Origin: Aphrocallistes beatrix | Taxonomy: Eukaryota; Porifera; Hexactinellida; Sceptrulophora; Aphrocallistidae | Direction of reading: 5' to 3' | NCBI GenBank assembly: GCA_963281255.1 | Contig: OY725501.1 | Location: 1,155,674 to 1,219,673 of the forward strand | Length of the DNA stretch: 64,000 nt | Shown here: positions 1-64,000 of the stretch, in pieces | How the letters are laid out: every line of letters starts with the position of its first letter | How positions within the stretch are numbered: the stretch's first letter is position 1 | Notes under the pieces: generated by a model | What the model was told of the DNA's origin: nothing | Database searches by the model: none | What the model saw: only the letters and a program-made list of their open reading frames with translations | Made by a program: the position numbers and the translations under genes

Positions 1-920
1 GAGATGCAAGATTGGATGGCGGAGAAAGCAGATTCTTCCGAAGAGATGGAACCGGGTTTAAAAGAAAGATATACCTGAGTATCGTCGGCATAGCAGTGCA
101 TGTCGGGGAGGTGGGACCTAATGAGGTCGAATAGAGGACTAGTATAGAGGCTAAAGAGAAGCGGACCAAGACAAGAACCCTGAGGTACTCCGTGTTGGAC
201 CGGGATATTGGAGGAATTAGAACCCTTAATCGAGACGAATTGAGTCCTACCAGAGAGGTAAGATTCAAACCAAGACAGAGAAGAGCCGCAAATGCCGAAA
301 TGAGACTGGAGACGGTTGAGTAAGATGGTATGGTCGACGGTGTCGAAGGCTGAGCTAAGATCAAGAAGAACCAGAAGAGATACGTGTTGGCGATTCATGC
401 TGAGGAGGATGTCGTTTGTGACCTTCAGGAGCGCAGTCTCCGTACTGTGGTGATTACGATAGGCAGACTGCGTCCCGGGGAAGAGATGATGTAATGTAAG
501 ATGATTCACGACCTAGATAGAAGCGGCCCTCTCAGTGATCTTAGAAATGAAAGAAAGATTGCTAAGTGGACGATAGTTAGAGAAGATGGGATCAAGATTT
601 GGTCTTTTAAGTTTGGGCAAGATGATGGCGTGCTTCCAGGGAGAAGGAAAATGACCAGTGGAGAGGGAACCATTTACGATTTTCGTAAGGATGGGTGCTA
701 GGATGGGTAGAGATGATTTGACCAAGGATTTTGGGATAGGATCGAGGATGCAAGATTTATTAGGAGCAGAGGAAACAAGGGAAACAATTTCTTCCTCAGA
801 TAATTCTTTGAATTGGTGGAATGAACGCTTGGAATCACTGCCATTATGAGTAAATATAAGAGCAATTTCTGACAAAACTGATCCAAATTGTCGAATATCA
901 TTTATGCTGTAAAGTGACAA
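1..920 (-). mobile_element. CR1/L2-like LINE fragment, reverse transcriptase
   Basis: The minus strand encodes the fingers and palm of a non-LTR reverse transcriptase and runs off the left edge. In order I read LDPIPKSLVKSSLPILAP and NYRPLSNLSFISKI (about 780-540), then GTQSAYRNHHSTETALLK, LLDLSSAFDTVDHTIL, HGVPQGSCLGPLLFSLYT and the catalytic CYADDTQVYLSF (about 90). One in-frame TAG at about 513-515 separates the two parts, which otherwise stay in the same frame, so the copy is dead but not old. No endonuclease domain is visible upstream (right of 920). The motifs fit the CR1/L2/Jockey group; the clade is inferred. A fragment of the same family, covering the next part of the protein, lies at 17238-19335. 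Confidence 0.85.
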
Positions 921-1716
921 TGAAAAATTCTTTAAACAAAAGCAGCTGTGTTTAAACTCGAGTCAATAGTTAGATACATGTTGGCAGAAACGGTATAATT
1001 AATGATTTCAGTATGGACAAAGTTAACACAATGGTCACCGGGATACCAATAGCCCAATTAATAGGTATAGAAATGAAATTTAACCTATCTTTTAGGTCCT
1101 GTATCGTTCTGACTTTAAACTTTTCTCTTTCTTCTTCCTCAGACTGTAAGCTAAGATGTAAATCCTGGCTTATGAAATCTTCCTCTTTTGCGTCGAATGA
1201 TAGACGAGTCCTCTTAGAATGAGACGAGGAATAGTAAGATAGGCAACCAGGTAGTAAGCTAGGAATGGCACCATCCCTGAGAATTGGCCTGTCCTGAGGA
1301 AATCTGTAAAAGCTTCGTCTCCGTTTAGAACTCAGTGAGTAGACAAGACATCCTACTCGTGAAAATGCTTCAAGTACACATGCACTGCATTGAGATGTCT
1401 AATGTCTTCTCAGTGGAGAGCTCGTATCCAAGCATTTCTCAACTCAGGAGGCTATTTTTTTGCATCTTGAAAGTGGGAATGTGTTCGTTTTTGCTATAAT
1501 TACTCTTGCATCCAGGTTCTGAACAACTATTAGGCTTTCTGAGATAAAGCAGTTTGTTGAGACTTCGAGTTGAATAAAATTCTTCTGTCAATAGATGATA
1601 GAGAAACGATATCTGATCCTAGTTGTTTGTTTATAGCAAAACTACAAAAATTAAAAGTTGCAGTTCATTATTAACTCCCATCTACTAGTCATCCCTGGTT
1701 CCTAATTTTAAAGTCA
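921..1716. other. AT-rich stretch, no gene recognised
   Basis: Upstream of the LINE RT the minus strand has open stretches (about 1222-1013) but no motif of an endonuclease or of any family I know. It may be 5' LINE sequence that has decayed. Nothing else is supported. Confidence 0.3.
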
Positions 1717-2148
1717 CAAGCGCGCTTCGCTTGCTTGCGTTGCGCGGCTGGCGGACACTTTGTGTCCGCCGGAGGCTCTCTTCGGTCGCCTGGGGTCATA
1801 TTGGTTCATTTTAAGGGAGATAGCATCTCTAAATATGTCTGTCCTATCTCTAAATATGTCTGTCCTATTAATCTATTAAAATTTCAGTCTTATATCTCCC
1901 ATAATGACGGAGTTAGGCTCGAATAACTGTGTTGCTTAACTTTTGAAAATGTGACAATGACGTCATAATTCGATGATGAGTTGACATTTTGCTCTGAGCT
2001 CAGAACTTGCTGGAGCCATAGCCAAAAGACTCCCACATGCCCAAAATTAGCTTTCTATGACCGGCAGTTTCCTCAATCAATTTGTTACAGATATATATAT
2101 ATATATATTATACATATATACACATTAATCGAGTTTTAATAGTAAGGA
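1717..2148 (-). mobile_element. HLE-1 copy A (Helitron-like, non-autonomous)
   Basis: Both ends are present: terminal hairpin CAAGCGCGCTTCGCTTG at 1717 and the head (read on plus as ATCGAGTTTTAATAGTAAGGA) ending at 2148. The GGCGGACAC/GTGTCCGCC hairpin follows the terminal one. About 110 bp of the middle is missing, with a short duplication of ATCTCTAAATATGTCTGTCC at the break. One TGACGTCA remains near 1960. Confidence 0.85.
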
Positions 2149-2516
2149 CTGTTAGGCCATAGCCTACTCTATATAAGGCCTACCATCTAATGTACCAGGG
2201 ATGCGGTAGAGGGCGGGAAATTAAAATTCTAAGAATTTGTATTTTAACCAATTAGGCCATTAAATAACTAAGCCATAGTCTGTTTTCCATTATTCCCTAC
2301 TCTAATAAGAGTTACTATTTTATAGTTCTTGGGAGTATCTTTGACTAAAATCAAGCCCATGTCACTTTGGCATGTCTGGGCAAATTTTTATGCAAGTTTA
2401 TCCTTTCGGGGTTCCTTAATAATTCCGACAATTCCCCTTTCAGGAAATCCTACTAAATGATCATGTATAGTGTTAATTTATGTATATTTGAACTCATAGA
2501 ATATAGGAGAGGAAAA
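2149..2516. mobile_element. Remnant of the P-type foldback family
   Basis: From 2158 the sequence reads CATAGCCTACTCTATATAAGG and then ACCAGGGATGCGGTAGAGG, the outer ~70 bp of the foldback family seen whole at 34570-35652. The similarity fades after about 2220; the rest to 2516 is AT-rich with nothing recognisable. Confidence 0.5.
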
Positions 2517-2619
2517 TGAGAGGTCACTGTGGTTACTAGGTGATTTGAGATTGGAATGTTGCACATTCCTGCGTTGTCAAGGAAAATATTCAGTTCGAAT
2601 ATAGTCATGTGACCCCTCA
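2517..2619. repeat. Left inverted arm of the 3.1-kb element
   Basis: Outer end TGAGAGGTCACTGTGG, inner end CATGTGACCCCTCA. Shares the core GATGTTGCACATTCCTGCGT-like stretch (here AATGTTGCACATTCCTGCGT) with the right arm in reverse complement. Confidence 0.75.
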
Positions 2620-3205
2620 AATTTCACCAGATTTAACGTCATCATCTTCATCATCATGTATTTTTGTATGCTGATTGTGGCAATCTGGGCCTCCACATCT
2701 GCAATATGTTGTACAGGACATACCACCTAATTTGGAGCTGTAGGTGTCTGTAGAACAGCGTCTTTGCAATGCTTTACAACTGCATGCTACTGTCTTCAGA
2801 AGGGCAAGAGGTGCGACTTGTAGCACTCCAGTGACTGAATGTAGAATTCCATCCTTCTTGTACCAACAGAATTCCATCCTTCTTGTACAAATTCTGATAT
2901 GTCCACTGTGGGGGCTTTCTCATTCAATGCAGCTTTCCATTTCATTACTTGTGACACCTGAGAGAGTGCTGAGCTAAAGCCTCATCAGTAGGTGGTAGTG
3001 TCTTGATTTCAGTAGTGTTCTTACACCTTGAAAATATACTATACCGTTGTGATTTCATTTCAGTTTGAACAGATGAACCATAGATATGTGAAAATTTCTT
3101 CCCACTGTTGATAACCTCTTCCGTATTAGTGTTCTCCACTCCAAAGCATGCAAGCTCCGTGAGGTTATACTTCATAAGAACATTCAAACCGGTAGCTTTT
3201 CTCTT

Positions 3206-5405
3206 TTAGTAAGGATACGATTTTGAATCACAGCCTGTCAGTGCATGCATGGCAAGAAGTTGATCGCATTTGCTACCTAGTCTCAAAGCTGAAGCGTTAT
3301 TATCAATAACACAGTTGAACTTTTTCGTGGATATCTTAACATTTGGTTGTTTATTCCAATAGAAATACATCAGAAGTATAATATCAGTGTCATCTGCTAG
3401 TATCTGTATTTGAAGTATTTTAACCGACTGTATCAAAAGAAAAAGATAGTTAATGATGCTCACATCTGCCTCTTCATGACCAAATACATTATGTTGATAA
3501 CCAATCAACTGTATGTTTGGTGGGGATTCCTTTGCATTCTGCTGGCAAATGGCATCAATTAGGCGTTTGTTGTTTTCAGAGTTCTTCACTACACTATCTA
3601 GTGGTGAGTCAATAGTTATCAGGAATTCACCATGCACAATTCCTTGTGCTCTCCGAATTCTTTCATAAGATTGAATCTTCAACATCTCTGTCAAATATAA
3701 TAGACACTGGAAAAGACTGGCTTTACTAGATTATTGTAAATTGTTTTGCTGAACCTTGCTTTGGCCAGTTTGTGTGATATTAAAGCTCGTTACCATCCAC
3801 CAGTTGAATATCAACAGGATCGTTGCCTGCAAATGGGACGATGACTTTCTTTCCAATTGCAGATTTTGAAGTCTTCCTCAAAAAACTAGAATCATCAAAC
3901 AATGCAGACGGCAATTGCGGTAATTCAAAACCAAATTTGACACCTTTTTCATGAACTCCAATGTATGCACTCGTGCACGAATTGGCTTATGGAATCCCTT
4001 GGGCAAACTGTTTTGAAATGTTGACATTGCTTCACCAATGCTTGCAGCATCAGTCACATTTACCTTCTCATTTGCCACATATCCATTTGTAATGTTGATG
4101 ATTCTCTCATCTCCAGCACATGAAGGGGATTTTCAAATTTATCTAATTCCACCTTGATTTTCTTCCTGTCACCGGCATCTAGTTTCATTCTGTTACTTCC
4201 TTATGCTTCTGTTTCGTGCTATCATTCTTATCTGAATTGGATGATTAATCCTTCAGATATGAGAGATATGTACACATGTGCCGAGACAGAACCCAGCCTG
4301 CCAACTGATCTTTAGATAGCGTCATTCCTCAAGTCCGCCCTTCGATTTCCCATACCTTATATACGTTTTTCCTGCATGTGTGGTCACCAGAATCGAATAT
4401 GGTCATAGCATCATCTTTCAGAAGCGTTGTCATTTCTATCCAATGCCATGTCAGGTACCCTGAATATATCCAATGACCTGCTACAAACATACATGGTAAC
4501 ATACACCTGATGCAATGTAAATGCAGTTTCCAATCTCATGCCTTCTCAGCTCAGAGATACATGTGGACAATTATTACAGGCATTATCACGCAGTCTACCC
4601 AGAGTTTTCCAGTGACAGATTTTCGTGCATCTTTAAGCATCAAAAAGTTTAGAGACTGATGTTCCTTCATCTACCACTATCCTGCTCATAATTGCAGTCA
4701 TAGCCATCCTTAAACCTCGAAGAGCCTCCGTCCATGCTTTTCCATCGAGCATATTGCCAATGCCATTGAACGCTGAATTTAAAATACTATCAAGTCCAGT
4801 ACCTGACATTTACACTCCTATACAACCCAGGAAGGACATTATCGTGCGATTCCCCTTGGGCGTATGATCAGATGTTTCCATCTTTGTTCATTCGACGAGA
4901 TAACAATATTTGTGATACTGTGCATCTGCTGCATGCAAGTCAGAAGTTGCACTGAGCACTCGCATTCTTACATAATCAGCATGTTCATCATTTCTTTTGT
5001 TACATTGGTTAAGAATGACACAGTTTTTCAAGCCTTGTCCAGGATGATTAGCAGTCAGACATTGCACTACATTTCGCCACCAATCTGGATGTTTGGGATC
5101 AAGGGGAATGCAATCTGGACAACAGAAAACACAATGATCTTTGAAAACAAAGGTGTGGTGATCACACTTTCTTCTTCATGCTTTGTGAGGAATCGATTAA
5201 TATGTATCTTAGACTTGTATGTTGATACGCAGGAATTGTGATACTTGATTGATATATTTGGATGTTGTCTCCCAGCTTCTAGTTGACTGTGATAGTCTGC
5301 ACTTCGTTGCTTGCATTCATTTATAAGAGAGGAGATGCCACTTTGGGTTGCAGTAGTTAATGGACCACTTCCATTGCATTGTGGGAAGACACAATCTTCA
5401 GCCAT
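3206..5405 (-). pseudogene. Remnant of an uncharacterised TGCD-motif protein gene
   Basis: Three conserved blocks lie in order on the minus strand. Block 1 (5405-5067) starts MAEDCVFPQCNGSGPLTT and ends in a C-x2/4-C...H-x2-C pattern (YHNSCVSTY), a probable zinc-binding head. Block 2 (4078-3878) reads IGEAMSTFQNSLPKGFHKPI. Block 3 (3694-3206) holds HEEADVSI, the acidic ILADDTDIILLMYFYW and HALTGCDSKS. I recall many invertebrate proteins with this head, ADDTD and TGCD(T/S)xS layout; their function is not established to my knowledge. The acidic residues would suit a PIN/FEN1-like nuclease fold, but that is a guess. Frames shift and stops occur between blocks, so the copy is broken. It sits wholly between the inverted arms at 2517 and 5654. 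Confidence 0.6.
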
Positions 5406-5547
5406 GTTCTAAAAATAAGCTGCAGGCGTGTACGTATGGCTATGTGAAAAGATAGATAACACATAATGAATGTTGAAGCACCATAATTTTACATTATACA
5501 CTTTTTTATTGTTGATATTGGTATTCAGCGTTAAATTTGGAGAAATT

Positions 5548-5654
5548 TGAGGGCTCACATGACCATATTCAAGCTAAATACTTTCCAAGACGACGCAGGA
5601 ATGTGCAACATCCCAATATCAAATCATCTAGTAACCACATTGAGTGACCCCTCA
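5548..5654. repeat. Right inverted arm of the 3.1-kb element
   Basis: Inverted copy of 2517-2619, inner end TGAGGGCTCACATGACC, outer end GAGTGACCCCTCA. Four extra bases near the outer end (TCAA) set it apart from the left arm. Confidence 0.75.
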
Positions 5655-5980
5655 ATATGCTCCGCAGTATTCCATGATTTAAAATACAGTCGAACGTGGC
5701 ATGGGCTTGAAAACATGCTAGAAACTTGCTTTCAACGGTTGACATGGGGTTTTCAGGTGTGTAGATTTCGAACATCATATTTTCGATTCAATTTGATAAT
5801 TTATTTGTTTACTATTGTTTACATGAGATACATAAAGTAACTAAATCTCAAAAATATTCTAGAAACTTGCTTTCAACGGTTGACATGTGGTTTGGGGTAT
5901 ATATTTCTAATATCGTATTTTCGAGTAAATATGATAATTAATTTGTTTACTTTTGTTTACAATAGTTACTTAAAGTAAAA
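5655..5980 (+). repeat. HLE-2 minisatellite units
   Basis: About two units of a ~150-bp tandem repeat with the landmarks GCTTTCAACGGTTGACATG, TAGATTTCGAA, TATTTTCG and TTTGTTTAC...ACATAAAGTAA. The same units fill the middle of HLE-2 copies at 5981-6959, 44190-44590 and, inverted, 57540-57815. Confidence 0.7.
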
Positions 5981-6729
5981 TCTTATATATTAAAACGCTA
6001 GGATTTGTTTGTTTGTTTGTCCGAATTGATTGAAGAATTGGCAAGTCGTAGAGATACGAAAATTGGCATGTAGGTGTCAAATGATGAATCTAGGATTAAG
6101 TTCAAAATCTAAGCGAAATTTTCACACCTTTGCAAAAAAATGGAAAACAATTTTTCACACCTTTTCTATACAATACTATGTACGGCTTCACTCTCACAAT
6201 AGAAATCATTATACGACACTATTGTAGGCTGTCATTGTTATTAATACTTCAAAGCAATAACTTACATAAATGTCTCAATTATATATTATATTGTATAGCA
6301 GTAAAAAGGTTATTTGCATATTTTCACACCTTTATATACATATTTTCACACCATTTGACGAATTTTGAAAATTATGCTAGAGACTAACTTCCAACAGTTG
6401 ACATGGGTTTTTTTGGGGTAGATTTCGAATATCATATTTTCAGATCGATATGATAAATTATTTGTTTACTTTTGTTTACAATAGATACATAAAGTAAACA
6501 AATTACAAAAATAGGCATGAGACTAGCTTCCAAAGGTTGACATGTGGTTTTTAGGGGTGAAAAATTCGAATATTATATTTTCGGATCCATATGAGAAATT
6601 ATTCGCTAACCTTTGTTCACAATATTTATATAAAGTAAAAAAATTCCCAAAATAGGTTAGATTGAGTAACTTCAGGCGCCCGCAGGACGACTCTGCGGAT
6701 ACGCAGTGCAAGCAAGCGAAGCGCGCTTG
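5981..6729 (+). mobile_element. HLE-2 copy (Helitron-like, non-autonomous)
   Basis: Head TCTTATATATTAAAACGCTA, then the block CCGAATTGATTGAAGAATTGG shared in diverged form with HLE-1, then two ~150-bp tandem units, then a GC-rich tail ending in the terminal hairpin CAAGCGAAGCGCGCTTG at 6729. Tail and head homology to HLE-1 makes the two sister families. The head is also that of the Rep-coding Helitron at 43874. Confidence 0.75.
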
Positions 6730-6959
6730 TAATTACTAAATAGGCTACAAGCTGGCTTCTAACGGTTGACATGGGTTTTCAGGGGTGCAGTTTAGAATAT
6801 TGTATTTTCGGACCCATATGAGAAATTATTTGTTAACATTGTTTACAATATTTATATAAAGTAAAAACATTCCCAAAATAGGTTAGATTGAGTAACTCCA
6901 GGCTCTGCGGACACGCAGTGTCCGCAACCCGCGCAGTGCAAGCAAGCGAAGCGCGTTTG
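6730..6959 (+). mobile_element. Second HLE-2 tail in tandem
   Basis: One more ~150-bp unit followed by a second GC-rich tail (hairpin CTGCGGACAC/GTGTCCGCA) and a terminal hairpin at 6943-6959 (one substitution, GCGTTTG). A head is lacking, so this is a tandem 3' end, as seen for HLE-1 at 51348-51492. Confidence 0.65.
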
Positions 6960-7130
6960 TAATCTAGTAAGTTTTATCGCCTGATTATCATGATCAGGTG
7001 ATGAAACTCATTATGCAAATAAGCTAAAACTACTATTGCTACATACAAGTGTATCGGTGTCATTTATAGTAACTTTGCTTACTACCTTGAATACCTTTAT
7101 TAAATGGCCAATAAAAATTGACTAGTGTAG
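6960..7130 (+). other. No feature seen
   Basis: Unique AT-rich sequence between the HLE-2 tail and the HIRAN-like ORF. A candidate splice acceptor (GTGTAG) ends at 7130. Confidence 0.3.
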
Positions 7131-7471
7131 ATTATGATCCTCAAGTTTTGGAGATCAATTCATATGTACGGGGTTACCATGCTTACATGGACACCTGGAA
7201 TGCAGTGCTAGGTCAAGAACTTATATTGAAGCCAGAGCCAAGTAACTACAAAGACAAACATGCAGTTGCAGTTCTGAAAGATGATGTGATTGTAGGACAG
7301 GTACCCTATAATCTAGCACCACACCTTTCTCAATTTTTGAGAAGAGAAATAAATAAAGCATTTGCGGAGGTTACGGGAGAGAAAGAAAAAAGAGGAGCAG
7401 CTTACGGAATAGAAATCCCAAGTGTGTACCGCCTTTATGGACCCAAAGTTTACATTGACAAGATTAAATAA
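7131..7471 (+). CDS. HIRAN-like domain protein or terminal exon
   Basis: The reading frame gives INSYVRGYHAYMDTWN, then VLGQELILKPEPSNYKD, KHAVAVLKDDVIVGQVPYNL, HLSQFLRREIN and ends VYRLYGPKVYIDKIK before TAA at 7469-7471. The spacing V-x-G-Y-x-x-Y...W-x-x-x-x-G...EP-x-N-x-x-D...AV-x-V...VGxVP matches the HIRAN-like domain family that I know as short proteins in sponges and cnidarians; HIRAN domains bind DNA ends in the HLTF/Rad5 context, but no helicase is seen here. There is no upstream ATG in frame near the start (the first Met is inside YMDTW), so the piece is either a last exon with acceptor GTGTAG at 7130 or a truncated copy. No break is seen inside. Confidence 0.5.
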
Positions 7472-7559
7472 TTATTAAGTCTTGATAGACAGTGAACTTG
7501 TATAGCTACTCATATTATTATGTAAATTTTGTGATATCCATGAAAATTATTGGGTGCAG

Positions 7560-7769
7560 TTTCTGGTTGTCCGTTCTTGGGAGATAATTTTGTATTAAGA
7601 CACGCCATTCGGGGCCAGTAACTTGTCCGTTGTTCGGAATTCGGAGCTGTCCGCTTCTGGGAGACTGCTTAAGTATTACATGTTTAGCAAATTAAATCCA
7701 TGTCACGAGGTTTGTCCGTTGTAGGGGGTTGTCCGCTTCTCGGAGTGTCCATTTTGGGAGACTCCACTG
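7560..7769. mobile_element. Tigger/pogo-type MITE
   Basis: The right end reads GGGAGACTCCACTG followed by TA; the left end begins near TGCAGTTTCTGGTTGTCCG. The interior repeats TTGTCCG(T/C)T motifs several times. The ACAGT...ACTGT ends and TA flank fit pogo/Tigger elements, the left end being degraded. Confidence 0.4.
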
Positions 7770-7984
7770 TATTCTATTGCCAATCAAATTTGAAAGCTTA
7801 AATATTACAGTTTATAGGACATGTCCATAACTGACTAAAATGCTTTACATAGCAACGTAGGAATGCATCAATATTACACTGAAAAATTCACTACCAAATT
7901 AACTAGTACTAATATTGACTCTATAAAAAAAGTATACATTAATATCTAGAAGCAGGCTTAAAACAGCTTAGAAATCCTAAAAAC

Positions 7985-8095
7985 GTACATGGAATTACCT
8001 GTTGCGCAATGATATGATGACTAATCAAAATTTTGACAACGGATATACTACTATGTACTTTGATTCAATGTTTATATGCTGGTAATACATGAATG
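7985..8095. mobile_element. Relic of the P-type foldback family
   Basis: GCGCAATGATATGATGACTA, then AACGGATAT and TATATGCTGGTAATACAT match the right arm of the foldback at 34570-35652. It lies about 200 bp beyond the CPSF1 stop codon. The rest of 7770-8299 is AT-rich with no clear polyadenylation signal that I would defend. Confidence 0.5.
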
Positions 8096-8299
8096 AATAT
8101 GAAAAACTTTTGTTAATTTCACATGATAACAATGACACTTATGGAGGTTGGTATTTGTTTACAGGTCACATTAATTGTTCAATATCCTGAGATTTTGTTC
8201 CAGTTTTAAGATGTTGCTAAACGAAATATAAAAAATATGAGTGATATATTAAGTATATCAAACAATTTAAATTGATGATTCGCAGAGTAAACAATAATA

Positions 8300-11200
8300 T
8301 TAGAAAAAGCATGTAATTCTCTCTATATCCATTAAATCATCTATTATTTGAGATGAAGAGGAACCAATTTGTTTTGCAAGTTCATTTCTCTCTTTAATCC
8401 CTAAGTTCAAAAATTTCCAAAGCAAATCTCCATCAATTACATTTTTTTGTGGTGGAGAATGTATCCTTCGAGAAGAAATTTGAGCCAATCTGTAATTTTT
8501 AGGATTTAAACCAGCATAATGTTGAACTGAGTGAACTAATTTATTTTGTAAAGTTTGAAGTCTTCGAAATGTTTTTTCACTTAGCGGTACAATAAAACCT
8601 ATAGACCCATCAAGTGTAGAGTAGAATGTAACATGCCTTCTTTCATTAATTGCCATTCCACTAATGTGATGCGAAGTTGAACCAGGACTAACAGATGGCT
8701 TACACCTGATCCTAAACATAGTATTTATATGAGAGCCTATATGTATGTCAGCATGCCTGATAAGTCTCATTCCACCTAAACTCTCGGGTTCTTCAGGTTG
8801 ATAGAGGAATAGGTGCAGATTCTTTTCAGAATCCGATACTAAATAGCCCAGTTGATTACCATCAGTTATATATTCAATTGTATAACATCGAAGTGGGTAA
8901 GGATCTTTACTAATCAGTGATAGAGATTTTTGATCTTCCCTGTATTGCAATAATTGGATGGACTTTGCAATATCGGCCACTAAGATATAATTTTTCAGAC
9001 TTATTGCTGTATGTATATATAGTTCAGCATCTATAAATGCTACCCCGATAAGTTCTTTTGTGTCCTTAAAACTCCACATGAATATCTTCTTGCCAATACA
9101 TGTAAACAATAGACCATCTACTTGATCAATAGCTGAGATGGGTCCCATTTGTTCTTTATCATATAATAGCTTAAGTTTATTTTTTGTTAATGGTTTACCT
9201 GGCTCAGGGACAACATCAATGATATCGAAAATTAGTATACGACCTTTTGCAAGGAAATCTTCGCCATATAATACCGTAGTACCAGCACATATGAAAATTT
9301 TCAAACCATTTGCACGTTCTTGTGATCGAAGATGAAGAGATTTTAAACATGTCACATGTTCAAACGGATTTAACTCAAATTTAGAATTAGGAACCGCTTC
9401 CCAGTTTGATGGAGAAAATAATTCGATAAAATATTTTTCTTGGTATGGATAAATAAATCTAGAACCTTTAGTTACAGTTTCAAATTCTTCAGTATCTTCT
9501 CCAGTACTTTTGACTAAGATATTTCCTTTCATTTTATTACTAAGAGCGAGAACAAATGTTTTGCTCTCTAGATGATATGCAACAAAATGAGCGGTACATC
9601 TAAGAGGGACCTTTCTTAATGGCCATGGACTGTCGATGGACAAATATATGGGAAGCAAAGCAATTCTCAACAGACCTTCTTTATTATGATAAATAAATCC
9701 ATTTCGACAGTTCTCATTATGAAATGAGGAAAATGTCCCAACAGGGCCATCTATATACATTGGGTGAATAGCTAAACCACCTTTGTTCGTTTTGAATACA
9801 AAATGCGGGTAGGCACCGCAAATAAAAACCCCGGAATATCCTCCAACATTTTCAAAATGACGAAATCTGTGGGAATTTTTATACTTATTCTGGGAACGTT
9901 CAAAGAAGAAATTTTTTTCATTGTCGCCAAATAATGATGGATTTCTTTTATCATTCATTAGAATTGATATGGACTCTTTTTTAAATCGTAATAATAGATG
10001 ATCTTTATGAAAATTATTTTCGATTGTAAATGATTTATAGATAACTAATTCGTTATTAATTATTGCAAAAATATAAGGCTGACTACTTCCTTCAATTGAT
10101 GTTAATGTAAATTCTTGTACTTCCGGTTTCAAAGTAGCTGAACAATCATAAGATTCGGAATTATCACAGCTTGATTCGATTGGACCGCAATCAATTAAAA
10201 GTCTTGGTGAAAATGCAAAGTTTCTAGTCATGAATGCTAATTTAAAATTTGGAAATGAATATATTTCCAAACAACCACTATTTCTAACAATTGCAAACCA
10301 ATATTTTGAAGTGAGATTATCATCATTATTAAGAGAATTATTACTAGAAACTGATGTATTTTGAGATTTTATAGGAATAATTTTCTCTCGAATATTCATA
10401 TCTTCTTCGTAAAATGTATAATTTGCGTTGCAATTTAAATCAAAATTGGAGTAATTCTCATTCCCAGTTTTTCCCTGCAAATTAAATGCATTATTCCTAT
10501 CTTTATAAAGGGAAAAGACGGAGCTCAACATTACGGGAGCAATGGGTATTTCAGTGTTAATTATTTGCTTCTGTAATGTGATTTCTAACAAAATTAACTT
10601 CAGATTGTGAAGTAATATCACAATAAAGGGGTCTGAAACAGTGCATGTATATGCTGTACTACCATAGTTAGATATCGAAAAGTTTTGTAAACAACATACA
10701 TTTTCGAGGAGACGTACATTCTCAGTACATACTTGAATATAATACTTGTTATTGCATATATTTCCAGCATAGATTGTCCTCTCGTTGGTAATAAAGGCAG
10801 TTTGCTCTTGATCTAATTCAAGTATCTCTTGACCTGTTTGCAAAATCATGGTAGATTCATTCAATGATATTATTAAATATCTATCGTATTCACTATCTAA
10901 GCTCATTAATGTCCAGATATCACGCAATCCAAATAATTCCGAAGTAGTAACTAATTGCGGACGAATGCTTCGCTGTAAAATGGCTAGAGCTCCATTTTTG
11001 CTATGTCCACAACAACCTACTAGTTCTAAATCGGGATCAACATTTTCTAAAAATTCTTCAGACAAGCTAAATGGCTGTCCCATTACCATGGAAGATATCG
11101 GAGAGATATTAACCAAGCTATCGCACACAGCAAAAGAATATGAACATACACGTACATTTATTTCATGTTCTGTGAATTGTGAGGAGCCATAGACCTCCAA

Positions 11201-11364
11201 ATCTATATCGTCACTGTGCAAAGTTTGCTTTGAGCCGTTTATTTGCGGATTAATCCCGATTGGTTCAAAAGATAATTGAATTTCATCCACTTTGCCAATA
11301 TTCTTAACTACTGAATCAGAATTAGAATAGAATTTTAGAAGCAAAGAATTTCCAAGCCTTGAAC
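8300..11364 (-). CDS. CPSF1: CPSF1, coding exon 3 (C-terminal 1020 residues)
   Basis: CPSF1 (CPSF160) is the scaffold of the nuclear complex that recognises the AAUAAA signal and cleaves pre-mRNA 3' ends. This exon carries most of the protein: GSRLGNSLLLKF at the start, STMILQTGQEILELD, GYSGVFICGAYPHFVF, LRCTAHFVAYHLESK, PLTKNKLKLLYDKEQMGP, GMRLIRHADIHIGSHINT and the end IIDDLMDIERITCFF, each aligned by memory with human CPSF1. Propeller-forming MMS1_N/CPSF_A regions fill it. The acceptor is TCTATAG before GTTCAAGG (exon start 11364); the first two bases complete a Gly codon from exon 2. Open frame continues upstream to 11500, but that stretch is intron plus an HLE-1 end, so I do not use its ATG. 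The three exons give 1399 residues, against about 1443 in human. No break is seen. Confidence 0.95.
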
Positions 11365-11519
11365 CTATAGAGTAGAGTCTCAGAAACAAGTACATAAATG
11401 TATACATACAAATATCTTCATCTGTCATAAATATATTTAATATTTTACTTAGTGGGGCCATAGCGAAAAAAAAGGTTTCTGTGGCTGGCAGTTTTTCCAA
11501 TCAATTCGTTGCATATATA

Positions 11520-12737
11520 CAGGGTGACAATTAAGTTCTGTTACAAGCTTCATTACGTATAAAATTTATTATACTCAAACGATCTTAGTTATTATGGTCC
11601 TTAGAGATTGTAATTCGAATATTATGATTTTAAAAGATTTTTCGATTCTGACTTTGAAATGTGTTTTGCATGGCAATATGGCAAAGAAAAAAATGTGTCC
11701 TGGCACGGAGCGAAAATCGTGAATCTACTGCTTTTCAACTACTGCTTTTCATTTTTTACTGCTTTTCAAGTTATCTTCAAAGAGTCTTCAAATTCTAGCA
11801 AAAATTAGCTCACACATTTTCCTCGAACACTCTAAATTTGTAGATATAGGATGCTCAGATCAGTGCATTTTGAGGATCATTTGGATCAGATTTTTTTATG
11901 ATGTGAAAAAGTGCAATTTTGGGGAATTTTGCAAAATGTACCTAATTTGAACTGCGAATGAATAACTTTTTCTCGTTTCTGATAATCAATTCAGTGGATT
12001 TATGAAATATTTATATGGCGAATGAAAGGTATCTGGTGCTAAATCGTCATGGAACATCGATTATGAAGACATTTTTTACAGAAGCAGTGGGCCCTGATTC
12101 GCGATTTTCGCTGCGTACCAGGACACATTATTTTTTCTTCAAACTCGCCATACAAAACATATTTCTAAGTCTTAGAATCAGGGTTGGCAGGTTTTGTCCA
12201 CTTGGACAAAACCTAGTGGTTTTAACCAGGTTAAAACCGTCCTGTCCAAAACCTCTTGAATGGACAAAACTGGACAAAACCTCAAAATTTAATTTAATTC
12301 ATAAATTCACAGTTATATCGAAGTTTATTCAAAGTTTAGTCCAGGTTTTGTCCAAGTGTTGTTCGTGGCTTCCATGATAAATCGAATACAAAATATAGTT
12401 ATAGTAATAAACAGGAGTTAGCAAGAAAATCCATTCATTGTCCTCACTCTCTTTCCATCTTAAACTGTTTCGTACCCACTGCAATGATTTACAGTTTCCA
12501 TTAGGTTTTGTTCAGTTTTGTCCGGTTTTAACCGGTTAAAACCAGGTTTTGTCCACTGCCCTGTCCAAAACCTGTTTTGGACGGACAAAACCCAACCCTG
12601 CTTAGAATCGAAAATTTTTTTGAAATCATTGAAAATATTCGAACTACAATCTCTAAGGACCATAATAACTAAGATCGTTCGAGTATAACAAATTTTATAC
12701 TTAATGAAGCTTGTAACAGAACTTAATTGTCACGCTG
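11520..12737. mobile_element. Mariner-type foldback element
   Basis: Ends CAGGGTGACAATTAAGTTCT and its inverted copy finishing TAATTGTCACGCTG, flanked by TA. The arms are long: GGTCCTTAGAGATTGTA at 11596 returns inverted near 12650, and TGTGTCCTGGCACGGAGCG near 11694 returns inverted near 12115. No coding capacity is seen. A second member lies at 63071-64000. A hAT MITE (12179-12600) is inserted in the right arm. Confidence 0.8.
12179..12600. mobile_element. hAT MITE, 8-bp TSD CTTAGAAT
   Basis: Inverted ends CAGGGTTGG...CCAACCCTG, flanked on both sides by CTTAGAAT (12171-12178 and 12601-12608). The interior is built from repeated and inverted GGTTTTGTCCA/TGGACAAAACC blocks. Ends and 8-bp duplication are diagnostic of hAT. 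Confidence 0.9.
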
Positions 12738-12782
12738 TATATATACTATACACACACATTAATCGCGTTTTATTATAAAGGA

Positions 12783-13287
12783 CAAGCGCGCTTCGCTTGC
12801 TTTCGCTGCGAGGCTGTAGGACTCTTTAGTTCAGCCAGAGGAGCACTTCGGGCGCTTGGGCTTACATTGATTAAATACAAGAGAGATAACATCTCTAAAA
12901 ATGTCTGCCTTAGTGTTAAAATCGATATCACTCGAAAAATCATCAAATGTAAAAATTTGTAAATTTTTGATGAGTAATGATGACGTCATAACTGAGTGAT
13001 AAGTCAACATTTTATGATGATAGTAAATCACATGTGAAGAAAATTAAGATACACATTCAAAAATATTTCAGTATTCTATCATCTAAAATGGCTGAATTGA
13101 GTGGAAAAACAAAATTCCAAAATATAAAAATGGTGACAATGGGGTCATAATTAAATAATGAGTTGACATTTTAGTCTGAGGTCAGAATATATTGGACCCA
13201 TAGCCAAAAGACTTCCACATGCCAAAAATCAGATTTATGTGCCTGGAAGTTTCTTCAATCAATTCGTTAAGATATATATACATATAT
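12783..13287 (-). mobile_element. HLE-1 copy C, head missing
   Basis: Starts with the terminal hairpin CAAGCGCGCTTCGCTTG directly against the head of copy B. The body runs to AATTCGTTAAGATATATA and the TA microsatellite at about 13287, where copy D begins; no TCCTTAC head of its own. Confidence 0.8.
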
Positions 13288-13811
13288 ATAGATACAGGCG
13301 CACTTAGATTCTTGCGCTGCGCGGCTGGTGGACAGTTTTGTGTCCGCAGGAGGCGCCCTTTGGGCGCCTGAGTCAAGATTAATTAATTATAAAGTAGATA
13401 GGATCTCTAAATATGTCTGTATTATTGTTATAATCGACATCACTAAAAATCACAACATAAGTCAATTTTTATTTTTTATTTGTAATGATGATGTCATAAC
13501 AGAGTGATGCGCAATCATTTTTTTAAATAATTGAATCCTATGTGAGATGTATTAATATATCCATTATATTAAAATCTTAGCCCTCTATCACCTAAAATAG
13601 CTGAATTATGGTAAAAAAAACTGAAATTTCAAATTATAAAAAAGGTTATAAAGACGTCATAATTCACATTTTCGTCTGATGTCAGAAATTAGTGGAGCTA
13701 TAGCCAAAAGACTCCCACATGCCAAAAATCAGCTTTCTGTGCATGGCTGTTTCTACAAACTATTCGTTAAAGATATATAAATATATATACGTGTGTGCAG
13801 GCATAACCTTA
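13288..13811 (-). mobile_element. HLE-1 copy D
   Basis: Diverged tail (CAGGCGCACTTAGATTCTTGC), well-formed third hairpin AGGCGCCCTTTGGGCGCCT, body with one weak TGACGTCA-like site (AAGACGTCAT), ending in a TA/TG microsatellite near 13800. It meets copy E head-on. Confidence 0.7.
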
Positions 13812-13872
13812 TCCTTACTATTAAAACTCGATTAATGTTTATATACTACTATGTGTGTATATATACTATATA

Positions 13873-14325
13873 CACTAACCGGACAAAAGTATTTGTACAC
13901 TATATTATTCTCCACACAAATAGTACTAAATTGGCTATTTCATGAAGGGAAAAGTATTCAAACTATTAAGAGTCAGATTTAAGATTCGAAATATTCACAT
14001 TCGAATTAGTAATAGTTGAAGATTTCTAATAAATTGCTCAACCCAATGAGTAAAATTATCAACCTGTGGTACAAGAGGTAGTACATCACCGTTATGAATA
14101 GTGATAAAAGGGAACATACGTGGCACAAAGTGGCAGTGATTGATGATTTGAAAACATTGGGAATTAATAATTGATTAGAAATTTCCTGCAATAACTAATT
14201 CGAATGCTTTCGAATTTGAAACCCGGTTAATTATCACTTACCGTTTCTTCTTCATGAATAGACCCATTTCAGTATTAAATGCACTTGAGATAATGAAGTG
14301 TGCAAATACTTTTGTCCGGGTAGTG
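13873..14325. mobile_element. Tc1-type MITE, family a
   Basis: Ends CACTAACCGGACAAAAGTAT and the inverted TACTTTTGTCCGGGTAGTG, flanked by TA. Long inner arms, no transposase. The same family is at 21727-27507. Confidence 0.85.
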
Positions 14326-14339
14326 TATATATATATATA

Positions 14340-14803
14340 CATTACCTGGCCAAAAGTATTGGAACACCACATTGCTTTGCATCATAAGCAATACTAGATG
14401 GGGCTATCAATGGACGCCAATCAATTAAAACCACCAAGATTTATGAAATCTAACATCAATTTCGAAATATACACACTCGAATAAAATCAATCTAAGGTTA
14501 TTATAGATAACCTTTTCCAAAGTGCGATTACTAGTACCTGTATTACCTTGTGTCACTTTCCACCATTAAATATTATGGGAACAAGTGGATCAAGGTGGCA
14601 CAAGCGATATCAATTCCCTTTAGGCACAATTGATGAATAGAAAACTTCTAAACTAAATAACTCGAGGGTGTAGATTTCGAATTTGATGTCAGATTTTCAG
14701 TAGCTGTCTTGAGTTTAATGAATTCGCCTCAGTGGAGAGACCCATTTTAGTGTTATTTATGATGCAAATAAATATGGTGTTCTAATACTTTGGCCAGGTA
14801 GTG
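14340..14803. mobile_element. Tc1-type MITE, family b
   Basis: Ends CATTACCTGGCCAAAAGTAT and the inverted ATACTTTGGCCAGGTAGTG, TA flanks. It lies 14 bp from the family a element in the same microsatellite. Confidence 0.85.
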
Positions 14804-15359
14804 TATATATATATATATATATATATATATCAGTAACGAATTGATTGAAGAAACTGGCAGGCACAGAAAGCTGATTTTTGGCATGTGAGAGTCTTTTGGC
14901 AATGACTCAACAGAGTCCTGAGCTCAGAGCAAAATGTCCACTCATCATGGAATTATGACGTCATTGTCACATTTTTTAAAGTTAAGCAATACAGTTATTC
15001 GAGCATAACTCAGCCATTATAGGAGATAGAAGGCTGAAGTTTTAATAGAATCTGCATACTATCATACCTCACATATGATGGAAATATCATCCAAAAATGA
15101 TGACACATCACTTTGTTATGACGTCATCATTACTCATCAAAAATTTAAAAATTGATAAATTTGGTGATTCTTCTTCGTGCGATATCGATTATGACAGTAG
15201 GACAGACGTATTTAGAGATGTTATTTCAACTATAATTAATCAATGGTGACCACAGCAGAGAATCTTTCGAGGAATAAAAAAATATTTTTCACGTTTTGGG
15301 GGAATAAAAAAACATTTTCCCGCAATAAAAAAATATTTATGGATTAAAAAATTATGTTA

Positions 15360-16092
15360 AAATTTGTTCGGATAACTGAAATAATGTGTTCGGATAACTG
15401 AAATAATGTGTTCGGATAACTGAAATGGTGTGTTCGGATAACTGAAATAATGTGTTCGGATAACTGAAATGGTGTGTTCGGATAACTGAAATAATGTGTT
15501 CGGATAACTGAAATGGTGTGTTCGGATAACTGAAATGATGTGTTCGGATAACTGAAATGATGTGTTCGGATAACTGAAATGATGTGTTCGGATAACTGAA
15601 ATGATGTGTTCGGATAACTGAAATGATGTGTTCGGATAACTGAAATGATGTGTTCGGATAACTGAAATGATGTGTTCGGATAACTGAAATGATGTGTTCG
15701 GATAACTGAAATGATGTGTTCGGATAACTGAAATGATGTGTTCGGATAACTGAAATGATGTGTTCGGATAACTGAAATGGTGTGTTCGGATAACTGAAAT
15801 AATGTGTTCGGATAACTGAAATGATGTGTTCGGATAACTGAAATAATGTTTAATAAATCAAATCCTTAAAAATATATGTTCTAAAATTGTGCGTAGCATT
15901 GTCAATTTTTTTGGCTATACATACATGTAAGTAGTATTCAAATCATAATACGTTCTTTAATAACATCTAAGTTGGTACATGTGCATTTAAGAGCGTCAAA
16001 TACGTATTTCGCTTATCCGAACGATTTCACTTATCCGAACACCAATCTTTGAACTAACAAACGGAGGTGTTCGGATAACCGAGGGTGTACTG
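15360..16092. mobile_element. Tigger/pogo MITE, left end lost, core amplified
   Basis: From 15850 it matches the whole MITE at 58860-59184 to the end GGTGTTCGGATAACCGAGGG...TACTG, with TA after it. The left terminus is gone and replaced by the tandem array. Confidence 0.75.
15365..15848 (+). repeat. Minisatellite, 22 units of 22 bp
   Basis: Unit TGTTCGGATAACTGAAATGA + TG, with the variable dinucleotide AA, GG or GA near the unit end. The period is exactly 22 from 15365 to 15848. The sister MITE at 58860 has one diverged unit at the same place, so the array grew in this copy. Confidence 0.95.
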
Positions 16093-16355
16093 TAGTGGTT
16101 ATTAGTGATGAAAAAACTAACAAGAAAAAACTTTGAAAGTGCTACTATTAATAGTCTATTATGCTACTAGCCTCCGAAAAATAAAAAAATATTTTCACGA
16201 ATTCTGAATTTATAAAAAATATATCGAACAAAAAAATTCTAGCTAAATAAAAAATGTGCTTAAAAGATACCCTGGACCACAGGCGCCCGAAGGCCTCCTC
16301 CGGCGGACACTTTGTGTCCGCCAGCCGCGCAGTGCAAACAAGCGAAGCGCGCTTG

Positions 16356-16763
16356 TATATACTATATATAGTATATATATATATATATATATGTAACAAA
16401 TTGATTAAAGAAACTGCCAAGCGCAGAAAGCAGATTTTTTGCATGTGGGAGTATTTTGGCTCTGGCTCCAGTAAGTTCTGAGCTCAGACCAAAATGTCGA
16501 TACAGCATGGAATTATGATGTCATTGCCACCTTTTTTATAATCAGAAATTTTAGTTTATCGACCATAATTCAGCCATTTGAAGTGATAGAAGGCTGAAAT
16601 TTTAATAGAATATTTATATTAATATACCTCACATATGATGTAACTATCTTCAAAAATGATGACTCATCACTCTGTTATGACATCATCATTACGTAACAAT
16701 ATTTTTAAAAATTAACAAATTTGGTGATTTTTCATGCGATATCGATTATAAAAGTAGGACAGG
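16356..16763 (+). mobile_element. HLE-1 copy F, tail missing
   Basis: TA microsatellite, then AAATTGATTAAAGAAACTGCC and the body up to ATCGATTATAAAAGTAGGAC, where the foldback arm of the P-type family begins. It directly follows copy E. Confidence 0.75.
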
Positions 16764-17237
16764 CTATAGCCTACTGTATATAAGACCTCATAGTAACTAG
16801 CGGATTTGGGACTAGGGATGCGGTAGAAGATGGTTGGACAAATACATGAGCTGCCTTAAATCAATGAACAAAGCACAATAGAGATTAGGAATGTATTACC
16901 AGCATATATAAATATGGTGTCAAAGTATCCATATCCGTTGTTAAAATTTAGATTAGTCACCATATGGTTGCGCAATAGGGTATATTTGTAACAAATTTGA
17001 TGATTTTCAGAGGCCGTTTAAAGGCATTTTTAAGCGTTATTATTATAAAACTTTCGCATAGAACTGAGATGTGAAGGGTTACTACGAAAAATTTGGACTT
17101 TTTTCATGGAATGCAGTGTTGCTATGGAAACGTGTTTTGGTCAGTTGAAGTTATATCTTGAAAACCAAGATTTTTCTGGTATAAACCTATTCATATCTCA
17201 GTTCTATGCAAAAAAATTAATAATAAAAACACTTAGA
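16764..17237. mobile_element. P-type foldback, left arm
   Basis: CTATAGCCTACTGTATATAAG, GACTAGGGATGCGGTAGAAG and the ~450-bp arm match 34570-35050. The right arm is not found; LINE sequence follows. Confidence 0.7.
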
Positions 17238-17396
17238 AGTGAAGGGGCATTCTGAATGTTCGGAGGGAGAAGATTTCACTCAACAGGCGCAGCTAAAGTG
17301 AAAGCACGATCACCCAAGGTTTTGTTGGATTTTATAGTAGGATATTCAAGGAGGATGGCGTTGGATGATCGTAGTGTGCGATTGGATGTCTGAATA

Positions 17397-18742
17397 CAGT
17401 TTGTCTCATAATTATTTAGAATTTGATGTTACATTTCAATCCATAGTCGATCTTACTATTTTAAGTTCAATACTCACTAAGTAGACGTAAATAAGTGAAA
17501 TAGTCTCTAAAGTTTACTAATTTGAATTTTTTTTACATTTCATTAGTTTGAGAATTTGCTCTCTCATCACGATGACGTCATAATTAAATAATTTGGTATA
17601 TTTTCCTTCCTAAGACTTTATAGCCTTCTAGTGTTTTTTGAATAGCATTTCATGGCTCAGAGAATAAAGCGAGACCTTGTTCGAACGCTATTAGAGACCA
17701 ACAAGTTGAGCCCAAAGGAGATCAGTGAGGAGGCTAGCGTTTCATTGGCAACGGTTTACAATGTGAAAAATAAACTGAAAGCAGGGGACTCACTTGAACA
17801 TGCAAAAGGTGGGGGCAGACCTGGGGATAAACAGCACCAAATCGCTCGTTCTGTTGCTCAATACATCAAACAAGATGATGCTAGATCTGTTCGCGAAATT
17901 GCCTCTGAAATAAACAATAAAGGGGGGTTATCTGTGTCGAAAGACACCGTACACCGTTGTTTGAGAAGAATGGACTATTCGAAGCCCAAGCCATACACTG
18001 TACCGATGTTGTCCAATAAGAACCGGCTTAAGAGGCTAGATTGGGCTAAAAAGAACAAAAGGAGGATGTGGTCCAGGGCAATATTTGCTGATGAGGCTTC
18101 ATTTTGGCTTTCTAGGGGAAAAATAAGGATGTGGACAAAAAGCGGTCAAAAAAAGCCCCAGTATTCAGTGAAGCACTCGGCAAAAGAACACGTTTGGGCA
18201 GCCTTTTCTTCCATGGGAACCTTCCCCTTGTGCGTTTTCACCCAGAATATGGATACTACTTTGTATCTAAAAATCCTTGAATGGCATTTGTTGCGACAGG
18301 CAGAGGCATTCCACGAGAAAAGGTGGTACTTGGTTCAAGACAACGATCCGAAACACACTTCACGTCTTGCCAAGCGATGGATGGATGAAAAAATGCCGAA
18401 CAAACTCTTAGATTGGCCAAGTCAGAGCCCAGACGTCAATCCCATCGAAAATATCTTTGGCTGGTTGAAATATCAACTTGCAAGATCACGCCCAAGAACG
18501 ATTAGCGAACTCAAGGCGAAGTTGGTTAACATTTGGGAGAGTCTTAGTCCGAAATTTCTTGAGCCCTATTGGAAATCGATGCCTAAAAGATGCCAAATGT
18601 TATTAGATAATCAAGGAAACAAAATTAAATATTGAACTACATATATTTCCGAATAGTTTGGCATATCGATCACTTTATTTAGTCGAATGGATGTTGTCGT
18701 TATAGTAATTTTTATGATTCTAAATAATTATGAGACAAACTG
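17397..18742 (+). mobile_element. Tc1/mariner element, complete, 1346 bp
   Basis: Inverted ends of 26 bp begin CAGTTTGTCTCATAATTATT at both sides without a visible mismatch; TA duplicated at 17395-17396 and 18743-18744. One uninterrupted transposase gene fills it. The perfect ends and open frame suggest a young, possibly still active copy. Confidence 0.95.
17652..18635 (+). CDS. Tc1-like transposase, 327 residues, intact
   Basis: It cuts and pastes its own element at TA sites. The N-terminal third (residues 1-110) holds two helix-turn-helix units (KEISEEASVSLATVYNVKNK and VREIASEINNKGGLSVSKDT) joined by a GGGRPGDK hook. The catalytic core follows: IFADEASFWLS (first Asp), LVQDNDPKHTS (second Asp) and SPDVNPIENIFGWLK (Glu). 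I count 35 residues between the second Asp and the Glu, one more than in Tc1 itself (34), so it is DD35E. Length is normal for Tc1 (about 340). The start at MAQRIKRDL is the first ATG in frame. It lies antisense to CPSF1, in intron 2. Confidence 0.93.
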   Translation: MAQRIKRDLVRTLLETNKLSPKEISEEASVSLATVYNVKNKLKAGDSLEHAKGGGRPGDKQHQIARSVAQYIKQDDARSVREIASEINNKGGLSVSKDTVHRCLRRMDYSKPKPYTVPMLSNKNRLKRLDWAKKNKRRMWSRAIFADEASFWLSRGKIRMWTKSGQKKPQYSVKHSAKEHVWAAFSSMGTFPLCVFTQNMDTTLYLKILEWHLLRQAEAFHEKRWYLVQDNDPKHTSRLAKRWMDEKMPNKLLDWPSQSPDVNPIENIFGWLKYQLARSRPRTISELKAKLVNIWESLSPKFLEPYWKSMPKRCQMLLDNQGNKIKY

Positions 18743-19339
18743 TATATATGATTTGGCTGATATCATCCGGAGCAGGTGAATGGATTGCTTTGTGAGTAAT
18801 GAGGATTTTGAAGAGGATGCGATGTTTAACAGGCATCCATTGGAGGTTGATAAGAAGAATAAAAAGACGAGAAGGTAAGGGAGACATAGTAGATCAGTCT
18901 GGCTGCACTGTTCTGGATTCGTTGGAGTCGAACTACTAAGGACGAGGGGGAAGCATACAAGAGGCTGTTACAGTAGTCAAGACGAGATGTGATAAGAGCA
19001 TTAACGAGAGTTTCACAGATTCGCCTAGATATATACTTTCTAATACGCCGGATGTTATATATGGTAGTAGAAGCAGGAGGAGAGAGGGTGTTTTCCAGCC
19101 AAGTTCCTAGATTCCGTACTTCTTTAGGAGAAGAGATTCTCGACCCACCAACAGAGATGCTAGCAGTTTGAAACTTAGACAGTTTTTACGAATCCCTATT
19201 ATAAGGAACTCAGTCTTGGTGTCATTGATTAGCAACTTGTTGGTGAGGAGGCAAGAACGAATCGCAGAGATACAAGATTGGATGGAGAAAAGGCAGTATC
19301 TTCAGAAGAGATGGAAAGGGGTTTAAAATTACGCCGTAC

Positions 19340-20063
19340 TTCAGATCCCGCACACGGTCATTCAGCACCTGCCTCTGCATGTCCGCGGTAGCAGTGGCGA
19401 AGGACCAGGTGTAGTTCTTCGAACGCCAACTGCTCGTACAGGCCACGCCGTTCCGCTCGCCCCAAGCAAGGAAGGCCTCCGACTTATACATGGAGACTTC
19501 CTCTGATCCCAGAACCATAGTGAGGTCGACGAGAGGCAGCGCAGACGCCTTCGCTCCTCTAGCTTGGTCTGCGCCTGTTGCGTCGTCTTCTCCTTCGCCG
19601 TGGCCCACATCTCCTGGGGCGTGAGTTTGGCGTTGCCGTGCAGAGCAGGGTTCTTGTCCGCGGTTTTCTGATGATCCGTCAGGTCGGATCTCTGGAACCC
19701 CACCTTCTGCACACACCAGTCACTGAACTTGTTCTTCGCCTCACGAACAGAACAGGTACCACAGCGGTACTCACACGCAGCTCCCTTCTGTCGCACTTCC
19801 AGCCAAGAGAAGTCTTTCGTATAGTCACCAAGAGACTTTCCCATTATCTAAACAATCTAAAATGAATGTAATATTGCTGCTATGGTCATGTCAGTACAGT
19901 GAAGGGAAGTCAACGTGGTAGTTCTAGTCACGCCCCTTGTCATAGTACGGTAGAGCATGAAATCTGAGCACGGAATTTTTCTCCCACCGGAAGTGTCGTC
20001 ACAGAAATTAAATTAACTTCACGGATCTAAAGGATCCGTCACGGATTCTTAGAGGGAACACTG
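19340..20063 (-). mobile_element. 5' part of a hAT element with a zinc-finger ORF
   Basis: The right end reads ATTCTTAGAGGGAACACTG, in reverse CAGTGTTCCCTCTAAGAAT, a classic hAT terminus. About 220 bp inside starts a minus-strand frame MGKSLGDYTKDFSWLEVRQK with CEYRCGTCSV and later DLTDHQKTADK, a BED/TTF-like C2...H finger expected at the N-terminus of hAT transposases. The finger is followed by KLTPQEMWATAKEKTTQQAQ; the frame then shifts (about 19550-19500) and the catalytic part is missing, the element being cut at the LINE border near 19335. The region is visibly richer in G+C than its surroundings. Confidence 0.5.
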
Positions 20064-20586
20064 CATATATATACATAGTACAAGCGCGCTTTGCATGCTT
20101 GCGCTGCGCGGCTGGAGGACACTTTGTGCACGCCGGAGACGCCCTTTGGGGGGCCTGGAGTCACATTGGCAAATAATAAGGGAAATAACATCTCTAAATA
20201 CTTCTGTTCTACTGTTATAATCGATATCGCAACAAAAATAACCAAATTTAACAATTTTTAAAATTGTTGATGAGTAATGATGACGTCATAACAAAGTGAT
20301 GAGTCATCATTTTTTGATGATATTTGCATCATTTGTGAGGTATTTTAGTATACAGAATCTATTAAAATTTCAGCCTTCTATCTCCTATAATTGCTGAGTT
20401 ATGCTCGAATAACTATTGCTTAACTTATAAAAATGTGACAATGACGTCATAATTCCATGATGAGTTGACATTTTGCTCTGAGCTCAGGACATAGTGGAGC
20501 CAAAATACTCCCACATGCCAAAAATCAGCTTTCTGCGCCGGGCAGTTTCTTCAATCAATTCGTTGCAGATATATATATATATAATA

Positions 20587-21181
20587 CTGCCGGTCAAAAC
20601 GAATTGCTCAAAATGGGTTTACCCAAAATTCGATTGATTTTCACAATGATAGCTCGTCCCTCGTAACCTTCTCTGGACTGAAGGGGAATTTTTTATCAAA
20701 TATATTGATAATATGTCTTAAATCGATCCTTTTTGCTTTTCTGACTAATAAGCTGTCTTACCTTTTGGTTGTGACACGAGGCCTACCCGGAATATTGAGG
20801 TCTCTTACCGAGCAAGCCAGTATATGTTTCCATAGGATCTCACCTACGCTTTTTTTGCTACACTCAACCATTTTAGCTACCTCCGTCTGAGTATGGCCAT
20901 TTTCCGATAACAATATCAGGATTGTGAGAATATCATTGGAAATTCGGGGTTTCGAAGGCATTGAAAATTTGATAAATACTGAGAAATTGTAATAAAGAGT
21001 AGAAAAGTGAAATAGGAAAGTTATCCAAATATAATGAATGGAATATCTGTATTAGTGTGACTTATCAAAATACACAGATATGTATACGGTTTCACAAGAG
21101 AAACTATCTAGTGAGTCGAAAACTATTTGACATCCATTATACTGTACACATTGATTTTGAGCAATTCTTTTTGACCGGCAG
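20587..21181 (-). mobile_element. Deleted Tc1-type element with HTH remnant
   Basis: Ends CTGCCGGTCAAAACGAATTG and the inverted TTCTTTTTGACCGGCAG, TA flanks. The minus strand (20961-20758) codes MPSKPRISNDILTILILL, TQTEVAKMVECSKKSVGEIL and IPGRPRVTTK, the paired-type helix-turn-helix and GRPR hook of a Tc1 transposase N-terminus. The catalytic domain is deleted. Confidence 0.85.
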
Positions 21182-21205
21182 TATATATATATATATATAT
21201 ATATA

Positions 21206-21665
21206 CACTGCCCTACCAAAAGTATTCGTACACCCCAATAATACCCATACAAATTGAATAAATCGTATCCATTTTGGGAGTCAATATTAATAAATCAGTA
21301 ACAGTTTGACTAAATTTAACTTAAAATTCATATTCTACACACTCGATTTACTTATTGTATAGTCTTTCAACTCAATTACTCTACTTTCAACATAAATATT
21401 TGAACATTTACTTCATTGTGCCACATACCATAAATTAATGCCACTATATAAGATGGCGTTAGTGGCACTAGGTGTCGCGAGTTGAAATATTTTAGCTTTA
21501 AAATAGAGTAATTGAGTTGAAAGACTATAAAAAGTAGAATTTGAATTTGGAGGCAAATTTAGTCAAACTGTTACTGATTTATCACTATTGACTCCAAAAT
21601 AGATGCGATTTATACAATTTGTATGGGAATTATTGGGGTGTACGAATACTTTTGGTAGGGCAGTG
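21206..21665. mobile_element. Tc1-type MITE, family c, palindromic
   Basis: Ends CACTGCCCTACCAAAAGTAT and its inverted copy, TA flanks. Nearly the whole element folds back: TCAAACTGTTACTGATTTAT and ATTGAGTTGAAAGACTATA recur inverted. A relative with CTGCCTGAACAAAAG ends is at 31901-32354. Confidence 0.85.
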
Positions 21666-22827
21666 TATATATATATATATATAAAATATATATATACAAA
21701 TTAATCGAGTTTTAATAGTAAGGATACACTACCCGGACAAAAGTATTTGCACACTTCATTATCTCATGTTATTTAAGGATACCGGAATTCGAATTTTTTT
21801 TAATTGTCTTAAAAGTAACTTCATAGGATAGGTTTTCACTCTGAGCTCGAATGATTTCATAATAATTAAGATTTTCCAAATTATTACCCCCCCCTATATC
21901 TTCCCTAACAATTGAAAATTTCGATCACATTTTAATTTTTTTTTTTAAAAATTTTTTTTCACCCTCAGTCTCAAAGTGGTTTATTTGATGATTTTATTAT
22001 TACTTAGATGATTTAGTATTTTATTAGACGTTTTAACCTAGTCTGTTAGAGCGTTGTAATTTTTCCATCATGTAATACATGTGTAACCAAGATCGAACCT
22101 CATTCATTCATTTTTTTCTTTTTGCTCCAGAAATATTCAATATTACGTTATCAATTAGTAATGATTGTTTTATTGTTTGTACTTGTGGTATATACTATGG
22201 ATTCTCTACTCATTTCCCTTGAAAAAGAGATATAACTCCACTTGATAAAGATGATGAAATCTTTTAAACAATAAAAAGTTTTACTCAATGAATTCTAGAT
22301 CTATTCTTTTACTATTTTGTATTTATTTTTAGCATTGTTGTTTAATCATTACAGTTAGATTTAGTGCCCAATAATTTGATCAAAACTCAAATTGATTTCA
22401 AAATATTTTATGAAAATACTAATATACTTTTTACATAATTAGAGTTTTAGCATACTGTCATTCCAGTGATGTCTTTCACCTCTTCGAGTAGCGATGCCCT
22501 CCTTGTTATTTGAGATGTTGGTGGCCCCAATTCTGGGGTCGATTCTGGTTCAATCTCTCCAGATTCTCTTGTTCAATCCTCCACCACCTCTACACCCAGT
22601 ACAATTGGACTTTCCAGGAATTTTTTTGATTTTGAATTATCTTCCCAGGAGGCAGCAGCTTCTTCCCACCAATCTCCTCCAACATCGAAAAAAGGGCGCC
22701 CATTTAGAAGACTTTTGGTGGGAATTAACACACCCTGCCCAAAAAGACTGTCAAACTGGATGAATCACGACCACATAAAAATGTAGGGCACCGACTTCCT
22801 AGGAGAGGATATATATCCGATATATCA

Positions 22828-24934
22828 GTGCCTAGAATGTCCACTAAATCACAAATGTCATGCCATTATCCAACCTCTAACCGCATTGTTTCGGTTGGTG
22901 CACATAGGCCTAGAGGAATGCGGTTACTTGACATGGACATTCTGTCCGATGTTTTCGCGTGTCTCAAATGTTCGGACTGCGGAGGTCACTTAGAACTTTA
23001 CGAACATCCGTGGGAACATGGATGGAATACGCGTTTTTTTGTGAAATGTAGCCGTTGTCTCCTAGTTGTTTCAGAGTTTCCTTCCTCCAGACCTCTTGAG
23101 AAGCCAAGGAACGAAACATGTGTCAATGTTTCCCTTCCAGTCAGAGAAATGACGGATGTTACTATGCGTTCCGTACTCGCTGTACTCTCTACTGGAATGT
23201 CCTGGAGAGATCTCTACAAGTTTTCCACAATCTTTGATATGCCTCCACCTCTTAGACATATGCCTACGCGATATATCGAACGCTTGGATACCCTTGGAAC
23301 CCAGGCATGCCATATCTCTATGCTCTCCGCAGCTCAGAATTTGAGATCGCGAGTCGACGCACAACCATCTCCTGAGTCTAAAGCGATCAATGTTATCGTT
23401 AGCTGTGACAGTTCCTGGAAGACTCGAGGCTTTTATTCCAACATTGGCTTCGGATCTGTTATTTCCACAGTGTCGAAGAAGGTTCTGGATTTCGAGCTTC
23501 TTAGTCGGCTTTGTGAGAAGTGCGGAACATGGTCAGCGGCAAAGCGAGAATCTGAACCCGAGAAGTACAGTCAGTGGCTTGAATTACACCGGCCTCATTG
23601 CATGAAAATTTTTGAGGGATCTTCGCAGGCAATGGAACCAGAGGCAACTCGACGCATTTGGGCTCGGTCTTGCCTATTCGATCTTTGTCGGGGGTGGTGA
23701 TTCTAAAGCATATCAAGCTGTCTCTAGTATGAATCCTTATCAATTTATCAAATTAAGTAAGCAGGAGTGTACCACTCATGTAACAAAACGACTTGGAAAA
23801 CATTTAAAAAAGATAAAAAATAACACGAAAAACCATACATACATACAACATCACCTAACAGAAGACAAGGCAAATTATATTTCATCTAATTATTCGACTG
23901 TAGTCTTCCAGAATCGGGGTAAATCAGCGGATTCTATTTCACAGGCCTTATGGATTTTAGTTTCTCACGTCGCAGGAGATCATAATAAATGTCCAGATGG
24001 GTCAGCATCCTGGTGCCGATGGAAACTAGCCGAAACTACTGGTTCAATCGCTCCCCCAGCTGTTACAAATTTTTCCACCTTGGAAATTGCGAAAGTTGAA
24101 GAGACATTCCAACTATTTGCTATCGAGTTTTGTAGTCATCTCACTCATGGTTTGAATCAGAATGCCAATGAATCACTCCATAATACTATCTGGAGTTTGA
24201 TTCCCAAGAGTCGATACGTGTCTCCACAGTCAATTCGTGTTAGCGTCAAGTTTGCTATCCTGATTTTCAATGAAGGCGAAGCTTTTATTTATAAGCTCAT
24301 GGCAGAGCTAGGATTGAATCCCTCTGAGAATATATACTTTAAAGCAATGAACCGCGAAAATGAACGCAGAAGGAATGCTAGTCGTCAGGTCGGGGCCAAT
24401 GTCCAACGACGAAGGAGGCGTCTTCGTAATATGAAGCTACATCGTGAAAGAGATATACAGAAAAAAGAGGGTGGGCCAAGTTATTTAAGTTCATCATTTG
24501 GTTCAGAGAGTAGTGTTGGAATATATTCTGGTCCTAGCTCTTCGAGAGGTCGTAGAACTTCTCTTCGTGGAACCAGGAAGGTTGTAACACGAGGAAAGAC
24601 ATCGATAACAGCACGCGAAGAGAGGAATATCGTTTCGGTTTCTTCTCTTCGGTCCAAGAGGAGTCTTTTTAGCTCGTCAGATGAGTCTCCAGGGTATCAT
24701 AGCTCTGTTGAGGATATTTCTAGTCCTAGTGACGTTAGTGAGGATGACAAAACGTGCTATTTGTGTGACCTTGAATATCACCCAGTTCTCAATAAGCGTC
24801 AAATTGGTCGTAAAGAGAGTGTTGATTGGCTCAGATGTGTTAGGTGCTCTGGATGGTGGCATTTTTATTGCGTGGATGAGTCAAGAGTCAAAGACCGCAA
24901 TCAATGGATTTGCGAAGTATGTCCACAGAAATAA
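22828..24934 (+). pseudogene. Kolobok/Mutator-like transposase with C-terminal PHD finger, one frameshift
   Basis: The first frame (22828-about 23665) has LKCSDCGGHLELYEH...CSRCLLV (zinc-binding), INVIVSCDSSWKTRGFYSN (first catalytic Asp region), SKKVLDFELLSRLCEKCGTW and FEGSSQAMEPEATRRIWARS. The second frame (from about 23670) continues LAYSIFVGGGDSKAYQAV (second Asp), then KCPDGSASWCRW, NANESLHNTIWSLIPK (Glu region) and a basic, Ser-rich linker. It ends in a C4HC3 PHD finger, CYLCDLEYHP...WLRCVRCSGWWHFYC...WICEVCPQK (24750-24931). One single-base shift within about 23660-23680 separates the frames. Upstream, 22467-22760 codes a Ser-rich segment with a KKGRPF hook in a third frame, perhaps the true N-terminus. 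Fusion of a PHD finger suggests chromatin-guided targeting (inference). Confidence 0.8.
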
Positions 24935-25234
24935 TATGATTTCCATTCCAAAATTCACAGGTTTATTTATAAACCAATTCCAGGTTTAGATATAAACCGA
25001 AATGTACATTATGATAGAATCTCTTTTACCTAGATACAATTAGGGAAAGCTAATCTGATACATTTCCAAAATCCTATTCAATAAACTAGGTGATATTAGT
25101 ATAAGCACAATAAAAGCGTTGGAAAAATAGCAAAAGTAAAGGTTATCAAGGGAATAATTGCGAATAATACTTCAAAATAAGTTAAAATTTAGATAAAGTT
25201 CAGAATTGGTTGATGTCCGGGCAATTAAGTACCT

Positions 25235-25623
25235 GGGGCCTTATTCACTAAGAAAACTTAAGATTTGCTTAACTTTATATAACTTTATATAGTGGAAATT
25301 TGAAGAGTTGCATTACGATTTGGGTAAATAGATGTTCAATGATACCAATAGAAATATAAAATACCTAAATACTGGAAATATTCCAAGTCACTCTCGAAAT
25401 ATTCGTGATGTCATACTTAAGTATTATGACGTCATACTTAACTTAAAATATTACGTAACTTTCTGAAAAGTTTAACAAATGAGTCAAAATTTGTCAAGCA
25501 TTTCAATTGTACCACTTAAAATTAATAGAGTATGCAATCAATTTGATTTCTTTAAAAATCTCTTCCAATTTTGAAGATTTAAAAGTTAAGCAAATCTTAA
25601 GTTTTCTTAGTGAATAAGGCCCC
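25235..25623. mobile_element. MITE with GGGGCC ends, inside the Kolobok-like element
   Basis: GGGGCCTTATTCACTAAGAA at the left is repeated inverted at the right over about 38 bp (through TTAAGATTTGCTTAACTTT). No clear duplication of the target. Confidence 0.75.
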
Positions 25624-25874
25624 TGATATATAAAATTACATTAAATAATATACTAATATAGAGGTTCCTCAAGGAACCTTCTGTCAAAAAACACATATTT
25701 CTCGAGCTATCATTGCTTTTACTGTTATACAAATCCTATGCTGGGGAACTTTGAATACATGTAAAAAGGGTGATCCTGATCAAGAAATATGAGTCACTTG
25801 ATTACTTTATCCAGGAAAATCTTACTATTGTTGCTATTAATGCACATAAAAAAATGGTTCAATTTCCTTAAAAA

Positions 25875-25923
25875 ATGTCGAAGTTATGGCCTTGGATCTT
25901 TTCCAAGGCCATAACTTCGACAT
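25875..25923. repeat. Perfect hairpin, 22-bp stem, 5-nt loop
   Basis: ATGTCGAAGTTATGGCCTTG + GA pairs without mismatch to TCCAAGGCCATAACTTCGAC + AT across the loop TCTTT. It lies in the non-coding 3' half of the Kolobok-like element. Confidence 0.95.
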
Positions 25924-27301
25924 TGGAACTTTAAAATTTGTACAAAACCCCCCTTTTTTCGGGGAAAACAAGACATTTCTCTTTATCTTAGGATCTAAAT
26001 GCCCAAATTCTTAGCTCTTAACTGCTAATATACATTTATACCGCTAAATATACATGATTCATTAATAACAATTGCTTCGTATACAATGGAATGTTGATTT
26101 TTTTAATTTATTAGCATTTGATGACGCAGCAAAATCAGAAAATACTAACTTGAAAACTAAAAGTCGTAGACTCTTGTTCTAACTTCCTAATATACTTTTG
26201 AGATGCCCCTCTTTCACTATAAACGAATAGATTTAACATTTTATATCAATTAACATGGATTACTATTCTCAAATTTTTGAAAACATTCGGGACTTCGGGC
26301 CTCAGCGAAATCTAGCCATTTATAAAAGATTTTTCAATATTTATCATTAATTTCACTTCAAATATGTTAAAATAATGTAGTTCTATGATATTATACACCT
26401 GCAAACGCATTTCGTCGTCATTTATTACACATTGTACATTATCTTGAATCGATTAACTTTAAATCCTTATATCTCATAACTTTAAAATTCAAAAATTAGT
26501 TGTCTTTAAATAATTAAATGTCAAATTTGCCTTGAGATATAAGGCTGAAATTCATAGTAGTTGTTCAATATCATTGTGCGATAAACGTAGGACCACCAGA
26601 TTTCATATCTTATAACTTTGCGATTTTATTGCTGATTTTCAAAAAAAAAGGGGTTTTTTCGCCGATTTTGGCACTTTTTTTCAAATCTCTATAAAATGAA
26701 CGATTTTTGTAATTTTAACTTTCTTCTGGTCCTAGGCGATAGCAAATATGATAGACTATATATGAATCAATTTTGAAAGCATTTGCTCCAATGGTATGTT
26801 CAAAACAATTCACAGAGTGAAAAATTCTCCACTATTAGGATGTGCTAGAAAAAAAAAATTTGGCATGCGTTATTATTTTTTAAAGAAGATACCTCCCCAC
26901 GCTTAACATCTTATATATCTCTCTTCTTGCTGTAAGCCAAACCTAAGGATTTTTCGCGGGCGGTATCCTTAATAATAAAATGAGTCTATTCATCAAGATT
27001 AAAACTCCTAAACGGTAAGTGATACAACTAATCTTGTTTCGGATTCGAAATCTTTGCATTCGATTTAGTTTTTGTAGGACATTTCTAATCATTATTAATT
27101 CCGAATGTTTTCAAATTATCAATCACTGCCACCGTGTGCCACACATGTCCCTTTTTATTACTATACATGATGGTGATATATATCTCCTTGTGCCACAGGT
27201 TGATAACTTTATACATTGGGTTGAGCAATTTATTAGAAATCTTCAACAATTACTAATTCGAATGTGAAGATTTTGAATCTTAAATCAGCAGACTCTTAAT
27301 T

Positions 27302-27404
27302 GTAGAATGCCCAGCATTTATATGGCTTCAGTGTCATAGAAAATGGCTGGGAGACATCCGCGATATCGGGAACACTGTGTCCCCTTTCGGCATTCTACGA
27401 TTAA
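27302..27404. mobile_element. Small insertion with inverted GTAGAATGCC ends
   Basis: TGTAGAATGCCCAGC at the left and TTCGGCATTCTACGA at the right, ~105 bp, absent from the sister MITE at 13873-14325, where the flanking sequence is continuous. Confidence 0.5.
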
Positions 27405-27509
27405 TAGCTCTTAGAGTTTGATTACTTTTTCGTTCATGCAAAGATTCAATTTAGTACTATTTGTATGGGGAATAATGTAGTGTCCAAATACTTTCGTCCG
27501 GTTAGTGTA

Positions 27510-27541
27510 TATACACATTAATCGAGTTTTAATAGTAAGGA
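27510..27541 (-). mobile_element. HLE-1 head only
   Basis: ATTAATCGAGTTTTAATAGT + AAGGA after a short TA run, right behind the Tc1-type MITE. Confidence 0.8.
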
Positions 27542-27718
27542 TAAACAAAACTTTCGCCCTTATACTCCACCTGGATGCTGTGCCCCACCATAAGAAAATC
27601 CTGGATACGCCAGAATCGATGCGGACTCAAAAAAATTGAGCATAACCCTAAACATTTCAATTAATAAAAGACGTAAGCAATAATATTTGAAAACATAATC
27701 AGTATATGATTGACTTAC

Positions 27719-28345
27719 CAAAGAACAAATGATGCGATCCAATCAAACATATAGATGTACACAAGACAGAACTAGCCGTTTTTTCAAAATGAATCTTTTT
27801 CATTTTTCGCATGTCATCTGTAATTAAATGAACAACATATATATCACCTTCCTTAGAAGACAAAACAAGTTTATCAGGTTCAGAAAGATATGTATAACGA
27901 GAACAGTCCAATGAAATTACAATATTTTCGTCATACTCCATGGGAAAATCGGTATTGTTATCAGTAAATGAATTGAGTGATAAACCATAGGACGGAACTC
28001 CTTGATTAAGATGAATAACACAATTAGCTCCTAAAACTAACACACCACCAATTGGCTTATATAGAGAAATTAGACCAAAAGAATCACATGGTAAACTAGG
28101 AACTGACCAAATTACCGGATTAGATTGATCATTTAGATTAAGTGATACAGCTAAAAGCTTGACATTATCTTTTCTAGATTTAACAATACCAATCCAAGTA
28201 TTAATAGGGGAATATAAAAATACTAAAGTTGGTTCACCATATCCATGTAAAAACTGAAAATCCAAAACATTGGACAAGGAAATATCAATATCTTTAAGAT
28301 TTATAACATATGAATGTAATGGTGAAGGAAAAGAGGTGTCTTGAC
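27719..28345 (-). CDS. CPSF1: CPSF1, coding exon 2
   Basis: 627 nt, residues 170 to 378. It starts with GT (completing Gly) and reads QDTSFPSPLHSYVINLKDID, VLDFQFLHGYGEPTLVFLYS, NPVIWSVPSLPCDS, KPIGGVLVLGANCVIHLNQG and ends TSICLIGSHHLFFG. Human CPSF1 has the matching LPSYIIDVR, LQFLHGYYEPTLLIL and PIGGVVVFAVN in the same order. The acceptor TTCAAATATTAG has a good pyrimidine stretch and a CTAAC branch-like motif upstream; the donor is TTTG before GTAAGTC. This is part of the N-terminal MMS1_N-type propeller region. The true 5' end lies 68 nt above the first ATG of the frame. Confidence 0.95.
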
Positions 28346-28746
28346 CTAATATTTGAAGAAAAGAAGTTAGTTTAGGAATGTATTATTTTTAAATCGTATA
28401 ATATTGGGGAACAATATTCTGAAGTGGTGATTAATCATTACTTTTGAATCCATAGTGATAAATGGATTAAAAAGAGAAATATGTACTATTAGCTATGAAA
28501 TTAAAAACAATACTATAAGTCTGAAAATAAAAATATGCATAATTATATTTATCACATCAAGAAATTAAATGATGAGTAAAAGGGAAATACAATAAAGCTA
28601 ACTATAATAGCCACCAAGGACTGCACAAAAATGACCGTTATTTAAAGGCGATCAATTGACCTCCATATAATTGTAAAGTCAAAGAAGGGGTATTATTTAG
28701 TTACTCGAGGGCCGCACAACCTTAGACTTGTATTGTGCTTGATGAC

Positions 28747-28889
28747 TCAGGGGCGTAGGAACCTAATTAATATTGGTCCGTAACAGCAGGTATTCTACTC
28801 AGAGAAAAATATTCATCCTGCTGCTTCTAGCCTGAGTGTAGCTTTTAGAAAATTATTGGTCCGGCAGCTGCGAACCTGTTCCTACGCCA
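28747..28889. mobile_element. Short hAT-like MITE, degraded
   Basis: CAGGGGCGTAGGAACC at the left, GTTCCTACGCC near the right, with ATTGGTCCG recurring inside. No convincing 8-bp duplication (TGACT is shared by the flanks). Confidence 0.35.
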
Positions 28890-28989
28890 ATGTGACTGTA
28901 TTTTACTCATATGGTGTTTAACGAGGAAGATTTAATACGGAAGATCATGTATATGACTCACTACATACTTTGCTTAATTATAGAAAAGT

Positions 28990-30746
28990 CTAATGCGATA
29001 TCTGACATTGTTTCTGTTTGCACAAAGTGTCAATGTCTGCTCGTGTATTTGATGTCGCAATCCGCAAGACTCCTGATAGATGATTATCTGTTAAGAGTGA
29101 TCTAGACTTGCTTTTGACATTTTTCATCATTGAGAACAGCTGTTCACAGGAATTAGTGCTGCCAAATAAGGAAATGAACTTTAGGGCGTGTTGTGATAAA
29201 TTAGGAAATATACTAGCTGATTGAACATATTGACCGTAGAATGTCACAAGGTCAGTCTCTGCAAAAGCTCTCTTCATCTCAGAAATATTCTGCATTTCAA
29301 TTAGTTCTAGTTGGAACATATCGGGAGCATTCGTGGCATCAATTCCAAACGGATCTGCAAACAACTTCATTTCAGTAAATCTGTCACTAAAGTCCGAAAA
29401 TCTTAGTTCAAATTCATTGATTAAGTAGTTGATCAGTGCGGAATACTTAACATGATCCACTGTTTCACTTTGTCTTGTAGATAAAGTTGAGAAATGCACA
29501 ATATTTTTCAAATTAAATTGTTGATGAAATAACTGTAGCTTGTTAATGAACGCTTTGAAATGCTCATACAGGTTGTTAATGAATTGCTTTTTTCCTTGCA
29601 GTTTCAGATTTAATTCCATGAGATACTTGGTAATGTCAACTAGGAATGCGAGATCATTCAACCACTGATCATCATCCAGAAAGCTTGCATCCTTTCCTTT
29701 GATGGTAATGAATGTTTTTATTTCTTCAAGTAGTGACCAATATCTGGCTAGAGTAGACGCTCTACTGAGCCAGCGAACATGACTAAAGTAAATAACATCG
29801 TTATTGTCTGACCCTACCTCTGCAAGAAATGCTTGGAATTGTCTGTGATTGAGTCCCTTCGACCTTATAAAATTGACTGAATTAACAACATTCTCCATCA
29901 CATGTTTCATTTCTAAGGTCTTTGCACAAAGTTGTTCTTGATGAATAATGCAATGGTATGTCATGATAGGAAAGGGCATTGATTTGAGCATTAGGCTGAC
30001 AAAAGCTTTGTGCTTTACAGTCATAGCAGGAGCTCCATCAGTTGTTAGACCACTTAGCTTATCATCTGCAAGGTTGAATTTCGTAAAAACACGTTTTACT
30101 TCATTGAAAATATCTAGTCCGGTGGTTGTGTCTTTCATTGGACCTCGTACAAAAATTGCCAGTTGAGCTGTATCGCTTACATCGGTGCTTTCATCAAGGG
30201 CTAAGTTGTAAAATTTGCAAGCATGGAGCCGTTTAATTAGTGAAGATTCGATGTTGGATGTTAGATCATCTACTCTTCTAGCAACAGTTTGGTGTGAAAG
30301 ACTGGTGCTCTCTACTGTAGACTTCTTATCTGGGCATGCCACAGATACAAATATGTCCAAGCAATCTTTTACAAATTCCCCTCCAGATAATGGTTTTCCT
30401 CTCTTGGCTATCGCTTCTGATATTAGAAAGCTGATCTTAGTTGCTGTTTCAGAACTTAATTTAGCAGTTTTGAAGTAAGATTGTTGACTGGTAACGCTAG
30501 CTTTCAACAGATTCACCCGATCGATTCTAACCTGCCCTGTAAGGTTGTAAATTTAACGGCATGTTTAGTAGAATAGTGTCGTTTGATATTATATTCTTTG
30601 AATACGGATATCTTCTCCTGACATATCAAGCACAATAAGCACTCATTGTGCTCTACAACGAAAAAGTCAAACGTCCAAGAGGATTTGAAAACTCGACATT
30701 CATGATCAATTTTCCTTTTCTTTCCAATACTTACGGGAGTGGACAT
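28990..30746 (-). pseudogene. hAT transposase, ZBED5/GTF2IRD2-like, one frameshift
   Basis: The N-terminal frame (30746-about 30535) has HNECLLCLICQEKISVFKEY and NIKRHYSTKHAVKF, a BED finger C-x2-C...H-x4-H. The second frame (30516-28990) gives TSQQSYFKTAKLSSETATKI, EAIAKRGKPLSGGEFVKDCL, LALDESTDVSDTAQLAIFVRG (first Asp), GLTTDGAPAM (second Asp), YHCIIHQEQLCAK, SHVRWLSRASTLAR and the C-terminal FGSTNSCEQLFSMMKNVKSK (Glu, dimerisation). A shift near 30520-30540 (LQGR then RIDRVNLL) separates the two; otherwise 508 codons are open. It lies in CPSF1 intron 1 on the same strand as the host gene. Confidence 0.88.
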
Positions 30747-31057
30747 ATTTGCAAATAAATAATTGGATATAGTTTCAGATTGTATATTACTTGTAAGTAT
30801 TTGGAATTTAGGGAATTTATATGAGCTATTCTAGTTGAGAGAATCCCTTATGTGTTTGATCAATATATGATCCAATGAGATTATACAGTAAGTTATGTAT
30901 ATCACACCCTTCTTAAAATGGTTTCAATCGATTTGGTTTTGCAGAATTAAGTTTCTTGGGTTTCACTCAATTAAGTATCACTAGAAAACTGGGAACAGTT
31001 CCCTAACATGTCGGCGGGCCGGATTGTGGCCCGCGGGCCGTAGGTTGGACAAGCCTG

Positions 31058-31744
31058 ATTTAAAAGGTCGTCACATGTACAGCGGATTGGTGTATAAAAT
31101 GGCAGTAAAAGCAGGTTCCACTGTATGTTTAAATATTATTTCACTATCCATATTTGCCATTAAGCGACCATCACTCGATATGGTTTACACCAAATTTGGA
31201 GATCGGAATTTTTACATTCCAAGTTGTTACTAGGGAGGCACCAAAATTAATGGAAATTTGATGCTGAGCATCAAAATTTTCTATCATTTGAAAGGTTATA
31301 TCTTAGTTTCAAAACCGGCGATTTTTATAGTTTAGGGTCAACGACGGGGTCGTGTCAAATCACCTTCTGATATTCCGATTTTTGTAAACTTTTAGTATGT
31401 TACTCTTAAGACATGATACAACGGAAAATGCAGTAAAACAATTTCTTTGGGGGTCATGCACCATATTGACCTGGCTAATATGTTAATTCGGATTAAAGTA
31501 AAAAGATTGAACAGCCATTGCAACACAGGAAAATAGCAACAGTCTGCGAATTTTAAATAACGCTCAAAAGTTAATTAAAGACAGTTCAGAAACTGTCAAA
31601 AATTGTCCTGAATTGGTAAATTGTACAGAGTAGATGATTTATCACAATTCTGATAAATTAGTTTGTGTATTTGATCACACATTTGTATCGGTTGTTGATA
31701 CATTTCTAAGCTCTATCTTGCTAGTTTGGAGACCTAAGTCCAAT
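31058..31744. other. No gene recognised
   Basis: AT-rich intron sequence; no motif or inverted end I can defend. Confidence 0.3.
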
Positions 31745-31898
31745 TTTAATTCCATGATGAGTAGACATTTTGGTCTAACCGCAGTTAAAACTTAGTGGAG
31801 CCATGGTCAAAAGGCCTACACATGCCAAAAAGAATCTTTCTATGCCTGGCAGTTTCTACAAACAATTTGTTGCATATATATACGTGTATATATATATG
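31745..31898 (-). mobile_element. HLE-1 copy J, TA-proximal half
   Basis: TTCCATGATGAGTAGACATT, GGAGCCATGGTCAAAAGG and GGCAGTTTCTACAAACAATT correspond to the second half of a minus-strand HLE-1, diverged. A Tc1-type MITE follows in its TA run. Confidence 0.75.
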
Positions 31899-31900
31899 TA

Positions 31901-32354
31901 CTGCCTGAACAAAAGTATTCATACACCCCATAATTCCCCATATAAATGGTTACAATATACTGATTTATTTAGCGAGTTAAGGTATCTAATTGGTAAGAGA
32001 TACACTTAATTTGAATTCAAATTCGAATTCTCCACATTCAAATGACCCACTTTATAATTTTTCTACTTAATTACTCTTCTTCAAGATCAAATATTTTCAG
32101 CATTTGCTTTTCTATGCCACATGTCACGAGTGATCACCATTGTATATGATGGCATTGGTGGTATGAGGTGGCACAGTTAATTTTTAACCTTGTGGGATTA
32201 TACAAAGTGAGTAATTCGAATATGGAGAATTCGAATTTGTAGTTAAATTAAGCGTATTTCTTACCAATTCAATACCTTAACTTGCTAAAAAAATCAGTAT
32301 TATAACAATTTGTATGGGGTATTATGGGGTGTACGAATACTTTTGCTCAGGCAG
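31901..32354. mobile_element. Tc1-type MITE, family c relative
   Basis: Ends CTGCCTGAACAAAAGTATTC and inverted GAATACTTTTGCTCAGGCAG, TA flanks, long inner arms. Confidence 0.85.
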
Positions 32355-32375
32355 TATATATATATATATATATAT

Positions 32376-32470
32376 AAGCGGCTTCGCTTGCTTGCGCTGC
32401 GCGGCTGGCAGACACAAAGTGTCCGCCTGAGGCGCCCTTTGGGCTCCTGGGGTCACAATGATTTATTTTT
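32376..32470 (-). mobile_element. HLE-1 copy K, tail only
   Basis: GCGGCTTCGCTTGCTTGCGC, the CAGACACAAAGTGTCCGCC hairpin and the AGGCGCCCTTTGGGC hairpin; the body is missing after about 32470. Confidence 0.75.
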
Positions 32471-33224
32471 ATCTTTATTTTCAAAGTGCTAACACTTTAG
32501 TATATTCGCAATGTCCGTTGAATAAAATACATACAGAATCCTTATATAACAAATTTCAAATTAAACAAAATAATGACTCATAAAAAATGTCCCGCGAGCC
32601 GCAGGTTGAAGACCCCTGGTCAGGACTATACGGGGGATGAGGGAGGCATTTTAATCCTAAGTCGTCAATTGCAACCATTGCCTTAGAGCTTGCAGTGCCA
32701 CGCCACGTGTCAATTTGCCTCGCCTCTCACGTTCTTTTACGGCTGTCAAGTACAAAATTGGATTGAGAATTCAAATATTGCATCAAATCCAACGACTTAT
32801 TTTAATAGAATGCTGCAGAAATTTATAATGTGGTTTTTGCAATACACAAAAACAGCTTCTGGAACAATTTTCTGGATTTCTGCACTCAAGCCTTTATGAA
32901 TTATTGTCATATTCGCTGCTTCATCATATATTTGGCCGCGACAGGCTGAAATATCAATATCAAGCCTTATAAGTAGTACATCTTTAATGGTATTTGCAAT
33001 CTTCTCTTCAGTAGTTGAAACGGGTCGAAAATGGTCCCCATATTCCTATTATGTGGGTATTGTTGGATTTGTTGCTAAAATACTAGTAATAGATTATACT
33101 CTCAGCTAATTTATGAGAGATTATCATTGAGGACAAGTTACTTCATAGTGAACTGCTACTTTAAACAATTTAAATAAGACCAAAAGTAACTTTGTTACAG
33201 ATCGTCTTAAACTATCTAAAAAAA
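32471..33224. other. hAT end remnant and plain AT-rich sequence
   Basis: At 32590-32618 CCCGCGAGCCGCAGGTTGAA + GACCCCTG is an outward hAT terminus; its partner was not found. Nothing else is recognisable. Confidence 0.45.
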
Positions 33225-33232
33225 GGCATAGT

Positions 33233-33579
33233 AAGGCTGGATTCGGTTAACCGCCGTCAATCACGGTTAACGGTTAACAAAATTTTGGATCGGTTAGCCG
33301 TTCTGGTTTATTTTCTAAATATTCAGACTAATTTCATTGTTTTTCGATGAAGATTCATGAATATTAGTTCTAAAATTTTGATATTACAATATTATTACAA
33401 TTTTTCTAACCAAATAGTATATTTCGAGACCACTGAAGATTGTAAATTTTTCAATATCAGGTTAAAGTCGACAAATCCATATTTATACTAATTAATATTG
33501 ACATCGGTTAACCGGTTAACCGCTCTGGAGGAAACCAAAATAACCGACCCCAAATATCAGTTAACCAACCCCAGCCCTG
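33233..33579. mobile_element. hAT MITE, 8-bp TSD GGCATAG(T/C)
   Basis: Left AGGCTGGATTCGGTTAACCG, right TTAACCAACCCCAGCCCTG, flanks GGCATAGT (33225-33232) and GGCATAGC (33580-33587). GGTTAACCG blocks repeat inside. It inserted into the outer tip of the foldback that starts at 33582. Confidence 0.8.
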
Positions 33580-33581
33580 GG

Positions 33582-34198
33582 CATAGCTCTCTGTATAAGG
33601 CCTACCATCTAAATACAAAAAATGGACCAGGGATGCGACTGAATATTGTTGAAATTATACATGATCTGCCTAAAATCATTTATCACTCAGAATTTAGGCG
33701 TGGAACTTACTAACGCTTAATATGAATTAGTAGTTTATTGGATATCAAATAAGATCAAATTTGAATGCCTAGATATTGCGGTTTTCAAAATATGAATGAT
33801 TTCAACCAACCAAAATGATCTCTACAGCAAACCTGGAATGTAGAAACACTCCATGAATAAATTCAAATCTTTCGCATCAAAACTCACTCACAGCTCGGGT
33901 CTAAGCGAAAAACTTAACATTATAAATACACTCAGAAGTCTCCTTCAACCGACTCTGAAAATCACCAAATTCGTCATAAATATAACCTAATGCGCAATAA
34001 AATAATGACTGATTAAAATTTTAGTGACGGATATGGGTACTTTAGCATCACATTTATATATGCTGGTAATACTTTCTTAAGCTCTATGCCTCGTGGTTAA
34101 TGATCTTAGGCTGATAATGTATTAGTTCAACTATCTTCTACCTCAGTCCTGGTCAACTTTGAGGTTTAGATAGCAAATCTTATATACAGAGGGTTATG
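33582..34198. mobile_element. P-type foldback, shortened copy
   Basis: Left CATAGCTCTCTGTATAAGGCC, right TATACAGAGGGTTATG. ACCAGGGATGCGACTGAATA recurs inverted near 34150. The flanks AAAAAGG and ACAAAGG agree at six of seven bases, a possible duplication. The middle is deleted compared with 34570-35652. Confidence 0.7.
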
Positions 34199-34569
34199 AC
34201 AAAGGAAATTACAGTACTGTACAACCTACATAGGTGGGGGAGTTCGGGAAGGCTAAAATGTGCCTACTCCGGCGTTACCCACTATTGAATGCATACAATA
34301 ATCACAATATAGTTAGCCAAAACGTTTTAAAAATTATTTATAGTAAATTCAAGTTATTTTTTTGTCATTTTAGGTCTATAATACAACTATTTCGCGCATT
34401 TTCTGAATTTTGGATCAAAATATGGTCAACCCAGATGATCTGAAAATTACTTTTTAGCTCAGGTCAGGTCAAGTAAAGACATAAACATATAACGAACATT
34501 AAATCGTGTCCAGATAACGGCTCTATCACCACTTTACATCCAATTAAAGAGGTGAATTTAATGGCAAAA
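34199..34569. other. No gene recognised
   Basis: Intron sequence between two foldbacks; nothing recognisable. Confidence 0.3.
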
Positions 34570-35652
34570 CATAGCCTACTGTATATAAGACCTCACAGTA
34601 ACTTGCGGATTTGGGACCAGGATTGTGGTAGAAGATGGTTGAAATAATACATGGGCTGCCATAAATCATTAACAAAGCACAATAGAGCTTAGGAATGTAT
34701 TACTAGCATATATAAATATGGTATCAAAGTACCCATATCCGTCGTTAAAATTTAGATTAGCCACCATATGGTTGCGCAATAGGTTATGTTTGTGAAAAAA
34801 TTATTGATTTTCAGAGGCAGTTAAAGTGCACTTCTAATTGTTTTTATTTTACTTTTTTTTTGCATAGAACTGAAATGTGAATGGGTTAATACGAAAAATT
34901 TGGAATTTTCCCTGGAATGTTACTACATTCCAGTGTTACTATAGAAACGCGTTTTGGTCAGTTGGGGTCATATGTTGACAACCGCACGAGCCAGACATTC
35001 AGATGTAAGTCTATTTGACTGCGAATAGAATATTTCCTATTAAGTGATGGTAAATTTATCTGTCTAAATTCAATGGTTTAAGAGTTATTAGACAAATTAC
35101 CAAATGTGACCAAAGTGATAAATTGTATAATAACTCGTAAACCATTGAATTTAGACATATAAATTATATAATCGCTAAATAGGAAGTAGTCTTTTGGCTA
35201 TCAAATAAGATTAAATTTGAATGAATAGTTATTGCGGTTTTCAAGATATGACCTAAACTGATCAATATGCGTTTCCATAGCAACGCTGGAATGTAGCAAC
35301 AGTCCACGAAAAAAATTCTCAACTTTTCGCATCAACTCATCCACAGCTCAGTTCTATACGGAAAAACTATAATAAAACAACCACTTAGAAGTGCCCTTAA
35401 ACAACCTCTGAAAATTACTAAATTTGTCCCAAATATAACATATTGTTCAATCATATGATGACTAATAGAAATTTTAACAACGGATATGAAGACTTTGGCG
35501 CCATATTTATATATGCTGGTAATACATTCCGAAGCTCTATTCTGCGTCGTTCATGATTTTAGGCGGATCATGTATTTGTTCAACCATCTTCGACCGCATC
35601 CCTGGTCCATTTTTGAGACTTAGATGGGAGGCTTTATGTACAGAGTGCTATG
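34570..35652. mobile_element. P-type foldback element, 1083 bp
   Basis: Left CATAGCCTACTGTATATAAG, right TTATGTACAGAGTGCTATG. Each arm is about 450 bp: GACCAGGATTGTGGTAGAAG, TATATAAATATGGTATCAAA and GGTTGCGCAATAGGTTATG in the left arm recur inverted in the right. The outer ~70 bp resemble the ends of the THAP-transposase element at 48202-50330, so I read it as its non-autonomous relative. Confidence 0.75.
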
Positions 35653-36274
35653 GTTGGACTAATATCGGATTGTCCAGCAAATATTAGTCCTCCTAAATTA
35701 ACTTTTCAACTCATTTGTGACATTTATTGCATTCCTATTACATAGCAACAACAGCATTGCACTGTTTAAGTTTGGTCTGTCTGCGGTAAAATATACATCA
35801 TACTTATAATTCCTAATGCGCATATCAGTTGCAGAATGTTGTAAGAATTAGTGATATTATAGAGGAAGACATAAGAGCATTGTCAAAATGGTAGAAATTG
35901 AGAGTTGTCAGGTCAATTATATATTTTTACAAAAGGGATAAAATTTTAAATTTGAGTTTTATATATAAAGCGTTTACAGGGAATACAGACAATTCGTGAC
36001 AGGACAATTCGTGACAAGACAATTCGTGACAAGACAATTCGTGACGGACAATTCGCGACAGGACAATTCGTGGCAGAGACAATTCGTGACAACCATAATG
36101 ATTGGGTATGCACAGTGATGAATATAAACAATCTCCTTGTTTCAAATATGAATCCTTGGAGTATAGTACGAATATAACGAATTCTTTATTACTACACACT
36201 ATATAAAAAAAGCTTGGCATCGAGGATTTAATAATTTAATGTCTTGTCAACATCCTTCGATATGGACACCTTTT
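35653..36274. repeat. Intron stretch with a 15-bp tandem repeat
   Basis: At about 35987-36095 seven imperfect units of AGACAATTCGTGACA follow one another; no relation to the neighbouring elements is seen. The rest is plain AT-rich sequence. Confidence 0.7.
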
Positions 36275-36620
36275 TTAAAAATAGAAATTTCAGTTTTTCC
36301 ACTATAACTCAGCCATTTTTGGTGATAGGAGGCTGAAATTTTAAGAGAATGTGTATATTAATATACCTCACATATGATGCAACAATCATCAAAAAATGAT
36401 GACTCATCACTTTCTAATGACGCCATCATTACGCATCAAAATTTTTAAAATTGACAAATTTGCTGATTTTTCGTGCGATATCGATTATAACAGTAGGACA
36501 GATGTATTTAGGATGGAATCTCCCTTATTATTAATCAATGTGACCTCACGCGCCCGCAGGGCTCTTCCGGCGGACATAGTGTCCGCCAGCCGCGGAGCGC
36601 AAGCAAGCGAAGCGCGCTTG
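36275..36620 (+). mobile_element. HLE-1 copy I, head missing
   Basis: Starts inside the body (TCCACTATAACTCAGCC), has GATGACTCATC, ATCGATTATAACAGTAGGAC and all three tail hairpins, ending with GCGAAGCGCGCTTG at 36620. It lies 65 bp inside the CPSF1 intron 1 donor. Confidence 0.85.
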
Positions 36621-36686
36621 TATTAATAAAATCATGATTACAGCGATGATTCATTGTATATGAAGGAAATATCAATGTGAAATCAC

Positions 36687-37194
36687 CTGTTTTATTTGGA
36701 TCAACGTGTATGTCAAAGCTTGAAAATGGAAATATTGCTAAACGTTTCCCATGAAACAACATCACAGAACATCGGTTAAGAGGATCAGATCTAATTTGAG
36801 GACGAAATAAATTCTCCTTAAAACTATCCTTTAAATCCTCTTCTTCAAATTGATGAAGGGAGAGAGTACGAATGTCATGATTTGCTGCATCCCAATCAAG
36901 AATTGATAATTTCGCATCAAAAAATGAAATCATTAAGCAGTCTAAACTTTTAGACCTCTGATAAATTCGCACAGATAAGAGAGACTGAATATTACCAAAA
37001 AGAGAACAGTCATGGACAAGTTCTAATTTTGTCCTACCTTGTGGAGAAAGTGGAGTAGAAGAATTCAAATTAAATATCCGTAGTCGATTTGCCCCTGCAA
37101 CGACCAAGCTTTCCATATTAGGTGATATAAAATTACAAGATATGACATAATCAATAGCAGTAGGAAGGAAAACTGTCTTTGCAAAAGTGTACAT
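36687..37194 (-). CDS. CPSF1: CPSF1, coding exon 1 (N-terminus)
   Basis: 508 nt, residues 1-169 plus one base. The start MYTFAKTVFLPTAIDYVISC aligns with human [20 protein letters not shown]. Then LVVAGANRLRIFNLN, FGNIQSLLSVRI, MISFFDAKLSILDWDAANHD, RTLSLHQFEEEDLKDSFKEN and MLFHGKRLAIFPF. The donor is AAAACAG before GTGATTTC; joining to exon 2 gives Lys-Thr-Gly-Gln-Asp. The open frame runs on past the donor into an HLE-1 tail, which is not protein coding. No intron is seen before residue 169, so the gene is much poorer in introns than vertebrate CPSF1. Confidence 0.95.
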
Positions 37195-38583
37195 ATTCTA
37201 TACAATATGAACAATGACAAAATAAATCTTTAAAACTTAAATTAACAACAATCAAGATATATGGGCATTGAAACATACTTTGATGGATACGAAAATGATG
37301 ACTTTTAAACTAAAAAGAAAGAAGAATATCATAATTTTTCATGTTACAATTCCCACACAAAACGGTACAACTATAATTTTGGACCGGAATCTTTATCACT
37401 CGATTTGGGTAAAGGAGTTATAGAAACTCACTGGATATGAAGATTGAACCAAATAGATTCAAAATCGCACAAAAATTGAGCGAATTACACTGATCTACTA
37501 ACATAAGCCAAAGTCTATGTGAGAAAATTATGCTAATGTGAATGAAGCCAATTATGCACTAATCATTATGCAATATCCGTGTGTGCGCATACTACACTAA
37601 CGTTTTGTTTTGTTTGAAGTTTAATTATGATGCAACTATTTTTCCCTTCTAAATGTGGTTATTAATGTGGATATTTAAATTTCTCATTCCATAGTAAATA
37701 CAACAAAATAATGTTGTATTTAATAACAAAATAATAACTTTGAGAGCAGTGATCGGGTAATGTTACATACATTTATAATCGAATTTCATTTTTATCATCA
37801 AATTATATGGATAAATCACATCCGGATTATCAAATTATGACAAAAATTTTGTTGATGTATTGATATTCCATGTAAATAACAAATGATCAATAATAACCAC
37901 ATTAAGGGTGTTTCCTTCCAGAACTAACTTTTAAAGTTTTCATTATTTTTTCCTAAAATTTTTTGTAGAAACTATAATCGATGAGTTATCTGCAAAAATA
38001 CACTTTTCGGAAGCTCAAGAAGCATGGAAAATTTTTTTTTCCTCAAATCACCTAATTTTAGAGGTCATTCAAGGAAACTTCAATGGCTTATGTCTCTTTT
38101 AGTCAATTATTCCTGCACGAAATGGTTGAATAAAGAAAATAATAGGAATAGAATTTTCAATTTTAACCCAAATAATTTTTTATTTCAAATTTCATTGCTA
38201 CAATATTTAGAGGCAGATTTTCAAGGGCAGAACTTTCAAAATAATTATCAAAAGTTCTCCAATTTTCCTGTACACATTATTAACGACAATTGTATTCATT
38301 AATTAGCTTAATACGTAGCCACAATTGAATACATATTTAATGATTATATTCGCCATTCTCTAATATATTCAAAGTTCTCCATAGATTTGTATTACAATTA
38401 AACAATGATAAGTCGAGAATTATTTATTTTTGGACAAAGGAATGTTTGATGAACCTATATATTTTCGCATATATCCTTTTATTTAAGAATATAATAGTAT
38501 ATATATCTTCAATAGTTTTTAAGATACGACATCGACCTCTTTCGAGACCATAGAGAGATATTATGCCCGAACTTTACCTATAA
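37195..38583. other. CPSF1 upstream region, no gene recognised
   Basis: AT-rich, unique sequence in front of the CPSF1 start codon; it should hold the promoter and 5' UTR. I see no dependable core-promoter motif, repeat or other gene. Confidence 0.35.
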
Positions 38584-39139
38584 CAAGCGCGCTTCGCTTG
38601 TTTGCGCTGCGCGGCTGGCGGACACTTTGTGTCCACCGAAGGCTCCCTTCGGTCACCTGGAGGTGACATTGGTTAATTATAAGGGAGATATCATATCTAA
38701 ATATGTCCATCTTAGTTTTAAAATCGATATCACTCGAAAAATGACCAAATTTGTCAATTTTTATAATTTGATGAGTAATGATGACGTCATAACAAAGTGA
38801 TGAGTCATCATTTTTTGATGATAGTTGCATCATATGTGAGGCATGTTAGTATAAAGATTCTATTAAAATTTCAGCCAGCTATCTCCTATAATGGCTGAGT
38901 TATGCTCGAATAACTGTGTTACTTAACTTTTAAAAATGTGACAATGACGTCATAATTCCATGATGAGTCGACATTTTGCTCTGAACTCAGAACTTACTGG
39001 AGCCATAGCCAAAATACTCCCACATGCCAAAAATCAGCTTTCTGCGCCCGGCAGTTTCTTCAATCAATTCGTTACAGATATATATATATATACAGTATAC
39101 ATAAACAAACAAACAATAATCGAGTTTTAATAGTAAAGA
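38584..39139 (-). mobile_element. HLE-1 copy L, full length
   Basis: Terminal hairpin CAAGCGCGCTTCGCTTG at 38584, head ending AGTAAAGA at 39139. TGACGTCA at 38782-38789 and 38945-38952, TGAGTCA at 38801-38807. Its head abuts the tail of copy M with no base between. Confidence 0.95.
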
Positions 39140-39687
39140 CAAGCGCGCTTTGCTTGATTACGCTGAGCGGCTAGCGGACACTTTGTGTCCGCCGGATGCT
39201 CCCTTCGATCGCATGGATTCACATTGGTTCATTATGAGGGAGATAGCATCTCTAAATATGTCTGTCCTACTGTGATAATCGATATCACTCGGAAAATCAC
39301 CAAATTTGTCAATTTTAAAATTATTGATGCGAAATGATGACGTCATAACAAAGTGATGAGTCATCATTTTTTATGATAGTTGTATCATATGTGAGGTATG
39401 TAAGTATACATATTCTATTAAAGTTTCAGCCTTCTATCTCCTATAATGGCTGAGTTATGCTCGAATACCTCTGTTGCTTAACTTTTAAAAATGTGACAAT
39501 GACGTCATAATTCCATGATGTGTGGACATTTTGTTCTGAGCTCAGTACTAGCTGGAGCCATAGCCAAAAGACTCCCACATGCCAAAAATTAGCTTTCTAT
39601 TACCGGTAGTTTCTTCAATCATTTCGATACAGATATATATATATATATATACACAAATAAATATTAATCGAGTTTTAATAGTAAGGA
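39140..39687 (-). mobile_element. HLE-1 copy M, full length
   Basis: Tail hairpin at 39140 (CAAGCGCGCTTTGCTTG), head ending AATAGTAAGGA at 39687; a typical 548-bp copy. TGACGTCA at 39338-39345 and 39500-39507. Confidence 0.95.
39338..39363. promoter_or_regulatory. CRE and AP-1 type sites inside HLE-1 (example)
   Basis: TGACGTCA (39338-39345) and TGAGTCA (39357-39363) lie 11 bp apart; a second TGACGTCA is at 39500. These are the exact consensus sites of CREB/ATF and AP-1 bZIP factors. The same trio recurs in copies G, L, N, Q and, with one change, T. Use in vivo is not shown. Confidence 0.5.
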
Positions 39688-40163
39688 TAAGCGATATCTC
39701 AAGAACAAATGGTCGGATCCGAACAAATTTTTGAAACGATCAGAATTTTATTTCTGATCCAGTGATCGCTAAATATCTGATATCAAACAGGAGATTTCCC
39801 CAGTATTATATAAATGAACTCCCTTATAGAGCTATTTTGTTTGGATTTTATCTGGCCATTCTTCTAAATCTTTGTGTTATATAATCTCTATAGATGCCAA
39901 AACAATGTTAAGGTGCATATAATTAAAAAATTAACAAATAAGTTAAAAACTAATTGGTAAATGAGTCAAAAACCTCCAATAATTTTTCAATTTTTAGTAA
40001 CGCTAAACTTTAGGCGGTTAACTCATAAAAATCAAAATAAATACGGTCCAACTAGTGCTATCAGATGGTAGACCGCTCAGTAATAAAATGAAATTTGCAA
40101 TAAAAAGAATTGCCGGTTTTTTTTGCGTCAGGCAAGGTTTTTCGAGGGCGGTATCCTTAAGTT
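39688..40163. mobile_element. Possible short Kolobok-family element
   Basis: The right end TTTTTCGAGGGCGGTATCC + TTAA matches the right end of the 5.2-kb element. The left end is unclear, since GGATAAGCG fuses with the HLE-1 head at 39685. Confidence 0.4.
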
Positions 40164-41002
40164 CGTGCTCAAGTTGCGAACTTAGTACTTAAGTACTAAG
40201 TTCGAAATTAAATGTTATTCACTAAGATGAAGTTTAAGTACGAACTTTAAGTAACCTAGTTAAGCATTAATTTAGAACTTAGCTCATCTTCCCAAGATTG
40301 GTATTCACTAAGATTTAAGTTTATGCTTAAGTATAAACTTAAATATTAGTTAGCTTTTAAATATCGACATATAGTCTATTTTTCTCAAGTGTCAATAATT
40401 GTGACATTGAATTACATAGATATTAATATTTAACTTATTTTGTTCGTTATTCTATTTGATAATATTGCTTCAATTTAACATCATTTAATATATTGATTTG
40501 ATTCATGCCAATATACCTAACTAGGGCTTACAATGACAATCCCGGATCCCGATCTATTTCACCTCAATCCAGGATTTGTTCTTTAATCCCGGGATCTCGA
40601 TGATTTTATGCTATATAGTATTAGTGATTAGATAATTGCCTGGACCGAAATTAATAATGAATAAATCATAAAATACTGTTATCATTTACTGTTTCGTACT
40701 TGTAAGTTCTCAAGAATAACAAGTTACAAGTAGGAATCACTAATGGCTATCATCTTCGTTGAAGTACGAATTAAAAATAGCGGAGCAAACAGGTAGAAGA
40801 AGACATTTGTTAGAAAAGGTGTATCAAATGCTGTTCACAGTACCGCTGGCATCCTTCGAAGCTTAAAGGGCTTTTTCATCATGTTTCTAACTCTGCAACA
40901 AATTTCGAAGCTCTCTCAGTAATAAAAGCTTAAATACACTCTGCTTAATTAGACACAATATATTATTTTGTGCCCTTCTGAATCTTTCTCGAGAAAGTGC
41001 TA
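40164..41002. other. Palindrome-rich AT stretch
   Basis: 40178-40203 is a perfect 26-bp palindrome (GAACTTAGTACTT and its reverse complement). TATTCACTAAGAT occurs twice up to 40310, as in the MITE at 25235, so a degraded relative is likely. From 40350 to 41002 nothing is recognised. Confidence 0.4.
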
Positions 41003-41072
41003 TGGGCGTTAAATAAGTTCTGATCAATAGACTAAAACATTTACAATACACAATAAACAAATTGTTAATGCT

Positions 41073-42304
41073 TTATTTTTTCAAAATACTCCCGCGATTA
41101 TCGATACAGCGTTGTAAACGTTCTAACAATTGTACAAATACTGTTTTATAGTCCTTTGTAGGTATACGGTTTAGATACTGGAAAATCGCCGAACCCAGTG
41201 TTGCATTTGTGTAGAAATGACGACCAGAAAGGTACTCTTTTTGCTTCGGGAATAAATAAAAGTCACAAGGAGCTAGGTCTGGACTGTAGGGTGGATGCTC
41301 AAGCTCAACCATCCCCATACATAAATTTGGCTTTGACCTGCTTGGTTTTGTGAGGGCGGGCATTATCGTGCAATAATTTCAACCCCTTTGCTCCAGTGCT
41401 AGGTCTTCGTTTAAATAGTCTTTGTTCAACTTCACGAAGACACTGGTTATTCTAGAAATTCCCTGTAATGGTTTGTCCTTTTTGAACTATTATCTGAGCA
41501 ACTGGGCCATGTCCATCATATAATATACAGTACATCATCTCGGATGACCTGAAATCGGGCCTAGGGATCATTGGTGGATCTCAGTGACTCTCCTTCCACA
41601 CCTTGTTCGAATCTTTAGATAGAGGTGTGCTATACTGTACCCACCAAGGATTTATCTAGGAGCGCGAGACGCTCCTTTAGGCGTACGATTTTAAGCCTCA
41701 GTGTTTAGGAGCGTGAAAATCCGGAATAATACCCAATTTACCTAATATTATAATGTTATTCAACGATTTAGGCGTATGAAAATTTAGAAATTTTAGATTA
41801 GGAGCGTATTACTGGAAGGCTGTATAATACCCTGGTACCCACGTTTCATCACCAGTCAATACTTCAAATAAACGATGATGGTTAGCTCCTTTATACAATT
41901 TTAAGAGGTTTCGGCAACATCTAACCCTGGTTGCCATTTGGGCCTTTGTTAAGCAATGAGGGACCCATCGGGCACAAACCTTTGATATATTTAGTTTTTG
42001 ACTTTAGAATGTGATCAACACTTCCCGTTGAGATCCTAATAATATGAGCTAACTCTTTAAAAGTTATATGAGGATCTGAATCAACGAGTTCTTTATAGCA
42101 CTGGAATACTTGGGGACAACCGCCGTAACTACCTACCAAAAAGGGCTGGGCCCATCGTCTGACTCCTGGATAAGATAGAGCACCTTTTATACCGTAGACT
42201 TGCATCAAGTCAACATGTATATCGTGCGCAGATTTCCCGAGCAGAGTACGAATCTTAACGTATGATCTCTGTTCAATATTAGAATTCTTCTTTGATGACG
42301 CCAT
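41073..42304 (-). pseudogene. mariner transposase, broken
   Basis: N-terminal part (42304-41921): MASSKKNSNIEQRSYVKIRT, LLGKSAHDIHVDLMQVYG and ELAHIIRISTGSVDHIL, the two helix-turn-helix units of mariner. Core: TGDETWV (first Asp) just before the MITE insertion, KLLHDNARPH (second Asp), and HPPYSPDLAPCDFYLFPK (third Asp; DD-D type) in 41363-41073. Several stops and shifts are present besides the 190-bp insertion, which falls right after GDETWV. Confidence 0.88.
41645..41834. mobile_element. hAT MITE (GTACCCAC TSD) inside the mariner
   Basis: Ends CAAGGATTTATCTAGGAGCG and ATACCCTG; GTACCCAC on both sides (41637-41644, 41835-41842). Interior rich in GGAGCGT/GGCGTA motifs. Same family as 46136-46341. 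Confidence 0.85.
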
Positions 42305-42489
42305 AATTGATTAGTATGCAAAATAGGTTCTACAAAATTATGTGTAGATCAATGGTGTATGGAATATCAAATGAAATAAAAACTGCCTTTTAGGTAATTG
42401 ATAAAATAAACATATTCTATGAGCGAATTATGGTACTAGTGCAATCTAGTTATGTTATCTATTAATGATCAGAACTTATTGAACGCCCG

Positions 42490-42699
42490 TAGTATGTTAC
42501 AAGTATGTTTTGAATGTTAGAAAATTAATGTGAGTGATTGGAATTTGGCAATAATCTTCACCATTAAGAACTCTTACACTTGTACTATTAAGAGTATTTT
42601 GCATGCTAACCTACATTTTGAACAAATGTAATAATTGAATATGACATTAACTTGTTTTATTCATAATGAATTGTAAGGAACACTTACACATATCTGGTT
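42490..42699. other. No feature seen
   Basis: Short AT-rich spacer; it may hold the Merlin 3' end, which I cannot place. Confidence 0.3.
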
Positions 42700-43640
42700 T
42701 CAGACAACCGGGTAATAACTACGCATTGCAGAAACAATTTTGTTGAAAACATTTGATTTGTTTCTTCGTCTCCAAAAGGATTCGATTAGGTGCGTTTCCA
42801 GGAGTTCAGGATTGGTTGTCTGTCCTGTCCTCAGCCTTTTTTTCACGCAATCCCATTGACATTCTATGCCTTGTGTGTGTACATGCGTTAGCGGATCAAC
42901 AAAATTCTCAGAGTGGTTGAATGTTTCATGGATGTAGCCTTGGGTTTGCAATACAAAGTAAGATGCCCATTCATCTGAATGTATTGTAGTGCCAGGTAAC
43001 ACCAATTGCTGGATAATGGGAAGCAAAGTTACAATCGAGCGGTCTGGAACAGAAAACAACACGACATTATCTGTTCCTTTCTCAAGAAGACCAAATACCC
43101 ATTGTCCAGTTAATAATCTTCCACGATTATACTTTCTCTTCCCGAATTTGGACTCGTCTATCTCAACAATCTTACCAGGTCCTCCTAATGGCTCAGGATT
43201 AGCTAATAGTTCTTCAATACAGATCTCTCTCATGAATTGTTTCCAGTCAACTACGGTATTTGGACTCCATTTCAAATGTTTTTCCGAGAATGCGTGCGAC
43301 TGGACATCCTCGGACCAATAGTACATGAATTTGAAGAGGGAAGGCAAATCAAGTTTCGATGGTGTAAAAAAGGATCCAAAACGGAGTGAACAGACTGTCT
43401 GCCTTGTAACTTGGACACCTCCACGCCTTTTTATATTTGGAGTGTCTACTATAGTCCCCTTCCTTTATCGATACGCCACACCGACACGTCATTCCACGTG
43501 CCAAAGTCCATGTTTCCTCAACCACGACTTCTCCACTACTGTTGTTAAATGGTTTTGTGCCTCAATAATTATAACATCAATTATCAAGTCTACTGGAATA
43601 AATGGGAATGTTGTGGGGCAAAATTCTGAAATAAAAGTCA
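42700..43640 (-). pseudogene. Merlin (IS1016/ISXO2-like) transposase
   Basis: The long open part (43347-42700) reads IVEIDESKFGKRKYNRGRLL + TGQWVFGL (first Asp), GTTIHSDEWASYFVLQTQGY (second Asp) and HTQGIECQWDCVKKRLR (Glu), then ETHLIESFWRRR. Upstream in the same frame is RRGGVQVTRQTVCSLRFGSF + FTPSKL to about 43456; still further up CRCGVSIKEGDY and KKAWRC, a zinc-binding head, appear in other frames, so at least two shifts are present. Such transposases are the Merlin superfamily in animals. I could not define the element ends. Confidence 0.82.
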
Positions 43641-43685
43641 TCTTAGATTGTTCTTCTTTAAAGTACCATGTGTGTATATCATATA

Positions 43686-43873
43686 CAGTCGACTCCGCTT
43701 AGTAGGGCCACATCGGTCAGAGGACATTTTGCCCCGATTAAGCGGAGGACCCTATTAACCGAAAATATTTTGTATTAGCTTCTATGTGTGAGAGCTATTC
43801 CGGTCCTGCCAAAAGTGGCCCGATTAAGCGGCTGACCCGATTAAACAGTGGCCCTATTAAGCGGAGTCGACTG
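43686..43873. mobile_element. Tigger-type MITE, 188 bp
   Basis: CAGTCGACTCCGCTTAGTAG at the left and its inverted copy at the right over 26 bp with one difference; TA flanks. Inserted in the TATATA of the Helitron head. Confidence 0.9.
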
Positions 43874-44595
43874 TATATTAAAATGCTAGGATTTTTTGTT
43901 TGTTTGTCCGAATTGATTGAAGAATTGGCAAGTCGTAGAGATATGAAAATTGGCATGTAGGTGTCAAATGATGAATCTAGGATTAAGTTCGAAAATCTAA
44001 GCGAAATTTTCACACCTTTTCTATACAATACTATGTACGGCTTCACTCTCACAATAGAAATCATTATACGAAAATATTGTAGGCTGTAATTGTAATTAAT
44101 ACTTCAAACAATAACTTATATGAATGTCTCAATTATATATTATCGTGTATAACAGTTAAAAAGGTTATTTGTATATTTTCACACGATTTGACGAATTTTG
44201 AAAATTATGCTAGAAACTAGCTTCCAACGGTTGACATGGGGTTTTTAGGGGTGTAGATTTCGAATATCATATTTTCAGATCAATATGATAAATTGATTTG
44301 TTTACTTTTGTTTACATTAGATACATAAAGTAAACAAATTACATAAATAAGCGAGAAACTAGCTTCCAACGGTTGACATGGGGTTTTAGGGGTGTAGATT
44401 TTGAATATTTAATTTCAGATCGATATGATAAATTATTTGTTTACTTTTGTTTACAATAGATGCATAAAGTAAACAAATTACAAAAATAGGCTAGAGACTA
44501 GCTTCCTACGGTTGACATGGGTGTTTTAGGGGTGTAGAATTCGAATATTATATTTTCAGATCGATATGATTAATTATTTGTTTACTTATATTTTT

Positions 44596-44690
44596 CAGAG
44601 AGCACATTCGAGCTTATAACTCGGCTCTATCGTTTGCTTCACTCAGTGTTAATCTCGATAAAGAGTTAGCGCTAAGCACTGAGTTCTATT
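44596..44690 (+). repeat. Duplicate of a Rep-coding segment in the Helitron 5' region
   Basis: GAGCTTATAACTCGGCTCTA and TTAATCTCGATAAAGAGTTA occur here and again at 45555-45622, where they code REHIRAYNSALAFASLGVNL. The upstream copy lies before the start codon. Confidence 0.85.
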
Positions 44691-44837
44691 TAAAGTATAC
44701 TATATAAAATTTCTGTTCATTCAGTTTTAATTATCAAAATTCTTGAATTATAGTCCTAAATAATTAATATAATGACTTTCTCTAATTTATGGATCATAAA
44801 ATTTTGTTTTGTTCTTTGTTCAATTTTTTCTCTTTAG

Positions 44838-47829
44838 AAATGCCCCTTCTAAAGACTAAACGTGGACGTTCTTGCGAGAAACGTTTTGATAGTGATGCGC
44901 AGCGTAAGAAATTTGCGGTTGAGTGATGCCTCGGAGGCAAGGAAAGCCTTCCTTATGCGCCAAATGGAATACCAGGCTGCTCATTACGCGAATCAGAGCT
45001 CTCAGGAGAAAGCTGAGCGACTTGAAGCGCAGGTGGAATACCAGACTCCTCATTTCGAGAAGCAGAGCTCTCAGGACAAAGCTGAACGACGTAAATCGCA
45101 GTTGAGATACCAGACTGCTCATTACGCAGAACAGTTCTCTCAGCAGAAAGTTGTGCGGCTTGAAGCGCAGCTGAAGTACCAGACTGCTAGGAATATAAAG
45201 CAGTGCTCTTTACAGAGGTCTGTTCGCCTGAGATATCAGAGAACGTATCAGTTAGCCAAGAATAGAGGTAAAACTAACTTTACATTTCTTAATATTGCAC
45301 GTTCTATGCAAGTAACTGAAACTTCTGATGACATAATTGACGAATTTTCAGTTGACCGGATGGAATATCACTGTTCACATTGTAGTGCTAAATTTTGGGA
45401 GAATGAAAAACTCTCCACTAGCACTAAGGACGACTTCAAGTTTTCCCTCTGCTGCGGACAAGGAAGGTGGTTATTCCCTTCTTACCTTCTCCTCCTGATT
45501 TACTGATGCATCTGCTGACGGCTACTGACAGTCGAGGCTGAGCATTCAGAGAACACATTCGAGCTTATAACTCGGCTCTAGCGTTCGCTTCACTCGGAGT
45601 TAATCTCGATAAAGAGTTAGCTAGCGCTAGGCGCGGAGTGTACACATTTCGTATCCATGGTGTTGTGCATCATTACATTGGGCAGCTAACTCCTCGAGCG
45701 GGAGAAACTGCTTCATTTGCACAAATTTACATCCATGATGGTACTCCTGAGGGAGAGCTGGAGAATCGCCAGCGACACCTTGGAGATGCGAGTCTCCCCG
45801 AACTGCAACTACTGCAGAACTTACTGCATGAAGTAAACCCCTACGTCTCTTACTCAGACAAGGTATCGATATGATGAGAGACAAGGGGGGAGTAGACGTT
45901 AGGATGACCATCAGAGCTGATGGTGCACCAGATCCGAGACGCTATAACGCTCCAACTGCTCCCGAAATAGCAGTCATAATGCCTGGAGATGGCTACACTG
46001 AAGGTGTGGCTACCAGGGATATAGTGCTGCATGCACGTACAGGAGGTTTAAAACTTATCACTGAAACCAATTGTGCATACGATAGCCTCCTTATGTTTTA
46101 TTGTTTCCTTCAGGAGATAACGGCTGGCATCTGGGCAGGGTTTCATCCAGCTTTCCAAAGTCATACGCCTAAATGGGCGCCACCATTTTTCTACGCGCCT
46201 AAACTCTGCATTTTTATAAATGTTTTATGCCACGCGCCTAAGTAGGCGTATGCCGCGCGCCTAAATCATACGCCTAATTATGATCCATGGGACCAAATAC
46301 GCGCCTCTAGGACGCGCCCAGTACGCCTGGATGAAAGCCTGCATCTGGGCATTCCCCACAGTAGAGGGAAAGGCTGTGTATGGAATTCTACTCTTACCGC
46401 CTGATGGTGAGGAGCTCGCTGAGCTATCTGCATCTCTTTGGCAGACTGTTCCACCAGTATATCGTGGACATGTACGCTAAAGTTGAGCAGCAAAGGTTGA
46501 ACTACATAAGTTAAACCAGGAAAAGATCAAAGTGGATCTATACAAAGGCCTGGCCGATGCAGTATCTGCAGGTGACGTCAATCCTATGGCGTATGGAAAG
46601 AGGATCATACTACTTTCTTCCTTCACTGGCAGTCCTCGACAGATGTTCGAGCTCTATCAGGACAGTATGTCTATCGTACGGAAATACGGTAAACCTGATT
46701 TATTTATTACATTTACATGTAACCCGAAATGGGAAGAGATTTCTTCTGCTCTTTTATTGAATCAGAAAGTGACTGACCGTCCAAACTTAACTGTAAGAGT
46801 ATTTAGAATGAAATTGCGTGAATTGCTTAATGACATCTGCGTTAAGCATGTTCTAGGGAGACCACTCGCGCATGTATACACCATCGAGTTTCAAAAGCGT
46901 AGTCTCCCTCATGCACACATCCTGATCATCCTATCTGATCAGGATAAACATAGAGATCCAACTATGTATGATAAGATAGTCTGTGCTGAGATTCCTGACA
47001 AGGATCTCAACCCCAAACTTTATCACATTGTAAAGTACTGCATGATCCACAGCCCATGCGGCGTATTAAGGAAACATGCTGCCTGTATGCGCGATGGAAA
47101 ATGCAGCAAGAAATACCCCAAAGTATTTTCTCAGTTTACCACAACCGGTAATGACAGCTATCCTATGTACAAACGTCGAAATAACGGCCGTACAGTTATT
47201 GTGAATGGAATTCAGCTGGACAATAGGTGGGTTGTTCCATACAACCCTTATTTACATTTGAATATAATGCTCATATAAATATTGAGATTTGCTCTACCAT
47301 TAGTGCTGTTAAATACCTCTACAAGTATGTGTATAAGGGCCATGATAGAGCTATTGTCGAATTTCGCATTGGTGATAGTGCTGGAAGTAACAACAACAAA
47401 GCAACCATGGACGTCGATGAGATTGTCAATTATCTTGAAGCGCGTTATGTTTCTGCTACTGAATCATGCTACCGACTCTTTGGGTATGAACTTCATGCTA
47501 ACTTACCACATGTCATGAGGTTAGCTCTCCATCTGGACCATCACCAGCCTGTCGTGTTTACCGGAGATTCTGATTTGCTGGAGGTTCTTCGTAGACAGAG
47601 GGATACCACCCTTACAGGATGGTTTTTGGCAAACCAAAAATACCTTAGTGCTCGCAAGCTCACATACACCAACTTCCCTGATGAGTTTGTGTGGAATAAA
47701 TCCAAACGTGAGTGGACCGAAAGGTTAAAAGGACATGGTGACATGTTAGGTCGTGTCTATTCCGCCCGTCCAGGTGAAGGAGAACGTTACTTTAACCAAG
47801 GAAGATATTGTATAGGATTCAGAATTTGA
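44838..47829 (+). pseudogene. Helitron Rep protein, broken, no helicase
   Basis: Starts MPLLKTKRGRSCEKRF at 44838. A head with repeated (S/R)xEKAERLEAQVEYQT units (44980-45220) is followed by the zinc motif YHCSHCSAKFWENEK...LCCGQG, FREHIRAYNSALAFASLG, YTFRIHGVVHHYIGQLTP, DGAPDPRRYNAPT, then DLYKGLADAVSAGDVNPMAY, DLFITFTCNPKWEEI (motif 1), FQKRSLPHAHILIIL (HUH motif) and VKYLYKYVYKGHDR (the two-tyrosine motif). This is the Helitron nickase/ligase. Frame changes occur near 44925, 45465, 45870, around the MITE at 46136, at 46500 and at 47250. Confidence 0.88.
46136..46341. mobile_element. hAT MITE (CATCTGGG TSD) inside the Helitron
   Basis: Ends CAGGGTTTCATCCAG and CTGGATGAAAGCCTG; CATCTGGG on both sides (46128-46135, 46342-46349). 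Interior GCGCCTAA/TACGCC motifs as in 41645-41834. Confidence 0.85.
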
Positions 47830-48201
47830 TTGACTATAAATTCATATTTATTCTTAGTTCGAAACTCATATTATGCATTAATTCTTATACTAACTAGTAC
47901 TATCCATAAACAGAATAACAATGGTTGAATTAATACTTTAATTTTTTGGGGTTCTTAAATGATCAGAAAATTAGTGCTGACCCTATTATCACTAGATTTC
48001 TGCTAACTTGCCATTCACCGTGTATTATTGGAAAGTATTCTCTGTTAGAACTCTTTTGAACGGATTTAATGAATTTTCTATAAATTCTTGCATTATTTAA
48101 TCTATTTTTTAATGGAAAATATTGAAAAGATCCAAAACATTGTTGAGTGGCCCATATAATTAAAAAATACAGTCCAAACAAAAAAAAAAGTTTTGTTTAA
48201 C
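47830..48201. other. No gene recognised
   Basis: AT-rich spacer between the truncated Helitron and the THAP element. Confidence 0.3.
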
Positions 48202-48789
48202 CATGGCCTACTTAACTCAGGCCTCACAGTAGAATGTGAAATTTGGACCAGGGATGCGATCGAAGCCGAACAATGAAATACCAACTTTTCAATATTTCGA
48301 GGTAATTTTAGTACATAATGATTTGAGTGATAGCCTTGAGCGTTCACATTTGATCTAACCCTCATTAATTTCTATTTTAATCTCCATCATACTATACTAT
48401 ATTGAGTATTGAAGTGATATATATCATATATTTCATTTAAATAACTGAAATAAACAAGTCAATACTACTACAATCACAATTAATAATGTATTAAAACAGT
48501 TTTACAATACATAAACTTTATTTCGATCATTTTAGCGCTGTTGTTGTCTCTGATTAACAAACTGAGGGTTGAGTTACTGGCATGTGAGAAAGGTTGGCCT
48601 TATAGCTGAACTAAATAAAGAAAAATAAAGTTAAACACACTATATTAAAATATAAGGATATTAAGAGTTAAATTTTTTCAATTTACGTTTTTCAATTCCT
48701 CTACATACTACCATGAAATTATAATTTTATACTTTATTAGCTATCATACTTGTACAATTTCCTGAAACAAATAACAACCTACGTAGAGT

Positions 48790-50071
48790 CGAAAAACGAT
48801 GAATATTGCAGGAAGGACATGTATTTTCTCAGACATCACAATCATTGCTATCTACTTTTGAGTTTAAAGCAAGCTCGACTAGAATTTTCCTCGCTGGCCC
48901 TTCATGGCAACAGACGAACAATGCAGGACCATTTTTTCTGAAGGCTAGAGACCATGATAGCAATTACAGTTTTCGTAGGATTATCTGGACATATATTATA
49001 TCCTATAATTTTGCCTCCCTTGTATGATATACAGTAGTACTCGGTTAGTACGTACCCCTCCAGGAAGCGGAAAAAAGCACGTACTATCCGTAAGTACGTA
49101 CTAACCGAGTTGATATTACATAGGAATCTATATAATAAACGAATTCTGGTTCAGAGAAATGAGTACGTACTAAACCGAAGTACGTTGTATCCCGAGTACG
49201 TACTAACCGAGTTCTACTGTACCGGGTTTTACGTGAATTTCATCCATTTGAAGGATGACATGTTTTGTTCATTCGAAAAAGAACACGTTGCTTGCCTCAG
49301 GAATGGAAATAAATCATTTTCGAGCCCAAATGAAGAGTACAATTTTTCTAAAGTATTGAAGTGAGGAAGTGATAGGCAAGGCATGTGCTGGAGATACTTA
49401 TAACAAACTGGCGAGATCAGATGTGTTTTAAGAGATAATATTTGTGTATGTTGTATCTACGTCTATTTTTGGGAACAAGACTGTTTTCTAATTGGCATTG
49501 AATGAATTGGAGTCGACAAATCTCTGGATGCTCAGATGTTTTCACATCCGAATTGGTATGCATAATATCAATGGTTTGTTGGATATGAACATTCGCTGAT
49601 GATATATGGGAAGCAGTAGATTCAGAATTCTTAGATGGCTCACATCGATAAGGCGCACTAGAAATTTCATTCACAAGTGATTCAAGTTGTCGAATATTCA
49701 CTTAGGCAACTGAGCGAATGTGGAAAATCTCATTTTTACAAAAGGCCTTGATAGAAAGATCGAACGTTACTACCAAATAAACATCAACTAGTATACTAGA
49801 ATTCTCTAAACTAGGACACATAAAAATCAAGCTATGTTCATCTGGGAGTACTTTCTCCGTTGGGAATCTTGTGCGTGTACTCGATATCTTCAGTCCTAAA
49901 GTGCTTCACGCAGACGTAAACAGCCTTTAACTCGTCTATATCATCTCTGCGGAGTGCCCGAACCCAAGCGTGTCTAAGTTGATCTGGTTTCTGCGGCATC
50001 TTGAAAAGAGTCACACAATCTTCAGACTTGTAGTTACACTTGCAGTCAGGTGCCGAGCAACTAGTCGGCAT
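48790..50071 (-). pseudogene. THAP-domain (P-element-like) transposase, broken
   Basis: It starts MPTSCSAPDCKCNYKSEDCV (50071) with the THAP C2CH finger, continuing TLFKMPQKPDQLRHAWVRAL and VYVCVKHF. After a frame change come RRRYN (49470), LKTHLISPVCYKYLQHMP and ILQMDEIHVKPG (first Asp). A 188-bp MITE then interrupts, and the frame resumes exactly with ISYKGGKIIGYNICPDNPTK, VIAIMVSSLQKKWSCIVRLL. These are the motifs of P-element/THAP9-type transposases. The copy carries stops and shifts besides the MITE. Confidence 0.82.
49032..49219. mobile_element. Tigger-type MITE, 188 bp, in the THAP transposase
   Basis: CAGTAGTACTCGGTTAGTAC at the left, GTACTAACCGAGTTCTACTG at the right, TA duplicated (49030-49031, 49220-49221). 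Removing it with one TA restores the codons for VKPGISYKGG. Confidence 0.92.
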
Positions 50072-50330
50072 TTCAAATGTAAGTACGTAGCTAGTGCAAA
50101 AAAGAAATGTATGTAAATACACATGTATTTATTATGATGATTAAATTATATATGAATGCTATTTTTACAAATTAAAGTATATACGAACATGATTGTATGA
50201 AAATGTTATGGGTATTTGTGAATAGATAAACATGAATAAAATATTGTGGTTATTAACAATTACCGGCTTCGACTGCATCCCTGGTACAATATTTCCATTC
50301 TACTGTGAGGCCTGAGTTAAGTAGGCCATG

Positions 50331-50803
50331 CTCTAACAATTTCTTTTCAAGTAAGAATAGTTTGAAAAACCCGATTCCTAGAAAAAAAACGATAGTTAGA
50401 ATAAACCGATAAGTTAGAAAAAAACCGATGAAAATTAATTATAATAACGAATTGAATGATATGTGCATTAAATTAACTAATTATTTGAGAATATTTTGGT
50501 CGATAAATTCGGGATATGTGAATAGGGATCTTAGTAGTTTTAGAACTTCAGATATATAGAGTAAGGTCCGAGATATTTTCCTTCCTTTTTGAAACCTGTC
50601 AACTTCTCACTTTTTGGATATTCTGTACAAAGATTAATTAAATCACCCTCTTCGAATTCGGGTCTAGACAAACAAAATCTTCGCAATCAATATGTGTGGC
50701 ATCATGTGACTGTGTGACAAGGCATTTGATCAAAGCTGTGATGAATCATAGAAACTGGGATTACCCAAATATATACGAAGTAGATTGCGTCATGTCATAA
50801 GAA
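50331..50803. other. No gene recognised
   Basis: AT-rich intergenic sequence up to the HLE-1 head at 50804. Confidence 0.3.
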
Positions 50804-51347
50804 TCCTTACTATTAAAACTCGATTAATATTTGTATATATCTATCTATCTATCTGTTACGAATTGATTGAAGAAGCTGCCACGCGCAGAAAGCTGATTTT
50901 TGGCATGTAGGAGTCTTTTGGCTATGGCTCCAGTAAGTTCTGAGCTCAGAGCAAAATGTCGACTCATCATGGAATTATGACGTCATTGTCACATTTTTAA
51001 AAGTTAAGCAAAACAGTTATTCGAGCATAACTCAGCCATTATAGGAGATAGAAGGCTGAAATTTTAATAGAATCTGTAAACTAACACGCCTCACATATGA
51101 TGCTACTATTATCAAAAAATGATGACTCATCACTTTGTTATGACGTCATCATTACTCATCAAAATTTTAAAAATTGACAAATTTGGTGTTATTTCGAGCG
51201 ATATTGATTTTAAAACTAAGATGGACATATTTAGAGATGATATCTCCCTTATAGTTAATCAATGTCACCTCCAGGCGACCGAAGGGAGCCTCCGGCGGAC
51301 ACAAAGTGCCCGCCAGCCGCGCAGTGCAAGCAAGCGAAGCGCGCTTG
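50804..51347 (+). mobile_element. HLE-1 copy N, full length, 544 bp
   Basis: Head TCCTTACTATTAAAACTCG after AAGAA, a TATC microsatellite, AATTGATTGAAGAAGCTGCC, body with two TGACGTCA (about 50978, 51140) and GATGACTCATC, three tail hairpins, terminal CGCGCTTG at 51347 followed by T. A good reference copy. Confidence 0.95.
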
Positions 51348-51490
51348 TATCGATTATAACAGTAGGACAGGCATATTTAGAGAGGCTATCTCCCTTATAA
51401 TTAACTAATGTGACCCCAGGCGACCGAAGGGAGCCTCCGGCGGACACAAAGTGTTCGCCAGCCGCGCAGCGCAAGCAAGTGAAGCGCGCT

Positions 51491-51492
<2 letters not shown>
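51348..51492 (+). mobile_element. HLE-1 partial O (tail repeated in tandem)
   Basis: From TATCGATTATAACAGTAGG to a second terminal hairpin at 51492: the last ~145 bp of HLE-1 only. Confidence 0.9.
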
Positions 51493-51521
<29 letters not shown>

Positions 51522-52014
51522 GTAACGAATTGATTGAAGAAACTGCCGGGCGCAGAAAGCTGATTTTTACCATGTGGGAGTATTTTGACTATGGCTCCAG
51601 TAAGTTCTGAGTTCAGACCAAAATGTCGACTCATCATGGAATTATGATGTCATTGTCACATTTTTAAAAGTTAAGCAACACAGTTATTCGGGCATAACTC
51701 AGCCATTATAGGAGATAGAAGGCTGAAATTTTAATAGAATCTGTATACTAACACACTTCACATGTGATGCAACTATCATCAAAAAATGATGACTCATCAC
51801 TTTGTTATGACATCATCATTATTCATTAAAATTTTAAAAATTGACAAATTTTGTGATTTTTCGAGTGATATCGATTTTAAAACTAAGATGGACATATTCA
51901 GAGATGATATCTACCTTATAATTAACCAATGTTTCCTCCAGGCGACCGAAGGGAGCCTCCGGCGGACACTTTATGTCCGCCAGCAGCGCAGCGCAAGCAT
52001 GCGAAGCGCGCTTG
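51493..52014 (+). mobile_element. HLE-1 copy P, head lost
   Basis: TA microsatellite, ACGAATTGATTGAAGAAACT, body and tail to CGCGCTTG at 52014. Third unit of a head-to-tail series. Confidence 0.9.
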
Positions 52015-52064
52015 TGGTAATAATAACAGAACAAGTAATGTAGGAAATATTAGTTCCAGTTGTA

Positions 52065-55000
52065 TCATGAGAAAATCATTGAGAACCTATGAGCTATAAT
52101 GTTTAACTTGACGATCGTGTTTTTTGCTGTTGTTTTATCTCGATCGATTTTCTTCAATTTGATCGATGTATGGGGAAGGTGGTATAGCGTGGGAAAGGCC
52201 AGAGGATAATTGTGTTGGGTCGTTAGACATAATTCGTTATTTGGGTTACCTTCTCGAAGGTGGTGGATCATTGGTGACTCGATGATCATGGTCATACGGG
52301 TCGGAGTTCGGAAGTCGATTGGTATTAGGCAAAGGGTTTGCCATCGAACTTCAGGGTTGGAACGCAAATGGGCCGAGATTCTATGGGTTGAGCGCCTTTA
52401 TCTGGTAACCATTGAGGTGGCACCAGTTTGTCCTACGTAGTAGGTTGTAGGGAGGCTTGGGTGGTGCAACAAGTACACCATTCTGAGATGTGAGCATGGT
52501 GCGAAGGGGACTGCGATCTTCGTGTGGAAAAGCTGGAAATAACTAGTGGAGATGAGAAACCTTTTCATGCAGTTGTAATGGTTGTGGTCGAGCGAATGCT
52601 TGGGGAATGAGTAAGTGATAATCGATTTGGCCGTAGCCAGGGGTATCTTTGGGCGGAAGTGAAAGGGGGATCGTTCGAGTGGGGCCAATTGTTTGTGGGT
52701 GGGTCTGTCATTAGAGTAATGGCCGCGGAATGGGGGAGTAGGTTAGTCGTATCATCCGGAAATAGAAAAGTTATGTGATGTCAGCCGTGATGTCAGAGGG
52801 TTGATGACCAGCGCTTATTAAGGCGGGGGGTATCTTTGAAAAAATTGGGTTAGCGCGATATCGAGGTCGTAGCGATAGCTAGGAATCGATGTACAGCTTC
52901 TCTATATGAATTAAGGACCATTTTCCTGGAGGGGCCAGAGGATGTTGTGACATGCAGTGGGACTGGCTCGCGGTGTTCTTGAGTTAAGGTAATGAATGAC
53001 TTAGTGGTTGAGTCGTAAAGAACGTCTTGGGTGCGGTTATCTGGTCCGACCTCTAGTTCATAGGGGGCGAGTAAATCATGAGGTATAGGAAATGTGGAAG
53101 CTACGTCATCGAAGAAAAGTGTGAGTATTTCACCTGGTGGGGCTTGATAGTCGCGTAACAAGAACGCTGTAAACATTCTTAATAGCTCGGGAGCTAAGGG
53201 TAGTCCCATAGGGATTCCTGTGTTTCCATGGTGGTAAAAGTGATAACCATTCGTGACATAATTCATTTGAGTAGAGCTTTGAGAAGGGGTGACAATGACT
53301 TTTGCTGAACTGGACAGAAACACTCAAATGCGTCCATGATGAGTTGGTGGGGTGTCGAAGGATATTTCCTCATATCATATGAACAAGCGCGCTTCGCTTG
53401 CTTGCGCTGCGCGGCTGGCGGATACTTCGTGTCCGCCGGAGGCTCCCTTCGGTCGCCTGGGTTCACATTGGTTAATTATAAGGGAGACATCTCTAAATAT
53501 GTCCATTTAGTGTTAAAATCGATTTCACTCGAAAAATCACCAAATTTGTCAATTTTAAAATTTTTGATGCGTAATGATGACGTCATAACAAAGTGATGAG
53601 TCATTATCTTTTGATGAAAGTCGCATCATATGTGAGGTATGTTAGTATACAGATTCTATTAAAATTTCAGCCTTCTATCTCCTATAATGGCTGAGTTATG
53701 CTCGAATAACTGTTTTGCTTAACTTTTAAAAATGTGACAATGACGTCATAATTCCATGATGAGTCGACATTTTGCTATGAACTCAGAACTTACTGGAGCC
53801 ATAGCCAAAAGACTCCCACATGCCAAAAATCAGCCTTCTGCGCCCGGCAGTTTCTTCAATCAATTCGTAACAGAGAGATATATATACAAATATTAATCGA
53901 GTTTTAATAGTAAGGATATATATATTGATTGGGCTTCGTTGAAGCAGACCAGGGATACAGTTTCATAAACATCTTCAACTAGGAAGCGTGACTGTTTGAT
54001 AACTCGTGTTAGTAGTGGTTGGAAAAAGATTTGCGTGTTGTGAGAGAGGGGCTGATTGATTATGGGTCTTGTGTGGCGACGAATGGTAGCAATATCAATT
54101 GTGATTTGAAAGATGGCAGCTGAGAAGACCAGTGTCACCTTGAAGGTAGGTTTGTGTGTCTTATATTTGAAATATAAGGTTGGACAGCGGTCATCGGTAT
54201 AATACGCTTTATTGGAGTCGGGGTGGGAAAGTAATTTTCGTAATTCGTTTCAATCATCTTGGTATTTAGCCGGAATCACGCGAGTAGTTTCACACTGAGG
54301 TAGGATGCGTAACCTATACTAGTGTCGACTTATGAATGACGACTAGGCCATGACCCTTGTCTACCTGGAATAATGTTAGGTGGAGAGATGTCAATGATGA
54401 CCTAATTTGGGCGACGAGATTTCCATGGGTTTTGTGGAACTTTCGAATCCAGCTGTGTTGGGAAAAGCGTGTGAGTGGCGGGACTCCTGTTGGGAGATCT
54501 AACAATCCCAGGATTGGTGTCGTGAATTGTTGTTCTGGGAGTGGTCCAGGGGTCTGATAGGCAATTCCGAAACAAAGGAGTTTTTGGAGCAAGGCACCGA
54601 GCTCAGGTGGTATGTGGGACTCTAGGAATACTGGCGGTGGGTTGTACTCGAAGTGAGTGGGAAAAGGAGAGGGTGGTTGGATTACTTTTGATGGTGATCC
54701 GGGGTTACATGAGTAGTGGTGTAAAGCGATTTGAGCAGGTGATCACATAGGCGACATCCATGTGTTTCATACATGTAAAGCGGGAGGGAGGACGATACTG
54801 AGGCCAGTCGCCCTCCTCTAGTGAAAATTTGGGATCCGGGCATGCTCCAGATTGTCTCTGCGCGGCGTGAGTTTGAACTCTTACGATCTCCAGAAGGAGG
54901 GGGCGGTGATAATGGGGCGGTGATAATGGGGCGGTTACAAGTACCACCTTTGTACTTTGGCGTTCGATTCTTAGTGCATCTGCGTGGGCTGGGGCCACAG

Positions 55001-55075
55001 TATAAGTGTGAGCTGCGTTATTCGAGGTCCTAGTACGTCCGCACCTGCGACAGAGTCCGTAGACTTTACATGCGA
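52065..55075 (-). mobile_element. Penelope-like element, broken
   Basis: In minus-strand order: CMKHMDVAYVITCSNRF (about 54750), QVDKGHGLVVIHKSTLV (54330), PTLYFKYKTHKPTFKV (54190) and IRRHTRPIINQPLSHN, then after an HLE-1 insertion YHHGNTGIPMGLPLAPELLR (53220), ILTLFFDDVASTFPIPH (53110) and finally TTYYVGQTGATSMVTR (52440). The ADKxxGLVV, PKTHKP-like, GIPMGLPLAPEL and FDD series is a Penelope-type reverse transcriptase and YVGQTG is the core of the GIY-YIG endonuclease expected behind it. Several breaks are present. The region is less AT-rich than its surroundings. Confidence 0.75.
53384..53916 (-). mobile_element. HLE-1 copy Q, full length, inside the Penelope-like element
   Basis: Tail hairpin from 53384 after ATGAA, head ending AAGGA at 53916 before TATATATA; the insertion is again between A and T. 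TGACGTCA at about 53577 and 53740. Confidence 0.93.
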
Positions 55076-55151
55076 CCAGTGTGACTTCTGAGAGGCACCT
55101 TCATTTTCATTTCGTTTATTTGTCATTTGCCTGTGCTTTAAGGTGAACAAA

Positions 55152-56778
55152 ATGCCAACTTATGAAATTATAGAAGGGAACAGGGAAAATTCTCAGGTAT
55201 GTCAGCGAATCATATTTATAGTCTAAGGAAAAGGAGAAACTACAAAACCGATTCTTTAAATGAATAGAATTTAGGAAAGGATGCCCTGGTCGTGCTTCTC
55301 TAAATTTGCAAACAGATCAATTTTCGGTTACAAAACGCATGACAACCAAATAGTTCATGCAAATGTTGATGTCTTGAAATTAAAAACAACTCTCAAGAGG
55401 AGAGCAGAAGATTCTCAGGGGACAATTAGAGATATTCTTGACGATAAAGCAAATTCCTCAAGGGTTGGTGGACAGGTTAGTTTTGTGAATTTGGAGAGTA
55501 CCATGTACAAAAGACGAAGATTAAATTCGCAAAATATACCTCGCGATGCAGAAGAAACTATTTTTTTATTTAGCAATTGTGGTGAAGAATACACAAGCTA
55601 CTTAGCTTTCATAATCAATGAACATGTCAGTGAGGAAATTGCCGCTGGTTTTATGAGTCGGAAGTGGTTTGATACTCTGCAGTTTGATTCAGAGACGCTA
55701 ATTCAAGCTGATGCTACATTATATGTCGTTCCTAAATAATTTTACCAGCTATTGAACATTTTTCTCCAGTATAAATATTATTCTTTACCTGCCTTTAATA
55801 TCCTGATGTCTCGCAATACCAGCTCGCTCTATGAAAAAATAATACTCAAGGTTAAAGAAATCCTTCCATTTACAGCATCAGGAATAATTACTGACTTTGA
55901 AGAGGAAATGTTTTAGGTATTTTCCACGGGATTTCCAGAAGCTCCTGCAAGCGGTTGTCGATTTCATCATAAGAAGGAAATTTATAAGGCTGGAATATTA
56001 AAGAATGGGCTGTCGAGTCTGTACGCATCTAACGAACAATTTAACACCTGGGCTCAACAGTTGCTAAATTTACCTCTCCTCCCTTCAGACAAAATTATGG
56101 ACACGTTTTATTTGCTTAAAGAATCAAAGCCTGAACTGCTACAACTAGAGAACGCTAAAGATACTGGTTACGCCAAGTTGTTCCATCACGAATCTCTGTA
56201 TTTCAGAATGAGAAGCGGACAACAAATGATTTAGAAAGCTTCCATGCTAAATTGAAAGGGAAATTTAGATCCCACCATCCCAATTTTTGGGAATTTATTA
56301 AAAAGATGAATTCAATAATTCAAGCCACTGAAAAATATATGGAATGAATTAATCAAGGCTTGTCAATCCGACGAAATTCAATGAGACCACTAACAATCCA
56401 AATAAGAATAGCTATAGAAATGTTTCATCAAAGGTTAATGAGTGGAGAAATAACATGTTTAAATTATCTCATTTGTCATAGTTTTCAAACAAATATTGAA
56501 TATTCTGACCTCTGATGGATACAAATGAATTTGAATTAGAATCAGAGATTGAGGACAATGAAGAGACTGTTCTTCAACCTGGAAGCTTCAACGAAAATGC
56601 ATTAAATCCAAGAGCATGTCGCGTTTGTCTAATAGCAAATGATGATATTGTTATTCTTCCTTGCAGTCAAGCACAGGTTAGCTACTCCTGTGCTGAAAAA
56701 TTAACTACTACGAACAACTCAAAGCATTGCCCGATTTGCAGGGGAGAAGTTGAACAATACTTTCAGATGTTTTTGTGA
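55152..56778 (+). pseudogene. MULE transposase with C-terminal RING finger, decayed
   Basis: A first exon MPTYEIIEGNRENSQ (55152-55196) ends at a good donor (CAG before GTATGT); a 78-nt intron ends TTTAG at 55274 and ERMPWSCFSKFANRSIFGYK continues in frame. Then FDSETLIQADATLYVVPK (first Asp region), and in broken frames YYSLPAFNILMSRNT, IITDFEEEMF, GCRFHHKKEIYKAG, LESFHAKLKGKFRSHHPNFW, the MULE core in usual order. At the end (56515-56778) ACRVCLIANDDIVILPCSQA...CPICRGEVEQYFQ is a C3HC4-type RING. Stops at about 55737 and several shifts up to 56350 make the copy dead. Confidence 0.72.
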
Positions 56779-57148
56779 AACATACTTAAGCGAAAAAGGC
56801 ATTATTTTGCTAATATATTTTATTTAAGTGATTTTTTGTTTTTGTTGTTCTTTTCTTATTTATTTCAAACTATTAATCGTTGTAGAAAACATATCACAAC
56901 TGAATACTTTTTGATTACATAAATTTAGACTATCTCAATCTAGTCTTAATAATACATCCATTATCTTCGAGTCATGAAAAAGAATCTATTATTTTCCAGT
57001 CTTGTAGATTATTCGATTTTATTCCAGTCGAGGAGACTAGTCGATCTTAAGGTCGATCATAATCCTGTCGTGGAGATTAGTCGATCTTATTCAGGTCGAT
57101 CATATTCTCGGAGAGAAAATTCTGTAGTCGATCACATTCCAGGAACTC
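56779..57148. other. No gene recognised
   Basis: AT-rich; short repeats of (G/A)TCGATC(T/A)TA around 57030-57130 only. Confidence 0.3.
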
Positions 57149-57379
57149 GATGCAACTATCATCAAAAAATGATGACTCATCACTCTATGACGTCAAAATC
57201 ACTAAATTGACAAATTTGGTGATTTTTCTTGCGATATCAATTATAACAGTAGGACAGACATATTTAGAGATGTCATCTCCATTATAATTAATCAATGTGA
57301 CCCCAGGCGACCGAAGGAAGCCTCCAGCGGACACAAAGTGTCTGCCAGCCGCGCTGGGCAAGCAAGCGAAGCGCGGTTG
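57149..57379 (+). mobile_element. HLE-1 copy R, 3' half
   Basis: From GATGCAACTATCATC to the terminal hairpin (one change, GCGCGGTTG) at 57379; ATCAATTATAACAGTAGGAC and the three tail hairpins are clear. Confidence 0.88.
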
Positions 57380-57539
57380 TATATATAAATATCCTATCCT
57401 AAATTTGTATTACCATTTGTTTATCATCAGATCTTCGTTATTTGGAGAAACTCCAGTGACACCAGTTATCAATTCCAGTAGGTTGAAAGGATCAGTACTT
57501 CTGTCAAACATGAGTTTGAATGTGGTATAACCTGCAGAC

Positions 57540-57815
57540 GGGCGCCTAGAAATACTCAATCTTTATATAAAGATTGCAAACAAAAGTTAGCGAATAATTT
57601 CTCACCTATGGATCCGAAAATATAATATTCTAAATCTACACCCCTGAAACCCCCATGTAAAACGTTGGAAGCCAGCCTCTAGCCTATTTTTGTAATTTGT
57701 TTACTTTATCTATCTAATGTAAGCTAAAGTAAACTAATAATTTATAATATTGACCTGAAAATATAATATTCGAAATCTACACAACTAAAAAACCCATTTC
57801 AACAGTTAGAAACAT
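57540..57815 (-). repeat. HLE-2 minisatellite units, inverted
   Basis: AATATAATATTCTAAATCTA, CCCCATGTAAAACGTTGG and a second unit with CGAAATCTACACAACTAA are the ~150-bp HLE-2 unit read on the minus strand; about two units. Confidence 0.7.
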
Positions 57816-58365
57816 GCTATCAGTTGTCCACTGTATCCTTACATCTAACAATGAAGAACATAACACTGCAGATATTTTAGCAGTAGTTCATGAGTTAACT
57901 CCCCAACTAATAATACCTATCCATGGAATGTCTGATTGGGAAAATGGGGCTAGATATACGGCGATAAACAGTTTCAGGGTATTTGTCTTGGAGGTTATTA
58001 CTTCCATTACCTTTGAAGTGTTTGGCGGAAGGTTCGAAAATTTGGGCTTTCCAATGTCTACCATTCAAAAATTCAAGTTTTCGAACACTAATTTGAGCAA
58101 TTATGTCTCTTCCATTCCTTCCTGCTGCACAAATTCTCTCAACATAGTATAATCAACATGAAATGAAAAGTATCTTGCTTAGCGCATGGAGAATTCCATA
58201 ACGAGTCTTCGTCAGAAGTTAATGAAGACAGTGAAGAACATTACCGAAATACTAGCAGTTGTGTATGCTTATTAACTAGAGAATCAACCATTGTTTTCTT
58301 CCTTGTAGGCATGCTAAATGTTGTGAAGATTGCAGTGCACACGTGGAAAATGTCCAATAATAATA
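57816..58365 (+). pseudogene. Unclassified remnant ending in a RING finger
   Basis: An open stretch to 58152 has no motif I recognise (NTADILAVVHELTPQLIIPI; EVFGGRFENLGFPMSTIQ). Downstream SCVCLLTRESTIVFF (58257-58300) and, one frame shift on, PCRHAKCCEDCSAHVENVQ form the C-x-C...C-x-H-x3-C-x2-C part of a RING finger. By analogy with 55152-56778 it may be a second MULE-RING remnant. Confidence 0.35.
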
Positions 58366-58389
58366 GATGATAGATTCAACATAAAGAAG

Positions 58390-58853
58390 AAGCTCTATAA
58401 GTGGGGTCTCTATCCTTGGGGAACCTCTTTATGTGGGGGAAATTTAGGCCAACTTGATTAATGTCCATACAAATGAATTTCTATAAGTGGGGAAGTGGAG
58501 AATAAAATTTAAGAAATTATTTTACCATTAGAATTAACCTCTTTGATTGGGGCTACAGTGATGAAAGAGTGGTTATCTAGACACAATTTTGAGTTCGGGT
58601 TGTGTCTTAACTTAACCTGACTTGAGGTAGAGAGTAATTTCAGATCATCTGGGCTGACAATATTTTGATCCAAAAGTCAGAAAATGAACGAATTAGATGC
58701 ATTATAGACCTAAAATGACAAAAGATTGACTTTTGGATGGTTTTAAAACATTTTGGCTAAATATATTGTAATTATTGTACACAACCATAAGTGGAGAGCG
58801 GGGAGTAGGGACTTATAGCCGTCCTGAGCTCCCTCACTATGGAGATTCTACTG
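58390..58853. mobile_element. Tigger-type MITE, degraded left end
   Basis: Right end ACTATGGAGATTCTACTG then TA; left AGCTCTATAAGTGGGGTCTC resembles it imperfectly in reverse. GTGGGG(A/T) motifs repeat inside. Confidence 0.45.
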
Positions 58854-58859
58854 TATTTA

Positions 58860-59184
58860 CAGTAGACCCTCGATTATCCGAACCTCGATTATCCGAACAG
58901 TGTGTTCGAGTACCACTCATTTTATCAAATACTTTTCAATCGAATTTGTGAAAATAATGTGTCAGGATAACTGAAATAATGTGCGTAGCATTGTCAGTTT
59001 GTTTGGCTATACATACGTGTAAGTAATATTCAAATCATAATACGTTCTTTAATAACATCTAAGTTGGTGCATGTGCATTTAAGAGCGTCAAATACGTATT
59101 TCGCTTATCCGAACGATTTCACTTATCCGAACACCAATCTTTGAGCTAACAAACGGAGGTGTTCGGATAACCGAGGGTGTACTG
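58860..59184. mobile_element. Tigger/pogo MITE, complete, 325 bp
   Basis: CAGTAGACCCTCGATTATCC at the left, ATAACCGAGGGTGTACTG at the right, TA flanks. CGTATTTCGCTTATCCGAAC and a single AGGATAACTGAAATAATGTG unit match the amplified copy at 15360-16092. Confidence 0.9.
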
Positions 59185-60584
59185 TACATAGTATTTTTAC
59201 ATGCATTACTTTTTTCATCTTGTCATTTCTTAACATGTTTCAGTCACTTCAACTAGTATTAAAGTTTGGTCCACAGTAAATGAAATTATTAGTTTAATTC
59301 ATTACAAATTTAATGAATACACTCCCTCTTGAAACAACTAGTAGAACTAAATTCAATTCACATAGTCATGATTTGATGCCCCATTGCCCCCCCCCCTTTG
59401 GGGGCTTTTGGAGATTTTAGAATTAGAAAATTTAAAAAGTACAATGTCTAAATCAAGGCTTCTTTGAAATGTCCGATATCATCATATTTTATCAACAGTA
59501 AGCTAATTTTATTAACGCTCGAACCATCAGAAGTAATTCTAATTAGTAAATGTTGGCTTTTAATGATTAGTAAGTATGTAACTCTCCCGTAATTTGGGAC
59601 TAAGGATATTTGAGGCATCTTGCAGTGGCGCAAGACTATGTTCAGTTCATGAGTGGGCATAAAACCCAACTGGGGGTCTAGGGGACGCTGTGAGCCCCCC
59701 AATGGGGGTCCAGTTGTAAAGCTTGTTCTCGTTATACTCCTAACCTGACTAGATGAAATACAAATAGCAGAGGCTGTATCATGTAGTGGGCATCAGTATG
59801 CACAAATGGATACGCTAGACACGACCGAGTTATTGGATGAATTTGTATCGCTAAATCAGATTATGAAAATTGTGTTTACATTCAGCAAAAATATCATTTG
59901 TTGAGATTAAGATTATCGCTATCATATTATTTTTTGTTTTAAAGTTGTTCTAAAATCTGTTGAAGTACGATTATAACTCATAATTAAGGACGCAAGTAAG
60001 TGTAAAAGTGCCATATAGAGTATACTATGTCGATTAATTTTCATTTCTGAGAGTGTAAAATCAAAATTGTATATCAAATATTTAAAAATTATTTCACTAA
60101 TTGACCCAGTGTATTCTATCCATTTGTTAAAACGTACAATTACTCAATTACTTAATGAATTGGCAAATAAATAAAATTCAAAGGGTGGTACTCGAGTTTG
60201 GTTACCTACTATTAATATGACTTTTCTATACTTCATTTATAGATATACCCGGATTCAAAAGTTTGGATAATATCAAGCGAATTGATGATGAAAATAGAAT
60301 TGTAGGTAAATAAAATAGCGCATTAATTCGAATGGTAGCCCCTCATACTATAATATTCTTACTCAAAGAGGCTGCAAAAGTATTTGTGTTTCCACTTTGA
60401 ATAAAGATTGATGTTAAATTCTTTCCTTCTACCTTTTGTTAAATCATTCGTTCGGTTATTTCCTTCTAATGTTCTCCTGAAGAGAAATGATAATATTCCT
60501 TCGGATGACAAATGGGTACGAAGTAAGAATTGCCCAAGCTACCATGCGAATGCCCTTACAAATAAAACTCAGTAAATGTATATA
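59185..60584. other. Intergenic, no gene recognised
   Basis: AT-rich with short C runs near 59386 and 59694. Open frames here show no family motif. Confidence 0.35.
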
Positions 60585-60617
60585 TCTTTACTATTAAAAC
60601 TCGATTCATGTTTGTGT

Positions 60618-60700
60618 ATGTCAATGGTTCTCAACCTCGGGTCGCAACCACATGTGGGGTGGCCATTAACATTTCTTAGGGTCGCCGAAAAATGAATTGA
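60618..60700. mobile_element. hAT terminus remnant
   Basis: CAATGGTTCTCAACCTCGGG + TCGCAACCAC resembles the CAGTGGTTCTCAACC ends of many hAT elements. No partner end is seen. Confidence 0.45.
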
Positions 60701-60989
60701 GGTATTTATGTCACTGATATTAATGATATTTTATCCGAATCCTTATTTGGAACTTAATTCAGGGAACTGAACTTCCTACAAATGCAATGTTAAGGTTCTT
60801 GTATTACCATAACATCCCGAGAACAACATAATATAAACACAATACAATGGAGTTACTGTTACTGAAGGCTATAAAGTCCTCACTAACAACAAATCAACTC
60901 CATATAAGTTGATAATTAAATCATAATGCCTTATTTGGGGAGTAATAAGGGATTAAAAATTGTATACAATTGGGTAGCGAGAGAAAATA

Positions 60990-61340
60990 CTGGAGCAGTG
61001 AACTCACCGTATAATTTCTTGCTCGTATATCAGGATCACCAAACAAAATTTGTGGTCCTTCGGCCTATTTAAACCAAAACAGCTACTGAAGTTTCAGCAA
61101 CCCTTCTTGATATCTTCTGTCGTATCGGTTCCCCTCATATATTGCAGAGTGATAACGGGAAAGAATTCAAAAATGTTAATTTGGCAACAATGATGCGAGA
61201 ACTGTGGCCCAATTGTAGAATAGTGCACGGAAAGCCTAGGCATCCACAGAGCCAGGATTCAGTAGAGAGAGTAAAACAAAAAATCAAAAAAGTTCTAGGT
61301 GCATTGATGAGGGAAAATAACGACCCTTGTTGTAAAAATT
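60990..61340 (+). mobile_element. Integrase (rve) fossil, Ty3-like or Ginger kin
   Basis: A fragment of an rve-type integrase core similar to those of KRBA2/SCAND3-like proteins, with VYQDH, LQSDNGKEF and HGKPRHPQSQ visible. It is broken and short, with no terminal repeats in the window, and looks old. Whether it comes from an LTR element or from a Ginger DNA transposon cannot be told. Confidence 0.7.
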
Positions 61341-61510
61341 GACAAATTTGGTGATTTTTCGTGCGATATCGATTATAACAGTAGGACAGACGTATTTAGA
61401 GATGTTATCGCCTTTATAATAATTCAATGTGACCCCAGGCGCCCGAGGACGCCTCCGGTGGACACAAAGTGTCCGCCAGCTGCGCTTCGCAACCAAGCAA
61501 AGCCTGCTTG

Positions 61511-61703
61511 TTTACTATAAACTGAAAATTCTTAAACAATGTATTTATACACAATTATTATTATTTAAATATTTCAATTATTTTATAATGTGATGTAAAC
61601 AAATCGTCACTTTTAACGAAGCAGATAACAATATAGGTAGGATAAATTGAAAGATCACTATAGTGTAATTAAAGATAGCATATAATAAAACAAAATTAAA
61701 CTA
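61511..61703. other. Probable 3' UTR of the TyrRS gene
   Basis: AT-rich stretch between the stop codon and the HLE-1 tail; no clear polyadenylation signal chosen. Confidence 0.3.
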
Positions 61704-62234
61704 TTAATCATTTGGATATGCATTTTTTAAAATATATTGCATCTCAAGATCAGACTCAAATTCCCTTCTAATTGGCAACAAAATAAAATTGAGATATTTA
61801 GTTACTGCATATTTTAAATCTTGAGGATGCAATTTTTCGCACATAAAATCTGTCTCTAAATCAATGTATTTATGATATAAAATGTTTCCACCAAATTTAT
61901 CCGGTCTCTCAATTACAAAAGGTTTCGATACTAGCCTAAATAGAACTAATTCGCTAAAAACTAGAATAGCATTTTTATCTTTGCAACCTGCTTTACAGTA
62001 TGCTTTATTTAATTTCATCTTGACTGTTTCAGGATCATCTAATAAATCAATCTTGGATGCAGAATCAGAAGAACTCATTTTGCTTCCACTTAATCCAGGA
62101 ATCATTGGATTCATAAGATGAATGCGCTGCTTATATCCCATTTTTGGTAAATATTTCTCTGCAAAGGTAAATATCTTCCTCTGATCTATTCCACCAAATT
62201 GTGCATCAACGTTAAGGTACTCTTCATCCAATGC
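61704..62234 (-). CDS. YARS1: Cytoplasmic tyrosyl-tRNA synthetase, last coding exon
   Basis: The enzyme charges tRNA-Tyr in the cytosol. The exon starts with [20 protein letters not shown] after the acceptor TTTAATAG (62235-62236), with GCA TTG as its first codons. It carries [40 protein letters not shown] with the class I KMSSS loop that binds ATP, then the anticodon-binding helices ([40 protein letters not shown]) and ends LKNAYPND at a TAA. Human YARS1 continues beyond AYPD with an EMAPII-like domain; here the protein stops. 176 codons plus stop, no break. Earlier exons with the HIGH-type motif are outside the window. Confidence 0.95.
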
Positions 62235-63070
62235 CTATTAAAGATTGATGAAGAAAATACAATTAAGGACTAATTAGTATATAGGAAATATAAAAACTAC
62301 TGAAAAAATGAGGAAAATTTGGGAATAAGGATTCACATGACTTCGCAGAAAATTTATCTAAAAGTTAGGATATGATAAATATTAAATCGAAAAGAATCAT
62401 ACAAGATTAATATTTCAAATCTTTAGATAATTAGTAAACGGATTTATATTAGTTATAAACAGTACATTGTGTTTTGTGAAATATAATATATATTTCACTG
62501 ACACAAGAAGTTTATTAATTGTGTTTTCCGGCATCATGGTGGTTTCTGCAAATAAAATTAAAAATAGTGAGAAAAAATGCAGAGTAGAATTGAGCAAAGT
62601 TTCATTTGGACTAATAGTAGATGTGTTTAAAATTTTTCATAATAAGGTTTTTGTAGAAAGTTCCAATTAGTATGATCATTTTAAAGGAAGAATTATATAA
62701 AATCTTCATCTCAAAACAGTTAAACAAGTATAGCTTAAAAACAATTGAATATTGAGGAATTCTAATAATATACTAATATAAAGTTACATCTATTGACCTT
62801 CTTTGGCTGTAGGAAAGGAAAAATACACCTTGAAATGTCTATATTATTAATAACAAGACGGCGTTGGCATGTTTAACTACTAATAGCAGGTTAATATAGA
62901 AAAATATTGGACATTTTAAAACTGCATCAATCTTAGATTATATTAAAAGGTTCCAAATTTAAAATTTGTTTACATATGAAATTTGTTATTCTATACTAAA
63001 AAGAATTCTAGATGCCTAAAATAGTCTCCGTACAAAATGACCGATTGAATTTCTCAAAAGTGATCATCTA
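62235..63070 (-). other. YARS1: Start of the upstream TyrRS intron
   Basis: No further TyrRS exon (expected end: ...LLYPGLQ-like) was found on the minus strand up to 64000, so the intron reaches past the mariner-type foldback and the window edge. Confidence 0.5.
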
Positions 63071-64000
63071 CAGGGTGGCCCATAAGTTCTGTCCCAAGCT
63101 TTATTAAGTATAAAATTTCTTATACTCAAACAATATCAGTTACAAGCGCGCTTCGCTTGAATGCGCAGCGCGGCTGGCGGACACTTTGTGTCCGCCGGAG
63201 GCTCACTTCGGTCGCCTGGGGTCACATTGGTTAATTATAAGGGAGATAGCATCTCTAAATATGTCTGTCCTACTGTGATAATCGATCGATATCACTCGAA
63301 AAATCACCAAATTTGTCAATTTTAAAAATTTTGATGCGTAATGATGACGTAATAACAAAGTGATGAGCCATCATTTTTTGACGATAGTTGCAGCATATGT
63401 GAGGTATGTTAGTATACAGATTCTATTAAAATTTCAGCCTTCAATCACCTATAATGGCTGAGTTATGCTCGAATAACTCTGTTGCTTAACTTTTAAAAAT
63501 GTGACAATGACGTCATAATTCCATGATGAGTCGACAATTTGCTCTGAGCTCAGAACTTACTGGAGCCATAGCCAAAAAGCTCCCACATGCCAAAAATCAG
63601 CTTTCTGTGACTGGCAGTTTCTTCAATCAATTCGTTACATATATATATATAAATAAATATTAATCGAGTTTTAAAAGTAAGGATTATTGTCCTTAGAGAT
63701 TGTGTTTCGAATACTTTTAACGATTTAGAAAGATTTTTCGAGTCTGATACCTAGAACTGTGTTTGTACGGTGAGTTTGGTGAATAAAAAATGTGTCCTGG
63801 CTCGCAGCGAAAATCGCGAATCAGAGGCCACTGCTTTTCGAATTATCTTTCTAGAGTCTTCAAATTCTCGGAAAAAATAACTCTCACATTTTCCTCGAAC
63901 ACTCTAAATTTGTAGAAATATACGATGTGAAGATCAGTGCATTTTGAGGACAAATTGGATCAGATTTTTTTGTGCTGTGAAAAAAAGTGCCATTTAGGGA
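63071..64000. mobile_element. Mariner-type foldback, second copy, runs off the edge
   Basis: CAGGGTGGCCCATAAGTTCT after TA at 63069-63070, then AAGCTTTATTAAGTATAAAA, and beyond the HLE-1 insertion TTGTCCTTAGAGATTGTGTT, AAATGTGTCCTGGCTCGCAG and TTCCTCGAACACTCTAAATT, all matching 11520-11920. Confidence 0.85.
63143..63683 (-). mobile_element. HLE-1 copy T, full length, 541 bp, with known empty site
   Basis: Begins CAAGCGCGCTTCGCTTG after AGTTA and ends AAAAGTAAGGA before TTATTG. The uninterrupted sister at 11586 reads TTAGTTATTATGGTCC, so the host site was AGTTA/TTAT and nothing was duplicated. Confidence 0.96.

What the first reader, a model, noticed from the sequence alone, without database searches (positions are those of the whole stretch)
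63143..63683. A built-in empty site fixes the ends of HLE-1 and shows Helitron-type A/T insertion
Seen: the mariner-type foldback occurs twice, once with an HLE-1 copy inside (63071-64000) and once without at that point (11520-12737). Lining up AGTTATTATGG (11586) with AGTTA...TTATTG shows the inserted piece starts TCCTTAC and ends CGCTTG, lies between A and T, and made no target duplication. Copies N and Q also lie between A and T. Known: Helitrons insert at A/T, start with TC and leave no duplication, but their 3' hairpin usually lies ~10 bp before a CTRR end. Here the hairpin forms the very terminus and the last four bases are CTTG. Inference: a Helitron-like family with an unusual 3' end.
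Basis: partly seen in the sequence, partly recalled or inferred. Interest (0 to 1): 0.8.

Follow-up and report, generated by a model that had tools for sequence, protein, structure and literature searches.

The report
Helitron with an unusual 3' end
A 541-base non-coding jumping gene, present in thousands of copies in this 100-megabase genome, is a Helitron that inserts cleanly between A and T and is very probably moved by full-length Helitrons found in the same genome; its GC-rich, multi-hairpin tail ending in CTTG is an uncommon version of a known design.

Summary
Read on the minus strand, the element at 63683-63143 starts TCCTTAC, ends CGCTTG and sits between A and T in a mariner-type foldback whose uninterrupted copy is at 11520-12737. 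The genome holds at least 6449 matching 5' ends and 7355 matching 3' ends. Of 44 paired copies examined, 43 lie between A and T and one between G and T. Seven have non-self empty sites without target duplication, three of them in TA-rich sequence.

Likely autonomous partners exist. Family A (1970-aa Rep-PIF1-OTU protein, collinear with bat Helraiser over 1321 aa) and family B (1959 aa, OTU) carry related termini. Several B copies begin with the HLE-1 body minus its last ~14 nt. So HLE-1 belongs with canonical Helitrons, not Helentron/Helitron2.

CTTG is not new (HELPO2 of Pleurotus). The tail of consecutive hairpins, the last able to pair flush with the terminus, is unusual, but a competing pairing that ends 2-5 nt earlier is nearly as well kept. 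Two extras: a position-specific target motif (A at +9: 47 of 54), and 171 direct head-to-tail junctions, which in a sample mostly look like separate insertions at resident 5' ends. New variant of a known kind.

The parts
63143..63683 (-). HLE-1 copy, 541 nt, non-autonomous Helitron (TCCTTAC...CGCTTG)
63659..63683 (-). 5' terminus (left terminal sequence); family consensus TCCTTACTATTAAAACTCGATTAAT
63143..63159 (-). terminal 17 nt CAAGCG-AAGCG-CGCTTG, possible flush hairpin ending in CTTG
63148..63171 (-). competing stem-loop ending 5 nt before the terminus (2 nt if extended by AGC/GCT)
63176..63196 (-). hairpin GGCGGACAC-AAA-GTGTCCGCC
63199..63217 (-). hairpin AGGCGACC-GAA-GTGAGCCT, imperfect (perfect 8-bp stem AGGCGCCC/GGGCGCCT in the family A copy L014)
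63071..64000 (.). mariner-type foldback interrupted by HLE-1 (runs to the window end)
11520..12737 (.). foldback without HLE-1 at the corresponding point (empty site near 11588 in one arm and near 12665 in the other)
38584..39139 (-). HLE-1 copy, downstream unit of a direct head-to-tail tandem (CTTG|TCTTTAC)
39140..39687 (-). HLE-1 copy, upstream unit of the same tandem
50804..51347 (+). full HLE-1 copy, followed by a 3' part of another at 51348-51492 and a near-full copy at 51503-52014
53384..53916 (-). HLE-1 copy, full length
46490..46927 (+). Helitron_like_N (Rep) match of a family A-like element inside the window, in broken frames

Best explanation
HLE-1 is a high-copy, non-autonomous Helitron of the canonical (Helitron1, Helraiser-like) branch. 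A Rep/PIF1-helicase protein from same-genome autonomous Helitrons (families A and B) very probably cuts at A|TC at the 5' end, copies through to the GC-rich multi-hairpin 3' end, stops after CTTG, and joins the copy into an A|T dinucleotide without target duplication. Shown here: termini, A|T insertion, empty sites, and same-genome Rep/Hel elements with related termini. Inferred: that these proteins move HLE-1, and that the terminal ~14-17 nt are the stop signal.
For: A|T in 38 of 38 one-piece copies (37 distinct) and 43 of 44 paired copies. Seven non-self empty sites (window copy, L030, L034, L035, L041, L053, L054); L030, L035 and L053 are in TA-rich sequence. Three family A copies share A|TCTTATATATTAAAACTC...CGCACTTG|T, and their 3' 120 bp are 84-85% identical to HLE-1. 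The family A ORF of L014 has an HUH motif, a YxxxY pair and a Walker A motif, scores 1001 bits over 1321 aa against Helraiser, and has PIF1 and OTU domains. Three family B copies show an A|TCCTTACT start (L013, L080, L078). The one B copy read to its end (L013) finishes with a 147-bp 3' end 86% identical to HLE-1 and has an OTU domain. In 6 of 6 B copies that could be read there, the internal HLE-1-like module lacks the terminal GCGAAGCGCGCTTG, as expected of a disabled terminator.
Against: The 3' end is CTTG, not CTRR, and the hairpin position differs from the canonical ~11 nt upstream. No transposition was observed. The internal modules of B are decayed elsewhere too, so loss of their ends may be ordinary decay. 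In the B copy L079 the sequence upstream of HLE-1 position ~419 is unrelated, so the HLE-1 leader is not shown in all B copies. Only one Helitron protein (Helraiser) was available for comparison. The CTTG count (84 of 89) was made after dropping 21 of 138 hits that stopped more than 10 nt short of the end, so it leans to intact ends.
Confidence: 0.92

Rival explanations
1. HLE-1 is a Helentron/Helitron2-type element (DINE/HINE-like), where 3' palindromes and high copy number are also typical.
For: High copy number, palindromic 3' end and an OTU domain in the partners; OTU is described for Helentrons (PMC4067079, passages).
Against: A|T rather than T|T insertion. No asymmetric terminal inverted repeat: the longest exact match of the first 40 nt to the reverse complement of the last 160 is 6 nt. 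No endonuclease domain among the six Pfam matches of the family A protein. That protein aligns collinearly with Helraiser.
Confidence: 0.05
2. The functional 3' hairpin is not flush with the end: the stem GCGC..CGC/GCG..GCGC, ending 2-5 nt before the terminus, is the real one, and the flush pairing is a by-product of GC-rich repeats.
For: Family A ends keep this stem at 7 of 7 pairs while their flush stem has 5 of 6. The fold chooses it in three of the four ends folded (window copy, L014A, L013B).
Against: Over 89 ends the flush stem is complete in 73, the competitor in 58. In ends with a 2-nt GC insertion, picked by sequence alone, the flush stem grows to 8 pairs and is complete in 15 of 17, the competitor in 12 of 17, and the fold of one such end (L029) chooses the flush stem.
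Confidence: 0.45
3. Direct CTTG|TCC tandems are rolling-circle concatemers or circle dimers rather than separate insertions at resident 5' ends.
For: Helraiser makes precise head-to-tail circles (PMC4778049, passages). One pair (L092) is 99.2% identical, and L029, left out of the test because only 296 bp aligned, is 97.6%. With L029, 4 of 17 pairs exceed the 90th percentile of unrelated pairs.
Against: Mates with at least 300 aligned bases are no more alike than unrelated units: median 88.5% (16 pairs) against 88.0% (379 pairs), p 0.25; the median is 88.6% with L029 added.
Confidence: 0.22
4. HLE-1 is a cut-and-paste MITE with a short (TA) duplication.
For: 10 of 38 copies have a 2-base flank match.
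Against: 22 of 38 have none, the empty sites carry a single A|T, and no terminal inverted repeat longer than 6 nt was found.
Confidence: 0.02

Closest known systems
Helraiser / Helibat1 (bat canonical Helitron)
   Same: Rep (HUH, two tyrosines) plus PIF1 helicase, family A collinear over 1321 aa; TC 5' end; A|T insertion without duplication; AT-rich preference strongest on the 3' flank (PMC4778049, passages)
   Different: Helraiser ends CTAG with one 19-bp palindrome 11 nt from the end (same passages); here several GC-rich hairpins, the end is CTTG, and an OTU domain lies at the C terminus
HELPO2 (Pleurotus ostreatus Helitron)
   Same: A|T insertion and CTTG 3' end (PMC4289320, passages)
   Different: reported with a subterminal hairpin; fungal; no flush hairpin in the passages seen
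Helentron / Helitron2 / DINE-1 / HINE
   Same: high-copy non-autonomous repeats with 3' palindromes; OTU reported with Helentrons (PMC4067079, passages)
   Different: TT insertion, subterminal or asymmetric inverted repeats and (Helentrons) an endonuclease domain; none found here
FoHeli (Fusarium Helitron2)
   Same: a composite-element model by loss of internal termini, and one case of insertion 2 bp upstream of a resident 5' end (PMC5148889, passages)
   Different: asymmetric inverted repeats; ends ATTTT or CTCCTGT

Membership tests
Canonical Helitron (Helitron1) | autonomous partner with HUH/Y2 Rep and PIF1 helicase | tested here: met
   (family A, L014)
Canonical Helitron (Helitron1) | insertion between A and T, no target duplication | tested here: met
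Canonical Helitron (Helitron1) | 5' TC | tested here: met
   57 of 57 distinct 5' ends, chosen as alignments reaching base 1
Canonical Helitron (Helitron1) | 3' CTRR | tested here: not met
   CTTG in 84 of 89 distinct ends; CTTG is a printed exception in HELPO2, so filed as a variant
Canonical Helitron (Helitron1) | one 16-20-nt hairpin about 10-12 nt before the 3' end | tested here: not met
   several hairpins; the last is flush or ends 2-5 nt before the terminus
Helentron | endonuclease domain fused to Rep/helicase | tested here: not met
   family A protein only
Helitron2 / Helentron | asymmetric or subterminal inverted repeats | tested here: not met
   exact matches only, HLE-1 consensus
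Helitron2 / Helentron | insertion at TT | tested here: not met
Helitron (any) | circular or rolling-circle intermediate | not testable with these tools
   needs DNA assays

The most novel reading that the evidence does not exclude
This Helitron lineage uses a different stop architecture: a relay of GC-rich hairpins whose last member includes the terminal CTTG, so that losing the last ~14 nt alone turns a 541-nt element into the 5' leader of a 9.5-kb one. Its Rep also treats resident left ends as preferred landing sites, with an A-rich contact 9-11 nt downstream of the cut, building head-to-tail arrays by repeated insertion.
Probability: 0.3. Interest if true: 0.6.

Novelty: new variant of a known kind. 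Interest (0 to 1): 0.42.

Why it matters
How Helitrons recognise their 3' end and choose a target is only partly understood, and the direct evidence I saw comes from Helraiser. A genome with several thousand HLE-1 ends, likely autonomous partners, internal disabled terminators and 171 direct tandem junctions offers natural variation to test which part of the 3' end is the stop signal and whether left ends act as landing sites.

Tried and rejected
Strand bias: the listed places look strand-biased over several Mb of contig C1. An exact minus-strand match (L047, C1:4786259) is missing from the list, and the whole counts are balanced (3186/3263; 3629/3726). So the list is incomplete and I dropped the idea.

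Target mimics the left terminus: the left end scores only in the top 16% of A|T sites under the target matrix, so sequence similarity alone does not explain the tandems.

Upstream unit of a tandem younger: 11 of 17 scored pairs agree, p 0.10 (signed rank) and 0.17 (sign test), 8 of 25 junctions unscored; not established.

Covariation as proof of the flush stem: too few double changes. My first split of 17- and 19-nt ends used the pairing itself; I replaced it by a split on sequence alone. Helentron and MITE readings were rejected on the results above. One search translated the wrong strand and was not used.

Full report
What was checked. The window copy at 63143-63683 is an HLE-1 element on the minus strand, inserted in a mariner-type foldback; the related foldback at 11520-12737 lacks it. 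Joined flanks of the window copy match the empty foldback without a gap, with one A|T at the junction. Because element base 1 and the base after the 3' end are both T, the junction is certain only to within 1 nt.

Genome-wide. The window lies in an unnamed 100.5-Mb genome in 28 contigs; it is eukaryotic (a CPSF1-like gene, and a tyrosyl-tRNA synthetase nearest to the human cytoplasmic one among PDB chains; that those entries are the human enzyme is recalled). The 25-nt 5' end occurs 6449 times (up to 3 mismatches) and the 18-nt 3' end, flanking T included, 7355 times (up to 1 mismatch); the reversed control patterns gave 0. I fetched loci around the best hits, so the copy set leans to young, full copies. 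In that set and the window, 38 of 38 one-piece full copies are A|T (37 distinct) and 43 of 44 paired copies are A|T. The 44 include one duplicated locus and one 3' end used twice; the exception is the window copy 2148-1717, G|T. Among distinct flanks, 54 of 57 have A before the 5' end and 66 of 66 have T after the 3' end. The non-A flanks belong to L029, L032 and L042, which are direct tandem junctions, and to window 2148.

Empty sites. Eighteen of the 44 pairs had a match spanning the joined flanks. I count seven as non-self empty sites (window copy, L030, L034, L035, L041, L053, L054), of which L030, L035 and L053 are in TA-rich sequence. The other eleven match the copy's own end, a neighbouring copy's end or TA repeats, and were not counted. 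The database for this test was only the window and the loci fetched by then.

Likely autonomous partners. PF14214 gave 106 matches in the genome, many of them fragments. Family A (L014, L012, L009) has a 1970-aa ORF in L014 with HUH, YxxxY and Walker A motifs (motif meaning recalled), PIF1 and OTU domains, and 1001 bits over 1321 aa to Helraiser 7lcc. Its three copies begin A|TCTTATATATTAAAACTC and end CGCACTTG|T; in L012 the end abuts another family A 5' end directly. Family B (L013) has a 1959-aa ORF with a C-terminal OTU match and is 69% identical to A in DNA over about 4.1 kb. L013 begins with HLE-1 positions 1-496 and ends with a 147-bp 3' end 86% identical to HLE-1. An A|TCCTTACT start is also seen in L080 (continuous with L018) and, with deletions, L078; L077 carries positions 51-516 but its start is masked. 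L079 does not fit: upstream of position ~419 its sequence is unrelated. In 6 of 6 B copies readable there (L013, L018, L077, L078, L079, L026) the internal module lacks the terminal GCGAAGCGCGCTTG. Degenerate end modules without an intact terminus also precede the true ends of family A (three of three copies) and of L013. This fits read-through of a disabled terminator, as proposed for Helraiser (PMC4778049, passages), but these modules are decayed elsewhere too, so simple decay is not excluded.

The 3' end. In the 26-copy consensus the last 90 nt are 68% GC against 33% for the rest. Folding (DNA parameters requested; one search shows that they load on this machine) gives consecutive hairpins: AGGCGACC-GAA-GGGAGCCT, then GGCGGACAC-A/GAA-GTGTCCGCC, then the terminal part. 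The terminal part has two competing pairings. Over 89 distinct ends (138 hits, 21 dropped for stopping more than 10 nt short) the flush stem CAAGCG/CGCTTG is complete in 73 and the 7-pair stem that ends 5 nt before the terminus in 58; CTTG ends 84 of the 89. Split by sequence alone, 17 ends carry a 2-nt insertion that extends the flush stem to 8 pairs: 15 of 17 have it complete and 12 of 17 the competitor; for the other 72 the figures are 58 and 46. Of four ends folded, three choose the competitor and one the flush stem. Covariation is too sparse to decide.

Target motif. Among 54 distinct 3' flanks (12 of 66 removed as containing a 5' end or starting with a TA repeat), +1 is T in 54, +9 is A in 47 with no G or C, +10 is A or T in 53, and +11 is A in 36; p for +9 is 7e-15 against the local base composition. 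Upstream, -2 is T in 34 of 52. Helraiser's AT-rich preference is also strongest on the 3' side (PMC4778049, passage); the position-specific A at +9 to +11 may be a refinement. I did not see its published logo.

Tandems. Direct CTTG|TCC junctions number 171, and junctions with a TA spacer 14. From 13,529 oriented A|T sites in the 64-kb window, a rough expectation for landing on one of 6449 left ends is 0.03% of insertions, against 171/7355 = 2.3%, about 76-fold. I read 25 of the junctions (22 from 19 places picked by me from the list, 3 from earlier loci). In the 16 with at least 300 aligned bases the mates have median identity 88.5%, against 88.0% for 379 unrelated pairs, p 0.25. L029, with 296 bp aligned at 97.6%, fell under that cut; adding it moves the median to 88.6%, and 4 of 17 pairs then exceed the 90th percentile of unrelated pairs. 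So most of those scored look like separate insertions in front of a resident copy, with a minority that may be concatemers or recent duplications. The expected younger upstream unit is seen in 11 of 17, p 0.10-0.17: not shown.

Literature. Passages read by term search: PMC4067079, PMC4778049, PMC4289320, PMC6544945, PMC5148889; other papers were seen only as listings. CTTG is in print for HELPO2 and for truncated Helraiser insertions, and tandem Helitrons are known (PMC5148889, passages). The listings and passages from my searches showed no Helitron described with a hairpin flush with the 3' end; I did not read most of the listed papers, and the library lacks most subscription journals.

Verdict. 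The finding is real and well placed: a non-autonomous canonical-branch Helitron with a variant 3' end. The emphasis on CTTG is weaker than it thought, and the flush hairpin is possible but undecided.

Noticed in passing
window 8300-11500, 27699-28277, 36535-37194: A CPSF1-like gene on the minus strand: the first ORF has a Pfam CPSF_A match; I take the other two as further exons by eye (not searched). They are separated by about 16 and 8 kb containing transposons.
   Followed up: partly
window 17652-18635: Open 327-aa Tc1/mariner-like transposase reading frame (DDE_3, HTH_Tnp_Tc3_2).
   Followed up: no
window 28990-30516 and 23612-24934: A hAT-type transposase ORF (508 aa, match at the cut-off) and a Mutator-like transposase ORF with a weak PHD-finger match.
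   Followed up: no
L034, L036, L041: HLE-1 copies nested inside other HLE-1 copies at nearly the same interior place (around nt 270-290, judged by eye), a possible internal hot spot.
   Followed up: partly
L014 region, about 100 bp beyond the family A end (L067): A second 43-bp HLE-1-type 3' end lies downstream of the family A terminus, a potential alternative stop.
   Followed up: no
window 52001-56000: GC skew of 0.247, far above the other 4-kb blocks of the window.
   Followed up: no
L092 and L029: Adjacent HLE-1 units 99.2% and 97.6% identical, pairs in the tandem sample that may be concatemers or recent duplications.
   Followed up: no
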